The notes beneath the pieces were generated by a model. The model was not told the origin of the DNA and did not search any database. It saw only the letters and a program-made list of their open reading frames with translations. The position numbers were made by a program, and so were the translations under genes. Below are positions 1 to 64,000 of a stretch of 64,000 nucleotides of DNA, piece after piece; position 1 is the stretch's first letter; the number at the start of each line of letters is the position of its first letter. Origin of the DNA: Niallia sp. Man26. GTDB taxonomy: Bacteria > Bacillota > Bacilli > Bacillales > Cytobacillaceae. The stretch lies in contig NZ_CP095745.1 of assembly GCF_022049065.2 (NCBI RefSeq), positions 62,001 to 126,000 of the forward strand, read 5' to 3'.

Positions 1-823
1 CGCTAGCAAGTAGTTGGCTAAATTCTGTTAGCAGAGGACCAACTGCTAAGAAAGTAACAGTACCTGTAATAAATATAGTAATCAATGGAACAAATATTAA
101 CTTAATTGAAGGAACTAATCTTTGTTCTAACCATCTTTCTATTATAGCTGCTAACCATGCTGCAAAAATAACTGGAAACAGGGATGATGTATAGCTGGCT
201 AATATAACTGGAATCTTAAAGAACGATAAAGCTTCACCAGCTTGATATGCTGCAACAATTGCTGGATATACTAATGCTCCTCCAATTGCAGCTGGAATGT
301 ATGGGTTTCCTTTAAATTTACGACCTGCTGAAAATCCTACAATAATTGGTAAGAAGTAAAAAATACTATCCCCTAAAGCGTTTAAAAGAATATAAGTTCC
401 ATTTGTAGTTTCCATTAAATCTAGTGCTGTTGCTGCACCTAATAATCCTTTAATAATACCTCCCGCAGCCATTGTACCGATAATTGGTGTGATAATACCT
501 ATGATAATATCAATTAAGCGGTTAAATGCATTCTTTTTCACAGGATCTTGCGCTTGTCTTTCTTCTGATAAGAATGAATCTCCTAGTATATTGCCTACTT
601 CTTTATATACCTCTTTTACTTTATTTCCAATGATAACTTGGTACTGTCCTCCACTAACGACAACTGTTAGGACTCCATCTAAATCTTTTATAGCTTCCGT
701 ATCAGCAATTGCATTATCTTTCAAGGTAAATCTTAGTCGAGTAACACAATGAACGACATTATTAACATTATTTTTTCCACCAATTAAGCGAATAACTTCA
801 GTAGCTAACTGATGTTTCTCCAT
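1..823 (-). CDS. PTS beta-glucoside-type EIIBC permease, C-terminus outside window
   Basis: This membrane permease takes up and phosphorylates a sugar with phosphate passed on from EIIA. About 274 N-terminal residues are visible. The EIIB domain (about 1-85) has the phosphorylated cysteine C26 in HCVTRLRF, and the start of the hydrophobic EIIC domain follows after about residue 105. The ATG at 823 is set by an AGGAGG site at 831-837. The EIIB sequence resembles BglF/BglP more than the trehalose or sucrose enzymes, but the substrate is inferred. The gene runs off the left edge, so an EIIA domain, antiterminator or glycosidase partner cannot be seen. Two cre-like sites and one palindrome upstream suggest catabolite and substrate control. 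Confidence 0.85.
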   Translation of the reverse strand, partial: MEKHQLATEVIRLIGGKNNVNNVVHCVTRLRFTLKDNAIADTEAIKDLDGVLTVVVSGGQYQVIIGNKVKEVYKEVGNILGDSFLSEERQAQDPVKKNAFNRLIDIIIGIITPIIGTMAAGGIIKGLLGAATALDLMETTNGTYILLNALGDSIFYFLPIIVGFSAGRKFKGNPYIPAAIGGALVYPAIVAAYQAGEALSFFKIPVILASYTSSLFPVIFAAWLAAIIERWLEQRLVPSIKLIFVPLITIFITGTVTFLAVGPLLTEFSQLLAS

Positions 824-895
824 AGGAACTCCTCCTTAAAATCTTTATCCTCATTCACATCTGATAAGAACTCCCTTACTAGTAAGAAAAACCAT

Positions 896-911
896 TTTTA
901 AGCGTTTTCAT
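896..911. promoter_or_regulatory. cre-like CcpA site
   Basis: TTTTAAGCGTTTTCAT matches the cre consensus WTGNAARCGNWWWCAW with one mismatch. It lies in the leader of the PTS gene, 73 bp upstream of its start codon, so it could act as a road-block site for CcpA. Confidence 0.55.
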
Positions 912-934
912 TTTTCAAAAAAATAATTCTACAA

Positions 935-950
935 ATACAAATACTTGTAT
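935..950. promoter_or_regulatory. palindromic operator upstream of the PTS gene
   Basis: ATACAA-N4-TTGTAT is a perfect inverted repeat, about 110 bp upstream of the PTS start. GntR/TreR-type repressors bind similar TTGTAT half-sites. No regulator gene is visible here, so the binding protein is unknown. Confidence 0.5.
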
Positions 951-1049
951 TCTTTTTAAAGTTATAAGCTTATGAATGTATTTTAGCAATAATACATTTT
1001 TAAAAATACCTCTATTTCTTAATCACTTTAGTTACCAAACTTAACATGT

Positions 1050-1065
1050 ATTATAGCGCTTGCAA
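1050..1065. promoter_or_regulatory. second cre-like site
   Basis: Read on the minus strand, TTGCAAGCGCTATAAT fits the cre consensus with one mismatch. It is 227 bp upstream of the PTS start, in the expected promoter region, and with the site at 896 suggests carbon catabolite control. Confidence 0.5.
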
Positions 1066-1075
1066 ACATTATAAG

Positions 1076-1123
1076 AAAACAAAAGGAAGAGTCTTAAAAA
1101 ACGATACTCTATTCTTTTGTTTT
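1076..1123 (-). terminator. long hairpin after a minus-strand gene remnant
   Basis: A near-perfect inverted repeat of about 17 bp (AAAACAAAAG...CTTTTGTTTT outer arms, AGAGT/ACTCT inner arms) follows the stop codon at 1143 on the minus strand. It separates the remnant from the PTS promoter region. Confidence 0.6.
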
Positions 1124-1142
1124 CATTATAAATAAATTTAAT

Positions 1143-1279
1143 TTATAATTTCACAGTAAAATTTAGTATTCCTGCTCTTGGTTTTACATTAAATGCTTTT
1201 GCAAGATCTAACAATTGTTGGTCACTAATCGTTTGTTTTTTTCCACCTTGAGCACAAACTATAGTGTAAACCTGGTTAC
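1143..1279 (-). pseudogene. 3' fragment of an unidentified gene
   Basis: Minus-strand codons read without a stop for about 45 residues (…VYTIVCAQGGKKQTISDQQ… to …GILNFTVKL) and end with TAA at 1145-1143, followed by a terminator. There is no ATG, GTG or TTG start or ribosome site; the frame meets a stop upstream at about 1305. The composition looks protein-like. I read it as the surviving C-terminal end of a gene whose 5' part was lost at the junction with the truncated ferritin gene. I do not recognise the family. Confidence 0.45.
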
Positions 1280-1281
1280 GA

Positions 1282-1659
1282 TTGCAATCAGATGAGGAAA
1301 GAACTCACATGCTTAAATTAGTGGATTTTGTTGTTGATCGTGATGGTACAGTCCAGCTAACTAACCTTCCCGCTCCACCAAGTGACTTCGGTACTCCCTT
1401 AGAGACTTTTCAAAAGGTATTAGAACATGAACAGTTTGTGACAAACTCTTACCGTAAAGCTTTTAATTATGTTAATCAAGTAGACCCACAAGCTGCTGTA
1501 ATTGTTCAAGATTTTTTAAGAGAGCAGATTGATGAAGAAGCACAAGCTAAAACGATTACTGATCGCCTTAATCTTGTTCAGAATAATCCTTCTGCGTTGT
1601 TACTCGTAGATCAAGAACTAGGAGCTAGAACAACTCCTGCTGCTCCTGCTGCAGGTTAA
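1282..1659 (+). pseudogene. ferritin lacking its N-terminal helix
   Basis: The product resembles bacterial non-haem ferritin (iron storage, ferroxidase) from helix B onward. EERTH near the N-terminus fits the conserved EExxH ferroxidase segment, APPSDF is the linker loop, EHE and DFLREQIDEEAQA fit helices C and D, and LLLVDQELGAR is the usual C-terminal region. The roughly 45 residues with helix A and its iron ligand are missing. The only start is a TTG with no clear ribosome site, and an in-frame stop lies just upstream at 1267-1269. Homology seems to begin right where the antiparallel fragment at 1143-1279 begins. Probably a truncated gene; an Ala/Pro tail closes the protein. Confidence 0.6.
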
Positions 1660-1690
1660 TTATACTTAGCTACTCCATAATGGTGACTCT

Positions 1691-1718
1691 CTCTCCTATA
1701 GAAAGGTCTATAGGAGAG
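1691..1718 (+). terminator. terminator of the ferritin gene
   Basis: CTCTCCTATAG-N6-CTATAGGAGAG is a perfect 11-bp inverted repeat, 32 bp after the ferritin stop. The T tract is weak. Confidence 0.7.
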
Positions 1719-1910
1719 ATTTCTGACATGACATACCCTTGATTTGCAATTTCATTAATTTAAAAGGTACCTGAAAGTAACCAACTCCTAGGTCTTCTAA
1801 TTATATAGACCAATAAAAATTAACCGCTAATTCAATAGAATTAATTTTAAACAACTTTAGCTCCATAAAAAATCTATGTATAAAATTGAATATTCGTTTC
1901 CTGAGTATTT

Positions 1911-2381
1911 CTAATTATCCGTAAAGCTTCTAGGTGGGTTTACATATTCCCCTTCAATTTTCACACCAATTCCTTGGTCGTATACCATCTTCCCTCCAAA
2001 ATATCCTACTGAAAGGATTCCAATTGCGCATACCATAGATAATATAGTTCCTATTACTAGCCACTGGTTACCCATATTTTTCTTCTTTATTACAAAATAA
2101 AATCGAAATAAAGCAACAAACAAGCTTAGCCAAGTAGTAATGGTCGCTAGTTTATCATGATATTGAAAGAGATTAGTATTACCCTGAGCATCATGCCCAG
2201 GACCAGTTCCAATAGCTATCCACGCACTAATAAAAGCAAATAGCCATAGCCAATCTCCATTACGAGATGGTGTATGTTTAAAAGCTGCAAATAATAAATC
2301 GTATAGTGCTGCAAGAGTAATTATGACGATAGGAAAGTGAACAACTATAGGATGAGGATGTGAAATTATTTCATTTATCAT
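1911..2381 (-). CDS. DUF2231 membrane protein
   Basis: A 156-residue protein with four hydrophobic segments (about 15-35, 45-65, 80-100, 105-130). The N-terminal HPHPIVVHFPI motif is typical of DUF2231 membrane proteins, whose conserved histidines are thought to bind haem; this is family knowledge, not shown here. The ATG at 2381 follows AGAAAGGAAAAG. It stands alone between the ferritin remnant and a Gly/His-rich gene. The role is unknown; a redox or membrane-stress role is a guess. Confidence 0.7.
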   Translation of the reverse strand: MINEIISHPHPIVVHFPIVIITLAALYDLLFAAFKHTPSRNGDWLWLFAFISAWIAIGTGPGHDAQGNTNLFQYHDKLATITTWLSLFVALFRFYFVIKKKNMGNQWLVIGTILSMVCAIGILSVGYFGGKMVYDQGIGVKIEGEYVNPPRSFTDN

Positions 2382-2664
2382 TTTACTTTTCCTTTCTGTA
2401 ACAAGAATCCTTTTCCTTCTTTATTTATAGCTTTCCTTTTATTCTTAGTTGTATTCTCTATTATGAGGATTTTAATAGCTTAACCTTATAGTAGAAACAA
2501 TAGGATTGGGGTGAAGCTAGAACAGCACCTTCTATGAATTTCAAATAAGTTTTTACACTAAATCGCTATGTAACTAGAAGAGAATCATCTATACAGAAGT
2601 TTCTCTTTCCTTTTTGAAAATAACGAATAGTTTTCCTTCTATAGTTAACAAGATATAAAAGGCT
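2382..2664. other. gene-free gap
   Basis: A-T-rich spacer between two minus-strand genes. I see no ORF with a ribosome site and no clear terminator here. Confidence 0.5.
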
Positions 2665-2856
2665 TCAAAAAATTATTGCTACTAGACCATAACCATATGG
2701 TTTAGCAAACCAATATGGGGTTCCAACATAGCCTATAGGAGCAATAGGACCTACATAGCCATGATGTCCAATACCACTTATACCAATGTGTCCAATTGGG
2801 CCTACATGCCCAAAATGGCCAACTCCTATATGTCTTGTATAAGACAATATATTCAT
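2665..2856 (-). CDS. small Gly/His-rich protein, possibly spore surface
   Basis: A 63-residue protein dominated by repeats such as HIGVGHFGHVGPIGHIG, HHGYVGPIAPIGYVG and an aromatic C-terminus (YWFAKPYGYG). The start is set by AAGGAGG at 2864-2870: two adjacent ATGs lie at 2859 and 2856, and the second has the better spacing. Such low-complexity Gly/His/Tyr proteins are common among Bacillus spore coat and exosporium proteins, but no family match is claimed. The histidines might bind metal. It lies 0.9 kb from another His-rich protein gene. Confidence 0.55.
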   Translation of the reverse strand: MNILSYTRHIGVGHFGHVGPIGHIGISGIGHHGYVGPIAPIGYVGTPYWFAKPYGYGLVAIIF

Positions 2857-2983
2857 CATAATTACCTCCTTATGTGTCTTAACATTTAACATAAACGACT
2901 CTATTCTAGACAATAATTCATGAAGAATAATAACTAATTAATAGTGAAAAATACAAAATATGAAATTATCTTAGGAGGAAACA

Positions 2984-3694
2984 ATGGCGGAACAATATGA
3001 GGTTATCCTGCGATCTATAGGTGCATTTATCATGCTATTAATTGGCTCCCATTTATTAGGCAAACAAACCATTTCTCAAATGAGAATTTTTGATTTTATA
3101 TCTGCTATTTCTATTGGAGCGATTACAGGTAACTTGGCTTTTAATTTAGATATTAAAATACACCACTTGCTCCTCGCCTTTTTCATTTTCATTTTTACAG
3201 CTATACTAACTGCGGTGATAGCAATGAAAAATCGTAAATTAAGAAAATTTCTATCAGGAGATCCTACTATAGTTATACAAAATAGTAAGATATTAGAGGA
3301 CAATATGAAAAAAATGCGTTATACAATTGACTATTTAAATCAACAATTAAGAGAGAAAGATGTCTTTAATATACACGAAGTGCTATATGCATTGGTTGAG
3401 ACTAAAGGTACTTTAACTGTATTAAAAAAACCATAGTATCGAAATGTTACCATGCAGGACATGCACTTATACATAGCTTCTGAAAAAAAACTACCAATAG
3501 AATTAATTATGGATGGAAAGGTCATAACAGAAAATTTGCTACAAAATAACCTTTCAACACAGTGGTTGGATGAAGAACTTAAAAAACGTCAACTAGACTT
3601 AAAAGATGTGTTCTATGCCGTTCTACTTGTACAAGATAATCTTTATATTGATTGTTATAATGATTTTATTAGTTCACCCATAGATAAAGAGTAG
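2984..3694 (+). pseudogene. DUF421 (YetF/YkjA-type) membrane protein broken by one amber codon
   Basis: The first 150 codons encode three transmembrane segments and the start of the DUF421 cytoplasmic domain (…ALVETKGTLTVLKKP). TAG at 3434-3436 then stops translation. The same frame goes straight on with YRNVTMQDMHLYI and the conserved LPIELIMDGK and DVFYAVLLVQDNLYID segments, to TAG at 3694. Together the 236 codons match the usual length of about 230 residues, so one substitution (for example GAG or CAG to TAG) separates it from an intact gene. The start has AGGAGGAAACA before ATG. A restart at ATG 3452 lacks a ribosome site, and a lone C-terminal domain would have no membrane anchor. In spore-formers the family affects spore or membrane properties. 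Confidence 0.75.
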
Positions 3695-3733
3695 AATCTA
3701 ACATTTTAACTTTACATTAATAAGCTTTGAATT

Positions 3734-4333
3734 TTATTTTAAAAAATATAGAAACCATACCGCATGGTTTTGTTCGTCACTGGCTGCTCTTTTATATTGC
3801 TCTCTTATATATTCATTATCTGTTTTGGAACTTATTTCTAAATAATGGTCAACTGTCTTTTGTTCATCATGAAAAGCAAAATCTAATCCAGCTTTAAAGT
3901 TATTAGGACACTCCTCTGTTAATTTCGGGTTGTATTTTCTGCCTGTTAGTTGACTATAAATTTTAGAAAATGTATTTAAATGTCTCATTTCATCTTTCCT
4001 AATTTCAGTGATTATTTCTTTTTGTTCTCTTTTAGGTGCCATATTAATTAGTTGTTGGTAGCACGCTATTGCAGAAAACTCACCATCTATAGATTTCTCA
4101 ATTAAAGGAATAATGTCGTTTTGTCTATGAGCTGCTGGAACCATTGGTCCAAGATATTGATAATAACCAATTGGAGACATTGGTGGATGTGGTATGTTAT
4201 ACATTTTTTGACCAAAATGAACGTGACAGGAAGGACCAGAGCAATGTAAAGGTTGCCCCCAAGGACCGTGATGAGCATGAGAATATCCCTGATAGACTAC
4301 TCCATTTAGGCCAGTTGTTACAGAAGGATACAT
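3734..4333 (-). CDS. His-rich ferritin-like protein, possibly spore-associated
   Basis: The first 70 residues are low-complexity, rich in His, Pro, Tyr and Gly (HAHHGPWGQPLHCSG, HFGQKMYNIPHPPMS). Residues about 75-199 form a ferritin-like four-helix region with E/H-rich motifs at the expected spacing: EKSIDGEFSAIACY, RKDEMRHLNTF, FHDEQKTVDHYLE and ASDEQNHAVWF. This fits a di-iron rubrerythrin-type fold. The ATG at 4333 follows GGAGGTAAGTAT. The N-terminal extension resembles spore-coat tails, but localisation is a guess. The neighbouring Gly/His-rich gene and the ferritin remnant suggest a metal or spore-surface theme. Confidence 0.65.
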   Translation of the reverse strand: MYPSVTTGLNGVVYQGYSHAHHGPWGQPLHCSGPSCHVHFGQKMYNIPHPPMSPIGYYQYLGPMVPAAHRQNDIIPLIEKSIDGEFSAIACYQQLINMAPKREQKEIITEIRKDEMRHLNTFSKIYSQLTGRKYNPKLTEECPNNFKAGLDFAFHDEQKTVDHYLEISSKTDNEYIREQYKRAASDEQNHAVWFLYFLK

Positions 4334-4534
4334 ATACTTACCTCCATTTTTTAATTCATATTATGCATGGTTCAGGTAAGGGTAGGTTGTCTATTTAAGA
4401 ATGGGTATTTGTGTAGTTGTTATTCCAACTAAAATTAGTTAAAAAATACATTTTTTGAAAAAACTTTCATATAAGGTGACATTTATTATGACGTACTAAA
4501 ATCCTAACTTCTCTTTGTACCATCGATTATATAG
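4334..4534. other. short gap
   Basis: Between the ferritin-like gene start and the terminator of the sulfur operon. It should hold the promoter of the ferritin-like gene; I see no convincing box. Confidence 0.4.
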
Positions 4535-4562
4535 AAAAAACTGCAGTATTCTGCAGTTTTTT
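4535..4562 (-). terminator. terminator of the persulfide operon
   Basis: AAAAAACTGCAG-TATT-CTGCAGTTTTTT is a perfect inverted repeat with T runs on both strands, 62 bp after the exporter stop codon at 4624. Confidence 0.85.
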
Positions 4563-4623
4563 AATTTTATTTCCTTGGATTATTATATGGTTAGTAATCA
4601 TTAAATTTATGCAAATTTATTTT

Positions 4624-5400
4624 TCATAAGATAGATAACCATGTCTTCACTGCTGTTGCTAAAATTAATAGACCCATTGTCCCTTGTAACACTTTTATGT
4701 TAATTTTTTTACCCAATTTGGCACCTAAAGGAGAAGCAATTAAGCTAGCCACAACCATAATAACCGCAGGAAGTATTGGTATATTTCCTGTTACGATTTT
4801 GCCTGAAACAGCCCCAATAGATGAAATCAATGTAATGGCTAACGAGGATGCAATGGTCATTCTTGTTGGTATTTTTAGGACTACAAGCATAATAGGTACT
4901 AAAAGGAATGCTCCTCCTGCACCTACAATCCCTGCACCAATACCCACTATGAACGCAAACAAGGATGCAAGCCATTTGTTAAACCTTATTTGATCAAAAT
5001 GAATATCCTCAACCCCTCTTTTAGGAAGAAACATCATAATAACGGCAATAAGAGCTAAGATTCCATAAACAATATTTATTCCATTCTCCGGCATATGAGT
5101 CGAACTGAGTCCCCCAATAAAGCTTCCAGTTAATATGCTTACTCCCATGTAAATGATTAACGTTTTATTTAGAAATCCATCCTTACGATAGGCTAAAACA
5201 CCTCCGAGTGTTGCAAAAAACACTTGAATGGCAGTAATCCCTGAAACTTCATGGGCCGTAAAATGTCCTGCGCCTAACATTACTGGTATATATAGCAACA
5301 TGGGATAGTTGATGATAGCACCACCAATTCCTAACATCCCAGAAATAAAAGAACCAACAAATCCAATTACAAAAATTGTAGCTATAATAGTAATATCCAT
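4624..5400 (-). CDS. TauE/SafE-family sulfite/sulfur anion exporter
   Basis: A 258-residue membrane protein with about eight hydrophobic segments. The Gly-rich [16 protein letters not shown] motif near residue 20 and its second-half counterpart [16 protein letters not shown] near 155 are the duplicated signature of TauE/SafE (DUF81) exporters. It is the last gene of the operon. In the S. aureus cst locus and the B. subtilis yrk cluster a similar exporter (YrkJ) sits with TusA and rhodaneses, so export of sulfite or thiosulfate made by the upstream persulfide enzymes is the likely role. A hairpin at 5419-5446 between the preceding tusA and this gene may lower its expression. Confidence 0.85.
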
Positions 5401-5418
5401 GTTGTTACACCTCTTTAG

Positions 5419-5446
5419 AAAAAGGGAACCTTATTTGGTCCCCTTT
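5419..5446 (-). terminator. intra-operon attenuator-like hairpin
   Basis: On the minus strand AAAGGGGACC-N6-GGTTCCCTTT (one G-U pair) is followed by a short T run. It sits between the tusA stop at 5451 and the exporter start at 5400, so partial termination there would set their ratio. Confidence 0.55.
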
Positions 5447-5450
5447 ATTT

Positions 5451-5678
5451 TCAACCCTTTTTAATCCAGAATTTTAATACTCCATTTTCGTCTTCATGTT
5501 TTATTAATTCATGTCCTCCTGATTTAGCCCAAGCTGTTAAATCGTTTAGCGCTCCTTTATCTGTTGTATGGACTTCTAATACTTCACCTGTTTCCATATC
5601 TCCCATTGTTTTTTTTGTCTTTACAATCGGCATTGGGCACGCTAACCCTTTTGCATCTAATACTTTATTTGAATTCAT
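5451..5678 (-). CDS. TusA-family sulfur carrier
   Basis: A 75-residue protein, about the normal length of the family. DAKGLACPMPIVKTKK carries the sulfur-accepting Cys14 of the CPxP motif. TusA proteins pass persulfide sulfur between rhodaneses, DsrE proteins and acceptors in the cytoplasm. It has AGGAGGAATAACAA before ATG, lies 23 bp after the rhodanese-MBL gene and corresponds in position to B. subtilis yrkI. It is nearly the same as the TusA at 9189-9416; both end in a VLKFWIKKG tail. Confidence 0.9.
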   Translation of the reverse strand: MNSNKVLDAKGLACPMPIVKTKKTMGDMETGEVLEVHTTDKGALNDLTAWAKSGGHELIKHEDENGVLKFWIKKG

Positions 5679-5701
5679 TTGTTATTCCTCCTATTTTATA
5701 A

Positions 5702-6829
5702 TTAACGAACGGCACAACGGTTAGGTCCAATTTCCATCTCACGTTGTTTATCTATTTCCGGGTTTATTTTCCCCATATTTGTCTCACGAATTTCTTGATA
5801 TGCATTTGGTTGTGGCGGCAAGTTTTCAGTTACTAATTTTCTAAACTCGTTTTCATTATCGATATTGAGTCCATGGTTTTTTGTAAACAATTTTCCAAGT
5901 TTTTCTGCTACGCTACCATCCTCATTTAACTCGTCTATAATCATAAAGTGTGCTGGTAGAACAATTAGTTCACCAGACAATTCTTTGTAGCGTTTATACA
6001 ATGTCTCTCTTAAATCACTGACCCAGTCTTCTGCCATACCTGCAAGATCAGGCCTTCCGATAGAATCAATGAACAAAATATCACCTGAAAGCAAGTATTT
6101 ATCATCCACAATAAATGAAGTTGATCCAATCGTATGTCCAGGTGAATACAATGCTGCAATATTAATGGTTGTATTACCAATTGTTACATCATTTCCATCT
6201 TCTAATGGCTGGTAAGAAAAAGTCACTTCCGTTGCATCCTTAGGTGGTAACCAATAGACAGCACCAGTTTTCTCAGCAATTGTACGTCCTCCGGAAATAT
6301 GGTCTGCATGAAGGTGCGTATCAAATACGTGTCTAATTTTCACTCCCTTACTTACTGCAAAATCAAGATAGATATCCGTCATACGCGTTGAATCGATTAC
6401 TACTGCTTCTCCTTCTGATAACACCATGTAGGATAGACATCCTTTACCTACTCGAACAAATTGATAAATTTCACCACCATCATTCAAGTCACCAATCTTA
6501 ACTGGTTCTAAATGCTCACTCCATGCCTTCATTCCACCCTGTAAATAGAAAACATTTAATCCAACATCAGAAAGCATTTCTGCTACCATTACAGATGATC
6601 CTTCCTTTGCACAAACAACTAGTACTTCTTTCTTAGTGGAGATTTCACCTATAATTTCATCCACCCCATCAAGTAATTCAAAATAAGGAACATTTAAATA
6701 TTCAATGTTTTCTCCTTCAATCTTCCAATCTTTAAAATCACTCTCATTACGAACATCAAGAATAAACAACTCTTCTTTATTCAAAACTTTTTTCGTCACA
6801 TCTTTTGAAGTCATTACGTAAACAGTCAT
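5702..6829 (-). CDS. rhodanese-metallo-beta-lactamase fusion (YrkH-like persulfide enzyme)
   Basis: 375 residues. The N-terminal rhodanese domain (about 5-108) has C73 in the loop VVCAKEGSS. The metallo-beta-lactamase domain (about 112-330) has THLHADH at 171-177 and further metal-ligand motifs ([20 protein letters not shown]). This HxHADH class includes ETHE1-type persulfide dioxygenases, so oxidation of glutathione- or CoA-like persulfides to sulfite is likely. The domain order is rhodanese first, unlike S. aureus CstB (MBL first) and like B. subtilis YrkH. A CstR-type operator at 6834-6849 lies just before the start, so this gene can have its own promoter. Confidence 0.87.
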
Positions 6830-6833
6830 CTTT

Positions 6834-6849
6834 ATACCCCCTATGGTAT
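6834..6849. promoter_or_regulatory. CstR-type operator, copy 5
   Basis: ATACC-CCCTAT-GGTAT, directly upstream of the rhodanese-MBL gene. Same half-sites and spacing as the four other copies in this operon. Confidence 0.75.
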
Positions 6850-6875
6850 TATTTTATTTAAAAAAATATATAATT

Positions 6876-7271
6876 TTAAAAAGTTAAAGTTACATCTGCA
6901 TCCTTTGCAAATTCCAAAAATGTTACTGCTCCGCCTACTTCCATTCCATCGACAAAATTTTCTTTTTCTAATCCCATAACATCCATTGTCATTTGACAGC
7001 CTATAAAATTAACTCCCATTTCTTTTGCCATAGACACTAATTCTGGAATGGAAGGTACATTCGCTTTAATAAATCCTTCAGCAAGCTGTTCTTTACCTTC
7101 AGGCATGATTAAGTGCTTATATGCTTCCTTATGAATCAAATTCAACCCTTCAAAAGTAAAGAAAACAGATACTTCTTGATCAGTTGCTGCTGCCGCAGTT
7201 GCAATGTTAAAAACCTTATAAGCATCAAATAATCCACCATTACTTGCAATAATTGCTACTTTTTTGTTCAT
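6876..7271 (-). CDS. DsrE/DsrF-family sulfurtransferase-like protein
   Basis: 131 residues from the ATG at 7271, which has GGGGGAATTAACG in front; the ATG at 7286 overlaps that site and is less likely. The fold signature includes KVAIIASNGGLFDAYKVFNIA at the start and GCQMTMDVMG with C92 near the end, where DsrE proteins carry the sulfur-binding cysteine. It would relay sulfane sulfur with TusA. It is separated by 18 bp from the TusA-rhodanese gene and is a shorter relative of the 159-residue DsrE protein at 8649-9128. Confidence 0.8.
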   Translation of the reverse strand: MNKKVAIIASNGGLFDAYKVFNIATAAAATDQEVSVFFTFEGLNLIHKEAYKHLIMPEGKEQLAEGFIKANVPSIPELVSMAKEMGVNFIGCQMTMDVMGLEKENFVDGMEVGGAVTFLEFAKDADVTLTF

Positions 7272-7289
7272 CGTTAATTCCCCCATTTT

Positions 7290-7865
7290 TTAATCATTTA
7301 TACTACTTGTTTTCCCACTCCATTGACTCATACCTTGTTCAACATTAATTACATTATTAAATCCATTTTCAGTTAACTTTTGCGCAGCAAGATCGCTACG
7401 ATTTCCTGTTCGACAAACTATATAAATTTCATCATTTTTGTTTAAAACATTCATTTTGTTTTCCAATTCTCCCAATGGGATAGAGATAGCGTTAGGAATA
7501 TGGTTAAAAGCAAATTCTGCATTTTCTCTAACATCAATAACTACAATGTTCTTATCCACATCTATTTTCTTTTCTAGTTCTTCATTGCTAATAATATTTG
7601 GGTGTTTTTTTTCATTCGATTCTTCATTAGAAGATTTACGCAAATAATGCTTCAGCACTTCCCCTTCTTCTATTGTTCCTAGATATTGATGTCCAGTGCT
7701 TTCAGCCCACGCTTTCATGTCTGCTTTAGAGCCTTTATCCGTCGCTTGAACTTCCAATACTTGCCCTGCCTCTAAGTTTTTCATTTCTTTTTTTGTTTTA
7801 ACAATTGGCATCGGACATGCTAAACCTTTTGCATCTAAAATTGTATTTGCTTTTAAGTTCTCCAT
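7290..7865 (-). CDS. TusA-rhodanese fusion (YrkF-like)
   Basis: 191 residues. The TusA domain (about 8-77) has GLACPMP with C17. A short charged linker leads to a rhodanese domain (about 92-188) with the active-site loop VCRTGNRSD, C151. Fusion puts a sulfur donor (rhodanese) and carrier (TusA) on one chain, as in B. subtilis YrkF. The ribosome site is GGAGGCTGAAAA. The operator at 7885-7900 lies in the 53-bp gap in front, suggesting an internal promoter. Confidence 0.9.
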   Translation of the reverse strand: MENLKANTILDAKGLACPMPIVKTKKEMKNLEAGQVLEVQATDKGSKADMKAWAESTGHQYLGTIEEGEVLKHYLRKSSNEESNEKKHPNIISNEELEKKIDVDKNIVVIDVRENAEFAFNHIPNAISIPLGELENKMNVLNKNDEIYIVCRTGNRSDLAAQKLTENGFNNVINVEQGMSQWSGKTSSIND

Positions 7866-7884
7866 TTTTCAGCCTCCATCACTT

Positions 7885-7900
7885 ATACCTGTTAGGGTAT
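7885..7900. promoter_or_regulatory. CstR-type operator, copy 4
   Basis: ATACC-TGTTAG-GGTAT, in the gap before the TusA-rhodanese gene. Confidence 0.7.
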
Positions 7901-7918
7901 TATTAGTTTTAAAAAAAT

Positions 7919-8215
7919 TTATTCTACTTTTCCTTCCCAAGCAAGCATTCCACCAGTCATATTAATCACATTAAATCCATAATCTTCAAGGAATTGTGTG
8001 GCACGACCACTTCTTGCACCAGAACGGCAAACGATGATATAATCAATAGTCTTATCTAATTCATGCATGCGAAACTCAACTAAACCTAATGGGATATTTA
8101 TAGCACTTGGTATTTTCCCAGTGGCAACTTCATCCACCTCTCGCACATCAATAATATTTAATTTCTTTCCTTCGTTTATTAGAGCCTCTACTTCTTTTAC
8201 AGTCATTTGTTTCAT
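7919..8215 (-). CDS. single-domain rhodanese
   Basis: A 98-residue cytoplasmic rhodanese with the whole domain and little else: IIDVREVDEVATGKI near 21-35 and the active-site loop VCRSGARSG with C63. It would move sulfane sulfur between thiols and TusA. It has GAAGGAGAAG before ATG and lies 27 bp downstream of the membrane-anchored rhodanese gene. Confidence 0.88.
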   Translation of the reverse strand: MKQMTVKEVEALINEGKKLNIIDVREVDEVATGKIPSAINIPLGLVEFRMHELDKTIDYIIVCRSGARSGRATQFLEDYGFNVINMTGGMLAWEGKVE

Positions 8216-8242
8216 TAGTTAGTTCTTCTCCTTCTGTTTATT

Positions 8243-8605
8243 TTAAAACCAAGCACCCATGCCGCCTTTGACGTTAGTTACGTTTTTAAAACCTAACCTT
8301 TTTAAGACTTTACTTGCTCGTTGACTTCTCATTCCACTTTGACAAATTACGATAACTTCTTTTTCCTTTGAAAGTTCCTTTTCTGCTATTTGAGCAAGTT
8401 GATGGAGTGGTATATTTTTAAAACCTTTAATATGGTTTCCTTTAAACTCTCCATTTGTTCGAACATCTACAAATTGTTTGTTCTTATTATTTATTTCTTT
8501 TTTTAATTGATTAGTGGTAATATTGTTAATTCCCTTTATTGGTAAAAACCTTCTTATTATGAAAAATAGTACCAATGCAAGGACAAGATAATTTAAATAT
8601 GTCAT
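8243..8605 (-). CDS. membrane-anchored rhodanese
   Basis: 120 residues from the ATG at 8605, chosen because AAAGGAGG lies 7 bp upstream. An N-terminal hydrophobic helix (about 3-20) anchors a rhodanese domain (about 27-120) with VICQSGMRSQ, C88. The short N-terminus followed by RRF favours a cytoplasmic domain, so the protein may catch persulfide at the membrane, for example near the exporter. Similar to B. subtilis YqhL-type rhodaneses. Confidence 0.85.
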   Translation of the reverse strand: MTYLNYLVLALVLFFIIRRFLPIKGINNITTNQLKKEINNKNKQFVDVRTNGEFKGNHIKGFKNIPLHQLAQIAEKELSKEKEVIVICQSGMRSQRASKVLKRLGFKNVTNVKGGMGAWF

Positions 8606-8648
8606 ATTAAAACCTCCTTTAATCAAGAGAACTTATACTTTTATCTAG

Positions 8649-9128
8649 TTAGATAAATAGATTAACATTTCCATCCTCAGCATCCGCTAAATAAGCAGCA
8701 ACACCTGCATATTCTATGTTACCTAATAACTCTTCTTGTTTTAGTCCTAATAAATCCATTGTCATGGTACAAGCTACAAGTTTTACATCTTGTTCTTGAG
8801 CCATTTCAATTAATTGTGGTAAAGGCATAGCGTTATGCTTTTTCATAATATCCTTAATCAGCTTAGGACCCATTCCAGCAAAGTTCATTTTGGATAACCC
8901 CATTTTATCAGCACCTCTAGGCATCATCTTGCCAAACATTCTTTCCATAAACCCTTTTTTTACTGCAATATCTTCGTCCTTACGTAAAGCATTTAAACCC
9001 CAAAAAGTGTGAAAAATAGTTACTTCATGATCATAAGCTGCAGCACCATTAGCTATAATGTAAGCAGCCATTGCTTTATCATAATCACCACTAAATAGTA
9101 CAATGGTTGTTTTTTTCTTTTCAGTCAT
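8649..9128 (-). CDS. DsrE-family protein (YrkE-like)
   Basis: 159 residues. TTIVLFSGDYDKAMAAYIIA and VTIFHTFWGLNALRK are characteristic of the YrkE/DsrE2 branch, and C120 in LVACTMTMDLLG is the likely sulfur-carrying cysteine. A Met/Lys-rich stretch (FGKMMPRGADKMGLSKM, about 65-81) may touch the membrane or a partner. GGAGGTAACAAT precedes the ATG, and an operator at 9157-9172 lies upstream. Cytoplasmic sulfur relay with TusA is the expected role. Confidence 0.85.
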   Translation of the reverse strand: MTEKKKTTIVLFSGDYDKAMAAYIIANGAAAYDHEVTIFHTFWGLNALRKDEDIAVKKGFMERMFGKMMPRGADKMGLSKMNFAGMGPKLIKDIMKKHNAMPLPQLIEMAQEQDVKLVACTMTMDLLGLKQEELLGNIEYAGVAAYLADAEDGNVNLFI

Positions 9129-9156
9129 ATTGTTACCTCCAGTATTAATTTAACCC

Positions 9157-9172
9157 ATACCCGCATGGGTAT
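9157..9172. promoter_or_regulatory. CstR-type operator, copy 3
   Basis: ATACCCGCATGGGTAT, between the first tusA and the DsrE gene. Confidence 0.75.
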
Positions 9173-9188
9173 TATAAAAAGCAAAAAA

Positions 9189-9416
9189 TTATCCTTTTTT
9201 AATCCAAAACTTCAATACACCATTTTCTTCTTTTTGACTCAATAATTCGTGACCTACTGTTTTAGACCAGGCTGAAAAATCATTTATTGCCCCTTTATCT
9301 GTTGTATGAATTTCTAATATTTGACCAGTTTCAAGTTCAGTCATTGCCTTTTTTGTTTTTACAATTGGCATCGGACATGCTAATCCTTTTGCATCTAACA
9401 ATTTGTCGAATTTCAC
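9189..9416 (-). CDS. TusA-family sulfur carrier
   Basis: 75 residues with LLDAKGLACPMPIVKTKK, C14 in CPxP. It starts with GTG at 9416 after AAAGGATG. It is a close paralogue of the TusA at 5451-5678. As the first enzyme gene after the repressor it may be the most strongly induced carrier. Operator copy 2 (9441-9456) lies 25 bp upstream of the start, where it would cover a promoter. Confidence 0.9.
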   Translation of the reverse strand: MKFDKLLDAKGLACPMPIVKTKKAMTELETGQILEIHTTDKGAINDFSAWSKTVGHELLSQKEENGVLKFWIKKG

Positions 9417-9440
9417 TAGTAATCATCCTTTCCAATACCA

Positions 9441-9456
9441 CTACCCCTATGGGTAT
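9441..9456. promoter_or_regulatory. CstR-type operator, copy 2
   Basis: CTACCC-CTAT-GGGTAT, in the 78-bp gap between the repressor gene and the first tusA. Confidence 0.75.
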
Positions 9457-9494
9457 ATATAATAATTAAAAAAAGAGAAGGTGTCAACTCTTTC

Positions 9495-9755
9495 TTATCT
9501 GCTTTTTACAAGTAGGTTTACAGCTTCTTTTACTAATTCCTCTGTATTCTCACCATTTTTATCAGCTTCCCGAACACATTCAATTAAATTTGAACTAACA
9601 ATCAATCCTATTGTTCGGTCAATTCCAGTTCTTGATGCAGATAATTGTGTAATTACTTCCTTGCAATCTTTATTCTCTTCCATCATTTTCAAAATTCCTC
9701 TTAACTGTCCTTCTATACGTTTGACTCTATTTTTTATTTGTTCATTATAATCCAT
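9495..9755 (-). CDS. cstR: CsoR/CstR-family persulfide-sensing repressor
   Basis: 86 residues from the ATG at 9755, which has AGGGGAGGAAGAAAA in front. The family core RVKRIEGQLRGILKMM is present. Copper sensors of this family use Cys-His-Cys; here only C31 and C60 remain, and the histidine position before the second cysteine is Asn (SSNLIEC). C31 and C60 match the two thiols of S. aureus CstR, which form di- to tetrasulfide bridges with persulfides and release DNA. The position at the head of the sulfur operon and five matching operators support autoregulation. Equivalent to B. subtilis yrkD in context. Confidence 0.85.
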   Translation of the reverse strand: MDYNEQIKNRVKRIEGQLRGILKMMEENKDCKEVITQLSASRTGIDRTIGLIVSSNLIECVREADKNGENTEELVKEAVNLLVKSR

Positions 9756-9892
9756 TTTTCTTCCTCCCCTTTTATAGTAAATCATCATGTAATGATGCCA
9801 TTTATATTAGTGTTTTAATTTTCAGCAATTTATATCAGGTTTTCATTGATAAAGTATAAGCAAATGAAATAATTTCACTTACAAGCTTTATA

Positions 9893-9912
9893 ATATACCC
9901 CTATAGGTATAT
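9893..9912. promoter_or_regulatory. CstR-type operator, copy 1
   Basis: ATATACC-CCTATA-GGTATAT has the longest arms of the five copies. It lies 138 bp upstream of the repressor start and probably covers the main operon promoter. Confidence 0.75.
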
Positions 9913-9931
9913 TGTCAATAAAGAATTTTAT

Positions 9932-9959
9932 AAAAAAGACCGCAATTAGTTTAGCGGTC
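9932..9959 (-). terminator. terminator of the DUF302 gene
   Basis: GACCGC-N10-GCGGTC stem followed on the minus strand by TTTTTT. It separates the DUF302 gene from the sulfur operon promoter. Confidence 0.8.
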
Positions 9960-10039
9960 AAAAAGGATATATATGGCGTTAAGAAGTAATTCCATTTAAA
10001 ATGATACACATTTATCAATACATCTAATTAAACGCTCTT

Positions 10040-10392
10040 CTATACTTTAGCAAATAACTCCATGTCCTTATCATTTAGAAGGCTTATCAGTGCAGTTGGC
10101 CTAGGCATTTTATCTTTGTTTGTCCATTATCTTCATAAACAACAATTTTACAAGGTAAAAAGTATCCTGCCATTCCATTTCCGTTTAGCACCCTATGTGC
10201 TTCATCTGGATTGCATACTTCTAAAACTTTGAACTCTTTTTGAAATTCTAACCCTTTCTCTTTAAGCTTTTCCTTAATATCAAACATCCACAAAACACCA
10301 AAATTTTCTTCTTTTAAGCTTCCCTCTAACCTAGTTATAGTATAATTTACGCTTTTATTTGTAAGAACTGTATAATCAAACACACTAAACAC
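10040..10392 (-). pseudogene. DUF302 protein with a one-base frameshift near its end
   Basis: The reading frame from the ATG at 10392 gives a typical DUF302 protein (FDYTVLTNKSV…, GVLWMFDIKEKLKEKG, EVCNPDEAHRVL, GYFLPCKIVVYEDNG) but turns into KCLGQLH and stops at 10087. Shifting by one base in the A run at about 10113-10117 restores the usual ending: KMPRPTALISLLNDKDMELF and so on, to TAG at 10042-10040. The frame seems to lack one A. DUF302 proteins are small, often cytoplasmic, and frequently occur near sulfur or redox genes; function unknown. The change could be true decay or a homopolymer sequencing error. Confidence 0.75.
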
Positions 10393-10535
10393 TACCTTCT
10401 TTTCTTTAAATAATTGCTACAATATCTCTTACTTTTGTACTAATTATAAATTGACTTCTTTCAAATCTAATCTGAAGGACGATTGAATTTACAAATTGAC
10501 CTATAAAATAAATAGGAATCCTAAATAAGTTACTA

Positions 10536-11586
10536 TTAATACATACTATTATCTGCCTTCGGAGGTGATTCCATCCACCCATTTTCTATTAAGATATTAG
10601 CTCCATCGTCTACAAATATACCAAGGTTGACGAGACTTCTACCATACATCAATCCAACATCTCTTCGCCCATTTACCGCAATTGAATTGCCCAAAGCCCT
10701 AATTTTCATTGTAAACATGTCGACTTTATGAAATAACATAAGTTTATCTGAAAATGCGGGAAAGCTGGAAGTTGTCACTAAATGATCTAGAAAGGTCGGG
10801 GTTGGCAAGTTATCCCGATGAAATTTTTCCATATATTTCTTAACCGATTTATCAGTCATATCAAGACCTCTTTTAAACAATGCTTTAACCTTTTCCTCTC
10901 TTACCGTACGATAAAATCCCAACAATAATGCTCGGCTTGTTGTATTATTTTCAATGTTATCGTATAAGTGAGTTATTTCTAATGCATGTAAAGGTCTAAT
11001 ATCTCCAATAAAACCTTTTAAGTAGCTTTGTTTGTTTATAAAGTCATTGTTCTTTGGTGTTGGAATAGATGGTGGTTTGATTATTAATTTTTTACCCATT
11101 AGGACACTATTGATCTTGATCTGGCCTAAGAAGATACTGGTGCATTGATTACAATAAAATAAAGAATTCTCTTATATCCTCTCTCATGATTATAGGAACA
11201 GCAATAGCATATATACTAAGTCCTGTCTTTGCTACATACTTTAAATAATGCACATAAAATTCATCTTGGTATAAACGAGGAGCACCTAAGCTTGCATCTT
11301 CATCATTAAAGCCAGATGGTATAGGGAAATTTGCATCATTAAATATTTTTTCTATTCTTTGAATAAAATCCTTAGACAAGGATTGACCATTCTCTAACAA
11401 CATTCTTATATATTCATCTTCACAATGTTGTAGAAAATAGCTTATTATTTGAGAAGTCATACTGTTACCAATATAAGTGGCCCAAAGTTTACCCATTTCA
11501 ACTGATGTTAAAGAATTAGTTTCATCTATTTTAACCTGGTTTAATTCTAATGGTTTTAAAATATCCATAGGGTTTAAAACATTCAT
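10536..11586 (-). pseudogene. DUF3231 protein split by a one-base insertion
   Basis: The family protein has two similar halves of about 165 residues. The first half starts at ATG 11586 (LTSVEMGKLWATYIGNS…, NFPIPSGFNDEDASLGAPRLY) and stops at 11149 after REFFILL. Skipping one base in the TTTATTTTATTG stretch near 11154-11160 gives YCNQCTSIFLGQIKINSVLM and joins the second half (…KKLIIKPPSIPTP… HLVTTSSFPAFSDKLMLFH… NGWMESPPKADNSMY), which ends at 10536. The intact paralogue at 27829-28827 has the same layout. DUF3231 proteins occur in Bacillaceae and have no settled function. A restart at 11099 has no clear ribosome site. Confidence 0.75.
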
Positions 11587-12107
11587 GCAATAATCACCTT
11601 ATCTTTTTGATTTAGATTAACCTTAATAAAGATAATTATGCTAATAGTAAAGAAATACTTTTTGGCTATCGCTTCTAAAATGAGAACCTAGAAGCGATAA
11701 AAATCGTATTAGGAATACAAAAGAAATACTTCGAGTAGTGAAGTGTTTGTATATATTATTCCTTATAGTTATTAAAGCGTAGATATTCGTCTTGTTTTTC
11801 CAAAATCCATTTGAATTGAACCTCTAATATATTTTCACAAAAACTATCCTGCCATGTTTCTCCCATAAGCTATTTTTTCATTTATTACAGGAATGCTGCC
11901 CTGTTTGTGAGAGAGCAAAAATTGCATTTTCTTTACTGGATCAACGCCCCCCTTTTTTTTAAAACACTACTTAATATCAGTTCAATTTTTTCAGGTATAG
12001 AAATTAAAGAACTCTTTCAGAAATAATGTACCTTGTACAAAAATAAAAAGAACTCTTTTTGGGAAATATAATTATCAAGTTAAAGATTATTATACGGAGT
12101 GATTTGA
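11587..12107. other. gene-free gap with one repeat element
   Basis: This 0.5-kb gap between divergent genes holds one copy of the directional repeat (11841-11910). I see no coding region in it. A long A/T-rich stretch at 11950-12090 precedes the CBO0543 gene. Confidence 0.5.
11841..11910 (+). repeat. directional intergenic repeat, copy 1
   Basis: One full unit (11849-11895: CTGCCATGTTTCTCCCATAA… to …TTATTACAGGAATG), preceded by AAACTATC and followed by a partial second unit CTGCCCTGTTTGTG. Confidence 0.85.
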
Positions 12108-12677
12108 TTGAACGAACAAGATATTCTACAATCAATTTTTGATTATAAAGAAAGAATTAGTGAACTACGTGTGGATCACTGGATGAAATATTCTAATTGG
12201 AAGACTTGGTATTTTTGGTTTAATATCCTGTCAATCTTAATTCCCTTAACCATGCTTTATTTTAAAATAGATAGAAAACGATTATTTGAAATCTGTTTTT
12301 TCGGGTTAATAGTTCATGTTACTTGGTCAAATATTGATAGCATATTATCTCAAAACAATTACTTAATTCATCCCCATGGATTTACACATTTTCTTCCTAT
12401 GGGTATTACTGTTACAGCTGTCTTACTACCTGTCTGTTTTATGCTTTTATATCAATATTGCTCTAATAAAGGTAATAATTTCCATCTTTATACAATATTA
12501 CTTTCTGCTTTATTTGCTTATGCTTTTGGTTACCTATCAAAGAAAGTAGAATTGCTAATAATGTATAAGGGAATGAAGTTAACATACCTCTTTCTGATTG
12601 ATATTGCAGTTGCATACATAGCTTATTGGGTTACCAAATTATTCATTATAATTAAAAATCAAACGTCAAAAAAATAA
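12108..12677 (+). CDS. CBO0543-type multi-pass membrane protein
   Basis: 189 residues starting with TTG at 12108, supported by CGGAGTGATT in front. After a hydrophilic N-terminus with WMKYSNWKTWYFWFN, five hydrophobic segments follow (about 35-50, 60-75, 97-115, 128-145, 160-180). DRKRLFEICFFG and GFTHFLPMG match the pattern of the CBO0543 family of Bacillaceae and clostridia, of unknown function. A paralogue with the same layout lies at 26801-27415. Confidence 0.7.
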   Translation: MNEQDILQSIFDYKERISELRVDHWMKYSNWKTWYFWFNILSILIPLTMLYFKIDRKRLFEICFFGLIVHVTWSNIDSILSQNNYLIHPHGFTHFLPMGITVTAVLLPVCFMLLYQYCSNKGNNFHLYTILLSALFAYAFGYLSKKVELLIMYKGMKLTYLFLIDIAVAYIAYWVTKLFIIIKNQTSKK

Positions 12678-12865
12678 ATCTTCTTTAGATAGTATACAAA
12701 ATTCAACTCTTTAAGTATTAGTACGTCAAAGTATCAATTAAGCAAACTTAACAAGGGATCTTATTTTTGTAAAAAAAGGAGCTAGGAATAGAATTTGCAT
12801 AAGCAAAAAAACAAACCAGCTTAAAAACACGCTGAAGAAAAAATAATGATTGGTTAAAATATTAT

Positions 12866-12894
12866 AAATAATCCTCCAATAAAGGGGATTATTT
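12866..12894 (+). terminator. terminator downstream of the CBO0543 gene
   Basis: AAATAATCC-N11-GGATTATTT followed by TTATTTT. It lies about 190 bp after the CBO0543 stop; the stretch between (12678-12865) shows nothing else. Confidence 0.6.
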
Positions 12895-12943
12895 TTATTT
12901 TGTGAAGGAATGTACTTAAACTAATCTTCTTCCCTTTTTAGCG

Positions 12944-12974
12944 AAAAAAAAGACCCCAGGTAAACCTAGAATCT
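12944..12974 (-). terminator. terminator of the ars/CoA-disulfide reductase operon
   Basis: On the minus strand a 10-bp stem with several G-U pairs (AGATTCTAGG/CCTGGGGTCT) is followed by eight T residues, just after the reductase stop at 12983. Confidence 0.7.
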
Positions 12975-12982
12975 TTGATTGA

Positions 12983-14626
12983 TTAATTGTTCTTCATATA
13001 GTTTTGATAATTCTTATTACCACCAGAAAGATTATAGATATCGTTAAACCCTAAGTTACGCATAACATTTTGTGCAGCATTCCCAGTTACACCACCATTA
13101 CAGTAAGTTACTGTCGGCAAATTGGGATCAAGTTCTTTACATTTCTCACGCAATTGGCCTAGTGGTATATTTATTGCCGTCGCCACTTTTGATACATTAT
13201 ATTGTTTTGGTGCCCGTGTATCAATAACTTGAATGGCTTCTCCCTTTTCTATTCTCTCCGTTAGTTCCTTGGGTGTAATTAGCTTATTCTTCTTTTCAAT
13301 AGCATTTTGCAAAGCCATTCCAGTGTACATTACTGGATCTTTTGTTGTACTGAATGGTGGTGCGTAGGCAAGATCAAGATGGAATAAGTCTTCTGCTTTT
13401 GCCTTAAACGTAAGAGCTGTTACAAAGACATCAATTCGTTTATCGACTCCTTCTTCCCCTACTATTTGCACACCTAAAACCCTGCCAGTTTCTCTATCTG
13501 CAATTGCCTTAATGACTATTTCTTTTCCGCCGAGGTACTCTGCTCTTGCTGGTTTAATATTATGAAGTATTTCAATATCATAGCCTTCTTCTAAAGCTTC
13601 CACTTCATTCATACCTGTTTGACCAACAGCTAAATCAAATACTCGTAGTATACCTGTGCCTAAAATACCTCGATGTTCTAAAGAGCCACCTGTTATTACA
13701 TCTCCAGCTATTCTTCCCATTTTATTAGCTGTACTTCCTAATGGACGATAGATCGGTTTTCCTGTAATTACAGAGTAACTTTCAGCAACATCACCAACAG
13801 CGTATACATCAGGAAGGTTAGTTTGCATTTTAGTGTTAACTGAAATAGCACCAGTAGCACCAATTTCTACTCCGATATCCTTAGCCAATTGTGTATTTGG
13901 ACGAACTCCCGTTGCTAATATAACAATATCCGTTTCAATAGCTTTTCCTGATTTAGTTTGTACTTCCTTCTTACTTATAGCAGTTACTTCATCATTTAAG
14001 ATGAGGTTTACTCCTTTTTTCACTAAATGTTCTTCCACACGAGAAGCCATATCCTTATCAAGATGAGCCATTACATGATTACTGCGTTGAACTATTGTGA
14101 CATCTAAGCCTCTGTGAGTAAGTTGTTCAGCCATTTCCAGACCAATATATCCAGCACCAATTATTGTTGCTTTCTTTGGTTGATTTGTTTTTATATATTG
14201 GTCAATTGCTGCTGTATTTTGTATCGTACGTACCTGGAAAACATGCTCACTATCTACGCCATTAATGTCAGGAGTTATTGGAGAAGCTCCTGTTGCAAAA
14301 ATTAGTACATCGTATGTGTCTTCTTTTATTTCATTTGTATCTAAGTTCTTAACTTGAACTTTCTCCATCTTTGCATCAATTGAAGTTACTTCGTGACGAG
14401 TAAAGATATCTACGTTATAACGCTTTTTAAACCATGCTGCATTTCTCGGGGTTAATGTTTCCAACTCATCTACTTCTCCACCTAGAAAATAAGGAATACC
14501 GCATATTGAATAAGAAATGTCGTAGTCCGCATTATATAGAGTGATTTCAGCATTTTCATCGTTCCTACGTGCTTTTGCCGCTACAGATGTTCCTGCTGCT
14601 ACAGATCCTATAATAAGTACTTTCAT
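12983..14626 (-). CDS. CoA-disulfide reductase with C-terminal rhodanese domain
   Basis: 547 residues. An FAD-binding GxGxxG-like start (VLIIGSVAAGTSVAAKARR), the redox cysteine C42 in SICGIPYFLGG, an NAD(P)H-binding IIGAGYIGLEMAEQL segment and DVYAVGDVAES define a pyridine nucleotide-disulfide oxidoreductase of the CoADR class. The C-terminal rhodanese (about 450-547) has C509 in VTYCNGGVTGNAA. Such CoADR-RHD proteins reduce CoA persulfide or polysulfide and fit the nearby sulfur operon. The gene is last in a run with arsB and arsR, 59 bp downstream of arsB. GGAGGATTAATC precedes the ATG. Cytoplasmic. Confidence 0.88.
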   Translation of the reverse strand: MKVLIIGSVAAGTSVAAKARRNDENAEITLYNADYDISYSICGIPYFLGGEVDELETLTPRNAAWFKKRYNVDIFTRHEVTSIDAKMEKVQVKNLDTNEIKEDTYDVLIFATGASPITPDINGVDSEHVFQVRTIQNTAAIDQYIKTNQPKKATIIGAGYIGLEMAEQLTHRGLDVTIVQRSNHVMAHLDKDMASRVEEHLVKKGVNLILNDEVTAISKKEVQTKSGKAIETDIVILATGVRPNTQLAKDIGVEIGATGAISVNTKMQTNLPDVYAVGDVAESYSVITGKPIYRPLGSTANKMGRIAGDVITGGSLEHRGILGTGILRVFDLAVGQTGMNEVEALEEGYDIEILHNIKPARAEYLGGKEIVIKAIADRETGRVLGVQIVGEEGVDKRIDVFVTALTFKAKAEDLFHLDLAYAPPFSTTKDPVMYTGMALQNAIEKKNKLITPKELTERIEKGEAIQVIDTRAPKQYNVSKVATAINIPLGQLREKCKELDPNLPTVTYCNGGVTGNAAQNVMRNLGFNDIYNLSGGNKNYQNYMKNN

Positions 14627-14684
14627 GATTAATCCTCCAAAATTAGTATCAATATTCTTTGTGTAATTAACTATCCCTTTTCAA

Positions 14685-15983
14685 TTATGAAAGAATGGAA
14701 AGCCACAGATATAAGCCGATTAGAGTTATCAAAAGGGTTGGAATAGTTAAGACAATACCTGTTTTAAAATAAGTCCCCCATGATATTTTTACACCTTTTT
14801 GAGATAAAACATGAAGCCATAACAAAGTTGCTAATGAACCGATTGGCGTAATCTTAGGACCTAAATCAGACCCAATAATATTCGCATAAATTAACCCTTC
14901 TTTTATTACTCCAGTAGCATTTGTATCTGCAATTGCTAAAGCATCAATAAGTACCGTTGGCATATTATTCATAATGGAAGATATAATAGCCGCGATGAAT
15001 CCCATACCTAAAGTTCCTACAAACAATCCTTGATCTGCAGCTGCTTGAATAACACTTGAAAGCAGGTCAGTTAAACCAACATTACGTAATCCATAAATTA
15101 CGACATACATCCCAATTGAGAAAAATACAATTGCCCATGGAGCTCCCTTTACTACTTTCTTAATAGACACCGCTGAGCTTCTTCTTGCAAATACAAGGAA
15201 AATAATAGCGATTACACCAGCGATAAGTGAAACTGGAATAGACAGGAATTCGCTCACGAAATAACCAACAAGCAATACAGCTAAAATCAACCAAGATAAA
15301 CGAAACATTTTTAGATCTTTAATTGCATCTGTTGGTACTTTTAATTGGTTTAAATCATAAACCTTTGGAATTCTTTTACGGAAGTATAAATACAACACAA
15401 GGATACTTGCTAATAAAGAAAAAATATTAGGCACAATCATTCGGGATGCATACTCTACAAATCCTATATTAAAGAAATCAGCTGAAACTATGTTCACCAA
15501 ATTGCTTACAACTAAAGGTAAAGATGTAGTATCGGCAATAAAACCACTTGCAATGATAAATGGAAAAACCATTTTCTCATCTAACTTTAACGCCCTAACC
15601 ATTGCTAAAACGATTGGTGTTAAAATTAATGCTGCGCCATCATTTGCAAATAGTGCGGCAACGATAGCCCCTAAAATAGCAACGTAAACAAACATTTTTA
15701 AACCGTTACCACCAGCCGCTCTTGCCATATGTAAAGCCGCCCATTCAAAAAAACCAATTTCATCTAAGATTAATGAAATAATAATGATAGCAACAAATGC
15801 CAGTGTTGCATTCCATACAATACCCGTTACGTCAACGACATCATTGAAATCAACAACACCAACTAAAAGAGCTAATATGGCCCCGCCACATGCTGACCAA
15901 CCAATTGAAAGATTTTTCGGTTGCCAGATAACTAATGTCAGTGTTATTAAAAAGATAATTATAGCTAATAAAGTATGTAGCAA
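14685..15983 (-). CDS. arsB: ArsB/ion-transporter-superfamily arsenite efflux pump
   Basis: 432 residues with about eleven hydrophobic segments. [22 protein letters not shown] and [15 protein letters not shown] carry the NDG/NNMP motifs typical of ArsB and related ion-transporter proteins. It starts with TTG at 15983 after GGAGGTTAACAAC and directly follows arsR (15 bp gap), which supports arsenite export as the substrate; other anions remain possible from sequence alone. Confidence 0.85.
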
Positions 15984-15998
15984 AGTTGTTAACCTCCG

Positions 15999-16346
15999 TT
16001 AATTACATATAATTCTTAATCCATTTTTCTCTAGCCAAACAAACTTATCTCGTTCACTCGGTACATGTTTTAAAATATCTTTTGTCAGTAAGTAATATTC
16101 ACTTTCTGTATTTAGAGAATAGACTACCCATTGCCCTTTTCTTTGTTCTTTCACAATCCCAATATCCCGTAACTTTCTAAGATGCTGACTGATTGCAGGT
16201 TGGGACATTTGAAAAATTTCAACAAATTCACATACACAGCATTCTTGTTCAGCTAACATGTTCACCATGGATAATCTGGTTTTATCCCCTAAAAGTTTTA
16301 GCACAATTGCAGTCTCTTTTAAGTCTTGAGATTTGTCCTCTTTCAT
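15999..16346 (-). CDS. arsR: ArsR-family arsenic-responsive repressor
   Basis: 115 residues from the ATG at 16346; GTG at 16361 overlaps the AAAGGTGG site and is rejected. A winged-helix core (LLGDKTRLSMVNML, MSQPAISQHLRKLRDIGIV) carries ECCVCEF with C36, C37 and C39 at the place where ArsR proteins bind As(III) (usually ELCVCDL). It is the first gene of arsR-arsB-CoADR. AT-rich imperfect palindromes at about 16382-16406 are the likely operator. Confidence 0.87.
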   Translation of the reverse strand: MKEDKSQDLKETAIVLKLLGDKTRLSMVNMLAEQECCVCEFVEIFQMSQPAISQHLRKLRDIGIVKEQRKGQWVVYSLNTESEYYLLTKDILKHVPSERDKFVWLEKNGLRIICN

Positions 16347-16381
16347 AATGATTACTACCACCTTTCATAGGTTAATTCACC

Positions 16382-16406
16382 ATATAATTATATGCTTATA
16401 TATTAA
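16382..16406. promoter_or_regulatory. candidate ArsR operator region
   Basis: ATATAATTATATGCTTATAT and neighbouring bases form an imperfect ATA/TAT dyad, 36 bp upstream of the arsR start. ArsR sites are usually AT-rich dyads of this kind. Confidence 0.4.
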
Positions 16407-16413
16407 TAAAAGA

Positions 16414-16450
16414 AAAGGGGAAATGTCAATACTAATTACATTTACCCTTT
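16414..16450 (-). terminator. hairpin between the flavoprotein gene and arsR
   Basis: AAAGGGGAAATGT / ACATTTACCCTTT arms with one mismatch and T residues on the minus strand, after the flavoprotein stop at 16486. Confidence 0.6.
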
Positions 16451-16485
16451 TTGCTCATTTATTCATATTTATATTTATTCGGATA

Positions 16486-17856
16486 TTAGGAGCAACAAGT
16501 GTCTGTATCACAGCTATTAACACTTTTAGCATTTACGAAATTTACACTACAAACCCCTGTTTCAGGTAAATCTAATTCTACTTTTTCCGAAGCTTCTATA
16601 TCCCCTGTCATATATGCAGCTATTGAACGTACCTGTTCATACCCCGTTGCCATTAAAAAGGTCGGTGCCCTACCATAGCTTTTAGATCCAACTATATATA
16701 GGTTCTTCTCCGGTTGTCTCAATTCTTTTTCACCATGAGGACGGACTGTTCCACAGCTGTGAAGATTAGGATCAATTAAGGCAGAAATGGCTGCTACACT
16801 TTCAGTAGCAAAATCAACTTTTGTTCGTAATTCATTTAGGAAAGAATAATTAGGTCGATTTCCTGTGTTGACGATGATTTCATCAATTGATTCAATTTCA
16901 GCTATTACACCATTTACTTCTCCATTAATCGTTATTGTTGCGTTATTATTCTCTCTCAATTGCTCAATTCTAAAAGAAGTATGCAATTTGACTGTCCCTT
17001 TATCTACCATTTCATGAATTCTGCTACCTAATAATCCCCTTGCTTCTAATGCATCCTTTCCTTCTCCACCATATGCATCCTCTACACATTCTTTCCGAAT
17101 AATCCATATAATTTCTGTTTCTGGATGCTCTTCCTTTAATTTCTCTAATTCGAGCAAAGCATTAATAGCAGAGTGCCCACTTCCTACAACTGCAACTTTT
17201 TTATTTTTGTAACGGTTGATACTTTCTCCCAAGATATCAGGTAATCCATAAAAGACTTTTTCCCTTAGACTTTCCTCGGATTTTAGCCAAACCCCATTGG
17301 AGTTTGCTGGATTAGGGTTTCCCCAAGTACCAGTAGCATCAATGACAGCTCGTGCTTCAATAGCTTTAATTGCGCCTTTCTGCTCTGTATAAATAACAAA
17401 TGGAACATTCTCTCTGTTAGCTGTCTTCATTTTATCGATATTTTTTTTAGCTATAGAAATGACTTTTGTATTTAAAGCAATTACTTCTCGTATTTCTGGA
17501 ATCTTTGATAAAGGAATTAAGTAATTATCCACGAGTTCTTTACCAGTGGGTATTTCCTCTAAATTTGGTTTTTCCCATTCATATTTCTCTAATAAAGAAG
17601 ATGCTGCTTTATCGATGTTATATTTCCACTGTGAGAATAATTTTATATGTTTCCAGGTAAGAATGTTTGCTCCAACTTCCGTTCCAGCTTCTAAAATAAT
17701 CACTTTTTGTTTATATTGAATCAAATGAGCTGCAGCAGCTAAACCTACAGGACCAGCACCAATGATAGCTATAGGTAAATCTAAATCCATTAATCTTTTT
17801 TCTTCAACAGCATAAGATGATTGACAACAGTTGGAGAAAATTTTAAATTCAGACAT
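16486..17856 (-). CDS. ArsO-like FAD/NAD(P)-dependent flavoprotein
   Basis: 456 residues. An FAD dinucleotide fold (IAIIGAGPVGLAAAAHLI, from about residue 29), an NAD(P)-binding segment VAVVGSGHSAINALLELEKL near 222 and GSKSYGRAPTFLMATGYEQV near the end fit flavin monooxygenase/thioredoxin-reductase-like proteins found in arsenic operons (ArsO class). The N-terminus has NCCQSSY and the C-terminus ends CDTDTCCS; paired cysteines at both ends could bind As(III) or relay electrons. It lies between arsR and an ArsN1-like gene. The reaction is unknown; oxidation of an arsenical is a guess. Confidence 0.7.
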   Translation of the reverse strand: MSEFKIFSNCCQSSYAVEEKRLMDLDLPIAIIGAGPVGLAAAAHLIQYKQKVIILEAGTEVGANILTWKHIKLFSQWKYNIDKAASSLLEKYEWEKPNLEEIPTGKELVDNYLIPLSKIPEIREVIALNTKVISIAKKNIDKMKTANRENVPFVIYTEQKGAIKAIEARAVIDATGTWGNPNPANSNGVWLKSEESLREKVFYGLPDILGESINRYKNKKVAVVGSGHSAINALLELEKLKEEHPETEIIWIIRKECVEDAYGGEGKDALEARGLLGSRIHEMVDKGTVKLHTSFRIEQLRENNNATITINGEVNGVIAEIESIDEIIVNTGNRPNYSFLNELRTKVDFATESVAAISALIDPNLHSCGTVRPHGEKELRQPEKNLYIVGSKSYGRAPTFLMATGYEQVRSIAAYMTGDIEASEKVELDLPETGVCSVNFVNAKSVNSCDTDTCCS

Positions 17857-17871
17857 ATTTATTCACTCCTT

Positions 17872-18378
17872 TTATAAGTAATATTCCTGATTAAATAACA
17901 ATTTTTCCATTAACATTACGTCTACAAATTTCCCTTTTAATCTCCCTTGTTTTTTAAATAAACCAACCTCCCGATAATTTAACTTTCTGTAAAGACCTTG
18001 ACCTAAGTTATTAATAGGAAATGTAAAGAGTACTATTTTATAAAATTCCTGTAATCTTGCCTCGTCTTCTAGTACCTGTAATAGTTTTTGACCAATACCT
18101 TTACCTCTAAATTCCCTATGTATATATATTGAAAGTTCTCCTACCCCATAATAGGCAGCCCTAGTATTATAAGGATTTATTGATGCCCATCCTGTGATTT
18201 TCCCCTCTTCATTAACAGCTACAAATACAGCATATCTTCCCTGGTGAGCAGCAAACCAATTCTCCATGTAATCCTTGTCTTTTAAATCTTCCTCAAAGGT
18301 CGCTAATCCGTCTTTTATTCCTTGGTTATAGATTTCAAGTATTTCGTTTAAATCTTCTGTCGAAGCTTTCCTAAGCAT
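17872..18378 (-). CDS. GNAT acetyltransferase, ArsN1-like
   Basis: 168 residues. The acetyl-CoA loop HREFRGKGIGQKLLQVLE and the C-terminal LFTFPINNLGQGLYRKLNYREVG are close to what I know of ArsN1 and phosphinothricin acetyltransferases, which detoxify arsinothricin or phosphinothricin by N-acetylation in the cytoplasm. Position between a flavoprotein and a MarR gene in an arsenic block favours ArsN1. AGGAGGGATAATAA precedes the ATG, and the flavoprotein start follows the stop by 15 bp, so the two are co-transcribed. Confidence 0.8.
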   Translation of the reverse strand: MLRKASTEDLNEILEIYNQGIKDGLATFEEDLKDKDYMENWFAAHQGRYAVFVAVNEEGKITGWASINPYNTRAAYYGVGELSIYIHREFRGKGIGQKLLQVLEDEARLQEFYKIVLFTFPINNLGQGLYRKLNYREVGLFKKQGRLKGKFVDVMLMEKLLFNQEYYL

Positions 18379-18451
18379 TTATTATCCCTCCTATTTTATT
18401 TGACTTAAACATTAATTGACTTTATCAAATATAATCCCTAATGAAAGCCAC

Positions 18452-18910
18452 CTATCTGGTGGCACAACTACCTAATCCGTCGTTTTTATTCATTGCATCT
18501 AGCAATAAACTTAGACTTTCTAAAACTTGCGAATGCTTATCTTCTTGAATATGAGTAAAGATGTTTCCTAAGTATTCTAACATTTGGTTAGATATTTCTT
18601 CAGCTTTTGCTTCACCTATTTCTGTCAAAGATAAAAGTACATATCTCCGATCATTTGGATCTGGAACCCTTAATATATATTGAAGTTCCACTAGTTTATT
18701 TACTTGTCTGCTTAAAAGACCAGTATCCATTATTAGCTTTTCAGCTAAAGTCTGAAGAGAAATATTTGGAGATTTGCCCAATTCATATACAATATGGCTT
18801 TGTGTTACTGTTATCCCACAACAATCAGAACCATCTTTTTGAAGAAGTCCAAAGTCACGAACTAGTTGTTGTAGTAATTCTCGAATTTGTATTTTATCTT
18901 TTGTTTTCAT
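18452..18910 (-). CDS. MarR-family repressor with paired cysteines
   Basis: 152 residues. The winged helix (ISLQTLAEKLIMDTGLLSRQVNKL, then VPDPNDRRYVLLSLTEIG) is a standard MarR core. C30-C31 in SDCCGIT and a C-terminal GSCATR could form a thiol sensor for arsenicals or oxidants. It heads the operon with the acetyltransferase and flavoprotein (74 bp gap). Two back-to-back palindromes upstream (18931-18962) are likely its operators. The ATG follows AGAGGCGATGAAAA. Confidence 0.8.
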   Translation of the reverse strand: MKTKDKIQIRELLQQLVRDFGLLQKDGSDCCGITVTQSHIVYELGKSPNISLQTLAEKLIMDTGLLSRQVNKLVELQYILRVPDPNDRRYVLLSLTEIGEAKAEEISNQMLEYLGNIFTHIQEDKHSQVLESLSLLLDAMNKNDGLGSCATR

Positions 18911-18930
18911 TTTTCATCGCCTCTTATTTA

Positions 18931-18962
18931 AATGATAACGTCATTAATTGATAATGTCAATT
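18931..18962. promoter_or_regulatory. tandem MarR operators
   Basis: AATGA-TAACG-TCATT (18931-18945) and AATTGA-TAATG-TCAATT (18946-18962) are adjacent dyads with centres 16 bp apart. They lie 21 bp upstream of the MarR start codon and fit autoregulation. Confidence 0.7.
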
Positions 18963-19174
18963 ATTTTTATCCTCATTGCTTATTCCTCAAAAACACAACC
19001 TTACCAAAAGCGTATATTTAACTAATACGGAGTTTTGATAAAAATTAAAATAGGTATATGAAAATGTTTTTCATCCGCCATATAAAGGCTTCCTAACTCG
19101 TTAAAACAGTGCATTGACAGGTGAATCCAAGGGTATTACACTTGTGTACAATCAAAAGGAGGAGATAAAAAAGA

Positions 19175-20346
19175 ATGGATTTTATTTTATATCTGTTATT
19201 AATACTTTTTAGCTACAAAAATTGCAGGTGATCTTTCTGTCAGATTAGGACAACCATCTGTACTGGGAAAACTAATAATCGGGATTATATTAGGTCCTGC
19301 AGTCCTTGGGTGGATAGAAAATAATGATTTTATTCATTATTTCTCTGAAATCGGAGTTTTATTACTCATGTTCTTAGCCGGTTTGGAGACAGATCTAGGT
19401 CAACTTAAGAAAAATTGGAAAGCTGCTTTTGCGGTTGCTATAATCGGCATCATCCTTCCTTTTATCGGAGGATTTGGTATTGGAGAACTCTTTGGATTAA
19501 ATACAACATATTCCCTATTTATAGGAATACTACTATGTGCAACATCTGTAAGTATTACTGTCCAAGTGTTAAAGGATATGAATAAACTCAATTCCCCTGA
19601 GGGGAGCACTATATTAGGTGCTGCAGTTGTAGACGACGTTCTAGTTGTCGTGCTCTTAGCTGTCATGACTAGTTTTCTTGGGACTGGAGATGAAGTATCC
19701 CTTGGACTTCTAATAGGTAAAAAAGTCATCTTCTTTATTGGTGTATTACTTGCAGGAGCTTTCCTAGTTCCCCAAATGTTAAAAATACTCTCTAAATTAA
19801 AAGTTACGGAACCTGTGGTATCCATTGCCCTTGTCGTTTGTTTCGCTTTTGTATATTTTGCAGATATTCTTGGAATGGCAGGAATTATTGGAGCATTCGC
19901 AGCTGGCATAGCCATTTCTCAAACAAACTTTAAGCACACCGTCGAGAGTAAGGTGGAGCCTATAGCATATGCTGTATTTGTCCCCGTCTTCTTTGTAAGT
20001 ATCGGTTTAAATGTTTTCATTTAGTGGTATAGGAAGCCAGATTGGGTTCATTGTAGCCCTAGTAATTGTTGCTATCCTTACAAAACTTGTAGGTGGGGAT
20101 ATTGGAGCAAAGTTAACTGGATTTAAAAATCGTTCTTCCCTTATTATCGGAGCTGGGATGGTTTCTCGAGGAGAAGTAGCACTAATCATTGCGGCTACTG
20201 GTTTGCAAGAATCTCTTTTGTTACCTGAATACTTCACTGCTATAGTAGTCGTTATAATCGCTACAACCTTGTTTGCTCCTCCTTTATTGAAATATTTAAT
20301 ACAAGGTGAAAGTAAAGCTGTAAATAGAGAAGAAAAAACTGTATAA
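19175..20346 (+). pseudogene. CPA2-type cation/proton antiporter with two frameshifts
   Basis: From ATG 19175 (AAAGGAGGAGATAAAAAAGA in front) the frame gives MDFILYLLLILF and then SYKNCR. One extra T near 19206-19211 would restore LATKIAGDLSVRLGQPSVLG. The main part has motifs of CPA2 exchangers: LLMFLAGLETDLGQL, ILLCATSVSITVQVLKDM, AVVDDVLVVVLLAVM, FAAGIAISQTNF. A second shift at about 20014-20018 (one T too many) ends the frame at 20024; continuing in the next frame gives SFSGIGSQIGFIV… GMVSRGEVALIIAATGL, the usual last third. About 390 residues if repaired. Both lesions are in T runs. Confidence 0.75.
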
Positions 20347-20372
20347 CTTTATAATTTAAGGTGGTCATTTTC

Positions 20373-20651
20373 TTGGCAAATAAAATTTATCTCTTTTCTT
20401 ACGAGACAGAAAATGTGGTTACTACAGCAAGCATTGAAGCCATCATGGATGATTTATATGACGTATTAAACATCATTAACAAGAATGTATACCTTATTAA
20501 AACAGAAGATGATTTAAGTATCTTGGATAAATATATATAAACATATCTAAAGATTGATGATAGATATATATTAGTCGATATAACGGAACAACCACTAAAT
20601 TACAATAATTTAAATGCTACTGATCCTAACTATTGGTTCTATAATATTTAA
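20373..20651 (+). pseudogene. small unknown protein interrupted by an in-frame ochre codon
   Basis: TTG at 20373 after AAGGTGGTC starts a 55-residue frame (ANKIYLFSYETENVV… LDKYI) ending with TAA at 20540. The same frame goes on for 36 codons (TYLKIDDRYILVDITEQ… NATDPNYWFYNI) to TAA at 20651 with the same composition. I read it as one 92-codon gene with a nonsense mutation. It directly follows the antiporter by 27 bp and probably belonged to its operon. Family not recognised. Confidence 0.5.
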
Positions 20652-20720
20652 TCTAGATTAGTTTAGTTAGGATTAATACAAACTGTCTAATATAAAACAA
20701 TCTCAACTATAATGGCAGCA

Positions 20721-20751
20721 AAGGCATCTTGGTTTAATACTAAGGTGCCTT
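20721..20751 (+). terminator. terminator of the antiporter operon
   Basis: AAGGCATCTT-N11-AAGGTGCCTT, 10-bp stem with one G-U pair. Confidence 0.6.
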
Positions 20752-20790
20752 ATGTATTATCTAAGCAAGTTTTTGTGAAGTTTTTCACTT

Positions 20791-20889
20791 AAACTAATCT
20801 GCCATACCAAAAGCTAGTTTTAATTTATTACAGGAATGCTGCCACGTTTCTTCCATAAGCGATTTTTTCATGAATTACAGGGTATGCTG
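20791..20889 (+). repeat. directional intergenic repeat, copy 2 (two units)
   Basis: Two head-to-tail units: 20799-20838 (40 bp, shortened) and 20839-20886 (48 bp, CTGCCACGTTTCTTCCATAA…ATTACAGGGTATG). Confidence 0.85.
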
Positions 20890-20969
20890 AAGTCTTTGAA
20901 AAACAGCTACCTCATTGGCAGCTGCTTCAGTAAGAAATTAATACAATAATAATTTTAGATTATGAGAAA

Positions 20970-21773
20970 TTAATACATCCAAAAGTTTTCCGACTCAAGT
21001 TTGTTTAACCAATTATGAACTAGTGTATTAAAAATTTCAGTCTGTTCGATTTGAAGATTGTGACCAGCCATATCAAGCACTGAAAAAGTTGCCCTTGGAT
21101 AGTCTTCAATTAATTTCCATGCATCTTGGTATCCAACTACGTTGTCCTGACGCCCTGTGATAATTAAAGTGGGATACTCAAGTTTAGATGAAATGTCGAA
21201 GGTAAAACCGTAACCGTTCTGACGAATCTTGGTTAAGAACTCATTATTTGTTTGTTTAGAAGGAAGTAAAATTTCCTTTTGAAACCTAACCCATTCAGTT
21301 TGCCCCTGCACAACCCCCATAGAGCAAAATGCATCAGCATCCTCTTGAGACAAATGCGATATCAAGTCAATGTCTTTTTTAATAACAGTCTGGGGAGGTA
21401 CAGACCGTTCATCGAATTCAGGTATAGTCATTGGTGCCATCAGCAGTAATCCACGAACCACTTCCTGTCGTGAACAAACTACTCCCCTAGCAATGTAACC
21501 GCCATAGGAATTACCACAAATAATAAATGGCTGATTAGGTATAAGCTCATCCAGTAGACTTAAAATAGCTTCTAACATGTCATCAGAGTTTTGAATTGAA
21601 GATTGTGGCTCAGAATGCCCCATACCAGGCAAGTCTATGTAAACTCTCTTCCATCCGTTTCGTTTCTCAAATAAAGGTTCCATTGCATGTAACATCACAT
21701 GATGGTCAAGTGTCCAACCATGTAGCATAACAATGGGAAATCCGTCCCCAATTATTTTGTGGTAAATCGACAT
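20970..21773 (-). CDS. alpha/beta hydrolase
   Basis: 267 residues from the ATG at 21773, which has AAAGGGGATA upstream; the ATG at 21821 has no ribosome site. HGWTLDHH is the oxyanion-hole region, GNSYGGY is the nucleophile elbow (Ser), GRQDNVVGY holds the acidic residue and MAGHNLQIEQ the catalytic His, so the triad is complete. Substrate unknown. Cytoplasmic, no signal peptide. It stands alone between two repeat elements. Confidence 0.82.
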   Translation of the reverse strand: MSIYHKIIGDGFPIVMLHGWTLDHHVMLHAMEPLFEKRNGWKRVYIDLPGMGHSEPQSSIQNSDDMLEAILSLLDELIPNQPFIICGNSYGGYIARGVVCSRQEVVRGLLLMAPMTIPEFDERSVPPQTVIKKDIDLISHLSQEDADAFCSMGVVQGQTEWVRFQKEILLPSKQTNNEFLTKIRQNGYGFTFDISSKLEYPTLIITGRQDNVVGYQDAWKLIEDYPRATFSVLDMAGHNLQIEQTEIFNTLVHNWLNKLESENFWMY

Positions 21774-21861
21774 GTATTTATATCCCCTTTCTTTGTTAAC
21801 CAAATGTATCGTTATGTACATTAAATCCTTTTTTATTTCAATTATAACAAATTACCTTGTT

Positions 21862-21929
21862 CTACCAACCTGAACCGTTTCTTCCATAAGCTATGTTTTT
21901 TATTATTACAGGAATGTTGCCATTATAGC
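21862..21929 (+). repeat. directional intergenic repeat, copy 3
   Basis: One unit at 21870-21916 (CTGAACCGTTTCTTCCATAA…TTATTACAGGAATG), then TTGCCATTATAGC. Confidence 0.8.
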
Positions 21930-22011
21930 TCCAGAAGAATCCCTATTATCTTTGATAACGATAATCAAAAGTTTCTCTTTATGTACCCTTAGTTAGTGAC
22001 CTACTTAAATA

Positions 22012-22581
22012 CTATTTAGTAAATAAATATTTATTGCTACCAGGCTGTTTCTTGATTTCATTCCAAGCTTTAATAGCTTTCTCACGACTTACTCCTTGAT
22101 TCTTAGGATCTGAATAAAAATCACGAATGAATTGATTATATTCAAATTGAGGGGCTATGGTTTTCTTAAACGAAGGATTTTTCTTTCGTTCTTCTTCCTC
22201 ATTCCAAGCTTTTACTACATCACGATATGTTTTTCCAACATTGTTTTTGAAAAAGTTTTGTATATAGGTGGAAAAGTGGAATTTTGGGACAACCGTCTTA
22301 AAAAATTCTCTTACATTTTGACTGCAACGATGGTTTTCAGTGATGACTGTATCCAATCTTAAGTTTCCTTGAGGCTGAGGCTTCTTATTCATATTTGATT
22401 TTCTCAAAGGTTTTTTAATTCCCCCTGTTCGAAGGAATGTTTCAATCCTATTAGTAATCTCTATTTTTGAACCAGAAGCACTCATGCCATTTTCTCTACA
22501 AAAAGACTGTAATTCTTCCTTTAACCAATAAAAATCTTTAAAACTTTCTACACTTATATCTTTCGTTAAATTAGGTCGCAT
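22012..22581 (-). CDS. SAP-domain / DUF6434-type protein
   Basis: 189 residues. The N-terminal part (about 8-52, DFYWLKEELQSFCRENGMSA… EITNRIETFL) matches the SAP DNA-binding helix-extension-helix. Two similar C-terminal segments follow: PKFHFSTYIQNFFKNN… YRDVVKAWNEEEE and PQFEYNQFIRDFYSDP… EKAIKAWNEIKKQ, an internal repeat. Such proteins are thought to bind nucleic acid; the role is unknown. Unusually, its last 40 codons have a diverged copy at 28951-29083. The ATG follows GGGAGAAATTA. Confidence 0.7.
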   Translation of the reverse strand: MRPNLTKDISVESFKDFYWLKEELQSFCRENGMSASGSKIEITNRIETFLRTGGIKKPLRKSNMNKKPQPQGNLRLDTVITENHRCSQNVREFFKTVVPKFHFSTYIQNFFKNNVGKTYRDVVKAWNEEEERKKNPSFKKTIAPQFEYNQFIRDFYSDPKNQGVSREKAIKAWNEIKKQPGSNKYLFTK

Positions 22582-22882
22582 TAATTTCTCCCTTCACATT
22601 CATCTCACAAAAAGAACAAATGTTCTATTTTAACAATATTACCATATTTTTACGAATAAAACAGTAAAAAAAGCCACTTTTGTGACTTAATCTTAGGTGT
22701 CATTTCAACGAAATACTAATTTATTCCTGAATTCCTTCTTCAACAATCCTGCCATTATAACACCATAATAAAAAGGCGTCCCTTTTTATTTAAGGAAAAC
22801 CCCCGTTACTATAATTACATTCCTTCACAAACTTTTACAAACTTATTAAAAACTTAAAATGAGATTAGGTAAATAATTTTAT
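22582..22882. other. gap with small hairpins
   Basis: AGCCAC-TTTT-GTGACT (about 22672-22687) is a short hairpin with a T run on the minus strand, but no gene is seen upstream on that strand. CAATCCTGCCATTATAAC near 22742 is a stub of the directional repeat. Nothing else supported. Confidence 0.4.
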
Positions 22883-22911
22883 TTGAAAATATATAGATAT
22901 CTATGTATAAT
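22883..22911 (+). promoter_or_regulatory. promoter and MarR operator for the bcr-like operon
   Basis: TTGAAA (22883-22888) and TATAAT (22906-22911) are separated by exactly 17 bp. The spacer contains the perfect palindrome ATAGATATCTAT (22893-22904), so a bound repressor would block RNA polymerase. Transcription should start about 22918. Confidence 0.75.
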
Positions 22912-22917
22912 GTAATC

Positions 22918-23340
22918 ATGATAAAATATAACACAGCATCAATGGTTGGAAAAATAAGAGACGCAGTAAACAATTTAATTTTATCTGAGCTTAACAAACA
23001 TGAAATAAATGGGATCTCCCCCTCTCATGGCGATATTCTAGTTTGCCTTTACAAAAAAGATGGCTTATCTGTGAAGGAACTGGCTGAAAGAATTCATCGC
23101 ACGCAACCGACAGTAACAGTACTAGTTGATAAGTTACAAAAACTTGGTTATGTTGTAAGGATAAAAAGTAAGGAGGACAGCAGAGTAACTCTAGTTAATC
23201 TTACAGAAAACGGAAATGAGTTAAAACCAATTTTTAATGAAATCTCAGAGAAAATAAACACTGCTATTTATGGTGATTTTATTACCGAAGAAAAAGAACA
23301 GTTAGAGCAATTACTAGAAAGAATTCTAAAAAGATTTTAA
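22918..23340 (+). CDS. MarR-family repressor
   Basis: 140 residues from ATG 22918. An upstream ATG at 22903 lies inside the promoter/operator and cannot be in the transcript. The chosen ATG lies at the predicted transcription start and has no ribosome site, so the message may be leaderless; ATG 22942 is an alternative. The winged helix is plain (LSVKELAERIHRTQPTVTVLVDKLQKLGYV, then SKEDSRVTLVNLTENG). It is followed after 73 bp by a Bcr/CflA exporter gene with a matching palindrome in between, so it most likely represses itself and the exporter. Confidence 0.8.
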   Translation: MIKYNTASMVGKIRDAVNNLILSELNKHEINGISPSHGDILVCLYKKDGLSVKELAERIHRTQPTVTVLVDKLQKLGYVVRIKSKEDSRVTLVNLTENGNELKPIFNEISEKINTAIYGDFITEEKEQLEQLLERILKRF

Positions 23341-23353
23341 TTTTTTTAAAATA

Positions 23354-23373
23354 ATACATAGATGTCTATGTAT
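23354..23373. promoter_or_regulatory. second MarR operator, before the exporter gene
   Basis: ATACATAGA-TG-TCTATGTAT is a perfect 9-bp dyad sharing ATAGA/TCTAT with the operator at 22893. It lies 41 bp upstream of the exporter start. Confidence 0.75.
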
Positions 23374-23413
23374 TTATATGGAATTATAGAAATTAGTTGG
23401 GAGTTGGATTGAT

Positions 23414-24631
23414 GTGAGCTTGAAATCGTCTAAATATTCGCTTGTTTTCGCTATTCTTTTGGCTGTGTTTTCTGCAATTGGGCCATTTACCATTGATATG
23501 TATTTAGCTTCATTTCCTGATATGATGGACTTTTTTGAAGCAAAAGCTTCTATGGTCCAAGCAAGTTTAACTTCTTGTATTTTAGGTGTTGCATTCGGTC
23601 AAATTATTATGGGTGCATTAAGTGATGTTCATGGTAGGCGTAAACCTTTACTAATATCCATGATTGTGTACGCTCTATCTTCTTTCGCTTGTGCTTTCGC
23701 ACCTAATATCACTGTGTTTATTATCTTGCGTTTCATTCAAGGTTTTTCTGGAGCCGCTGGAATTGTTATATCTCGTGCTATTGTTAGAGATTTGTATAGC
23801 GGTATAGAATTGACAAAGTTTTTTTCCCTATTAACTGTTATTGGTAATCTTGCCCCTTTAATTGCACCACTTGCAGGAAGTGCTGTAATTTCCTTCACTT
23901 CTTGGGTTGGGATATTTATCTTTTTGGGTTTTTTCGGCATCATTTTATCCATTATTACCACATGGAAAATTAAAGAAAGTTTACCTTCAGAACAACGTGT
24001 CTCTAGTAATTTCAAAGGATTATTACGAAATTTTAAAGATTTACTACAAGATAGAAATTTCATGGGATACGCTCTTGTTCAGGGGATATTATTTTCTGGT
24101 GTTTTTGCCTATATTTCTGGAGCATCATTTATTTATCAAAATATTTATGGCGTAACACCTCAGGTGTTTTCCATGCTATTTGCTTTAAATGGTATTAGTT
24201 TAATTCTAGGCGCTCAAGTTGTGAAGTTTTTAGCTGGGCGAATAAAAGAAGATAGTATTCTTCTTATCGGACTGGTATTAGCACTTATGTCTGGGACGTT
24301 TGTCTTGATAGGTGTCTTTCTACATGGCCCATTATTAATGCTAGTCATTCCCCTTTTCTTGTTAAACGCGGCGGTTGGTATTACTGGCCCGACTTCTTTT
24401 ACATTAGCAATGGACTCTCAAGGACACATCGCAGGAAGTGCCGCCGCACTCTTAGGTGTCATGCCTACTCTTTTAGGCGCTGTAACTTCCCCTCTTGTGG
24501 GGATTGAAGGTGAATATTCTGCGGTACCATTTGGGGTAATTATTTTCACTACTAGCTTGTTGTCAGTCTTTGCCTACGTTGCTATAACTAAAAATACTAA
24601 ATCGCATATGTTTCCAAGAAAATTTAGTTAG
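23414..24631 (+). CDS. Bcr/CflA-type MFS drug exporter
   Basis: 405 residues with twelve hydrophobic segments. GQIIMGALSDVHGRRKPLL is MFS motif A between helices 2 and 3, and GPFTIDMYLASFPDM in helix 1 together with IQGFSGAAGIVISRAIVRDL in helix 4/5 are typical of the Bcr/CflA (DHA1) group. These pump bicyclomycin, chloramphenicol-like or other small compounds out in exchange for protons. GTG start at 23414 after GGGAGTTGG. Controlled by the adjacent MarR repressor. Confidence 0.87.
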   Translation: MSLKSSKYSLVFAILLAVFSAIGPFTIDMYLASFPDMMDFFEAKASMVQASLTSCILGVAFGQIIMGALSDVHGRRKPLLISMIVYALSSFACAFAPNITVFIILRFIQGFSGAAGIVISRAIVRDLYSGIELTKFFSLLTVIGNLAPLIAPLAGSAVISFTSWVGIFIFLGFFGIILSIITTWKIKESLPSEQRVSSNFKGLLRNFKDLLQDRNFMGYALVQGILFSGVFAYISGASFIYQNIYGVTPQVFSMLFALNGISLILGAQVVKFLAGRIKEDSILLIGLVLALMSGTFVLIGVFLHGPLLMLVIPLFLLNAAVGITGPTSFTLAMDSQGHIAGSAAALLGVMPTLLGAVTSPLVGIEGEYSAVPFGVIIFTTSLLSVFAYVAITKNTKSHMFPRKFS

Positions 24632-24750
24632 GAATTTATATTGGTAGTTTTTAAAATGGTAAGTATTTATTTTTATAATGGTAATTATGCATACTTTCAT
24701 AAAAAGAAAGAGCATTTACAATAAAACAAATATAGTAAGGAGTAGTTAAA

Positions 24751-25359
24751 ATGACAAACATTTCAAAAGACTTTTATGCTGCAGTAGAAGGAAGACGTAC
24801 TTATTATGGACTTAGCAAGGAATCTGATGTTTCAGATCAAAGAATTGAAGAAATCATTGCTCATGCTTTAAAGCATACTCCATCCCAGTTTAATACCCAA
24901 GCGCAAAGAATCGTCGTCCTATTAGGTGAGAATCATACAGAATTGTGGGATATCGCAACAGAGACATTAAGAAAAATTGTTCCTGCTGATAACTTTGCTC
25001 CAACCGAAGAAAGAATGAAAGGTTTCTCCAGTGGGTATGGTACGGTATTATTTTTTGAAGATATGGAAGTGATTGAATCCTTCCAAAAACAACTACCAAC
25101 ATTCGCAGACAACTTTCCTGTTTGGGCACAGCAATCAAACGGAATGCTTCAATATGTTGTTTGGACAGCACTTGAAATAGAAGGATTTGGTGCTTCTCTT
25201 CAACATTATAATCCCTTAATTGATGACGAAGTTAAAGGTAAATGGAATATTCCTAGTAAATGGAATTTAATCGCTCAAATGCCATTTGGTAAACCATCCG
25301 CTGCTCCAGGTGAAAAACAATATCAGCCAATTGAAAATCGAATTAAAGTGTTTAAGTAA
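24751..25359 (+). CDS. nitroreductase-family FMN oxidoreductase
   Basis: 202 residues, typical length. EGRRTYYGLSKES near residue 13, HTPSQFNTQAQRIVVL near 38 and YVVWTALEIEGFGASLQHY near 130 fit the FMN- and dimer-interface segments of the short nitroreductase-like group. It would reduce nitro compounds or quinones with NAD(P)H in the cytoplasm. AAGGAGTAGTTAAA precedes the ATG. It is 62 bp upstream of an old yellow enzyme gene, and both follow the drug exporter, so the run looks like a xenobiotic/electrophile response. Confidence 0.83.
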   Translation: MTNISKDFYAAVEGRRTYYGLSKESDVSDQRIEEIIAHALKHTPSQFNTQAQRIVVLLGENHTELWDIATETLRKIVPADNFAPTEERMKGFSSGYGTVLFFEDMEVIESFQKQLPTFADNFPVWAQQSNGMLQYVVWTALEIEGFGASLQHYNPLIDDEVKGKWNIPSKWNLIAQMPFGKPSAAPGEKQYQPIENRIKVFK

Positions 25360-25421
25360 TATTTGAATTACTGGAAATAGTGCTAATGAATGAGAAAAAT
25401 GCTTAAGGAGATAAAATAAAT

Positions 25422-26462
25422 ATGGCTAACCTGGATACACCTTTTTCTATAAAAGGATTAACACTCAAAAATAAAATTATTATGCCGCCGATGTGCCAAT
25501 ATTCTGTAGAGGCGGAGGACGGCATTCCAAACGATTGGCATTATGTACATTATGTTTCTCGAGCTGTAGGTGGAACGGGTTTGATCATTATGGAAATGAC
25601 CGATATTGAACCAGAAGGACGAATTACTAACAAAGATTTAGGCTTGTGGACAGATGAACAAATTCCCGCTTTTGCCCGTATTATTTCTGATGTTCAAAAG
25701 TATGGCTCAAAAATTGGCGTGCAGATTGCACACGCTGGCAGAAAAGCCGAAGATGCGCTGTACCCTGTAGGTGCTTCGAATATCCTTGCTCCTTCGGAAC
25801 ATGGTGTTAGTTATAATTCACCAAGAGCACTAACAACTTCCGAAGTGAAAGATATGGTTACTAAATTTAAGGAATCCGTTCGCAGAGCAGTTACGGCAGG
25901 ATTTGATGTGATTGAGTTGCATGGAGCCCATGGTTACTTAATCCATCAATTTCATTCACCAAGTATTAACAATCGAACTGATGAATACGGTAAGGATTTA
26001 TCGTTGTTCGGTGTGGAAGTCATTAAAGCAGCGCGTTCCGTAATGCCAAAGGATATGCCATTAATCATGCGGATATCAGCAGTAGAATATATGGATGGCG
26101 GTTATGATTTAGAACACTCGCTAACAATTGCTAAGAGCTATAAAGAAGCAGGAGTCGATATATTCGATGTCTCTAGTGGTGGCGATGGACCCCCAGGAAA
26201 AGTGAAACCAGCAAATCATTACGGATATCAAGTGCCTTTTGCTCGAGCTTTCCGGGAGACTTTAAAAGCACCGGTGATTGCAGTTGGTAAACTCGACAAT
26301 CCACATATGGTTGAAGCAACATTAGCCAATGGTGATGCCGACTTGGTTGCTGTTGGTCGTGGTATGCTTGATGATCCTTATTGGGCACTACATGCAATTA
26401 GAACTGTTACACGCCAAGTTAACCCTCCAGCGCAATATGTCCGAGGTATTTACGTACGTTAA
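25422..26462 (+). CDS. namA: old yellow enzyme, NamA/YqjM-type NADPH dehydrogenase
   Basis: 346 residues, close to YqjM. PPMCQYS holds C25 and Y27, the FMN-tuning Cys and substrate Tyr of this class; ELHGAHGYLIHQF has the two histidines that bind the carbonyl oxygen; DADLVAVGRGMLDDPYW is the C-terminal phosphate-binding segment. It reduces C=C bonds of unsaturated carbonyls and some nitro compounds. AAGGAGATAAAATAA precedes the ATG. A strong terminator follows at 26487. Confidence 0.88.
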   Translation: MANLDTPFSIKGLTLKNKIIMPPMCQYSVEAEDGIPNDWHYVHYVSRAVGGTGLIIMEMTDIEPEGRITNKDLGLWTDEQIPAFARIISDVQKYGSKIGVQIAHAGRKAEDALYPVGASNILAPSEHGVSYNSPRALTTSEVKDMVTKFKESVRRAVTAGFDVIELHGAHGYLIHQFHSPSINNRTDEYGKDLSLFGVEVIKAARSVMPKDMPLIMRISAVEYMDGGYDLEHSLTIAKSYKEAGVDIFDVSSGGDGPPGKVKPANHYGYQVPFARAFRETLKAPVIAVGKLDNPHMVEATLANGDADLVAVGRGMLDDPYWALHAIRTVTRQVNPPAQYVRGIYVR

Positions 26463-26486
26463 ACAATAGTCGATATAATTATTATT

Positions 26487-26518
26487 AGGGGCAACCAATT
26501 TAATTTGGTTGTCCCCTT
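26487..26518 (+). terminator. terminator of the nitroreductase-namA operon
   Basis: AGGGGCAACCAA / TTGGTTGTCCCCT stem (12 bp) followed by TTCTTATT. Confidence 0.85.
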
Positions 26519-26525
26519 TCTTATT

Positions 26526-26640
26526 GCACTAAACTGCCAATTTTCTTCCTTAAGCTCGTGTTCATTTATTACAGGAATGCTGCCCTGTTTGTGACACAAG
26601 AAAGGTTCTCTTCATTTTTTACAGAAATTATGCCATATTA
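26526..26640 (+). repeat. directional intergenic repeat, copy 4 (two units)
   Basis: Units at 26534-26579 (46 bp) and 26580-26632 (53 bp, more diverged, ending TTACAGAAATTATG), then CCATATTAG. The rest of the gap (26641-26800) shows no gene. Confidence 0.85.
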
Positions 26641-26800
26641 GTACCTGAGCATAAAAAGAAGCATTAATCCTTCCTAGATCAATACTCCCTCATGCAGATA
26701 CTTTTCCTTCAACCATTCTTTATAATGCTAGTTAGCCATATGACCACAAAGCAAATACTTCAAATATGCAGTGCTTCTTATTGTCTCAGAAGTATAACGC

Positions 26801-27415
26801 TTATGGATTTTTATCCGTTACATTTCTCCATTTATTGAGTAAACTCCATCGATTATTATTTAGTAGATACATAAAAAAATCTGTAATCCATTTAGGTATA
26901 AGTGCTACAGCTAAATATCCCCAAAAAAGCATTAAAAAGTTTTCTTTTCCACCGAAGCGAAACAAACCTATACCCACCAATAAAGGCTTTATAAAAAAAG
27001 CAAAAGCAAGGCAAAGAAACAACATCCAAATATAATAGTTCTTCTTTTTATTTAGGATATATTGGTAGAGAAGAATATAAGTTACAGGAACAAATGAGGA
27101 ATCCAGAGCAATGCTTGCTGGCAATGAAGGAAGTAATTTGTAAGGATAAATCCATAATCCCTTAATAACTCCAAAAGAATCAATAATAGCAAAAAATATA
27201 TGAATACCATATCCATAAAATCCAAGTTGGAAGATCTTTCTCCGGTCTATAAAAAGAATTAAAACTACGAGTGGAAGTAAAAACATTGCTAATACCATCC
27301 AAAATTGCCATGTATAAATATTAGAATACCCTTGCCAATAACTTACCCATTGCTCACTTTTTTTGATTTCTGCATCTCTAATTTCTTCTATTATCACCCT
27401 TTGTTTTTCATTCAC
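26801..27415 (-). CDS. CBO0543-type multi-pass membrane protein, second copy
   Basis: 204 residues starting with GTG at 27415, because AAAGGAGGGA lies 5-7 bp upstream; earlier in-frame ATGs have no ribosome site. Same layout as the protein at 12108-12677: hydrophilic N-terminus, an aromatic stretch (WVSYWQGYSNIYTWQFW), LFIDRRKIFQLGFYGYG and about five hydrophobic segments. Similarity is clear by eye but low. Function unknown. Confidence 0.68.
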   Translation of the reverse strand: MNEKQRVIIEEIRDAEIKKSEQWVSYWQGYSNIYTWQFWMVLAMFLLPLVVLILFIDRRKIFQLGFYGYGIHIFFAIIDSFGVIKGLWIYPYKLLPSLPASIALDSSFVPVTYILLYQYILNKKKNYYIWMLFLCLAFAFFIKPLLVGIGLFRFGGKENFLMLFWGYLAVALIPKWITDFFMYLLNNNRWSLLNKWRNVTDKNP

Positions 27416-27475
27416 ACTATTCCCTCCTTTTTTTATTATCCATAAAAAAAGGAGGGAATATTCATTTTCTAATTC

Positions 27476-27541
27476 AACTATCCTGACATGTTTCTTCCCT
27501 AAGCTAATTTTCATTTGATTACAGAAATGCTGCCCTTATAG
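27476..27541 (+). repeat. directional intergenic repeat, copy 5
   Basis: One unit at 27483-27529 (CTGACATGTTTCTTCCCTAA…GATTACAGAAATG) then CTGCCCTTATAGC. A stub AAACTGGCCATTCTTGC lies at about 27661. The rest of 27416-27828 is gene-free. Confidence 0.8.
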
Positions 27542-27828
27542 CATCAGAAGTGGCATAAGAAACAAGGCATTAATCCTTCTTGGACAATGCCCTGTTTGTT
27601 TAAGTATATTTGTTTATAATATCTAAATTTTTGATAGTTCATTACTGCTTATAACACAATAAACTGGCCATTCTTGCATTCCAGAAAAATCCCTACTAAG
27701 ATTAGTCCATTAAAACATAGCTCATTATTTGAATTTTTTCAGACATAGGATTAAGATTTTTCATTTTAGGATGTATTAACGAATACCCCTTTTACAATTG
27801 GAAATATTATTATAGAGGTGAAACATTA

Positions 27829-28827
27829 ATGAAAAAATCCGCACTAACTTCTTCTGAAATAGGTTCCCTATGGGCAGAATATGTAAATGGAACAGCAACA
27901 CATACTGTGAATAAATATATGTATTCCATTATAGAAGACAAAGAAATTAAAGAAATTTTTCATATTGCTATTAATACATTTGAACAACAAAAAACAGTAA
28001 TAGGTAATTTTTTTAAGGAAGAAGGATTTCCTATTCCCATTGGCTTTAATGAATCAGACTTATATCTAGGAAAACAAAGATTATTTTCTGATGCGTTCTG
28101 TCTAAATTATTTACATATTATGACTATACATGGAATATTAGGTCATAACACTGCTCTATGCATTTCAGTTAGAAAAGATTTGAGAGACTTTTATGATTCA
28201 TCTAATCTAGCTGGAAACAAAATGTATCATAAAACAATTGAGCTATTACTTGAAAAAGGTTTATTTCAAAGGGATCCCCTTTACTATGCGTACGACCATC
28301 CAAGCTATGTCACCACTAGAGATTTTTCTGATGGTTTTTTTGGAAATGGTAGAACCCTTGCCGCAACTGAAATAATAAGTCTTTCATTAAACCTTAAGAA
28401 AAGTATAATGGCAAAAACTCTTTCTATTGCATTCTCACAGATATCAGGAACTAAAGAAGTTAGAAAATTTTTAACTCAATCAGAAAAGACTGCAGATGGT
28501 CAAATTAAAGCATTAGCAAAAATACTCCAAGCAGATAACTTACCAGTTCCAAAATCTCTTGAAACAGAAGTAACCACCTCAACTGACTCACCGTTTTCTG
28601 ATAAGTTAATCCTTTATCATATGGGTTTCTTGTTTCAAGCAGCTCAAAATTACCATGGCGCAGGTTTAGCATCATCCATGAGGACAGATCTTGTAGCCAC
28701 TTATGAAAAGACTATTCTACAAAATCTAGTAGTTACAAAAAATTGGTTCGATCTTATGGTAGAAAATAAATGGTTAGAACAACCACCTCTTGCACCTAAT
28801 AGGAAAGAAATTGCAAAAAAGAAATAA
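27829..28827 (+). CDS. DUF3231 protein, intact
   Basis: 332 residues built of two related halves (about 1-160 and 161-332). SEIGSLWAEYVNGTATHTVNKY opens the first, and EGFPIPIGFNESDLYLGKQRLFSD and LPVPKSLETEVTTSTDSPFSDK are the matching loop segments of the two halves. Bacillaceae carry many copies and the function is not settled. The ATG has AGAGGTGAAACATTA in front. It is the intact counterpart of the broken gene at 10536-11586. The C-terminus ends in a basic KKK tail. Confidence 0.75.
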   Translation: MKKSALTSSEIGSLWAEYVNGTATHTVNKYMYSIIEDKEIKEIFHIAINTFEQQKTVIGNFFKEEGFPIPIGFNESDLYLGKQRLFSDAFCLNYLHIMTIHGILGHNTALCISVRKDLRDFYDSSNLAGNKMYHKTIELLLEKGLFQRDPLYYAYDHPSYVTTRDFSDGFFGNGRTLAATEIISLSLNLKKSIMAKTLSIAFSQISGTKEVRKFLTQSEKTADGQIKALAKILQADNLPVPKSLETEVTTSTDSPFSDKLILYHMGFLFQAAQNYHGAGLASSMRTDLVATYEKTILQNLVVTKNWFDLMVENKWLEQPPLAPNRKEIAKKK

Positions 28828-28882
28828 CAAACCATTGCCCTTCCTTATTTGGTCGGGCTATTTAATTGTAAATAACCCCAAC

Positions 28883-28950
28883 TACCCTATCCTGCCACTT
28901 TTCTTCCATAGACAAGTTTCATTAATTACAGGAATGCTGCCACGTTTGTA
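28883..28950 (+). repeat. directional intergenic repeat, copy 6
   Basis: One unit at 28892-28936 (CTGCCACTTTTCTTCCATAG…TTACAGGAATG), then CTGCCACGTTTG. It abuts the SAP-domain gene remnant that starts at 28951. Confidence 0.85.
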
Positions 28951-29083
28951 CTATTTAGTAATTAAATATTTATTGTTACCCGGCTGTTTCTTGGTTTTAT
29001 TCCAGGCTTTAATCGCTTCTTCAGGTTTGTCTTCCCTCAATCTTATGGCTAGTGCTATAAGAAATCTAACAAAAGGACATTAA
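28951..29083 (-). pseudogene. 3' remnant of a SAP-domain gene
   Basis: Read on the minus strand, the last codons give FVRFLIALAIRLREDKPEEA, then IKAWNKTKKQPGNNKYLITK and TAG at 28953-28951. This is the C-terminal segment of the protein at 22012-22581 (FIRDFY…EKAIKAWNEIKKQPGSNKYLFTK) with many substitutions. Nothing upstream continues the homology, so this is a partial copy or the last piece of a deleted paralogue. Confidence 0.65.
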
Positions 29084-29254
29084 CCCTTCTTGAAAAAAGC
29101 CCCCTTTATAATACTTATATGACTAATTTCCTATGAAATATTTCAACCAATTCCAATTCAAGCTTATGTAAAAACCATTCTACAGGTGATCAGGTACCTA
29201 CTTTAAGGAAAATTAAATTACTTATCGAAGTGAGTGAAGAGTTAGATGCATAAT
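29084..29254. other. gap with a possible short coding remnant
   Basis: Plus-strand codons ending TLRKIKLLIEVSEELDA and TAA at about 29252 read like the end of a gene, but there is no start or ribosome site. I do not recognise it. Confidence 0.3.
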
Positions 29255-29287
29255 AAAAAAGAGCAGCGAGGAAACTCTGCTCTTTTT
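29255..29287. terminator. bidirectional terminator after gerC-like gene
   Basis: AAAAAGAGCAG-N11-CTGCTCTTTTT, perfect 11-bp arms with T runs on both strands. Confidence 0.85.
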
Positions 29288-30488
29288 AGCGACTATGATT
29301 AAAGCGATTAGTTCTCAATCCTCCTCTTTTTATTTCAGCTTCAAAGGATATGTCAATCTTTGATTTGGCAAACCCATCATACCAGTTGTTAGCCGTTTGA
29401 TATTTTTTAAAATGTTTATAATCTTGGTCTCGAAAGATTTCTCCTAAACCAAAGATGTCTGCTTCATATTCTGTAATTGCTTTCTCTATAAACTCTTTTA
29501 TGTTTTTTTCCATCATCGAATTTATCTTTTTTTCTAACTTACTATAAGTACGAACATCTTGGAAGTTTTCTATGCATTCTATCCCATCTAAATAACCTCC
29601 TGTTTTAATTTTAATATGAAAAGTAGGGACATCATTTATTTCCTTAGCTGTAATTGCTGTTTTGGAGTGCGTTATTTCATATGTGAACTTTTTATCACCT
29701 TCACAATTCGTACTTAATGTAGTGGTTTTTATTTTATTTTGTACAAAAAGAAGATACCTAACCTCTTTTATAGAAGCATATCCAACCAACTTTCCATGTT
29801 TAATCACACCAATACCATCAACATTTACCTGCGCTTCAGGAGTTTCATCTTTTAAGTTTTCAACATTCCCACCCTTTTTAGCATTACCAACTAAATTTAT
29901 TGAAGGGAGAACAGGAGACTGTCCTTTGTCATTATATACTCGAACAAAATCATTTAGCTTTAAATCAGGTACTCCGCCATAATCTTTCTCCATGGTTTCT
30001 AATTGTATTGCTAATTTTAATGAGGCACTTTTTTTAAACATGTTAATAACCTCTAAAATATCTCCTGCGCTACTTCCCTTTTTCACAATTACAATATTAA
30101 AGTCATCTCGCATTTCTCTATTTCGATCTACAAAGTCTAGGAATCCTATAAGACCTTCTTCCGCTATTTCTTCACTAATGGCTAATACATACATATGTGA
30201 ATAAATAGGGTGTGTAGCAATACCTTTATTTAGCTTAGTGGAAAGTTCAGCAATGGTATCTCCTTCTAATGAATAAACATAAGAAGGGGCAAAACCAGAA
30301 GCAGTATTTGGTATCATTTCTCTTGCTTCTGTAGTTTCAATTGTTAACTTGTATTTTGATTTCTTCCCTTTGTCCACTGCCATTCCTGTTACAACAGATT
30401 CTCCAGACAATTCTCTACGATCCCAACAACCGGCCAATGGGATTACCAAATGTATAATGATTATAATTTTTACTATTCGCATTCGCAT
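29286..30488 (-). CDS. Ger(x)C-family spore germination lipoprotein
   Basis: 400 residues from ATG 30488 (GGAGTTTAT in front). A basic start, a hydrophobic signal and the lipobox LAGC with C21 mark a lipoprotein. LSGESVVTGMAVDKGKKSKY, the TIAELSTKLNKG region and FLDFVDRNREMRDDF match the first domain of GerAC-type subunits, and the charged C-terminal half fits the second. These subunits belong to nutrient germinant receptors in the inner spore membrane, normally with GerA and GerB partners. No gerA or gerB gene is adjacent, so this is an orphan subunit. Confidence 0.85.
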   Translation of the reverse strand: MRMRIVKIIIIIHLVIPLAGCWDRRELSGESVVTGMAVDKGKKSKYKLTIETTEAREMIPNTASGFAPSYVYSLEGDTIAELSTKLNKGIATHPIYSHMYVLAISEEIAEEGLIGFLDFVDRNREMRDDFNIVIVKKGSSAGDILEVINMFKKSASLKLAIQLETMEKDYGGVPDLKLNDFVRVYNDKGQSPVLPSINLVGNAKKGGNVENLKDETPEAQVNVDGIGVIKHGKLVGYASIKEVRYLLFVQNKIKTTTLSTNCEGDKKFTYEITHSKTAITAKEINDVPTFHIKIKTGGYLDGIECIENFQDVRTYSKLEKKINSMMEKNIKEFIEKAITEYEADIFGLGEIFRDQDYKHFKKYQTANNWYDGFAKSKIDISFEAEIKRGGLRTNRFNHSR

Positions 30489-30660
30489 ATAAACTCCATT
30501 AACATTATTTATGTTAATATTCTTCTCAATAACCAATACATATTATTCCAGATTACCCATCGTTTTTGTTGAGTCTAAATTGAGTATCAATGAACCATTA
30601 CTCCAATTCTTTCTCCCCCTTAATTTTTTCAGTAAAAGAAAGAGTTATCATATTTTGACT

Positions 30661-30715
30661 ACAATTACGGGACACTTTGTGAAAAATCGAACTTAAACTA
30701 TCCTGCCATTTTTAG
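30661..30715 (+). repeat. directional intergenic repeat, copy 7 (left part only)
   Basis: CACTTTGTGAA…CGAACTTAAACTATCCTGCC, then the similarity ends. The left extension matches the one at 34211-34242. The rest of 30489-30906 shows no gene. Confidence 0.65.
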
Positions 30716-30906
30716 CAATATTAGATAAAGAATTCTCTTTTCTAAATGGTTTAAGTGCAGTTTATATTATGAATAGATAAGCTTATATACTTATATGAAA
30801 ATCAATGTTAGGCTTATTATATATACACTATCGGGGATTTGTATAACTTTTCTTAGTCAGCCTTCCCTTTATATATAACATCATATAAGAAATTAGGTTA
30901 AGATTA

Positions 30907-31479
30907 TTGAAAAGCAAAATGTATCAGTTATTTGAGGAGAAAAGAAGTGTTCATGTTCTTTATTCTTATGATGGAATGAAGCAATACATTGATCATGTTG
31001 TAGACTTTATTCAACAAGGCATTTTGGCTGGGGATTACGTTATTCTTATAGAGAATGAGCGAATCTATCCAATGATACAAAATGAACTAATCAAACTTTT
31101 AGATAAAGATCAACTTGAATTTGTTCACTTTGTAAACAACTTAGATTTTTATTTTTCAAGTGGTAGTTATCATCCTCCTGCAATCACAAATTATTTTAAT
31201 AATATAGTACAGCCATATATAGACAATAAAATCTTGTTTCGATCATGGGCACATGTAGAGTGGACTAGTATGGAAGAGCCACTTCATTTAATAGAGGACT
31301 TTGAAAAAATAGTTGACGAAGCTGTTCATACTCATCTGTTCCCATTGATTTGTGCATATGAAGGGCACAAAATGCCAGATTACCTAATATCTATTTTAAT
31401 GGAAACTCATCCATACGTATTATATAAAGGTGACATTATTATATCTGAACAATACCAACCACTAAAGGACATAAAATAA
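30907..31479 (+). CDS. MEDS-domain sensory protein
   Basis: 190 residues. The MEDS pattern is clear: HVLYSYDGMKQYIDHVVDFI, GILAGDYVILIENE, HFVNNLDFYF, FRSWAHVEWTSMEEPL and CAYEGHKMPDYL. MEDS domains occur in sensors of one-carbon metabolism and in Bacillus anti-sigma-like or stress proteins; ligand unknown. Start TTG 30907 (AGGTTAAG upstream) or ATG 30919; the choice is uncertain. It is the only domain and probably cytoplasmic. A short hairpin at 31537-31561 may terminate it. An RsbR paralogue lies 1.3 kb downstream. Confidence 0.75.
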   Translation: MKSKMYQLFEEKRSVHVLYSYDGMKQYIDHVVDFIQQGILAGDYVILIENERIYPMIQNELIKLLDKDQLEFVHFVNNLDFYFSSGSYHPPAITNYFNNIVQPYIDNKILFRSWAHVEWTSMEEPLHLIEDFEKIVDEAVHTHLFPLICAYEGHKMPDYLISILMETHPYVLYKGDIIISEQYQPLKDIK

Positions 31480-31536
31480 GGCAACTTAAGTATTGTTATC
31501 CGTCCCTTTAAAGTTAATCAAACTTGATTATAGAAA

Positions 31537-31561
31537 GAAACCATTAATAATTGATGGTTTC
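31537..31561 (+). terminator. possible terminator of the MEDS gene
   Basis: GAAACCAT-N9-ATGGTTTC followed by GTTTCTTG; modest T content. Confidence 0.5.
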
Positions 31562-31574
31562 GTTTCTTGTTCAA

Positions 31575-31640
31575 TTGATCTGCTATATTTTTTCCATAAT
31601 CTAGTCTTTCCTTTATTACAGGAATGCTGCCCTTTTAGCA
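31575..31640 (+). repeat. directional intergenic repeat, copy 8
   Basis: One unit at 31580-31626 (CTGCTATATTTTTTCCATAA…TTATTACAGGAATG), then CTGCCCTTTTAGC. Confidence 0.8.
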
Positions 31641-31699
31641 ACATAAAAAAAGGGCACCTTATATTTAAGAAAGCTCGTTTGTTTAGTTTAATAAGGGTA

Positions 31700-31966
31700 T
31701 TATCTTTCTTCGTAAGGCTTCCCGTTATCATCTTTTTCATATTTAGATGTTGGCTCACCTTTTGAATGATAATTTATTCTATCTGCTCTCCCAATTTCTT
31801 TAAAGTTCTTTTGTGCTTCTCTTAAAGTTACTTTATTTGCTCCACCAATGTCAGGTTCATACGATTGTATTTCATCATCCATCCATTTGCATACTTGACA
31901 AGTTTCCCAATTATCTCGTTCATATAATGTTTTATAACCACAACAAGGACAAGTGAATTTTTTCAT
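31700..31966 (-). CDS. CPCC-family cysteine-rich protein
   Basis: 88 residues. FTCPCCGYKTLYERDNWETCQVC near the start holds two Cys pairs that would bind one zinc, and PDIGGANKVTLREAQKNFKEIG is the conserved second part of the CPCC family. Function unknown; members often sit near toxin or mobile genes, but none is adjacent. TAGGAGTAAAAG precedes the ATG. Length is about normal. Confidence 0.8.
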   Translation of the reverse strand: MKKFTCPCCGYKTLYERDNWETCQVCKWMDDEIQSYEPDIGGANKVTLREAQKNFKEIGRADRINYHSKGEPTSKYEKDDNGKPYEER

Positions 31967-32019
31967 CTTTTACTCCTACTCTGTTCTTTTTACGCCATTA
32001 GTTTATCATATCTTATTGT

Positions 32020-32120
32020 ACTAAACTGCCATTTTTCTACTATAAGCAAGGTTTACTTATTACAGGAATGCTGCCCCGTTTCTTTCACAAGTTTTTTCCA
32101 TTTATTACAGATATGGTTAT
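32020..32120 (+). repeat. directional intergenic repeat, copy 9 (two units)
   Basis: Two units of 45 bp each, 32026-32070 and 32071-32115, the clearest tandem example. Confidence 0.88.
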
Positions 32121-32263
32121 ATAAAACCGGCTCACTATCTGTACATCGAATATGCTAATAATTACCAGAAGATAATAGTTAGTTAATCATATATAATACA
32201 TAATGTATATAAGTTATATATGCATAAAATTGTTTCTACCCATTCAATCTTATTCAATTTTGC

Positions 32264-32482
32264 TTATATGCTATTCATCATGAAAGGAAAAAAGTAAATT
32301 TTTTTCTTTTGTGATGGATTATACACATTGTAGTAAGTGACGGCTAAAAAGGTAACAACTAATTCTGCTAACCAATCAGCAGAAGATCCAAATTTAGAAA
32401 GCAACTCAATACTAAATCCCTTCTTTTTGACTTTCTTCACAAAATTCATTACTAACCAAAACTCTTTAACCCTGTTATTCAT
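32264..32482 (-). CDS. short unknown protein, doubtful
   Basis: 72 residues with one hydrophobic stretch (ELVVTFLAVTYYNVY) between a basic N-terminal part and a short C-terminal tail. No good ribosome site precedes ATG 32482 or ATG 32449. Not recognised; it could be a chance frame in A-T-rich DNA or a remnant. Confidence 0.3.
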   Translation of the reverse strand: MNNRVKEFWLVMNFVKKVKKKGFSIELLSKFGSSADWLAELVVTFLAVTYYNVYNPSQKKKIYFFPFMMNSI

Positions 32483-32527
32483 TTTTGACTCTTATAGCCA
32501 CCATGCAGAGTAATTAGTAAATAAAAC

Positions 32528-32574
32528 AAAAAACCCTTAACTACCTAATTTAACCTTTAGTTAAGGCTTTTTCC
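32528..32574. terminator. orphan terminator-like hairpin
   Basis: CCTTAACT / AGTTAAGG stem with T runs on both strands. The nearest genes are 32264-32482 and the rsbR-like gene; neither clearly ends here. Confidence 0.55.
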
Positions 32575-32768
32575 AATTCATTACTTTTACACCTTTTACA
32601 AAATCCTTCTTTCACTAAACTGTCCCGTTAATAGTAGTTTTTAAATCTCTCATTAAGAAGTTGAGAGTTTGAACGGGATGAGGCTATCTATAATTATTCG
32701 TTGGAATTCTGATTATAAGGTTTTTGAGATATAATTATTATATATGAACTAGTAAAGGTGGTTTTCTA

Positions 32769-33596
32769 ATGAGTATTTCAACAAATATTGTTGTACAAAA
32801 AATAACGACAGAAATAATAGACAAAAAATCCAGTTTAGCAGTACAACGATACACCACAGATTTGAATCATTATTCCATGGAAGTTGATAAGGAACTCAAA
32901 AAGTGGAGAGAAAACCTAATCGATATTTTTGCAAAATCTATCTCAGATGATTTAGAAATGACCTATCAACATTTAACACATTGGGGTAATGAAGGCGTAA
33001 AATTGTTAATAAAATTAAATTTACCACTAGATGTAGGTATAGAGGAAGTTAGATTCTATCGTAATGAAATTGGAGAAATTATAAAAAATGAAGCTATCCA
33101 AAATCATATGTCTCTTTCTGAGTTCTACAAAATAATTTCTAATTTTGATTCGGTTGTTGATCGAGCTGTACATTTACTAAGTTTATCCTATTCTGAAAGT
33201 TATCTTTCACGAATAAAGGCAGCTGAAATAACAGCAATGGAGTTATCTATACCGGTCATTCAAATTACAGAAAATATAGGAGTTCTACCATTAGTAGGAG
33301 ATATTGATACCCAGAGGGCTCAGGAACTTATGGAGAAGGCTTTAGAATCTGTTTCTAAGTTAGGGTTATCTCATGTTTTTATTGATTTATCAGGGGTTCC
33401 TATAATTGATACAATGGTAGCAAATCATCTATTTAGAGTAATAGATGCATTAAATTTAGTAGGTGTAAAATCAATACTTTCCGGTATACGTCCAGAAATC
33501 GCCCAAACGATGATGCAATTAGGGATTAAAACGCAGAATCTAACTACATTTTCAAGTTTGCATAAAGCATTAAAGTATATCAATATCAATCCATAA
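32769..33596 (+). CDS. RsbR-type stressosome protein
   Basis: 275 residues. The N-terminal half (1-150) is a helical, non-haem-globin-like sensor domain. The C-terminal half is a STAS domain with VLPLVGDIDTQRA and IDLSGVPIIDTMVANHLF, where T181 and T215 correspond to the two threonines phosphorylated by RsbT in RsbRA. GIRPEIAQTMMQLGI is also conserved. It would join the stressosome that controls SigB, or a related output. AAAGGTGGTTTTCTA precedes the ATG. No rsbS or rsbT is adjacent, so it is an extra paralogue with its own input. Confidence 0.87.
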   Translation: MSISTNIVVQKITTEIIDKKSSLAVQRYTTDLNHYSMEVDKELKKWRENLIDIFAKSISDDLEMTYQHLTHWGNEGVKLLIKLNLPLDVGIEEVRFYRNEIGEIIKNEAIQNHMSLSEFYKIISNFDSVVDRAVHLLSLSYSESYLSRIKAAEITAMELSIPVIQITENIGVLPLVGDIDTQRAQELMEKALESVSKLGLSHVFIDLSGVPIIDTMVANHLFRVIDALNLVGVKSILSGIRPEIAQTMMQLGIKTQNLTTFSSLHKALKYININP

Positions 33597-33671
33597 TATA
33601 TTGGTATATAGAGTTAAGGTTTAGTATAAAAGAATTAATGAATTTAAAAGTAGTCTCCCATAAACTAATCT

Positions 33672-33714
33672 AAGTCTGGAGTAGTTTCATACATGAAATG
33701 ATTCAGACTTTTTT
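33672..33714 (+). terminator. terminator of the rsbR-like gene
   Basis: AAGTCTG / CAGACTT outer stem with an inner TTTCAT/ATGAAA stem, followed by TTTTATTT. Confidence 0.8.
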
Positions 33715-34200
33715 ATTTAAAGATGCTTAAATTTATCATACATACTGACCTAATCAGTAAGCTTATTCCTACTTAATATTCATATCTTAATAATCGGGAT
33801 TATGTTATCCTTGAATTACTCCAAAATAATATTAGATACAGCTATACATCACTTTCTGTATAAATCAAATATTATTTTTTTGAATACCATTTAGGATGAT
33901 GCCATATTGTATTCGGTCAGAAAGTTATATATAGAAGCAGAATCCACTTTGTTTTTTTTGACTATGAAAACGGCTTGTTAGAAGTCCAAAATCCAAGAAC
34001 TAAAGCGATAATCTTAATTAAATATGAGGATATAATTATTCGAATAAAATAATGCCGTCTTTGACTTTTTTTTTTTGGCCTCTTATAGGAATTAATGAAA
34101 CTATCCTACCCCAAGCTCTGGAAAGTCTATAGGAATTTTGAATTAAAGTATCCAGAGAAAGAGTAAGAGTAAAAGAACGAGTTATCAATATGGCTCTTTT
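33715..34200. other. gene-free gap with a faint coding remnant
   Basis: A stretch near 33960-34051 reads FDYENGLLEVQNPRTKAIIL and ends in a TAA, but no start is present. GAAACTATCCTACC near 34098 is a repeat stub. Otherwise nothing supported. Confidence 0.35.
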
Positions 34201-34298
34201 AACTCAATTACGAGAAACTTTGTGAACGAATGAACTTAAACTAAACTGCCATTTTTCTACTATAAGCAAGGTTTCACAGATTACAGGAATGCTCCCTC
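34201..34298 (+). repeat. directional intergenic repeat, copy 10
   Basis: Left extension (AACTTTGTGAAC…TGAACTTAAACT) plus one unit at 34246-34291, nearly the same as unit 1 of copy 9 (CTGCCATTTTTCTACTATAA). Confidence 0.85.
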
Positions 34299-34662
34299 AA
34301 TAAACAAACACTTATCTCTTAATTACGCAGTTTTTCTCAATATTTCTATCCAACTCATATAACTTCGTAGATTAAGTTAGTGTGAAAAGACACTAGCCAA
34401 CCTTCGGTTTATTTCAAAAAGTTGGATAAATAGGTATGTACGCACCAATGGATGTCCACATCTCTTACGGAGGTCTACCCTCCCAAGTCTCACAGAGTCT
34501 ACGCTCCTACATTCCTTCGTTCAACCTTTCCATAAGGTGGATGTCGGTCATGCTGCCATACAGGATCTTATCTTGTCCTTACGTTAGTTCCGTTGCCGAC
34601 TAATCCCATGCTGATTTTGTCTGTTCATCTTTCAATTCTAGTTGTTAAAAGTTTTATACTGA

Positions 34663-35580
34663 TTAAGCTACTATTGGTTCTTGTATAAATGCATGCATAT
34701 GAGGGATGTCCTTCAACATTTTCTCCTCTTGAAACACAAACTATTTCTTCCCAATAGAGAAGAGTATGCGGATGAGCTTATTACACAAAGCAATTAAAGA
34801 CTGCATCTTTTTCAACGGATTATCAGGTCTCGTTATATGCTTTATTCTTGGCTACTAGAATCATAGATGCCCGAAATAGTAGTGCTTTTAGTTTCTTTCG
34901 GCCACGTTTCGTAATTTTGGTTTTCCCTTTATGCTTTCCTGAAGTTTTTTCTTTTCAGCTTAATCTGGCCAATTTGGTTATTTGATGAGGATGATTATAT
35001 TCACTCAAATTCAAACCCGCCACTGTATCGCGTCCAATACCTGTTATTTCTAACATTTAATCAACTCCATGAATATCCTGAAGTAGTGTATCCAGAGTTT
35101 GTTCAAGCTCTTCGAACATGGCTTGTATGAGTTCATACTTTTGGATTAACGTTCTTAATATTCCATTTTAGCCATCATGGCACCCTGACGGATGACAATC
35201 GAGCGATTGGCTCCTTCTTTTAAAGTTTGAAGCTTCTTCATCCCTATACTACGTTTCACTGCTTGCCTTACGTATTCTAGTAATTCTTCTTCTGTATATC
35301 TCACCAGTTCTTCTGGTAATTTTAATGTCATTTTTAGTTGGAGAGTTATCTTCTAGCTCCTTACTGTGCTTGTCGTGTAAATCTGTTCCTCCATTAGTAG
35401 AATATGAGCTAAATTAAGCCAATAATGGCCTGTTGGCTCCATTCCAATAATGACAGACTCCATTTCGTATGACTCTTTTATTTGATTAATCCAATTAATA
35501 AAAGTCCTAAATCCTTTATGAGTATTATCAAAAAAACAAGTAGAACCTAGCTCTATTCCACGATAATCCTGTGCTCTACT
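34663..35580 (-). pseudogene. IS110-family transposase remnant
   Basis: Read on the minus strand in several frames: GIELGSTCFFDNTHKGF near the N-terminus, ESVIIGMEPTGHYWLN (DEDD-domain segment), then LEITGIGRDTVAGLNLSEYN, HPHQITKLARLS, GKTKITKRGRKKLKALLFRA and NPLKKMQSLIALCNKLIRIL, and a C-terminus DIPHMHAFIQ. These are the IS110/IS1111 order and motifs. At least two in-frame stops (after LARLS and SIGKK) and several frameshifts make it dead. Non-coding flanks, about 34430-34660 and 35580-35700, have the composition of IS ends. Confidence 0.7.
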
Positions 35581-35699
35581 ACGCTGCTATCCGACTCCCT
35601 AAACAGCATTTGGTTTCCTTGCTTATTATCGCTTGTACACCATACTCTTCTATAAAGAAGAGACCGATAGGATCTCCCGAGTTCCCCGCTGTGGTAGAA

Positions 35700-36650
35700 A
35701 ACTAGCGCGCACAATCAAATATGATTCACGTTTCTTGTAGCCCCCCCTACGATCCTGGACGTTCGGATTTCCCGAGTCCGGTTCTGACCTTGGATTAATC
35801 ACCTACCAGCCTTCCCATACAACCGCAGGATTAAATGTTGGACACATATTCCCCCTCATTTGTAGGTTTACTTGTAAGTTAGTTTAAACATACTTTATAG
35901 CTCTGAGTCTATAATGCTTAAACATTCCAAGTGCCCAGAGGTCCTTTGCCCTATCACAGGTGTTACCTTGATAGAAAGAAGTGTAATTTCCTTACACTTA
36001 AGAAGGCATTACCCTTCCCTCATTGCTACTACGACCTCATGCGCCAATCCTAAATTATCCTACCATTTTCTATTAGCCTCTTATATGATAGGTCTTTATT
36101 GGTTAGTACCTTCCCAATTTGAAATAGGACCTTCCCCTCGTTATCTCTGAAAATCTTTCCACAGATGCCAGAACCCATACCCCGGCTGCTCTTACGGTGC
36201 TTTTGACCGTTTCTTCCCGAAAGACATTGGTCTTCCCCCGTTAGGCAAAGGTCGAGGCTAAGCAAAATATCCCTCGAACAGTTTCTTTGAGGGGCGTAGA
36301 TTTCGGAATTGCAGTATTCGTTAAATCCTCCTTCTGGCCTCTGTGTTTACTCGCTACACAGACTGTTCCGACCTTATCCTCTCTGTGTAGAATAGGCCGC
36401 CGTGACTTTTACTTCCAAGCAGAACGCAGTTCGTTACCTCCCCACGCATTGGATATGCTAGTCACCCGAATCGGTCAATTGATGACTGGAGACTTTATTC
36501 TCAGACTTGATGGCTGCTCCACCTAACTGTCTACGCTTATAGATTAAAGTTACCTTTAATCCCCAAGACTCGCTACGAGCGAATGGCTAGTAATACTCGG
36601 CGGGAAGCCCACCCGCTATATGATACGACCTAGGCTCGGCCGCACATCTG
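35700..36650 (-). mobile_element. probable group II intron remnant without a working reverse transcriptase
   Basis: This stretch is clearly richer in G+C than its surroundings and full of short palindromes, as in structured RNA. On the minus strand it begins GTGCGGCCGAGCCTAGGTCG at about 36647; GTGYG is the group II intron 5' consensus. A purine-rich run near 36310 may be the ribosome site of a lost intron ORF. No reverse transcriptase motif is left, and open frames inside (for example 36050-36265) show no family signature. Domain V was not identified, so the call is tentative. Confidence 0.4.
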
Positions 36651-36671
36651 CCTTGTTTGTGTATAAAATCG

Positions 36672-36705
36672 ATTTCTACACTTATTATAGGTATGTTGCC
36701 ATTCT
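36672..36705 (+). repeat. directional intergenic repeat, copy 11 (right part only)
   Basis: ACTTATTATAGGTATGTTGC matches the right end of the unit (TTATTACAGGAATGCTGCC) with a few differences. Confidence 0.5.
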
Positions 36706-36905
36706 TCACTTAAGAAAAGGACCTTCCAAGTGTACTTAAAGTAAATGCCCTGTTTGTACAAAAAGCAGTGCTGTAACCCCTGAGTTATTTTAAATTACTT
36801 ATTGAATATATCAAAAAGTAAGACTTAACGGACAACTCTTCAATCATACCTCGATGATCACTTTTGCAATATTTCAGATAATTAAAATTAATTCACTTGA
36901 ATATA

Positions 36906-36935
36906 TTGACACATACCTAACACATGTAATAAAAT
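36906..36935 (+). promoter_or_regulatory. promoter of the winged-helix gene
   Basis: TTGACA (36906-36911) and TAAAAT (36930-36935) with 18-bp spacing; an upstream TG may extend the -10 box. Transcription should start close to ATG 36944. Confidence 0.55.
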
Positions 36936-36943
36936 ACTTACAT

Positions 36944-37273
36944 ATGAAAGAACAATATTCTAAAGAAACATTATTGAAGTCTCTTGAAGCCATGGCCAAT
37001 CCACACAGATTAAAAATCATTGCAATTTTAGCAACAGGTAGACAATATGTAAGTGAACTAGCTCGAAATTTAGAAATTAGCAGGCCTTTACTTTACTTAC
37101 ATTTACAAAAATTAGAGGAGGTTAATTTAGTCAAAAGTAATTTAGAAATTTCTACATCAGGTAAGGCGTTAAAATTTTATGAATTAAGTTCTTTTGAAAT
37201 TCAGTTAGATAAAAATGTTATTTTTGAACTATTCCAACAAGAATTGAAAGATAATTTAAAAGGAGATTTTTAA
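36944..37273 (+). CDS. winged-helix transcriptional regulator
   Basis: 109 residues from ATG 36944. The frame is open back to 36854, but the promoter lies in that extension. The ArsR/MarR-like core is LEAMANPHRLKIIAILATGR, YVSELARNLEISRPLLYLHL and a short wing. No metal-site cysteines are present. The next gene, a small membrane protein, begins 2 bp after the stop, so the two form an operon; this arrangement (HTH plus small membrane protein) is seen with envelope-stress modules. The ATG lies almost at the predicted transcription start and lacks a ribosome site. Confidence 0.75.
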   Translation: MKEQYSKETLLKSLEAMANPHRLKIIAILATGRQYVSELARNLEISRPLLYLHLQKLEEVNLVKSNLEISTSGKALKFYELSSFEIQLDKNVIFELFQQELKDNLKGDF

Positions 37274-37274
37274 C

Positions 37275-37508
37275 TTGACGAATGTAACTACTTATTTAGG
37301 CTTATTTTCTTTTATACAAATGTTTCTTCCTATCATTTTGATCCTAATTATTCTTTTTTTCATTATAAAAACTGTTAAAAAGTATGAAAAAAGGGCTGAT
37401 GAAAGATTAAGGCTAGAAAAACAACAGGTTGAAAGTAACCAAAAGAAATTAGATGAGATTCATCAAAAAATTGATAATGTTGAAAAAATGTTAAAAGAAA
37501 TTGAATAA
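37275..37508 (+). CDS. small membrane protein with coiled-coil tail
   Basis: 77 residues, TTG start with AAAAGGAGA 9 bp upstream. One hydrophobic helix (about 10-32) is followed by a highly charged helix (KKYEKRADERLRLEKQQ… NVEKMLKEIE) likely to form a coiled coil in the cytoplasm. Not assigned to a family. It is translationally close to the winged-helix gene and may sense or tether it. Confidence 0.7.
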   Translation: MTNVTTYLGLFSFIQMFLPIILILIILFFIIKTVKKYEKRADERLRLEKQQVESNQKKLDEIHQKIDNVEKMLKEIE

Positions 37509-37512
37509 TAAA

Positions 37513-37547
37513 TAAAAAAATCTCTTTAAAAATAAAGAGATTTTTTT
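37513..37547. terminator. bidirectional terminator
   Basis: AAAAAAATCTCTTTA-AAAA-TAAAGAGATTTTTTT, between the plus-strand operon and the convergent secreted-protein gene. Confidence 0.88.
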
Positions 37548-37552
37548 ATTTA

Positions 37553-38311
37553 TTAGTAACTATATTCAGTATAATATGAGTCTTTTCCAACAAAAAGCTT
37601 TACCCAACAAGTGCTGCTTGTAGCGCCGTTAAATGCAACCCAAGTAAAATCAAGTTTAGCAGAAGCTTTTCCATTTAGGTTTTCTGTTTTTCTAGTAATT
37701 TTAAGGTTGTCGTAAGAAGCAGTTCCTCCTACGCCAACAATTTTATAGTCATATACTCTTGAAATATAGTCATTTCCACCTTGTACAATAGTAAAATCAG
37801 CATAAAAGTGTGCATTAGCTATTCCAGTATATACATAAGCTTTAGCTTTTTTGAAATTTTTATAACCACTACCACTTGTAACAGTTCCTGGGCTAACTGC
37901 GAATGTTGAAAAACCACCAGTCGTTGGAGCCTTTTCTGTAAATTCTACAATATTTGGTTCTATTGTTGTTACTGCAATAGATCCATCTTTAAAAGTGGAT
38001 ATTGTTTCAACTCCATTATCTTCTGTTGTTTTTTCAACAGTATTAACAGGTTCTTGACCTTGTTTAATAGAATCCCATACTTCACCACTCTTTAATTTTG
38101 AAATCAATTGGTCTTGAGTTGCCACATCTACATTGTAACTAGTTAAAAAGTCTTTTAAAGATGCTATATCTTCAGCAGTTATTCGCTGAGATTGTTCCAC
38201 TATATTATTTGAGGTTGGACTATCTAACTCACTAGCAAAACTTGTGGTAGCTCCCAACCCAAGAGAAAGTGCTAAAACTGGAATAGTTAAACCTGTAATT
38301 AATTTTTTCAA
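37553..38311 (-). CDS. secreted protein of unknown function
   Basis: 252 residues from TTG 38311, which has GGCGG upstream; a TTG at 38350 has no ribosome site. A signal peptide (KKLITGLTIPVLALSLGLG… SFASELD) is clear. The C-terminal domain (about 140-252) is rich in Gly, Thr, Tyr and Lys (GTVTSGSGYKNFKKAKAYVY, LDFTWVAFNGATSSTCWVKL) and looks like a beta-sandwich. Possibly related to the DUF5626-type secreted proteins of Bacillaceae; not certain. Its terminator is shared with the convergent operon. Confidence 0.65.
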   Translation of the reverse strand: MKKLITGLTIPVLALSLGLGATTSFASELDSPTSNNIVEQSQRITAEDIASLKDFLTSYNVDVATQDQLISKLKSGEVWDSIKQGQEPVNTVEKTTEDNGVETISTFKDGSIAVTTIEPNIVEFTEKAPTTGGFSTFAVSPGTVTSGSGYKNFKKAKAYVYTGIANAHFYADFTIVQGGNDYISRVYDYKIVGVGGTASYDNLKITRKTENLNGKASAKLDFTWVAFNGATSSTCWVKLFVGKDSYYTEYSY

Positions 38312-38933
38312 ACCGAACCCGCCTTTTTGTAATTTTCTTAATTTTCCCAAATAACAATTTGATTATAAACCCATACTAGTGATAAATCTACTATTTTTGT
38401 ATAAAAATTCTATTTTTTTAAAAAAAAGGTTAATTAATTATTATCTATTCATAAATTTTGTTTTAAAATAATATTAAATAATTACTAAAATAAAATGAAA
38501 AATCTCACCAAGAAGATTTTTTACATAGGCATTGTGGGATTGATTAAACTTCCTAAAATCGTTAAAACAATTTTTTTGTTATAAATAATGCTAGTAGAAC
38601 GGAATCTCCCGAGTTTCTTGTTCTAATGAGAATCCCCTTTATTTGTAATTCCCTTTCCTTCACGTTTATACAAAACTGCACTACTAATAATAATAAGGAG
38701 TTTAATACTATTTTTTTTCTTTCCAGATTAAACTCCTTATTGTAAATTGTAAAAAGAAAAAACCACCCTATAAGGTGGTCGGAAAACTATTTATTTAACT
38801 AAGTAACGAAAATACAGTGCTATTGCTAACATTTAATATAGTTCTGCTAACATCACTTTTCTTTACACCCTATTCTTTTAGCATTGATAGTATTTGATTG
38901 TCATGGATTTGAGTCAATAATTTTGGACACAAA
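38312..38933. other. gene-free gap with large hairpins
   Basis: AATAAGGAGTTTAAT (38692-38706) and ATTAAACTCCTTATT (38727-38741) are perfect 15-bp arms around a T-rich 20-base loop. ACCACC/GGTGGT (38762-38779) is a second hairpin with TTTTTT on the minus strand. No open frame of interest here. Confidence 0.55.
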
Positions 38934-38944
38934 AAAGTTAAGTA

Positions 38945-39962
38945 TTAAGCGGTTCTTCTAATCTGATCCTCCATAGCTTGAGATGTTTGATAGCCGATGC
39001 TGCTGTGAATTCTGTTTCTGTTGTACGCCCTCTATAAACTGAAACATGGCCAGCTTCGCTGCCCGGTAGTCTGTGTACTAGATATGATAGACTTCTTCTT
39101 TCTTTAATATGGCGTGAAATGACTCTATACAGGTATTGTCATAAGGACAGCCTTTCTGACTGAAAGACTGCCTGATTCCGTATTTTTGGACATGCTGAGT
39201 AAACTCACTGCTGGTATATTGTGAGCCAAGATCGGTATGAAGAATTAAGCCCTTTCGGGGATTTTGAGAAAAACAGGCGTTTTGAAGTGCTTCGATCACT
39301 AATTCCGAAGTCATAAAACGAGAAAAAGAATAGCCAACAATTTTTTTCGAATGCAGATCCAATACAGAGGCCAGATAGCACCAGCCGTCTTTTACCGTAG
39401 GAATATACGTAATATCCGCCACCCATTTCTCATTGATCGTACAGGTAGAGAAGTCTCTTTTTAAAAGATTACCCAGCTGCACAACCTTTTCTTTTGAGGG
39501 GAAAGGACGGTATTTTTTCCTGGTAATCGAACGGATGCATGCCTTTCTCATTAAGCGCCGGACACGCTTCAGGCTTAAACAAACCCCGTTGTTTGATAAG
39601 GTCTTATGGATTTTCGGTACGCCATAACGCGCCTTACTTTCCAGGTGAATCCGTTGGATTTCCTGCGTGATTTCCTGGTTTTTCAGTTCACGTTTTGACG
39701 TCGTTTTTTCAAGGGAGCCATAGTAGCTGCTTCTTGGCACGGCCAGTACTTCGCACATTTTCTGGACGGGATATTGATCCTTGTGTTCCTCGATAAAATC
39801 GATGAGCTCTAATTCGGTTACTTTTTCGCGAATATGGCCATAGACCTTTTTAGGATTTCTACCTCCTGTTTTAACGGAAGGTTTTCTTTCTGAATCTCGG
39901 CTAACTCTTTTGGTGTCAGCGCCTCTTTTTCTGAACCAATAGGGGTAAAGTCTTTCGCCCAT
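38945..39962 (-). pseudogene. IS3 orfB transposase with damaged C-terminus
   Basis: The DDE core is whole: WVADITYIP (D), LILHTDLGSQYTS (D) and CIESFHAILKKEE (E), preceded by an IS3 HTH_21-type segment. Translation stops at TAG (39080-39078) after VYHI. The same frame goes on YTDYRAAKLAMFQFIEG and then shifts by one base to YNRNRIHSSIGYQ… AMEDQIRRTA, TAA at 38945. So the last 45 residues are cut off by a nonsense codon and a frameshift. OrfB is normally made as an orfAB fusion by -1 frameshifting. It is probably inactive. Confidence 0.78.
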
Positions 39963-40102
39963 TTATATATCGTTACTTCTGATACGCCATATTCGCTGCT
40001 TAATTCTTTAACCGGGCTGCCGGAATGATACAAATCCACATTCGTTTTCTTAAAATCATCGTTATATTTTTTGCCTGCAGGTTTACGTTCCAATTCGGAC
40101 AC
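39818..40102 (-). CDS. IS3-family orfA (HTH) protein
   Basis: 94 residues. KKYNDDFKKTNVDLYHSG, then VKELSSEYGVSEVTIYKWAKD is the transposase-8-type helix-turn-helix that binds the inverted repeats, followed by a leucine-zipper-like helix (LAEIQKENLPLKQEVEILK). It overlaps orfB; the frame ends FAKK-stop at an A AAA AAG site where -1 slippage would fuse it to orfB. Confidence 0.8.
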   Translation of the reverse strand: MSELERKPAGKKYNDDFKKTNVDLYHSGSPVKELSSEYGVSEVTIYKWAKDFTPIGSEKEALTPKELAEIQKENLPLKQEVEILKRSMAIFAKK

Positions 40103-40145
40103 ATCCTCTCAAAATAATTGTAAGGACTTAATTAAATTGTGTCCA

Positions 40146-40504
40146 TGAAACTATACTAACTCCACTCCAATCTACAGTTTTACTTATTCCTAAAAATGAT
40201 GATTTTTAACAACTAATTCGCATCAATTAAAAGGTATTGATTTACATAGCAATACCTTTCTCTAATAACTACTACGTACTCATTTTCCATCAGTATTGCT
40301 TTATAATAATTTTACGTTCTCTTAAAACGCTAAATTAATAAAAGGTGAATATTTTATCCAATTTCAGAACCGAGAAGTCACATTCTAAATGTAAATTATT
40401 TTATTTCAAATAAATTAATTTACATTTATTTTTAAGAAAGTGAAACCAAAGTTGAGTCTGTAATCGTTAATCTTATAGGGAAACAACTCAAGGGAGGGAA
40501 ATCC
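40146..40504. promoter_or_regulatory. upstream region of the ECF sigma operon
   Basis: TGAAAC (40441-40446) and CGTT (40465) resemble an ECF -35/-10 pair, but the 18-bp spacing is longer than the usual 16. If real it would mean autoregulation. The rest of the gap holds no gene. Confidence 0.35.
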
Positions 40505-41077
40505 TTGAATAATAATCAAGTTTTAATAAATAAAATAAAAGCTGGTGACAAAGAAGCCTTTAATGAACTGGTAGTTGATATTCTCCCTTCAGCTTATAAA
40601 ATGGCCTTATCTATCCTAAAATCTAAAGAATTTGCTGAAGAATCCTTACAGCTTACTTTGGAACTGGTTTATATAAGTATCCTTAAAAAGGACTTAGCAA
40701 TGACAAATTTTAAAGCCTGGTTTTTCAGAGTTCTGTACACTAAGTCTATTGATACTTATAGAAAATACAAACGGGAGCAAAATTTACAACTATTAAACGT
40801 AGATATTGATTTCTCTTACAATGAACCTTCTACTCAAGCGAAGATAATTGAATCGGAAAATAAAAGAGAAGTAATTAACCTCTTAAAGCAATTAAAAGAA
40901 GAAGAAAGAACACCTATTATTCTGTATTATTACGAGGGCTTCTCAATAACGGAAATTTCCTCTATTTTAGATATTAATAGCAACACAATAAAAACTAGAA
41001 TGGCAAGAGGTAGGAGAAAACTAAAGAAAATAATTAATGCGTTACAGTCCAAGGAGGGAGGATTCTATGAGCAGTAA
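40505..41077 (+). CDS. ECF-type RNA polymerase sigma factor
   Basis: 190 residues, TTG start after GGGAGGGAAATCC. Region 2 (DILPSAYKMALSILKSKEFAEE… NFKAWFFRVLYTKSIDTYRKY) and region 4 (LKEEERTPIILYYYEGFSITEISSIL… NTIKTRMARGRRKLKK) are complete, so it should direct transcription. It overlaps the anti-sigma gene by 11 bp, a common translational coupling. Closest by eye to the SigV/SigW/SigX type of envelope-stress sigma factors; the regulon could include the secreted proteins on both sides. Confidence 0.87.
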   Translation: MNNNQVLINKIKAGDKEAFNELVVDILPSAYKMALSILKSKEFAEESLQLTLELVYISILKKDLAMTNFKAWFFRVLYTKSIDTYRKYKREQNLQLLNVDIDFSYNEPSTQAKIIESENKREVINLLKQLKEEERTPIILYYYEGFSITEISSILDINSNTIKTRMARGRRKLKKIINALQSKEGGFYEQ

Positions 41078-41978
41078 TAAAAATGATAAATCAAACTCTG
41101 TTGATACTTCTGTTCCTAAATCCATACATGTATTTGTTGATTCTCTTCCAGAAAAATATATTAACGGGAATATAGATAAGAAACTTGAAAAAGAAATGGA
41201 ACTTGAATGGAAAAAATTCAATACAGGCTCCCAAAAAAATAAAAAACAAAAATTTTTGATAAGCATGGTTTCTGTTGCTTCTATCTTTATTATTTTTATT
41301 ATGCTAGGCTTTGTTTCACCAACTATGGCTAATATGATGACAAAAATACCTTTAATTAATATCTTATTTGAATCAGAATCTCCTCTTAATGAAGAAATAA
41401 TTACAGTATTAGAGGAGAATAATTATAAATGGGATGGAGTTAATATTTCTGTTGAAGATAAACTAGTTTCAATTAGTTTATTAGATGATAAGGAAAATAA
41501 TAAAGATAAAATGGAGGAAATAGAAAAAGTAACTAAAGAAATACTTAATCAAAGGGGATATAATGCCTATTCCGTAGCGGTTACAATTGATTCTCTAGAT
41601 AAAAATGTAGATACTAGCAAAAGTATAGACGGAAATATACGAATTATTGATGAAAATGTTATGAAGAACGACCCTGAAGTAAAATGGGCAACTACTTTTA
41701 TTCCAGCCATAAGTTCAGCATTAACTTCAAAAACTGAGTTAAAAGTAATTGGAATATCTCACTCTTACAAAGAAGGCAGAGTATACGTTGAGATATATAC
41801 TTCTTTATCATCCCTTAAGGCAGAGAGCAGTAAAGAAGTTGTAGAATCTATTAAGGAATCGATTAAAAGTTATTTAGAATCAGAAAAAGTCAACAAACTA
41901 TTAAATAATGATAAATATATTATAAATCTTTTCAATAAAGACAAAAGTGAAGAATCAACCATTATGGAGAAAGCATAA
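41067..41978 (+). CDS. membrane-bound anti-sigma factor, DUF4179/DUF4030-like
   Basis: 303 residues from ATG 41067, which has AAGGAGGGAGGATTCT in front and lies inside the sigma gene end. A cytoplasmic N-terminal part (about 1-65), one transmembrane helix (KFLISMVSVASIFIIFIMLG) and a large outer domain rich in Asp, Glu and Lys fit a sigma-holding membrane protein. There is no cysteine zinc motif (no ZAS). Signal unknown; release by regulated proteolysis is the usual mode. Confidence 0.78.
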   Translation: MSSNKNDKSNSVDTSVPKSIHVFVDSLPEKYINGNIDKKLEKEMELEWKKFNTGSQKNKKQKFLISMVSVASIFIIFIMLGFVSPTMANMMTKIPLINILFESESPLNEEIITVLEENNYKWDGVNISVEDKLVSISLLDDKENNKDKMEEIEKVTKEILNQRGYNAYSVAVTIDSLDKNVDTSKSIDGNIRIIDENVMKNDPEVKWATTFIPAISSALTSKTELKVIGISHSYKEGRVYVEIYTSLSSLKAESSKEVVESIKESIKSYLESEKVNKLLNNDKYIINLFNKDKSEESTIMEKA

Positions 41979-41983
41979 AAAAA

Positions 41984-42012
41984 GAGCATCTAATCATTAT
42001 GTTAGATGCTCC
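41984..42012. terminator. bidirectional terminator
   Basis: GAGCATCTAA-N9-TTAGATGCTC with an A run before it (T run on the minus strand). It serves the sigma operon and the convergent secreted-protein gene. Confidence 0.85.
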
Positions 42013-42023
42013 TTACTTACAAC

Positions 42024-42575
42024 TTAGTCATAAGCAGTTACTGTTACAGAAGTAAAAGGTTGCGTTAATTTTCTTAAATATAATTCCGCTTTTTTATTAT
42101 TACCATCTGTAAAGGATCTTACATTCCAGCTTAAATCATAAGTAGATGTAATACTTGGTAATTCAAAGGAAGAAACCAAATCATCATCATTTAACGGATC
42201 TTCTTCCATCAGTTTGTATTGCCATTTGAGCCCTTTTGCTGGTGTCTTTTGGGAAATTACCATTCTAAAATCTCCTCCATGCGAAGAGAATGTACTTGAT
42301 TTAGTTTTAAATGTAGATGATCCCATTAAATCCCAAGTACCAGCTCCAAAAATACTAATCTGATTTTGTATATAGTTAGGGTCTGTGGAAATTAGTTTTA
42401 TTTTTGGATTTACTGTGGAAACATCATTTACACCATCTTCTGGTCCATCGTTAGTTACTGCAGCGCTTTTTGTTTCTTCGTTATTAGCTTGTGTTTCTTC
42501 CGCAAATACTAAGTTGCTAACTGGTAATGCTATTAATACTACTAAGGTACAAACAACTATTTTTTTAAGATTCAT
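42024..42575 (-). CDS. secreted protein of unknown function
   Basis: 183 residues with a signal peptide (MNLKKIVVCTLVVLIALPV… VFAEE). A low-complexity linker rich in Asn, Glu, Thr is followed by a C-terminal beta-rich domain (ISIFGAGTWDLMGSSTF, WNVRSFTDGNNKKAELYLRKL). Start has GGGGTAGAAAGAGTA before ATG. It lies beside the sigma/anti-sigma pair with a shared terminator. No family recognised; it may be part of that stress response. Confidence 0.65.
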   Translation of the reverse strand: MNLKKIVVCTLVVLIALPVSNLVFAEETQANNEETKSAAVTNDGPEDGVNDVSTVNPKIKLISTDPNYIQNQISIFGAGTWDLMGSSTFKTKSSTFSSHGGDFRMVISQKTPAKGLKWQYKLMEEDPLNDDDLVSSFELPSITSTYDLSWNVRSFTDGNNKKAELYLRKLTQPFTSVTVTAYD

Positions 42576-42691
42576 TACTCTTTCTACCCCTCTGCTTCTC
42601 TAGAATATAACAAGCCTATTAAAATATTACCATAGTTATACAATTATGTATATTTTTATAAAATATTTATCGACTTACCTAGGAGACTATA

Positions 42692-43177
42692 ATGGATATA
42701 AAAAAGAGAAATATACAAAAACTATATACTGATAAAATGCAAAATCGAGAGGAAAATAAAGGTAAATCATTACTATTATTTTGCCTATTAGCGTTGTCCG
42801 TTCTTGTATTACTGCAAAACAATACTACGAAACACTCTTTATTCCCTTTTGATAAGGATAAAGAATATACATACTATACAGGAGAAGAAGGTGAAAAAAC
42901 GACAATCTTAGTGGTTACAGATCTAATTGATAAAGCATTGAAAGGGAGCAATCCAAATTTCTTAAAATTGTCTTTAATATATAATAGAGAAATTAGTCAA
43001 ATAGTAATTGAAACATCTCTTGAAATAGATAGTGAATATACGAGCCTTAATTCAGAGCAGATTGTTCGAATAGTTCGCGAAATAAAAAATAATAATGTTT
43101 TGTTAAAGGAGAAAGAAATTGATGTAGTGATTAAGTCAAAGGAAAACAATGAAATTTTTCATAATCTAATAAAATAA
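42692..43177 (+). CDS. single-pass membrane protein of unknown function
   Basis: 161 residues, AGGAGACTATA before ATG. A basic N-terminus (1-25), one hydrophobic helix (LLLFCLLALSVLVLLQ), then an outer domain with alternating charged and hydrophobic residues. No cysteines or catalytic motifs. Possibly another envelope protein of the sigma locus. It is the last plus-strand gene before the conjugation block. Confidence 0.6.
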   Translation: MDIKKRNIQKLYTDKMQNREENKGKSLLLFCLLALSVLVLLQNNTTKHSLFPFDKDKEYTYYTGEEGEKTTILVVTDLIDKALKGSNPNFLKLSLIYNREISQIVIETSLEIDSEYTSLNSEQIVRIVREIKNNNVLLKEKEIDVVIKSKENNEIFHNLIK

Positions 43178-43530
43178 GAAAAGCATCAACTGATTATCAA
43201 GTGAGAACGAAATAATATTTTTATTTCTTGGCTAAAATTAGAGAAAATAGAGACTTTGGAATATCCGAAAATTTAAATACCGGATGCATATGATATAGGT
43301 CTATCTATCCGAACTTTCATCATTAGTATTTAACTTTTAGCAATCCTTTAATGGTCTAGTGTATTATTCTTATTTGCTTTGGAAGCCTATAGTTTTTTCT
43401 TCAACTTACTCCACCGAGAGTCCATCTTCAATCATTTAATTAACGAAGTTGATTGCCATTCAGCTAAAACATTAAAAGAACTAAAAATAAAAAGAAATCA
43501 CTATATCAACTATAGATACCAATGGAATTA
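43178..43530. other. gene-free gap
   Basis: A-T-rich spacer between convergent genes. I see no ORF with a ribosome site and no repeat element; the directional repeats do not occur in this or later gaps. Confidence 0.5.
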
Positions 43531-43561
43531 AAAAAAGTAGCTCCTATTCAGTATAAGAGCC
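43531..43561 (-). terminator. terminator of the conjugation operon
   Basis: GGCTCTTA-N7-TAGGAGCT with seven T residues on the minus strand, 70 bp after the topB stop. Confidence 0.75.
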
Positions 43562-43631
43562 ACCTTCAAGCTGCTTAATCTCTTTTTTATTGTGTACTTG
43601 ACAGGGAAACAGTTTATAGGCATCTTTTACT

Positions 43632-45680
43632 TTACTTATTAGAAAACTCTATCCAGTTCTTCTCTAAATTAAATACAACATCTGCTTTGTAAGCTTTACC
43701 TTGCTTGGATTTTAAGTTAACCTTTACTGCTTTACCCCCAAAAAGCTTTCCTGCTTCTGTTTTTGTAATTGTCTTTTTTCCTAATTTCTCTAATCCATTT
43801 TTCCAAATGGTCGTTTTACACCCTTCTTTAAAACCTGAACAAGAGTAAGCTTTGGTATTCTCATAAATCGGCCTCTTACATTTTGGGCAGAAAGCAACTT
43901 CTTCTTTAGCAAGATTGGCAGCACTTGAGATAGATTTTACATTCCCTCTAATTTCTTCTGCTGTTTTGCTTAATAACCCCTCTAATTCTTCATAGAAAGT
44001 AGCTTCGTCCAGCTCTCCCAGTTCTACTTGAGCAAGCATAGTTTCAAAATAGGCGGTTAATCTCACACTATATAAAGAGAAATCTTCAGGCATCATGTCG
44101 ATTAGTTCTCTACCTAGAGTGGTAGAGATAATCTGATTTTTCTTTTTCTCAATGAAGCCACGCTCCACTAATTTCTCAATAATGGAATCCCTGGTAGCTG
44201 TTGTTCCGATTCCTTCCACGGTCTTCATCATCTTTTTATCCGAATCATCTTCCAAGAATTTTGCAGCGTGTTTCATGTCATGTAATAATGTACCTTCTGT
44301 ATAGCTTTTAGGTGGTTGTGTTTCTTTTTCTACTAAGGAATACTCTCCTACTTCATCTAAGCTTGCGTTGTTTAATACTCCAGCCTGAAGAGTTTCACCA
44401 TATAGTTCTCTCCACCCAAGTTCTACTAGTACTGTTTCTTTTGTTTTAAAAGTATGTTCATAATCTCTGAACGTCGCTGTCGTTTCCTCTTTTATTGCAT
44501 ATGGATAAAAAGCAGCCAAAAACCGGGTGAAGATCACGTTGTATAAGATTGATTCCTCCCCAGCAAGATTATTAGCCACTTTTGATGTAATGATAATAGC
44601 CTCGTGATCCGTCACCTTAGAATGGTTCACAAATGACGGTTCCATCCTATAGCAATTATTAATTATTTTTCTTATCCACTTGTTAGAGGCATGCTTCTCT
44701 AATAATGCGGGTAGTTCAGAATCGTTCGCAATATATTGAGAGCTTGTACGTGGATACGTCACATACTTTTTCTCATATAAAGCTTGTGTTGTTTTCAACG
44801 TATGAGCTGCACTCCACTTATGCTTTTCATTCATAAACTTTTGAAGCTCGGTTAAGTCAAACAATTTTTCCGGCTTTTCTTTCTTCTTTTTTGTGTTGAT
44901 ATCAAATGCTGTTCTATTGCCAAGCGAGCGTAGAATACCTTCAGCAGCACTTCTCGTTAAGTGTGTATCTTTATCAAGTACTAGCTCATATTTTGCTCCA
45001 TTTTTATCTGTTGCCACAATGGAGTAATGAACTACTTTCGAGAAATTTTCAATGGTTTTATCTCGACTAACTATCATGGCGAGCGTCGGTGTTTGAACAC
45101 GACCAAGAGATAATACTTTGCCACTTTTACTTAACTTCGTTACTAACATGGTGCTATTTAGACCAACTAGTAAATCGGATTCTTCTCTTAACTTACCCGC
45201 AGCAGCTAAGCCTTCATAAAGAGATCCATCTTTTGCATTATTAAAGGCTTTCGTTAGCCCTTCCTTTGTCATGTCTTGAATCCAAAGACGTTTTAACGGC
45301 TTCTTTATCCCACTTAATTTATAAATTTTACGAAAAATATGTTCCCCTTCTCTTGCCGCATCCGTAGCGATATAAATAAGATTCGATTCCTTCATAAGGC
45401 TGGTAACAGTCTTATACTGCTTTTTTACTCCTGGATTATCAAGGACCATTAAAGGAATATCCTTCATAAAGAAAGGTAAACTGTTAATGTTTCCTTTCCA
45501 TCCCCAATCTTCATTAATAGTAACTGGACTAACACAGCTAACCAAATGTCCAAAAGCAAACGTATATATCTTTCCGTCATTCCCTATGTAATGCCCTTCT
45601 CCTTCTTTATATCCTCCTGATAATGCTGTTGCTAAATCTCTTGCGACACTTGGCTTTTCACAAACAAATAATTCACTCAT
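43632..45680 (-). CDS. topB: DNA topoisomerase III (TopB/TrsI type)
   Basis: 682 residues. The toprim domain has E8 in FVCEKPSVAR and an acidic cluster at 107-113 (DAAREGE, where many have DTDREGE). The active-site tyrosine is Y309 in VTYPRTSSQY. A single C4-type zinc motif (FCPKCKRPI … YSCSG, about 608-630) closes the core. Type IA topoisomerases of this kind are carried by Gram-positive conjugative plasmids (TraI/TrsI of pSK41/pGO1) and decatenate or process plasmid DNA. AGGAGAATATAG precedes the ATG. Last gene of the operon. Confidence 0.92.
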   Translation of the reverse strand: MSELFVCEKPSVARDLATALSGGYKEGEGHYIGNDGKIYTFAFGHLVSCVSPVTINEDWGWKGNINSLPFFMKDIPLMVLDNPGVKKQYKTVTSLMKESNLIYIATDAAREGEHIFRKIYKLSGIKKPLKRLWIQDMTKEGLTKAFNNAKDGSLYEGLAAAGKLREESDLLVGLNSTMLVTKLSKSGKVLSLGRVQTPTLAMIVSRDKTIENFSKVVHYSIVATDKNGAKYELVLDKDTHLTRSAAEGILRSLGNRTAFDINTKKKKEKPEKLFDLTELQKFMNEKHKWSAAHTLKTTQALYEKKYVTYPRTSSQYIANDSELPALLEKHASNKWIRKIINNCYRMEPSFVNHSKVTDHEAIIITSKVANNLAGEESILYNVIFTRFLAAFYPYAIKEETTATFRDYEHTFKTKETVLVELGWRELYGETLQAGVLNNASLDEVGEYSLVEKETQPPKSYTEGTLLHDMKHAAKFLEDDSDKKMMKTVEGIGTTATRDSIIEKLVERGFIEKKKNQIISTTLGRELIDMMPEDFSLYSVRLTAYFETMLAQVELGELDEATFYEELEGLLSKTAEEIRGNVKSISSAANLAKEEVAFCPKCKRPIYENTKAYSCSGFKEGCKTTIWKNGLEKLGKKTITKTEAGKLFGGKAVKVNLKSKQGKAYKADVVFNLEKNWIEFSNK

Positions 45681-45753
45681 CTATATTCTCCTATCCATTC
45701 CTGTATTTTTTGTTAAAAAAGAACACTCCATGGAGTGTCTTTCATTTCCCTAT

Positions 45754-46782
45754 TTAAATTTCGATTTCATAACTCAATTTTTTTTTAATGGGAGATTGTA
45801 CTCTTCGTTTCAGTTCATTGTTCCAATCCCACTTCAATTGACCTTTCGGCAAATCTGGAATATCTGATTTAATTTCGATACTCTTTCCATCTTTTCGCTG
45901 AAAGTCATAATTTTTTATCTTATTAATGAACTCTATACCAGCACTGTCATTGTCTACACACAATGTAATAGATTCTATTTGTTTGCATGACTTTTCCAGC
46001 TCGTTTATTGCTTTTTTTACTGTTTGTACAAAGGTTTCTAACTTTAATCCATCCATACTTTTCATCTGACAATTACTAAGTGTGGACCGGTTTAACGTTA
46101 GGTAACTTAAGGCATCAATGGGAGCTTCAAAGAAGTAAAGATTTTCGGGGGACCCGCGTGTAATCGAGAATCCATTGTTGGTAGCCTCCTTTGTAGTAGG
46201 CAGTACTTTTTTAAAATAAGCCCGATCCGGATGTATTCTTTTTTTCTTCGGAATTTTCTGTGTTCCTTGAAGACTGGCTCCAATTAGTTGCCCATTTTCT
46301 ATCCATTTAAAGACCACATTTTTGTAGGAATCTTCTTTGATATAATCCATATCAACTAACATTTCCACTAAATCTGCATCTATCTTTCGGTCTTTAACTA
46401 GGTATTTCATGACATAGTTTGTTGTGTTAACTTCCTCCACATCATATTGAAAGGTATCTGGATAGGTTGGTTCTGGTGCTTTAAAAGCTACAAAATCCTT
46501 ATCACCTAAATCATAATTTATCTTCTTGACCGCATATTGAAAAGTAAGATTATGAACATTCATTAAATAAGTTACAGCATTCCCTGATACATTCTTACTG
46601 TTCCAGCTAAAATAATTTCTCTTCGTGTTAATGACCAAGCTATCATGTTGCTCGTGCCGATAAAACTGGTTTCCTTCTTTTTTTAATGGCTCACCTATAG
46701 ATAGTAAATACTCCACCAAGTTCACATTATTAGCTTTCTCTTTCTCTTCCTTCGTGACAAATTCTTTAACTTCCTGATTCAA
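45754..46782 (-). CDS. TOPRIM/DUF3991-type primase-like protein
   Basis: 342 residues, TTG start after GGGGAGGCTTTACGA. The N-terminal part (VNLVEYLLSIGEPLKKEG… RNYFSWNSKNVSGNAVTYLM) fits the DUF3991 partial zinc/DNA domain seen in mobile elements; the C-terminal toprim has FFEAPIDALSYLTL and ITLCVDNDSAGIEFINKI with the acidic DxD-like site. Such proteins are thought to help plasmid replication or conjugative DNA processing. It lies 73 bp upstream of topB in the same orientation. Confidence 0.78.
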   Translation of the reverse strand: MNQEVKEFVTKEEKEKANNVNLVEYLLSIGEPLKKEGNQFYRHEQHDSLVINTKRNYFSWNSKNVSGNAVTYLMNVHNLTFQYAVKKINYDLGDKDFVAFKAPEPTYPDTFQYDVEEVNTTNYVMKYLVKDRKIDADLVEMLVDMDYIKEDSYKNVVFKWIENGQLIGASLQGTQKIPKKKRIHPDRAYFKKVLPTTKEATNNGFSITRGSPENLYFFEAPIDALSYLTLNRSTLSNCQMKSMDGLKLETFVQTVKKAINELEKSCKQIESITLCVDNDSAGIEFINKIKNYDFQRKDGKSIEIKSDIPDLPKGQLKWDWNNELKRRVQSPIKKKLSYEIEI

Positions 46783-46836
46783 TCGTAAAGCCTCCCCACT
46801 TATTCTTTTTTAAGATAGAAAAGCTAGTATACGTCC

Positions 46837-48285
46837 CTATCTTTTCTTATGAGAGCTTGATACAAGGTGATCCATGTAGTTTTCTATATCATTGAGTATA
46901 GGAAAAGTATCACCCAAGTTTAAGATATAAATAATCAAAATAAAGACCACAAAAAAAACAGCGGTTTTGAAGAGTGTTCCAACAAGGTTAAATGATTTCT
47001 TTCCTGTTGGGCTCTTTTTCATCGCTGCTATATATCGCTTCTCAATTCTGTATTGCCTACTCATTTCCTTTTCTTTTACTCGAACTGCTTTTTGAATTTC
47101 CTTTTCATGCTGTTCGCGGTCTTTTTTTAGCTCTTCCATAAACTTAATTTTCTCTAGGGCAATCTTTTCTTCTATTTCTAATTTTTTTACCGAAGCCTTC
47201 TTTTTCTCTTCCTTTTCCACTAATTGTTTGGCATGATATTCCCTAAATATCATATATGCCTTTTTAGAATTACGGACGGAAGAGCAAACGATATATTTAA
47301 GAAATTGAAAGGACAGTTTTATTAATTCATTCAAATCAAGTTCCTGAAGCCGCTCTTTCATAGTCAGTTTCGGTACTACGATGGTTGGAGATGAAGCTAT
47401 TATATTTGAACTAGCTACTTCTGGATTTGTTGGGGTAAAGCTTAGTAGCTCTTTTTGATAATCTAAATTTTCCATATCATTTTCAGCTTTAAGGATATTA
47501 ACTTGCCTTGTTGATTCAAGCTTTTTCCCCTCCAATTCCTGAAGTTCCTTCTTCCGTTCCAGTTTCTGTTTTTCTAATTCAGCTTCTGTATAAGCTAAAT
47601 CAAGTTCTGCCTTCTTTGCTTCTTCCTCCACTTCTTTCAATCTTTTTTCATATTCTTCTTTCTTATTTCGATTTAGTTCTCTTTTTTCTTCTATTATTTG
47701 TTGTGCTTTAACTTTTTCTTCTTCCAGTACTCTTAAAACCTCAAGACGTTGAGATTCTTTAACCGCTGCTTCTTTTTCCTTCATTTCGATGGACTTTTCT
47801 AATAGCTTCTTCTCTTCCTGGATTTCTTTCAACTTCTTTTGATGTTCTAAATCCCTTTGCTGGCGTTCCCTTTCTTCCTTTTTCAATTGTTGTTGAATAC
47901 TATTCTTTTCTGCCCTTAATTGCTTAAGTTTCTCTTTTTCTTCTACATTTTTAAGGAAAGAAAAGTTTTCTTCCGACTCAATGATTTCCCGACTCTCTAC
48001 CTTCATGGCAAATTCTTTTACAGACTTCGGAGTATTAGACTTCTGCCGAATAACCTCATAGAGACTAGGAATATCTTTATCTATTGTAATGGAGGTATTA
48101 AAAATACCCTCCAAAGATTGAATTTCTACTATTTTAATGCCGACTCTCATACTCAACCCAGTTTGTTTATATCTAGATACTGACTCTATTAACATTTCAT
48201 TTGCTTTCAAAAAGGTCAGGGGAGTATCAAACTCAAATCTTCCTTTTTCTGCGTTCAATTTATTTCTATAAATAATCCGATACAT
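46837..48285 (-). CDS. large coiled-coil membrane protein of the transfer operon
   Basis: 482 residues. A short globular N-terminus (1-100) is followed by a very long charged coiled coil (about 115-265, rich in Glu/Lys/Arg/Gln), a second helical region (345-435) and one C-terminal transmembrane helix (LFKTAVFFVVFILIIYILNL). AAGGAGGAACTTTT precedes the ATG. In position it fits TrsM/TraM of staphylococcal plasmids, but similarity cannot be judged by eye. A structural or tethering role in the transfer complex is a guess. Confidence 0.6.
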   Translation of the reverse strand: MYRIIYRNKLNAEKGRFEFDTPLTFLKANEMLIESVSRYKQTGLSMRVGIKIVEIQSLEGIFNTSITIDKDIPSLYEVIRQKSNTPKSVKEFAMKVESREIIESEENFSFLKNVEEKEKLKQLRAEKNSIQQQLKKEERERQQRDLEHQKKLKEIQEEKKLLEKSIEMKEKEAAVKESQRLEVLRVLEEEKVKAQQIIEEKRELNRNKKEEYEKRLKEVEEEAKKAELDLAYTEAELEKQKLERKKELQELEGKKLESTRQVNILKAENDMENLDYQKELLSFTPTNPEVASSNIIASSPTIVVPKLTMKERLQELDLNELIKLSFQFLKYIVCSSVRNSKKAYMIFREYHAKQLVEKEEKKKASVKKLEIEEKIALEKIKFMEELKKDREQHEKEIQKAVRVKEKEMSRQYRIEKRYIAAMKKSPTGKKSFNLVGTLFKTAVFFVVFILIIYILNLGDTFPILNDIENYMDHLVSSSHKKR

Positions 48286-48297
48286 AAAAGTTCCTCC

Positions 48298-49167
48298 TTA
48301 CTTTAACAATTTCGTAAGTAACATACGGGAACCCATTGACCCTATATTTCCAGCTCCTCGGCCGATAGCACCCGCGCCACCACGTGCACTCCCTGATCCA
48401 TACCACATGTTTTTTAGGACAGAAGGTGACTTAATAATCAATGCTCCTGCACCAACCGCTAATAGAATGTTCCCCTGTGTAAAGATGATGTTGATGATTA
48501 ATGTAACAAGAAAAATCTTCACTAACAGGGATACTACAATGGATAGTAACTCTCTCCACCAAACCTGAAAGTAATTATTGTCATCCGCAAGCATTGAAAG
48601 CGCCACTGGCATAATAAGAATTTGCATAATAATATAATCAGCGTAAAAAACACATACGGAATAGAGAAACATAACAAAAACTACTACAAAAAATATTAAA
48701 ACGACAATTAAGACAAAACCAGATGCAGCAATCAAACTAGAGCCGGTTAATGCTGCAGACACCACCGCATATCCACCTTTTCCATCAAAATCCGTACCAG
48801 CTGCCGCAAAATAATTCGCTATGGGAAGGGCAATATCCATAAATAATAGTTTAATGAACCATGGAAGCACCAACATAGAGCCGGCACTTTTCACCACCCT
48901 TAATAGAATTTCATCTAAAGGATACTGTTGTGTTCCATTCTGTGTGTTAATGATGTATTCAATAATCTTATAGAGCGCAATAATGACCGCAAAAATGCCA
49001 GTAAACCATGCAAAAAAGGACATCGTATCATCCACGAAGTCCGACTTTGGTAAATCAAAAACAATTTTATTCATCATGGTTAAAATCCAGTTCATGAATT
49101 CTTCTACCCAACCATTAATGGTATCTTCTAGAAGTCCTTTTAACTCATCGCCAACCCAATCAAACAT
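48298..49167 (-). CDS. VirB6/TrbL-like multi-pass membrane protein
   Basis: 289 residues. An amphipathic N-terminus and about six hydrophobic segments (from residue 50 to 250) are followed by a Gly-rich tail (GSGSARGGAGAIGRGAGNIG). This is typical of Firmicute VirB6/TrbL (TraL/TrsL) channel proteins. It starts right after the virD4-like stop (ATG at 49167, stop of the previous gene at 49168), so translation is coupled. It would form part of the inner-membrane channel. Confidence 0.78.
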   Translation of the reverse strand: MFDWVGDELKGLLEDTINGWVEEFMNWILTMMNKIVFDLPKSDFVDDTMSFFAWFTGIFAVIIALYKIIEYIINTQNGTQQYPLDEILLRVVKSAGSMLVLPWFIKLLFMDIALPIANYFAAAGTDFDGKGGYAVVSAALTGSSLIAASGFVLIVVLIFFVVVFVMFLYSVCVFYADYIIMQILIMPVALSMLADDNNYFQVWWRELLSIVVSLLVKIFLVTLIINIIFTQGNILLAVGAGALIIKSPSVLKNMWYGSGSARGGAGAIGRGAGNIGSMGSRMLLTKLLK

Positions 49168-50724
49168 TTAAGCACCACCATCCTTCCTATCCTCCGCCAA
49201 ATCGTCTAAGGTACTTAGTGAGTTTTGAAATTGAGCTACTAAAACCTCTTGCTCTTCCATTGCTTGATATTCCAGATATTCTTCCTCGTTATATCCTTCT
49301 ACTTCAAACGATTCAGAAGTTTCAAAGACTGCTACATCTTTTTCGTACAGTTCTTTGGCTGTAGGACTTATTTGTCGTTTATATTCCATCTGTGACACTT
49401 CATATTCATCAACTAATCCTGGATACAGCTGAAATTGAATAGCCTTTTTCGCCTTAATCGGGTACTTACCAGCAATGATAACAATACTATCCTTTTCAGA
49501 CATCGTTAGGATTTCATCCGCATTCATTAAAGAACGTTGAGAATAAGAAAAGTTCGAACTACTAGATGAATTACCTGTTTTCCCTTTGGAAATAGAACTC
49601 CCACCGGTCTCCACTTTAATCGTTGCCTTTCCCATGAGATTACTAAAATAAGCTGCTGTTGTATCATTAACGTTACCTAAACAAATCTTTATGGCACAGT
49701 TACCAAGAATGGATTCTGCTTTATCTTTACCGTACTTATCCATTAACTGCGTATTATTCTGTAGAATAGTACAACAAGCAATTCTGTACCCACGACAGGT
49801 AGCCAAAAACTCTTCATAATTGTTGAATTTCCCTAAGTTAGGGAACTCATCTAAAAGAAAGACAGTAGGTACAGGCAATTTAGCTCCATTCTTATCTCCC
49901 AACAAATAAAGCTCCTGAAACATTTGAGTAAAGAATAGGTTTATCAGTCCTTCCCAAGTCGAATCCATCGTTGGAATTAACACATACAAGGCAACTTTCT
50001 TTATCCCAATATCCTCAAAGAAAAAATCATTACCACTTGTAAAGGAAGCTACTTCGTCATCTACATAATCACCAATAGTAGTTAATAAACTGATGATAAT
50101 ACTGGCCCTTGTTTTCTCCTGTGATTTCTTGAACCCTAACTCATAACTTCTTCTTGCTGGATGGCGTTTACCTAGTTCCATAAACTTTTCATCCAGTTCA
50201 CTTTCTCCGTCCTCATTTGCTTCCGGATCAAACTCCTGTAGAAAGTCTAAAATCCCTTCCATGTTTCTTTTATCCGGATGGAACTCCGATTTGGCATATA
50301 ATATTAACGCCTTTAATAAACCCAATTGAGCATTAAACCAGATATCTTTTCTTTTAGGATCATTCTTTGCGCTAACAATGGTATTTGCTACAGTTGTGGC
50401 ATCAAGATCTTTTCTTACATAGCCAAAAGGATTATAATGATCTGATATTGCCATATTCTTAAAGTTTACAACCCTAACCTCATACCCCTGAGCTTCTTTA
50501 ATTTTGGCAGTCTTTTCGTAGACCTCCCCTTTAGGATCAGTAACGACTATACTGCAGTCCGTGATATTAATCATGTTGGTTAAAACAAAGGATTGCGTTT
50601 TAAAGGAACCTGGCCCTCCTACCACATAATAGTTTCGATTAGCTAATTTACTCGTCTCGTGTTGGATTAACGCTTTGCCATCTTTAATTCCTATCACAAT
50701 CCCACTTGCATTAGTTGTAGCCAT
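49168..50724 (-). CDS. VirD4-type coupling protein, ATPase part
   Basis: 518 residues. The P-loop GGPGSFKT (36-43) has Phe where a Walker A motif normally has Gly before KT; Walker B is FLLDEFPNLG (289-298). VVTDPKGEVYEKTA and CTILQNNTQLMDKYG are also typical of VirD4/TraG proteins, which bring the relaxase-DNA complex to the channel. There is no transmembrane part. The 140-residue membrane protein encoded just upstream (stop and start overlap by one base) supplies it, as TraJ/TraK may do in pSK41. A C-terminal acidic tail follows. Confidence 0.87.
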   Translation of the reverse strand: MATTNASGIVIGIKDGKALIQHETSKLANRNYYVVGGPGSFKTQSFVLTNMINITDCSIVVTDPKGEVYEKTAKIKEAQGYEVRVVNFKNMAISDHYNPFGYVRKDLDATTVANTIVSAKNDPKRKDIWFNAQLGLLKALILYAKSEFHPDKRNMEGILDFLQEFDPEANEDGESELDEKFMELGKRHPARRSYELGFKKSQEKTRASIIISLLTTIGDYVDDEVASFTSGNDFFFEDIGIKKVALYVLIPTMDSTWEGLINLFFTQMFQELYLLGDKNGAKLPVPTVFLLDEFPNLGKFNNYEEFLATCRGYRIACCTILQNNTQLMDKYGKDKAESILGNCAIKICLGNVNDTTAAYFSNLMGKATIKVETGGSSISKGKTGNSSSSSNFSYSQRSLMNADEILTMSEKDSIVIIAGKYPIKAKKAIQFQLYPGLVDEYEVSQMEYKRQISPTAKELYEKDVAVFETSESFEVEGYNEEEYLEYQAMEEQEVLVAQFQNSLSTLDDLAEDRKDGGA

Positions 50725-51146
50725 TAATTTTCCTCCTTTGTCTTTAATGTCTTTCTCAATTCGTCATACATGTTGCTTCTTGGAACAATCGTGATTTGGT
50801 CAGGCACTTTAAAAACTTCCACATTTCTCGCCCATCTAGAAGATCCTTGAACTCCATATTTATCCCCCACATTTTCATAATCCTTATGACGGGTTTTAAA
50901 CAATAGATAAACGAATAAGAAAAGCGCAGCTCCAGTAGATACATACAACATTGGATTCTGTGCTGCATGCATTTCCATGATATTTTGGAAAGGATGAGCC
51001 AAGATATATACTGCGTAATCAGACAATATTTCGGTACTAAATTCCTTCTTATGCTCCGAAATAAAAGGAAGAAATCCTGCAACAAACAAAGAAAAGTAAA
51101 ATAGAAAGATAAAAAGCAAAGAAAAAATAGTCGCTTTTATTTTCAT
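50724..51146 (-). CDS. membrane subunit of a split VirD4-type coupling protein
   Basis: 140 residues with two transmembrane helices (about 5-27 and 70-85) and a C-terminal YGVQGSSRWARNVEV segment, which is where one-piece VirD4 proteins have the GxxRWA motif before the ATPase domain. The next gene begins with that ATPase domain. The natural reading is that one coupling protein is encoded as two chains. The gene lies 11 bp after the VirB8-like gene. Confidence 0.72.
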   Translation of the reverse strand: MKIKATIFSLLFIFLFYFSLFVAGFLPFISEHKKEFSTEILSDYAVYILAHPFQNIMEMHAAQNPMLYVSTGAALFLFVYLLFKTRHKDYENVGDKYGVQGSSRWARNVEVFKVPDQITIVPRSNMYDELRKTLKTKEEN

Positions 51147-51157
51147 CTATTCTCGCC

Positions 51158-51742
51158 TCAACTTTCTGACATGGAAGCAAACGTGCCTAACACTTCCAAA
51201 GAGATAATTTTTTGTTTTCCATCTTCTTCGGCAACAGTTACTTCGTAAATTTGTGTGGTCTCCGGACTATCAACACCATCAATTGTATAAACCGTATCCA
51301 ATACCACTAATCCAGTCAGTTCTTTGTTTTGTGCTGTCATATATAACTTCATCTTGGTAATGTGATTCTCAAATTTAATTGTAGGAGTATCGGGAACACC
51401 AGCAGCCATCAGTTGCCCATAAACATCCTCATTCACATAGTTTTTAACCTTTTCAAATTTATCTTTATAGGTATCCGTATTGTAGTTAAAGTGTGTGTCA
51501 AAGAAATCTTCTACTGTTTTCTTGGCTTCTTCATTTCCTGCTAGTTGTTCATCCGTGATAGCCCCTTCAGCCTCATCCAATCCTTTTTCTAATTCCTTTA
51601 CTTGTGCTTTTAAGTCTTTATTTAACGCCGCAAATTTTTCATTATCTTTACTCTCACTACTAACATTGAACCCTAATGCTATATTGGTAAAAATAGAAAC
51701 GACCAGCATAATAGCCATCGTTACTAAAACTTTTGTATTCAC
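51158..51742 (-). CDS. VirB8/TcpC-like or lipoprotein-like transfer protein
   Basis: 194 residues. One N-terminal transmembrane helix (VLVTMAIMLVVSIFTNIAL), a short coiled coil (FAALNKDLKAQVKELEKGLDEAEG) and an outer domain with EEAKKTVEDFFDTHFNYNTDTYKDKFEKV and a beta-sheet-like end. This fits the NTF2-like fold of VirB8/TcpC. By position it corresponds to TrsH. It would be a scaffold in the cell-wall-facing part of the channel. Confidence 0.6.
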   Translation of the reverse strand: MNTKVLVTMAIMLVVSIFTNIALGFNVSSESKDNEKFAALNKDLKAQVKELEKGLDEAEGAITDEQLAGNEEAKKTVEDFFDTHFNYNTDTYKDKFEKVKNYVNEDVYGQLMAAGVPDTPTIKFENHITKMKLYMTAQNKELTGLVVLDTVYTIDGVDSPETTQIYEVTVAEEDGKQKIISLEVLGTFASMSES

Positions 51743-51753
51743 TACATTCCCTC

Positions 51754-52821
51754 CTATTTAACCACTCGGCCAAATCCAGCTAAATGCTGCTTCCAATAAC
51801 CTTGATTCCAGTTGGAGTATCCAATGCCACCATTGTTGGCGTCGTACATTCGTTTCTCATCCACATAGATGCCTACATGCGTAATAGAACTAGCTGGACG
51901 ACTAGGATTAGTTCCCTTGAAAAACACTAAGTCTCCAGGCTGTGGATCGGCTACTGGTATGGAATGGGCTTCCTGTTCAGCTGCCGTTCTGGGTAAATCA
52001 TACCCAAGCAATTTAAAGGCATATTGTACTAACCCACTACAATCAAAACCAATCTTCGGATTGGAACCAGCCCACGTATAAGACCAACCATCATATTTTT
52101 GTACTTCTGTCATTAAAGCTTGATAGGTTTCCGCACCTAAAGCTGAAGCATCGACATTTCCTATATCCCCTGTACCAGAACCTGGTGCAGAAAGATATTG
52201 CTGAATCAACATCACATAGTACATGTTCCCGTACGAATAACGAATGTTTCCATTGAAATCGGCCACGGGATTACTGTACTTCACCGTTTTTCCTCCTGCT
52301 TGTTTGCTAGAAAAAGCGCTGGCTAACTCAAAGGAATATTGTTTTCCGTTATCCTTTACATAATTATTAAAGGCTGATCCAAAATTATAGCTCTGGACAG
52401 GAGTCCAGAAATCTAATTCATGAGAGCGAGCATTTTGCACTACATTGGCTAAATGAGATACACCTGCATCAATAGAAACGATAGGATCACTAATGGAATT
52501 GGGAGGAAGACCAAGTGATTCCGAACTCTGCATCACATCTAATCCTTCACCCCCTGTTTCCACCATCATGATGGCAAGAATAACATCGACATACTCTGGT
52601 ATTCCGTATTTTTCGGCGTATTCATCTACTACAGGTTTATAGACTAAAACAGCTTCATTTACCTTGGCGGTTCCAGAATTCCCTTGATCTCCACCGACTA
52701 ACAACATGACCCCAATAACCATGACCATCAAAAAAGCTAGTACAATGAGTACTAGCTTCTTCCAATGTTTCTTCGCTTGTTGGGCTACCGTTAAAGCAAC
52801 TTTAATTGTTACTGCATCCAT
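51754..52821 (-). CDS. CwlT-like bifunctional cell-wall hydrolase
   Basis: 355 residues. An N-terminal membrane helix (about 21-43), a lysozyme-like domain (about 55-210) with E88 in MMVETGGEG, and an NlpC/P60 domain (about 230-355) with C261 in GFDCSGLVQYAF and H315 in SITHVGIYVDE. The same two-domain design is known from CwlT/Orf14 of ICEBs1 and Tn916 and TrsG of pGO1; it opens peptidoglycan locally for the mating channel. The ATG overlaps the stop of the upstream gene by one base. Confidence 0.9.
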   Translation of the reverse strand: MDAVTIKVALTVAQQAKKHWKKLVLIVLAFLMVMVIGVMLLVGGDQGNSGTAKVNEAVLVYKPVVDEYAEKYGIPEYVDVILAIMMVETGGEGLDVMQSSESLGLPPNSISDPIVSIDAGVSHLANVVQNARSHELDFWTPVQSYNFGSAFNNYVKDNGKQYSFELASAFSSKQAGGKTVKYSNPVADFNGNIRYSYGNMYYVMLIQQYLSAPGSGTGDIGNVDASALGAETYQALMTEVQKYDGWSYTWAGSNPKIGFDCSGLVQYAFKLLGYDLPRTAAEQEAHSIPVADPQPGDLVFFKGTNPSRPASSITHVGIYVDEKRMYDANNGGIGYSNWNQGYWKQHLAGFGRVVK

Positions 52822-54233
52822 TAATCATCCATCCCTAGCTTTTCATCTAACTTAATTAGCTCCTTCTGTAATTCCACCAGTTTATCTTCAGCCTTTTTCA
52901 ATTCATCTTCCCTTTTAACTTTATCTTCCTCGGTTTCTCCAAACATGCTATCCTGGTTCAAAGTAGAGATTTGGTCATTCAGGCTACTAACCTCAATTTC
53001 CAAATCAGATTTCTTCAACAATTGATCGACCTTTTTCTTCTCCGCCTTTGTCAATTTCAACGTTTCCGAACTATCCGTTTTCATTCGTTCCAATGTTTCT
53101 TTGGCGAACTCATAGTTCTCATGTTCAATAAATGCCATCGCTAACCGTTGAAGCGTATCCTTATCTTCAATTAAAGATGCTTTTGCGGCTAAGCTATCTG
53201 AATTAAATTCCACAATCTCTTTTTCTGTACTTAAGTAATCCGATTTAGATGTTAAATCCAATAACTTTTCTTTTTGCCCTATCTTGTATAAATAAGATAC
53301 AACGTATTTCTCAATACTCTTATCATAGGCAACAGCTTCATCAAATTTCCCAGCTTCCACTAGCATGGTAGCTATGTCCTCTGGATTATCTCCTTTCTTC
53401 TCCATCAATGCTTTTGCCTTTTTTGTATCTCCACTAGAAACCGCAAAGGTTAGTTCATTTTCTATTTTCATGTCAGCTATGTCAGCTTTATAATCAGCTG
53501 CCACGTTTTTTTCCACCTGTTTCACAGCTCCAGCAAATAACAAGCCAACTACCAACATACCTAAACCCCATAGGTATACCTTCCGTTTCTTTCCTTTTTT
53601 CTTGCTTATCGCTTGGAATTGAACCTTTTCATAAAACTTGGATTGCTCTTTCTCTAATTCATTATCCACTAAGGTTTTAAGATCCACATAAGATGTCATG
53701 GCATTGACCGAGAACATAAATTCATTGTTTTCTTTTCTTAACAGGTTATCTTTATTTACGACAAACCTTTTGTAAGAGAATTTACCACTGAAAAAGCCCA
53801 ACACAAACAACTTATACTGTTCCAAAGTACTTAAATCTTTGTGGTAAGGAAGATTCCCATTGGAACGATAAAGTACCTTGATTTCCTTAAAACTTTTAAA
53901 AAATACATTGGTTAAATCTAAATACGTCATGCCATCTGCTTCTAGTAAGGGATCTGTATCTAACAGATTCTTTATTAATTGTAATTTAATGACGGGAACA
54001 TAATTTTTCGCATTTTCTAAGGATTGATAGCCTTCTGGAAGGTCATAAACTAGATAAATTTTATTGTTTTGCCGACTAATGCTCTCTACATCAAAAAAAC
54101 CTGGCAGCGATTGCTCCAAGTCTTCCAATTCATCTAGACTGCTAACCTTCGTGAACTTTTCGTCAATCTCAATCTTATATTCACTCTTATTGACGTAAAG
54201 AGTTAGGTTGTCCATCATTGTTATTTTTTTCAT
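52821..54233 (-). CDS. EssB/YukC-like membrane protein in the transfer operon
   Basis: 470 residues. The N-terminal part (about 1-210) has the pseudokinase-like pattern of EssB/YukC (QLIKNLLDTDPLLEADGMTY, then LEQYKLFVLGFFSGKFSYKR and TLVDNELEKEQSKFYEKVQ). One transmembrane helix follows (YLWGLGMLVVGLLFAGAV), then a helical-repeat outer half (KALMEKKGDNPEDIATMLVE…) and a C-terminal coiled coil. EssB belongs to type VII secretion; here it lies between virB4 and the cell-wall hydrolase, in the TrsF place. The EssB relation is a judgement from layout and local motifs. Confidence 0.55.
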   Translation of the reverse strand: MKKITMMDNLTLYVNKSEYKIEIDEKFTKVSSLDELEDLEQSLPGFFDVESISRQNNKIYLVYDLPEGYQSLENAKNYVPVIKLQLIKNLLDTDPLLEADGMTYLDLTNVFFKSFKEIKVLYRSNGNLPYHKDLSTLEQYKLFVLGFFSGKFSYKRFVVNKDNLLRKENNEFMFSVNAMTSYVDLKTLVDNELEKEQSKFYEKVQFQAISKKKGKKRKVYLWGLGMLVVGLLFAGAVKQVEKNVAADYKADIADMKIENELTFAVSSGDTKKAKALMEKKGDNPEDIATMLVEAGKFDEAVAYDKSIEKYVVSYLYKIGQKEKLLDLTSKSDYLSTEKEIVEFNSDSLAAKASLIEDKDTLQRLAMAFIEHENYEFAKETLERMKTDSSETLKLTKAEKKKVDQLLKKSDLEIEVSSLNDQISTLNQDSMFGETEEDKVKREDELKKAEDKLVELQKELIKLDEKLGMDD

Positions 54234-56225
54234 TTAATATCCCTCAACTCGATTCAACTCATTTGTTAATTGACTAATTTCATTTGGAGAAAGGAGCACT
54301 TTATCCGACCAGTCTGGTATCTCTTTTGCACTTCTTCCTGTTTTTTCTTCGTACTTAGCTGGATTTAGAAGCCTTAATTCTTCTTCCGTTAACACGACCT
54401 TTAACAGGGCACGTTGAGAACCATAAATGATTAAGGCTTCCCCTTGTTTTTTTGCTTGAAGGAAGTGAATTTCTTTATCTGACAAAGGTATTTTTAATCG
54501 ATTAATAATTTGTTGAACTTCTCTAGGTTCAAATCCAAACATGACTTTGGTGTAACTATTCCCTACAATAGCTTCGCCAATGCCTCCAGAGGCATCTAGT
54601 AAATCTTGAATTTGCTGTGTCGTTACGGTCGCTCCAGCATTATACTTACGAAAACGTTTATACGCTTGGAAAAAAAAATCGGCACTTTCTGGATTCTTCA
54701 AAAGGAAATGAAACTCATCGCAATATAGTTCATCCGATTGCTTAACATCACTTGTGAATAGCTCCCACAGATAACTAAATGTATTTAGATACGCTGCTGC
54801 TTGTATTTCCTTCTCTGTTTGTAAAGGCTTTAAATTAAAGGAAATAATTTTGGCACTTAAATCTACATTCGTATAGCCATTAAACAGGGTACTTGAGCCA
54901 TAAACCATATCTTCTAAGATAAAACAGTATCGTTCAATCAGTTCATATTTCTTTGTATCTGTATTTTTCAATGTTTTTAATGACTGTAATAGGTCTTCTA
55001 AAATCGGCCAATCTGCATGGCCCATTGAATCCAAGTCTTTTTTCTCTCGGAAAGTTTTATACAGTTCCATCGAAACATTCGAAATGATAGACAATTGTAC
55101 TTGGTCCATATCCGCCATATTCACTTTATGGAAGCCTTTTAACCGGTTGACTTTCTGCCTGATTAAATTATCTACTTCTTTATCCGTTAATTGACGTTCT
55201 CTCATGACATAATCATCATCAGAATCTAAAGCTTGGGATAGGATTTCAAAAGGATTCATTCGGGTAGGACTAGCACTGGATAAATCAATAACTGTACCCC
55301 CAAAGGAAAGAACATCTTTGGAATACTCATCCTCCGGATCGATAATATAAATATTATCTTCACCTTCCGCCACTTTTCTAAAAACGTTACTTTTTTGATA
55401 GGTGGATTTCCCTCCTCCCGAAGTTCCTAAAACTATTTTGTTTCGATTAAGTGTCCTGCCTCGATCTTTATAATCAATGGCAATCCATGAGTTTGTTTCC
55501 TTGTTAATTCCTTCAATGGTTGCCCTTGGCGTTAAATCACAAATCTCATTATCATCGAAGGGAAAAAAAGAGCTAGCACTAACGGTATTCGTCATGGCGT
55601 ATGTGTACTCTTTCAAACTGTTTATCCCTAATGGAAAAGAAGAAAAATAGGCATCATCGATTCTTCTATAAGGAGTTATTGCTTTTAAATTGATTTTGAT
55701 TAATACTCGATTTAAACTCTCTTCGAGAGAACGTAATTCTGACTCTGACTGCGCCTGTAGTAAGATATAGGTGTAAAGATAGATAAAAGTACTCTTTTCA
55801 TCTAAAGACTGTTCCAGCTGCTTCTTAGCCGTATTTAATTCTCGTTTAATTTGTTCTCTTCTTTGATAATCTAATGTTTTTAAAAGCTCTGCTTCCTTGT
55901 TTTTGATGGTTTCATTATAGTGTCTATTCAAGACCTCACCATTGGCTGGCTCTAAATGCTGAGAAATCGTAATATTTCCTTTCAATCTCTTTAAAGGAGA
56001 CAACCAGTTACCTGTTGGCTCAGAAGGATAACTAAGGATTACATATGGCTTTATATAGTTCCCACTAGCCGCAATGTATTCTCGATTTAACTCAAATACA
56101 AAAGGATATCTACTTTCAATGACATCCTTATCGATTAAGCCGATAATCTGATTTTCTTCTTTTACTTTTGGTTCATTTTTCTGTTTTGTTCCAAATAACG
56201 CTGATAATAAACTCACTATCTGCAC
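54234..56225 (-). CDS. VirB4-type ATPase
   Basis: 663 residues. Walker A is GTSGGGKS (267-274), in the sequence RNKIVLGTSGGGKSTYQKSN; the Walker B region reads SDELYCDEFHFLL. TTQQIQDLLDASGGIGEAIVGNS and ALIIYGSQRALLKVVL fit the C-terminal half of VirB4/TraE/ConE. It powers assembly of, or transport through, the conjugation channel at the inner face of the membrane. 7 bp downstream of the TrsD-like gene. Canonical P-loop, unlike the coupling protein. Confidence 0.92.
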   Translation of the reverse strand: MQIVSLLSALFGTKQKNEPKVKEENQIIGLIDKDVIESRYPFVFELNREYIAASGNYIKPYVILSYPSEPTGNWLSPLKRLKGNITISQHLEPANGEVLNRHYNETIKNKEAELLKTLDYQRREQIKRELNTAKKQLEQSLDEKSTFIYLYTYILLQAQSESELRSLEESLNRVLIKINLKAITPYRRIDDAYFSSFPLGINSLKEYTYAMTNTVSASSFFPFDDNEICDLTPRATIEGINKETNSWIAIDYKDRGRTLNRNKIVLGTSGGGKSTYQKSNVFRKVAEGEDNIYIIDPEDEYSKDVLSFGGTVIDLSSASPTRMNPFEILSQALDSDDDYVMRERQLTDKEVDNLIRQKVNRLKGFHKVNMADMDQVQLSIISNVSMELYKTFREKKDLDSMGHADWPILEDLLQSLKTLKNTDTKKYELIERYCFILEDMVYGSSTLFNGYTNVDLSAKIISFNLKPLQTEKEIQAAAYLNTFSYLWELFTSDVKQSDELYCDEFHFLLKNPESADFFFQAYKRFRKYNAGATVTTQQIQDLLDASGGIGEAIVGNSYTKVMFGFEPREVQQIINRLKIPLSDKEIHFLQAKKQGEALIIYGSQRALLKVVLTEEELRLLNPAKYEEKTGRSAKEIPDWSDKVLLSPNEISQLTNELNRVEGY

Positions 56226-56231
56226 CTTCTT

Positions 56232-56855
56232 TTAATGTTGGTTGTAAATAGATGTTTTGTAATCTAGGAATTGATGTAGGACTGATAAGGCTTCCTTAGC
56301 ACTTAAAACTTCCTGTTGGCTATCATAAGCATTTAAAACCTGATGAATCGCTCTCATTATATCTTCTCTTTTCTCCGTTAACTTTCTTTCGGCATCTTGT
56401 AAATATTCCAGTGTTGGCTTCTTTAACTTCTCTTTGAGTACAATAAAATGGGCTTTAACTGCCATACTCAAATCTGTTTCTTTCTGTTGGTACTCATATA
56501 GGTAACTTGCTCTTAGTTGCTTTAGATTTTCATTAACATCTGAATCCTGTGAAGATTTAATATGTTGAAGCTTCCATTTATGTAGGTAGGACCCCATTTT
56601 AATGGGAACCGTCATAGACACCGTTTGCGGACGATAATGAATATTTTGAGCCAAAAATGCTCCATATTCATCGAAGATGGAATTCTGTTCGTACAGAGAC
56701 AACAAATCAAAATTCACACCTTTTACCTTTATAATGGTGATTAGAGCATGTTCCTTTAAATAAATAAAATCGGAATATACCCCCTCAATTGGACTAATAT
56801 CATTGAAGGAAATTTCTTTCTCGCTCAAACTATTCACTCCTATTTCTCTTTTCAT
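56232..56855 (-). CDS. TrsD/TraD-like cytoplasmic transfer protein
   Basis: 207 residues, mostly helical, no membrane segment. FNDISPIEGVYSDFIYLKEHALITIIKVKGVNFDLLS resembles the N-terminal domain of VirB4 proteins, so it may complete or partner the VirB4-like ATPase encoded right after it. The same short protein between the PrgI-like and VirB4 genes occurs in staphylococcal tra regions (TrsD). Function not established. Confidence 0.6.
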   Translation of the reverse strand: MKREIGVNSLSEKEISFNDISPIEGVYSDFIYLKEHALITIIKVKGVNFDLLSLYEQNSIFDEYGAFLAQNIHYRPQTVSMTVPIKMGSYLHKWKLQHIKSSQDSDVNENLKQLRASYLYEYQQKETDLSMAVKAHFIVLKEKLKKPTLEYLQDAERKLTEKREDIMRAIHQVLNAYDSQQEVLSAKEALSVLHQFLDYKTSIYNQH

Positions 56856-56867
56856 TTAAAAAGAAGA

Positions 56868-57257
56868 CTAATTTAAATACTTATCTTTCGGTTTCACAAA
56901 GTATATTTTCTTTTTCTTTTGATAGTCAAAAAACTCTTTCACGAAGTCTTTTGCTCGAATGTTATCCCTGAACTTCACTGGTCGATAGTTCACATAAACT
57001 ACTGGTATGACAATGATTGATACAATAAAGACTGCCTTTATCAGCCAAAATACAATGGAACTATATGGTGGAATGGCACCTATTCCTACCGAAATTAATA
57101 AGGCTGGAAGGATATAAACGAGTAATTCCTTTAATGTCATGTTGGCTAAAATTTTATATTGATTGTCTACGTTCTTCGGGAAAAACCACTTACGTCCTCT
57201 TTTTTCATTGCCATCTAACATTTCTAACAATGCTTGTTTGACTTGATCTTGATCCAT
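56868..57257 (-). CDS. PrgI/TrsC-like small membrane protein
   Basis: 129 residues. Two membrane helices (about 43-62 and 65-85) and the segment WFFPKNVDNQYKILANMTLKELLVYILPALL are typical of the PrgI/TrsC proteins that precede virB4 in Firmicute conjugation operons (VirB3-like). RPVKFRDNIRAKDFVKEFFDY is the cytoplasmic tail. AAGGAGTTGTAAGT precedes the ATG. Confidence 0.75.
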   Translation of the reverse strand: MDQDQVKQALLEMLDGNEKRGRKWFFPKNVDNQYKILANMTLKELLVYILPALLISVGIGAIPPYSSIVFWLIKAVFIVSIIVIPVVYVNYRPVKFRDNIRAKDFVKEFFDYQKKKKIYFVKPKDKYLN

Positions 57258-57279
57258 ACTTACAACTCCTTAAAAAATA

Positions 57280-57303
57280 AGAGAAAGCCCTTAAGCTTTC
57301 TCT
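57280..57303 (-). terminator. hairpin after the VirB2-like gene
   Basis: On the minus strand AGAGAAAGC / GCTTTCTCT is followed by TATTTTTT. It sits between the VirB2-like gene and the PrgI-like gene and could make the small protein more abundant than the rest. Confidence 0.7.
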
Positions 57304-57313
57304 TTGGTTTTTA

Positions 57314-57667
57314 TTATTGGAATAAAGAATAAACCCAAGGTGCAATCCAGATAATCGCCGCAGATGCCGCCACAGCTGCCAGTACTCCACCAAGTGCTTT
57401 CCACATTTCATTTTTCACATGAGGATCATCAATGCTTGGCAAGTGTTTAACGATGATTTTCAATGCAGCTGCGATACCAACGATAACAACAATAGCTGTT
57501 AGAACGGTTTGAACGGCAGTGGCTGCGCTTTTCAATTTACTTTGAACACCACTTGTAGATTGTGCTGCAAAACTTGCATCAGGTAGTAGCATAAACAACA
57601 AGCACGCAAAAGCTACTAGAAAAATAGGTTTCCAATTGATATTCTCAAACTTTTTAATAGATAACAT
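57314..57667 (-). CDS. VirB2/TrbC-like pilin or channel protein
   Basis: 117 residues from ATG 57667, set by AAGGAGTTATTTATA; longer frames lack a ribosome site. A signal-like N-terminus (IFLVAFACLLFMLLPDASFAAQ) is followed by two hydrophobic helices (AVQTVLTAIVVIVGIAAALKI and ALGGVLAAVAASAAIIWIAP). Size and two-helix layout fit VirB2/TrbC or the TrsA-type proteins that open Gram-positive transfer operons. A terminator-like hairpin follows. Confidence 0.7.
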   Translation of the reverse strand: MLSIKKFENINWKPIFLVAFACLLFMLLPDASFAAQSTSGVQSKLKSAATAVQTVLTAIVVIVGIAAALKIIVKHLPSIDDPHVKNEMWKALGGVLAAVAASAAIIWIAPWVYSLFQ

Positions 57668-57737
57668 TATAAATAACTCCTTCTTAAAGCAAACACAGGC
57701 CTGCTTGTTTCCATTTTTATTTTTGTATTTTATATTT

Positions 57738-58703
57738 TTATAGTTGTAACTGTAATTCTTTTTTTTGTTTCCCTTCGACTTTGGGAGCATCTGTTTTCCC
57801 TTGTTGAAGACTGTTTTTCAGCTCATTATAGATAGATTGATAGACTTCAGGATGTTTGTTTTTTACAATATTCACAAACGTCTTTAATCCATCATTTTGT
57901 TTTTTTAGCTGTTTCATCAAAGCATCAGTTGGAACTTCATTTCCTCTCTTAAGAGAATCAGGTACAACTTCAGGAGCCTTTTTAAGGGCTGGGGAATCCT
58001 GTGTCTTGATGTATGTTTCAAACCTTTCTTTTGTCTTTATAGGTGTTGTCGTTTGTTCCATTTCACGGATGATTAAATCCTCCATATGAAAGCGATCTAC
58101 TACTTTACTATTTCCAAACCAATTTTCGTTTCTAGAATCAAGGAAGTGATATTCTAAGACCCCATCACCAGTATGTAAATCTACTGTTAACGCATGATGG
58201 TTGTCTGAATGTTGGTGTTCTTTCAACTCTAAAATTAAATTGCCACCCTTTTCATATTCCTCCACTACTGTCGAAGGAATATAATCACGCTTTCCGTTCA
58301 ATTCTTCTATATAGGGAAAAAGAACTTGTTTTACAGACTCCTTAGAATATCTATAATCAGGTTCTTTTTTTGACACTTCGTTTGAATCCTTCTCCATACT
58401 GCCTGTTTTTTCAATAATAGAATATTTCCTATCTAACGTATCAGTAAAGCCTTTAATTTTGTCATTGATTCTTTGTACTTTTGAAGCAACTGTATTATGA
58501 ATATCCAACTTGATATCATGGACTTTATTCTCAATGCCTGAACGCACTTGCTCTTTTGTATCCAACATTATTTGCTTTAAACCATCTGTTAAATTCGTGA
58601 AGACTTTTTTCAATCTTCCAACCAGGTTCATCTCTAGCGTAGGAATATCATTCAAGGATGCTTTTTCCAGCTTCTCCGTGAATTCTGTCAAAAGCTTTTC
58701 CAT
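57738..58703 (-). CDS. unknown cytoplasmic protein at the head of the transfer genes
   Basis: 321 residues, no signal or membrane helix. The N-terminal third is amphipathic helix (LLTEFTEKLEKASLNDIPTL…, VQRINDKIKGFTDTLDRKY), then a mixed domain (about 115-225, with VDLHTGDGVLEYHFLDSRN) and a Lys/Gln-rich end. Similar unknown proteins (for example DUF6674-type) occur on Bacillus plasmids, but I cannot confirm the match. It lies 13 bp after a 42-residue gene. Confidence 0.5.
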   Translation of the reverse strand: MEKLLTEFTEKLEKASLNDIPTLEMNLVGRLKKVFTNLTDGLKQIMLDTKEQVRSGIENKVHDIKLDIHNTVASKVQRINDKIKGFTDTLDRKYSIIEKTGSMEKDSNEVSKKEPDYRYSKESVKQVLFPYIEELNGKRDYIPSTVVEEYEKGGNLILELKEHQHSDNHHALTVDLHTGDGVLEYHFLDSRNENWFGNSKVVDRFHMEDLIIREMEQTTTPIKTKERFETYIKTQDSPALKKAPEVVPDSLKRGNEVPTDALMKQLKKQNDGLKTFVNIVKNKHPEVYQSIYNELKNSLQQGKTDAPKVEGKQKKELQLQL

Positions 58704-58715
58704 TCTTAAAAACTG

Positions 58716-58844
58716 TTAATCTAATAAAGCCGCTATCGCAGGTTCCTTTTCGGATGAATACCTTTGCTTCTCCAAAACATCCTTTATTTCCTGGACACCC
58801 TGATGTACCGTATCTACAACAGGATGAGTTATTTTCTTTTCCAT
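58716..58844 (-). CDS. 42-residue protein upstream of the transfer genes
   Basis: ATG at 58844, stop TAA at 58718-58716, with AGGAGGGGGATATAGGAAG in front. The product (MEKKITHPVVDTVHQGVQEI… SEKEPAIAALLD) is charged and probably helical. It resembles the N-terminus of small plasmid proteins that precede coiled-coil proteins, but no family is claimed. Spacing of 12 bp to the next gene supports real translation. Confidence 0.5.
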   Translation of the reverse strand: MEKKITHPVVDTVHQGVQEIKDVLEKQRYSSEKEPAIAALLD

Positions 58845-58920
58845 CTTCCTATATCCCCCTCCTATCAGTTTGAGAAGCATGTTAAATTCTTTTCTATCAC
58901 CACCTTTAAAGGAATAGGTG

Positions 58921-59970
58921 TTATCCCTTATAATTTTTCATTATTTTTCTTTGTCGCCATATAATGAAGACAAGTACAAGAAGTACGGTAAAAGCTCCTA
59001 TCAATGTACCTACAAGCAACCCGTTAGAATTGCTTTCCACCACCATTTTTTCATCCTCGAATGTTTGTTTTTTTACCTGGTCTACTTCTTTATTCGCAAT
59101 AGAAAAATCAAAAGATTTTTTGCTACTGTTGTCTTCAAAAGTAGTTTCTACAGATGCTTTGTAATCCCCACTGGATAAATCTCCATTCCAAGGGATTTCT
59201 AAAGTTGTCTTTGATTTTGGAGCTAACTGCAAGTTTGTTTCAAAATCAAAGACCTTTGAAGCATCTTTTAAAACAGTAATATTGATTTTTCCTCCATCTA
59301 CTAAAGCAGCAATATCATTTTCCACATCAATTTTTAAATTACCGTCTTCTTGTCGCACAGCTTTAACAAAATTCTTAGCTAATGATTTGTTATCAATCGC
59401 AGCTGGCTTTCCTATCGTAAATTCAATAGGTAGTATTTTCTCAATTTCATAATTGGTTTCAATTGTCCCTGTCTGTTTATCCTCCTTTCTAATACTCGTA
59501 GATTCTCCAGATTGTTTTTCTTTAAAAGAAATAGCACCTAAATAGGTGCCATCTTTTAAATCATTCGTGTCTAAACGAAAGGGAATAACCTTCTCTTCGT
59601 TAGCATTAAGTTCTACCGTTTCATCAATACTCAAATGGGAGACCACATCATAACCAACCTCAGTATATTGTCCACTGTTCAATTCTTTAACAAACCCAAT
59701 AGAACCGCCACTTTCTGTATTGGCATTTAAAGGTAGTGCACTTAGTGTAATAGCTTTATTGGAATCATTGCGAATACGAAAAGAGAAAGAATAATTGCTG
59801 TCTTCTTTTAGTGATAATTGAAATCGGCCTGTTTGATTTGGATTTTGATTATCGTCGTAGATAGGAGTTATGATGTAATTACTTCCTATTGTTTGATCGT
59901 TGTCTTTGGCAAAAGAAATGGAAGGAATACAGAGAAGTAAAATGGCTATTATTAACGTTATTTTTTTCAT
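58921..59970 (-). CDS. WxL-cluster surface protein, DUF916/DUF3324
   Basis: 349 residues from ATG 59970 (AGGGTGACAATAGAT in front). Signal peptide (LIIAILLLCIPSISFAK), DUF916-like domain with NYIITPIYDDNQNPNQTGRF and FSFRIRNDSNKAITLSALPL, then a DUF3324-like domain and a C-terminal transmembrane helix (LVGTLIGAFTVLLVLVFIIW) with a basic end (RQRKIMKNYKG). These proteins anchor WxL proteins to the cell wall and membrane. It follows two WxL-type genes, as in enterococcal and Listeria clusters. Confidence 0.82.
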   Translation of the reverse strand: MKKITLIIAILLLCIPSISFAKDNDQTIGSNYIITPIYDDNQNPNQTGRFQLSLKEDSNYSFSFRIRNDSNKAITLSALPLNANTESGGSIGFVKELNSGQYTEVGYDVVSHLSIDETVELNANEEKVIPFRLDTNDLKDGTYLGAISFKEKQSGESTSIRKEDKQTGTIETNYEIEKILPIEFTIGKPAAIDNKSLAKNFVKAVRQEDGNLKIDVENDIAALVDGGKINITVLKDASKVFDFETNLQLAPKSKTTLEIPWNGDLSSGDYKASVETTFEDNSSKKSFDFSIANKEVDQVKKQTFEDEKMVVESNSNGLLVGTLIGAFTVLLVLVFIIWRQRKIMKNYKG

Positions 59971-59991
59971 ATCTATTGTCACCCTTTCTTT

Positions 59992-60016
59992 AAGCCAGAA
60001 GTATCGCTCCTGGCTT
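59992..60016 (-). terminator. weak hairpin between WxL and DUF916 genes
   Basis: AAGCCAG / CTGGCTT stem; only a weak T tract. Confidence 0.35.
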
Positions 60017-60027
60017 TCTATTATGTA

Positions 60028-60639
60028 TTACAGCCCTTGAACCACACTAAATGTAATTGTCGTTTCATAAGGTGTCGGAGTTGTTGGATAGTTGATTAAA
60101 TCGACCATGTTTTTGTTTGGTGTTATCGTTGTCGTTATTTCGTTTTCTGCATTTATAGTGGTTATTCCTGATTGTGTTCCACTGTATAGCGTGGCAGTCA
60201 TCCTATCTATTACTGCACCTGCTACCGTTCTTGTTATATTACTATTGGAGATTGTTTCAGAAGTCACACGATACTGAATGGTATTTCCAACGATTGCTGA
60301 AGTTCCTGATTTAAACCCTCCAGCTGGTGCCTTCTCTGTTAAAGGAGTGGCAGATAACTTCAATGACCAGGAACTATTAGTCCCTGTAAGATTTTCTACT
60401 TTAATTTCGGGAAACTTTGCTAACACTATTTTTTGTGTTTCTGCACTTACAGTTGCTAACGGATTTAATATTTGTGGATTACTAATGGTTAAATAGATTC
60501 CTTGGCTTTGCACACCAGCTGTCGCAGTAGTTACATATTGCTCGGCAGCATCCACTTTGGAATGAAAAAAGAAGAAACATAGAATAAAAGAAGACAAAAG
60601 AGAAATGACGCTCTTTTGTCTCATACTAGCCTTACGCAT
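60028..60639 (-). CDS. WxL-domain surface protein
   Basis: 203 residues. Signal peptide (SVISLLSSFILCFFFFHSKVDA), then a beta-rich domain with the WxL motif WSL in NSSWSLKLSATPL and the C-terminal YETTITFSVVQGL. WxL domains bind peptidoglycan and occur as secreted or displayed proteins. About 20 kDa, so the protein is hardly more than the WxL domain. Its ATG overlaps the upstream stop by one base. It is a tandem paralogue of the protein at 60639-61259; the two share AGGFKSGT-type and VVQGL segments. Confidence 0.78.
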   Translation of the reverse strand: MRKASMRQKSVISLLSSFILCFFFFHSKVDAAEQYVTTATAGVQSQGIYLTISNPQILNPLATVSAETQKIVLAKFPEIKVENLTGTNSSWSLKLSATPLTEKAPAGGFKSGTSAIVGNTIQYRVTSETISNSNITRTVAGAVIDRMTATLYSGTQSGITTINAENEITTTITPNKNMVDLINYPTTPTPYETTITFSVVQGL

Positions 60640-61259
60640 TACAGACCCTGCACTACGCTTAGTTTAACTGTTGTTTCATAAGGAGTTGGACCACCTGGAT
60701 AGTTAACCGGATCAACTGTTACCTTATTTGGCGCAACCGTAACAGAGATTTCATTGTCTGCAGTTATGCTTGTAGAGCCACCCGCATTGCTTCCGTAATA
60801 TAAAGTAGTGGATGTATCTCCCGCAAGGTTAATAGCCGTGAATCCACCAAATTGTACGTTTGGATTTGAAATAGTAGACGAGTTTGTTTTCAATACCATG
60901 GAATTAAAAGGCTTTAATGCTGTTGTTCCCGATTTGAAACCGCCAGATGGTGTTTTCTCCGTTAATTCCGTCGCACTCACTTTCAAAGAAAAATTGGAAC
61001 CCGTACCCGATAAATCTTCCAAATTAATAGTAGGAATTTTTCCAATGATTACTTTTTGAGTAGCCGTACCCACTGTAACTGTTGGGTTTAGGTCTTGAGG
61101 ACTTGTTAAGGAAACATTATATCCCCCACTTTGAATACCAGTAGAAGCCTTTGTTGTTGCTTGTTCTGCCGCAAATGTGGCATTTCCTCCACCAAATAGT
61201 AACCCTAATGACATAATTCCTGTTAATGCTAAAGCGCCAATCTTCTTATTCTTTTTCAT
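60639..61259 (-). CDS. WxL-type surface protein, Trp replaced
   Basis: 206 residues from ATG 61259, set by GAGGGGAAC; an ATG at 61316 is less likely. Signal peptide (IGALALTGIMSLGLLFGGGN… TFAAEQ) and the same domain as the next gene: FSLKVSATELTEKTPSGGFK and TPYETTVKLSVVQGL. The WxL position reads FSL, so it is a WxL relative with Phe for Trp. It is the first of a surface-protein operon, right after the twin 50-residue genes. Confidence 0.72.
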   Translation of the reverse strand: MKKNKKIGALALTGIMSLGLLFGGGNATFAAEQATTKASTGIQSGGYNVSLTSPQDLNPTVTVGTATQKVIIGKIPTINLEDLSGTGSNFSLKVSATELTEKTPSGGFKSGTTALKPFNSMVLKTNSSTISNPNVQFGGFTAINLAGDTSTTLYYGSNAGGSTSITADNEISVTVAPNKVTVDPVNYPGGPTPYETTVKLSVVQGL

Positions 61260-61290
61260 TTTTTTGTTCCCCTCGTAAGTTAGTTTTGTT

Positions 61291-61443
61291 TTATCCAATT
61301 GTGTTAATTTTGTCATTCATGACGCCGACTAAAGACTGGAATACTTCGGGTAGTGCCACTACTAAAATACTTCCGATTGCTACCCCGATAATTAGTGAAT
61401 AAATACCATTGATACTACGATCTGCATTCGCTTCAAAACTCAT
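61291..61443 (-). CDS. 50-residue hydrophobic protein, twin B
   Basis: MSFEANADRSINGIYSLI… one hydrophobic helix (about 15-36) … VFQSLVGVMNDKINTIG. AAAGGATG precedes the ATG at 61443. Nearly the same as the protein at 61476-61628 (about five residues differ). No cysteine, and no Glu5 after the N-terminal Gly as in Flp pilins. It sits between TadE-like and WxL genes and may be the pilin-like or structural subunit. Confidence 0.65.
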   Translation of the reverse strand: MSFEANADRSINGIYSLIIGVAIGSILVVALPEVFQSLVGVMNDKINTIG

Positions 61444-61475
61444 TAAAAAAAACATCCTTTCATTTTTAGAATTAA

Positions 61476-61628
61476 TTATCCGATTGTGTTAATTTTTTCG
61501 TTCATAACATCCACTAGAGATTGGAATACTTCGGGTAATGCAACCATAAGAATACTTCCGATTGCTACCCCAATGATTAAAGAGTAAATACCATTGATAC
61601 TACGGTCAGAATTCGCTTCAAAACTCAT
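61476..61628 (-). CDS. 50-residue hydrophobic protein, twin A
   Basis: ATG 61628 with AAGGAGGTGATAGTT, an unusually strong ribosome site. MSFEANSDRSINGIYSLI… IGSILMVALPEVFQSLV… NEKINTIG. Tandem duplicate of 61291-61443. A strong translation signal and duplication fit a protein needed in many copies, such as a pilin. Processing by a prepilin peptidase cannot be judged; none is visible. Confidence 0.65.
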   Translation of the reverse strand: MSFEANSDRSINGIYSLIIGVAIGSILMVALPEVFQSLVDVMNEKINTIG

Positions 61629-61651
61629 AACTATCACCTCCTTAAAAGACA

Positions 61652-61678
61652 AAAAACACTATCATAGTTAGTGTTTTC
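61652..61678 (-). terminator. terminator after the 45-residue gene
   Basis: AAAACACTA-N7-TAGTGTTTT followed by TT on the minus strand, 10 bp after the stop of the 45-residue gene, in front of the twin genes. Confidence 0.7.
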
Positions 61679-61686
61679 AATAAGAT

Positions 61687-61824
61687 TTATTTAAATAAAA
61701 TGGCCTTATAGTCAAGCTTTGCGAACTCTTTGAAAACCTCCATATAATGAAAGGAAAATTCCAAGAATACCGCTAAGACTGCAACTCCAGCTATCATTAA
61801 CATATTTCTAACACCGTTTTGCAA
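61687..61824 (-). CDS. 45-residue hydrophobic protein
   Basis: TTG start at 61824 (GAGGTGG 5 bp upstream; GTG at 61833 overlaps that site). One hydrophobic helix (MLMIAGVAVLAVFLEFSF) and a basic end (KLDYKAILFK). It begins inside the gap after the TadE-like stop and looks like a third small membrane subunit of the Tad-like set. Not recognised. Confidence 0.5.
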   Translation of the reverse strand: MQNGVRNMLMIAGVAVLAVFLEFSFHYMEVFKEFAKLDYKAILFK

Positions 61825-61834
61825 CGGAGCCACC

Positions 61835-62200
61835 TCACTTAACCATACTTATTGCACTTCCCCTAGATGTGACCAATTGATCTGGCAAGTCGAAGAAAAA
61901 CACTTCAACGTTTCCTGTAACGATATACTCTACTTCTAATCCATATGCTTGCTTCTCAGAACCAGATAAACTCGTCACTTCGAATTTGCCATCATAGAAC
62001 TTATTGGAATACTCCTGAATGTTTTGAACCGATGTTGCCGTTAATCCACCATTTCGCTCAATCTGTCCATCTATATAGGTTTTAAAGTCAGATGATTGAA
62101 TATAACTCACAAAAAATATGGTTATCGCCATTAGAAACATCACAAAGGCCATTAACATAATCTGTAGTGAAAACTCGCCAGCTGCATCTTCAGCATACAT
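61835..62200 (-). CDS. TadE-like / DUF4320-like membrane protein
   Basis: 121 residues. A short GEFSLQIMLMAFVMFLMAITIFF helix near the N-terminus is followed by an outer domain (TYIDGQIERNGGLTATSVQNI… LEVEYIVTGNVEVFFF). Pseudopilins of Tad systems (TadE/TadF) have this layout, and DUF4320 proteins occur near them in Firmicutes. It follows the TadC-like gene by 22 bp. A minor-pilin role is inferred. Confidence 0.55.
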   Translation of the reverse strand: MYAEDAAGEFSLQIMLMAFVMFLMAITIFFVSYIQSSDFKTYIDGQIERNGGLTATSVQNIQEYSNKFYDGKFEVTSLSGSEKQAYGLEVEYIVTGNVEVFFFDLPDQLVTSRGSAISMVK

Positions 62201-62222
62201 GTACTATAATCCCCCCCTTCTC

Positions 62223-62981
62223 TTAAAGGTTGTTCATATTTCGACTAAAGATATCAAAGGCAGCACCAGCCATATAACCAACCATTGGAATGAAGTTCAC
62301 CATGGTAATTTTGGTTGGGTACATATAAAAGGTTCTTTCTTTGTGTTTTCGAATATCTTCGATACCCCTCATCATTGCTTTTCTTGCGATATCGCTCAAC
62401 TCATCAATGATACTGCTGTCACTTGTATGGTTCGTGTAGTTATAAAGTGATGTCATAAACGTTCGAGCCTCATCCGTTCCACCAGCAGCTACTTCCGCAA
62501 AATGCATATACGGTTGAACACTTTGAGGGTTTTCGGTGATATCAATTATTAAACGATAGAGATTATTTTTGAACTCTCCCTCCTCTAAGCGATTTAACAG
62601 CTTACGAAACGTTTTAATAACGGAATCATTGGAATCCTGTAAATAGGTAACGATTAAACGCTGGAAAACATACCAGGATATTTGCTTCTCATACACGAGA
62701 CCGTTATATTCGTGTTTTTCCTTGGTATACGCATTTCTCCATGAATAAACGAAAAATATGACTCCCAACAAGGATAACCAAGGGCTAATAAGTAAGGCTG
62801 GAATAGCAGCTGCCAAAGTAGATATCAGCGCATTTCTCATCCTTCGCTTTTGGAAGAGATAAAACTCATATTCTCCAAACCCTGACTTTTCCACCATCTC
62901 ATATAAATCTTGTTCCGCAACCAGATGCCAAAACCGTTGCATCCTGGTTCTTTCAATCTGTATCTCTACTACTTCCTCCAC
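62223..62981 (-). CDS. TadC/GspF-like membrane protein
   Basis: 252 residues. Two hydrophobic segments near 50-85 and one near 225-245 (MVNFIPMVGYMAGAAFDIF) flank a cytoplasmic helical part (YEKQISWYVFQRLIVTYLQD… FRKLLNRLEEGEFKNNLY). This fits the platform protein TadC of Tad/Flp pilus machines (GspF domain). It overlaps the TadB-like gene by 13 bp, so translation is coupled. Similarity to TadC is by layout and context. Confidence 0.6.
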   Translation of the reverse strand: MEEVVEIQIERTRMQRFWHLVAEQDLYEMVEKSGFGEYEFYLFQKRRMRNALISTLAAAIPALLISPWLSLLGVIFFVYSWRNAYTKEKHEYNGLVYEKQISWYVFQRLIVTYLQDSNDSVIKTFRKLLNRLEEGEFKNNLYRLIIDITENPQSVQPYMHFAEVAAGGTDEARTFMTSLYNYTNHTSDSSIIDELSDIARKAMMRGIEDIRKHKERTFYMYPTKITMVNFIPMVGYMAGAAFDIFSRNMNNL

Positions 62982-63796
62982 ATTTTCACCTCCATCACTT
63001 CATCATCGGCCAAATTCATTTGAAGAGAATGAAAATAGAAACATAAAGCACCGATAAGAATAGCACTACAACCCCACCCAATGACGTTATGCGCATAATA
63101 AAGTAAATAAAAATCAAAACCTCGGGCGAAAGTCAAAATCCCCACTACGATTAAAGGATAAATGGTAGTAGCTTTAAATTGTCTTTTATACAAAACCTTA
63201 TTGTTTATAAACATGTTTCGTTGTTCTAACACATCATTGTGCCAAGTCTTTAATTCTTTAATCTTCTTAATATCTGTTCTTCCTTCTAAGGAAGCAGTCA
63301 CCAGGTTGTCCATAAAAAGACCAAAAACGAAGTCACTCTTGTATTTATCCTTTAATAAATTAAAGGCTGTTTGCACTTGTTTGGGAGTAGCATCCATTAA
63401 ATCAATGATAAGCTGATCTAATTCTTTTTTTAGTTCACCTTTTGTAATTTCTTTAGCACACCATCTTAACGTCGTTACCACCGTTTCGTCTGGATTCGCT
63501 AATAAGCCAGTCATGGTGTTGATAAACCTATTTCTCTGAATCATGGATTCCTGTTGATAGATACGCTCCACACTAATTTTCATTAGTATAATGAATCCAT
63601 AAGATACCCCCACAATTCCAGCAATTATGGACAGCCACCAATAATAGGTAAGAACATAAATACTGAAGAAACTGACCATAAAAGGAACCACTAACGCCGT
63701 AAAGATTTCCTTTTTCATTAAGGGATTTCCATAGGCCGTACGATAAGCATTTAGCTCATCGATACTCATTACTTTGCTTTCACCGAATAACTTCAT
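62969..63796 (-). CDS. TadB/GspF-like membrane protein
   Basis: 275 residues. Two N-terminal hydrophobic segments (about 28-75), a helical cytoplasmic domain (RNRFINTMTGLLANPDETVV… AFNLLKDKYKSDFVFGLF) and two C-terminal hydrophobic segments. This is the TadB-type platform layout. It overlaps the upstream gene by four bases (ATGA). The pair TadB-TadC after an ATPase-like gene is the usual Tad order. Confidence 0.6.
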   Translation of the reverse strand: MKLFGESKVMSIDELNAYRTAYGNPLMKKEIFTALVVPFMVSFFSIYVLTYYWWLSIIAGIVGVSYGFIILMKISVERIYQQESMIQRNRFINTMTGLLANPDETVVTTLRWCAKEITKGELKKELDQLIIDLMDATPKQVQTAFNLLKDKYKSDFVFGLFMDNLVTASLEGRTDIKKIKELKTWHNDVLEQRNMFINNKVLYKRQFKATTIYPLIVVGILTFARGFDFYLLYYAHNVIGWGCSAILIGALCFYFHSLQMNLADDEVMEVKMWRK

Positions 63797-64000
63797 GCTT
63801 CCTCATCCCTTTTAAAGCCTTCAAAGTCAGAACCTAATTCATGTATGCGTTCAAAGAAGTCTTTACTTAGTTCTCCATACGTAACTTCTAATGTTCCATC
63901 TTTCTTCATTCTTTGCTTAAAGACTGTTGTGGCCGTGTGATCCCCATGAAACTCTACAATCTCGCCTAGGAAACGTCTGCCATTAATCTTTTTCAAATGA
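63793..64000 (-). CDS. C-terminal end of a gene, probably the Tad ATPase (TadA/CpaF)
   Basis: The frame enters from the right edge; a TTG at 63996 has no ribosome site and is unlikely to be the start. The 67 visible residues (GRRFLGEIVEFHGDHTATTVF… RIHELGSDFEGFKRDEEA) show no ATPase motif, which would lie upstream. The order before tadB-tadC suggests a CpaF/TadA or VirB11-like ATPase; this is only positional evidence. Confidence 0.4.
   Translation of the reverse strand, partial: HLKKINGRRFLGEIVEFHGDHTATTVFKQRMKKDGTLEVTYGELSKDFFERIHELGSDFEGFKRDEEA

Follow-up and report, generated by a model that had tools for sequence, protein, structure and literature searches.

Gene order and composition of the block

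The window analyzed, a stretch of 64,000 bp from Niallia sp. Man26, a relative of Bacillus, belongs to a conjugative plasmid whose DNA-transfer operon includes a Tad-type motor and membrane platform beside a surface-adhesin gene (Table 1). The genes named in the first-pass annotation are all present in the window gene list and lie head to tail on the minus strand, running into the conjugation genes as it had stated. The block is ordered as genes for a TIE adhesin, a TadF-like protein, TadA, TadB, TadC, a TadE-like protein, and tiny membrane proteins, followed by T4SS genes. The ATPase end read as probable at the window edge belongs to a complete T2SSE/CpaF-like ATPase of 403 aa, whole at C3:125793-127004, just outside the window; the adhesin gene and two further module genes (63 and 129 aa) are also located beyond this edge. 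The three very small membrane proteins are real ORFs, two of them near copies belonging to a family kept in relatives, and 44-aa ORFs resembling the 48-aa protein were recognized by eye on Terribacillus and Virgibacillus plasmids. Two ORFs (54 and 321 aa) are located between the WxL genes and the CagC/VirB2 gene.

Table 1. Features of the block and of the conjugation genes in the window (positions are those of the window).
Feature	Position	Strand	Basis
TadA/CpaF-like ATPase, C-terminal 68 codons	63793..64000	-	PF00437 63.8 bits; tree
TadB-like platform protein, 275 aa	62969..63796	-	hhalign, fold
TadC-like platform protein, 252 aa	62223..62981	-	hhalign to true TadC 93.9%; 26/26 loci
TadE-like minor-pilin candidate, 121 aa	61835..62200	-	AF2 layout; 25/26 loci
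48-aa membrane protein	61687..61833	-	ORF list
Tiny pilin-like protein 1	61476..61628	-	Leaderless, with an N-x-D-R motif, a hydrophobic stretch, and a tail
Tiny pilin-like protein 2, near copy of protein 1	61291..61443	-	Same family
WxL-like secreted protein 1, 225 aa	60639..61316	-	Aligns with Pfam-recognized plasmid WxL proteins; no direct Pfam match
WxL-like secreted protein 2, 203 aa	60028..60639	-	Alignment as for protein 1
WxL-interacting protein (WxLIP; DUF916/DUF3324), 353 aa	58921..59982	-	PF06030 55.7 bits, PF11797 45.8 bits, both above cut-off
321-aa protein without family	57738..58703	-	ORFs of 317-622 aa at the same place in three relatives
CagC/VirB2-like T4SS protein	57314..57790	-	PF16943 65.1 bits
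VirB4-like ATPase	54234..56225	-	PF19044 60.4 bits
Lysozyme-like and NlpC/P60 cell-wall hydrolase (VirB1-like)	51754..52821	-	PF13702, PF00877
VirD4-like coupling protein	49168..50724	-	PF02534 416 bits
TrbL/VirB6-like protein	48298..49167	-	PF19597 64.3 bits

The two secreted proteins described earlier as WxL-type share 46% identity. Neither matched the Pfam WxL model PF13731, but both align with two plasmid relatives that pass it (55.5 and 28.4 bits, cut-off 25); they are candidate WxL proteins. The DUF916/DUF3324 anchor was confirmed by both of its Pfam domains and is the one WxLIP match in the genome. With the two WxL-like proteins adjoining it, this part resembles known WxL/WxLIP surface clusters; in contrast to them, the WxLIP gene occurs at 6 of 26 module loci, at differing places in the operon, and is therefore accessory and not core. 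The pLS20 block has no WxLIP.

Motor, platform, and distribution of the module

The best NCBIfam model for the window ATPase was TadA (TIGR03819), with 116.9 bits against a cut-off of 373. In the phylogenetic tree, the plasmid TadA proteins formed a group with a support of 100/99, the nearest Tad loci being L074 (91/90) and L067 (89/82); a single clade with Tad was not rejected by the topology test (p 0.315), the deep order of this tree being unsure, with four long branches. Profile comparison with hhalign upheld the identities proposed for the two platform proteins, the TadB-like one matching true Tad TadB with 98.1% probability and the TadC-like one matching true TadC at the value given in Table 1. 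The predicted TadB structure resembles GspF/PilC. Single-profile matches at E 0.001 were obtained for just 2 of 17 true Tad loci with each of TadB and TadC. Two T2SSF-type platform genes adjoin the ATPase gene at all 26 loci. On the plasmid, genes for a Tad-type motor (TadA), its platform (TadB and TadC), and small pilin-like proteins thus lie in one block beside those for conjugation.

In total, 26 distinct loci, picked by TadA or TadB, were compared. They contain TadA-B-C (26), TadF-like (25), TadE-like (25), and TIE (24) genes, as well as T4SS genes in the fetched stretch (24, including Lactococcus by a weak VirB4 match alone, and 23 without it); the two loci without T4SS genes end at a contig edge just past the module. 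Since TadA-B-C and their partners recur at 26 loci, the gene arrangement is not due to chance. The block was found in Bacillales, Enterococcus, and Paraclostridium, including Listeria and Enterococcus faecium plasmids, and on three backbones: pLS20-type plasmids, MobQ/CagC-type plasmids, and one ICEBs1-like chromosomal element. The module is portable between conjugative elements. Among 140 plasmid records with TadB, 94 were typed as conjugative, 27 as mobilizable, and 19 as non-mobilizable, and the coupling protein PF02534 was detected in 10 of 11 plasmid records. The suggested co-occurrence with conjugation genes was borne out with one partial exception, a Lactococcus plasmid, which keeps TadABC without TIE, TadE, TadF, the tiny proteins, and PF02534 and counts against the reading proposed below. 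Neither outcome named as refuting in the first-pass annotation was obtained: an ATPase gene lies upstream, and the homologues are found with conjugation genes.

Adhesin and pilin-like proteins

The best-conserved part of the TIE adhesin is its C-terminal tail. The window plasmid's own adhesin gene is without the N-terminal part, the signal peptide, and the thioester domain: its profile match runs from position 167 on with no TED match, and its tblastn match to the G006 protein runs from residue 282 of its frame on. Given the missing N-terminal part, this copy may be impaired, or another adhesin may be used instead. The TED cut-off was passed by four of the five other adhesins given to Pfam (L040, L044, L061, and L094), and the E. 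faecium adhesin (L050) was barely under it (20.7 vs. 22). The pLS20 TIE is needed for mating, mainly in liquid, and carries a Sec signal peptide, not a pilin start, also a point against that reading; in the available text of the same paper it is described as lacking a sortase signal and any known anchor or wall-binding domain (PMC8092201). It was located in surface foci and in the wall fraction (PMC11730352).

The module shares with Tad pili the Tad-type ATPase, TadB and TadC in matching order and profiles, and short subunits with one hydrophobic stretch, encoded mostly after TadC/TadE. At four loci (L050, L063, L065, and L096), the tiny gene precedes TadF/TadA and does not follow TadE, which counts against the reading proposed below. 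The module differs from Tad pili in its regular partners, the TIE adhesin and the T4SS, and in its pilin-like parts, which showed no significant homology by hhalign: the TadE-like protein matched the TadE profile with 0.9% probability, the TadF-like protein matched TadE/F with 9.5% (lower than 21.2% with CpaB), and the tiny proteins matched Flp with 4.1%, all of which counts against a Tad pilus. The candidate TadE-like identification agrees with the position of the gene and with the layout of the protein, the AF2 model (pLDDT 84) having helices at 2-50 and 55-69 and three strands in a pilin-like arrangement, but not by profile, nor by a clear match of this model in the PDB. Some relatives of the 121-aa protein bear the name DUF4320.

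The tiny proteins are present in one to three copies per locus. The commonest of them begin without a leader, a Shine-Dalgarno-like site preceding the start ATG in 26 of 27 genes (control, 11.7% over every ATG of these loci); unlike Flp pilin, they have neither Glu5/Tyr6 nor a type III leader. No TadZ or CpaB (RcpC) gene was noticed among the genes listed for the block. The prepilin peptidase that the first-pass annotation proposed to look for beside the module did not appear: A24 (TadV) was found in 0 of 11 plasmid records searched, which counts against an ordinary Tad pilus, since the latter needs one. One prepilin peptidase match was located in the strain's own genome, on C1, off the plasmid, and every tested genome with the module has such a peptidase; its use in trans is therefore possible. 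The literature, in the parts available, reports neither a filament nor processing of pilins nor a phenotype of mutants for the Tad-like genes.

Proposed role and alternative explanations

On balance, and with modest confidence, the block is best read as a mobile module that derives from Tad, serves mating-pair formation in conjugative elements of Gram-positive bacteria, and displays the adhesin. TadA, TadB, and TadC would push subunits across the membrane to build either a filament or a short pseudopilus. Its putative major subunits are the tiny leaderless proteins; minor ones would be the TadE-like and TadF-like proteins. The Sec-exported TIE would dock on this structure by its C-terminal tail and be retained at the cell wall or beyond it, where its thioester domain could bond to the recipient. 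CpaF has been reported to run in reverse; if TadA does so too, the mating pair would be pulled together, after which the T4SS would open the channel. WxL proteins and WxLIP may form an optional wall-binding coat. The earlier proposal of a surface system joining mating cells thus persists as the best reading, with WxLIP removed from its core and the fibre a prediction from gene content. Its contrast with Gram-positive plasmids that use single adhesins changes into one of an adhesin plus a Tad-like machine, the usual partner being TIE, encoded outside the window. A more specific form is tentative: a conjugative pilus that retracts and bears a thioester tip, assembled by a reduced Tad machine from pilins of ~50 residues that are made without a leader, ready for use, and do not require a prepilin peptidase, with TIE as a Sec-exported tip held by its C-terminal tail, and with the module swapped between MobQ/CagC, pLS20-type, and ICEBs1-like systems.

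Alternatively, TadA-B-C and the small proteins could form a short pseudopilus with no long filament that exports TIE (and any WxL protein) or fastens it at the wall. This would suit the adjacency of TIE at 24 of the 26 loci, its conserved tail, and the very small size and missing leaders of the pilin-like proteins, as well as the lack of a sortase signal or known wall-binding domain in pLS20 TIE (PMC8092201) and its detection both in foci and in the wall fraction (PMC11730352). We consider it rather unlikely, because a Sec signal peptide is already present in TIE, and the tiny proteins, with their copy numbers and clear Shine-Dalgarno sites, look like major subunits, of which a short device needs fewer.

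Grouping of the plasmid ATPases with the six VirB11 rows of the tree was rejected (AU p 0.003), which makes it improbable that the ATPase and TadB/TadC have become part of the T4SS channel, powering it in the manner of VirB11, with no separate appendage. The presence of TadB and TadC beside the ATPase at every locus and the service of three unlike T4SS backbones, one of them ICEBs1-like, by one module also argue against it; to our knowledge, VirB11 has no TadB/TadC partners, and the ICEBs1-like backbone is normally without such an ATPase. What speaks for a VirB11-like unit is the position of the ATPase gene in one operon with, and adjoining, VirB2/VirB4/VirD4 genes, the matches to the NCBIfam VirB11 model (92.1 bits for the window and 116.4 bits for pLS20, both below cut-off), and the mention in a review (PMC9673590) of a VirB11 homologue of pAW63. 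The pLS20 ATPase (gene at 9839-11047 of the record), labelled virB11 in the literature (PMC11730352) and tadA in its sequence record, scored nearly the same with the TadA model (120.2 bits, also below cut-off), which counts against the Tad reading.

Surface colonization is a known function of both WxL proteins and Tad pili. A module for host adhesion or biofilm that merely rides along with the conjugation operon is nevertheless highly improbable, given that 24 of the 26 fetched stretches (23 without the weak Lactococcus match), on three backbones, contain T4SS genes and that pLS20 TIE acts in conjugation (PMC8092201).

The same module as in the window plasmid is present in the model plasmid pLS20 of B. 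subtilis (TIE, TadF-like, TadA, TadB, TadC, TadE-like, and three tiny ORFs), of which the available text of the pLS20 papers names TIE and "virB11" alone and states that sex pili are not encoded or known. Reviews, in the parts available, likewise describe Gram-positive conjugation as having no pili. Tad-type motor and platform sequences occur nonetheless in pLS20 itself and in Listeria and E. faecium plasmids. A mating-pair module of this kind would offer a candidate answer to how donor cells of Gram-positive bacteria capture recipients in liquid and to how the TIE adhesin stays on the wall, a question raised in PMC8092201.

The PrgB-type LPXTG adhesin of pCF10, also a plasmid-encoded surface adhesin that forms pairs, is sortase-anchored (PMC8092201, PMC12857230). 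The occurrence of another machine, of the type IV filament kind, on a conjugative plasmid has its parallel in the IncI thin pilus with the PilV tip adhesin. That pilus has its own peptidase, and we know of no Tad-like machine in the PrgB/pCF10 system. In the IncI plasmids R64 and TP114, the thin type IV pilus occurs besides the T4SS and aids pair formation in broth (PMC9045228, PMC12857230); it is Gram-negative with a shufflon, whereas the plasmid module is Gram-positive and Tad-derived with a thioester adhesin. Exchangeable tips are borne by the Tad pili of Myxococcus (PMC12075869).

Distribution of the module and its host plasmid

The first-pass annotation had proposed, from the window, a Tad-like and WxL surface system joined to a conjugation operon. 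The gene set is real and is wider than the window could show (26 loci and 140 plasmid records). The module belongs to the known type IV filament kind, as a new variant derived from Tad and employed in Gram-positive conjugation. Its motor and platform are firmly of Tad type and firmly linked to conjugation genes; assembly would be leaderless, giving a filament with the thioester-type surface adhesin (TIE) at its tip.

A search of 72,556 plasmid records gave 140 with TadB; these come from Bacillus (51), Listeria (45), Enterococcus (31), Lactococcus (5), and others, and were typed as conjugative in 94 cases, mobilizable in 27, and non-mobilizable in 19. It was also matched in 3 of 105 Enterococcaceae genomes and in at least 2 of 398 Bacilli genomes, the window's own among them, a lower bound with up to six candidates scored per genome. 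Twenty-six distinct loci, selected by TadA or TadB, were inspected using our own profiles. TadA, TadB, and TadC were present at all loci so selected, TadF-like and TadE-like proteins at 25 each, TIE at 24 (absent at L049 and L060), and the DUF916/DUF3324 WxL-interacting protein (WxLIP) at six. T4SS genes lay within the fetched stretch at 24 loci; at L055 and L058, the contig edge directly follows the module. Counted among the 24 is Lactococcus plasmid pJM4A (L049), whose sole T4SS match is a weak VirB4 (33 bits) and whose locus has neither TIE nor small proteins. PF02534 was found in 10 of 11 plasmid records, being absent from the entire pJM4A record. A dissection of lactococcal pNP40 appears to concern a different gene set (PMC8194271).

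The window covers bases 62001-126000 of contig C3 (233,972 bp) in a 5.7 Mb genome. This contig carries a relaxase, a coupling protein, VirB4, and a cell-wall hydrolase, and its TadB-like protein is 96% identical to a Niallia taxi protein, which makes Niallia the probable host. A putative two-component system, recognized by eye, lies directly upstream of the operon, and B. subtilis PJ-7 has an annotated pair of similar size ahead of its copy of this operon (L041:6701-8630); such a pair is a possible transfer regulator. Also by eye, a gene for a sigma-factor-like protein and, after it, one for a putative anti-sigma membrane protein were noted; the two stand between the transfer operon, at its topoisomerase end, and a fragment resembling a transposase.

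Features of the window's plasmid; the block (1-21) is listed 5' to 3' from beyond the window edge inwards
Order	Feature	Coordinates	Strand	Remark
1	Adhesin frame	L006:7649-10078	minus	5'-truncated; outside window
2	63-aa membrane protein		minus
3	TadF-like protein		minus	129 aa
4	ATPase		minus	403 aa
5-6	TadB-like, TadC-like		minus
7	TadE-like protein		minus	121 aa
8	48-aa membrane protein		minus
9-10	Two tiny proteins		minus	near-identical
11-13	Two WxL-like proteins, WxLIP		minus
14-15	Two ORFs		minus	without family
16	CagC/VirB2		minus
17	PrgI-like protein		minus	21.1 bits, below cut-off 27
18-21	VirB4, lysozyme/NlpC, VirD4, TrbL		minus
	Two-component pair	L006:10217-12173		458-aa kinase, 195-aa regulator
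	Sigma-factor-like pair	window 40505-41978
	MobA/MobL relaxase	C3:143408-144076		PF03389

Conjugation backbones and accessory genes

Three backbones were distinguished. In the window's plasmid and those of Terribacillus, Virgibacillus, and B. subtilis PJ-7, the module stands ahead of CagC and VirB4-type genes, and the plasmid's relaxase is of the MobQ type (PF03389 in the case of the window). VirD4 and 'pLS20_p028' genes follow the module in pLS20, B. velezensis, Paraclostridium, Enterococcus, and Listeria pLM5578. In genome G422, the module occupies a chromosomal element (L094/L095, C1:905000-944800) encoding an integrase, an ImmA-type protease (PF06114), an HTH repressor, an FtsK-like protein, a Rep_trans relaxase, TcpE, an AAA_10 ATPase, and lysozyme/NlpC, the same set as in ICEBs1. 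There, TIE, with its thioester domain, and the Tad-like module lie between the relaxase and the TcpE/AAA_10 genes. Since both move together between unlike transfer systems, the likeliest reading is that module and adhesin work as a unit.

The identity of WxLIP is clear from Pfam, and both WxL-like proteins of the window align with WxL proteins from Terribacillus and Listeria plasmids. The WxL genes are a movable accessory, as their place varies: Terribacillus has them downstream of the hydrolase, and in Listeria they stand upstream of TIE.

Tiny proteins and prepilin peptidase

In 13 tiny proteins from eight loci, N-x-D-R near the start forms the only invariant columns and is followed by a hydrophobic stretch and a tail. 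Length and layout resemble those of mature Flp pilin, with no significant sequence match in profile comparison. A pattern scan detected tiny genes at 18 of 25 loci (one to three copies each) and our own profile at 22 of 26, with no match at L049, L052, L094, and L097; at L094, two similar-looking short ORFs missed by the profile were seen by eye at 17290 and 17468. The tiny gene precedes TadF/TadA at L050, L063, L065, and L096 and follows TadE elsewhere. Within 20 bases of the ATG beginning the conserved part, Shine-Dalgarno-like matches of at least four bases were found for 26 of 27 tiny genes (18 loci) and of at least five bases for 22, against 11.7% and 5.2%, respectively, of the 15,879 ATGs that these loci contain in total. 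These sites indicate that the tiny proteins have no leader peptide.

Prepilin peptidase was absent from all 11 plasmid records searched. The window's own genome has one, on C1, and each of 11 genome entries gave one or two matches, those of G105 and G021 being identical and probably from one genome. All four members of a second set, which shares G106 with the first, also gave matches, two of them below the curated cut-off. Either a host peptidase acts in trans, or the module can do without one; the latter is favoured because the tiny proteins lack a leader. In the sections available, a 2011 survey lists tad loci from Gram-positive bacteria, of which some lack any gene for a prepilin-like protein, and does not connect conjugative plasmids with them (PMC3244431).

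Adhesin, ATPase, and Tad relatives

The pLS20 TIE (p34) is required for efficient mating, above all in liquid, its anchoring being described as an open question (PMC8092201); it occurs in the wall fraction and in surface foci (PMC11730352). Reviews describe Gram-positive conjugation as proceeding without pili (PMC8470214; PMC6540685). The closest functional parallel to the module is the IncI plasmid type IV pilus, required in broth and dispensable on solid medium (PMC9045228). Across 23 aligned TIE sequences (pLS20 stop-to-stop numbering), mean pairwise identity was highest at the C-terminal end (residues 751-791, 0.49), followed by residues 701-750 and 401-450 (0.45), and was 0.28-0.31 at the thioester domain site (51-250). 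This conservation suggests a docking role for the tail, which also occurs in Enterococcus adhesins L050 (with SpaA domains), L052, L096, and L097. In E. faecium plasmid L050, an IS21-type element (10530-12526) is flanked by two stretches, each matching the module's adhesin.

The adhesin frame of the window's plasmid lacks a signal peptide and thioester domain: it matches the TIE profile solely from position 167 on and gave no thioester domain match. The missing N-terminal part was not found within C3:62001-177900; a related plasmid (G006) carries a longer copy including the thioester domain. G+C drops from 0.37 to 0.30 at a junction near 10000 (L006), by this frame.

The pLS20 ATPase named 'virB11' (PMC11730352) appears to be the module ATPase, because gene order fits and the record tables list no other such ATPase. 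A VirB11 homologue is also on record for pAW63 (PMC9673590); given these labels, the ATPase as such is already known. CpaF is reported to power both extension and retraction (PMC11300603).

Tad loci L067 and L074, from other genomes, have the ATPase, TadB, and TadC closest to the plasmid module, and their lineage is a possible source of it. A separate and fuller cluster, Tad-like by size and order, was observed on a second plasmid-sized contig, C4, of the window's genome (232 kb; L008:6315-17569). It encodes CpaB-like and TadZ-like proteins, TadA (507 aa), TadB (334), TadC (305), a repeat protein of 1377 aa, and two small proteins that resemble pseudopilins. ATPases similar in length to this TadA were matched weakly in relatives G008, G010, and G044.
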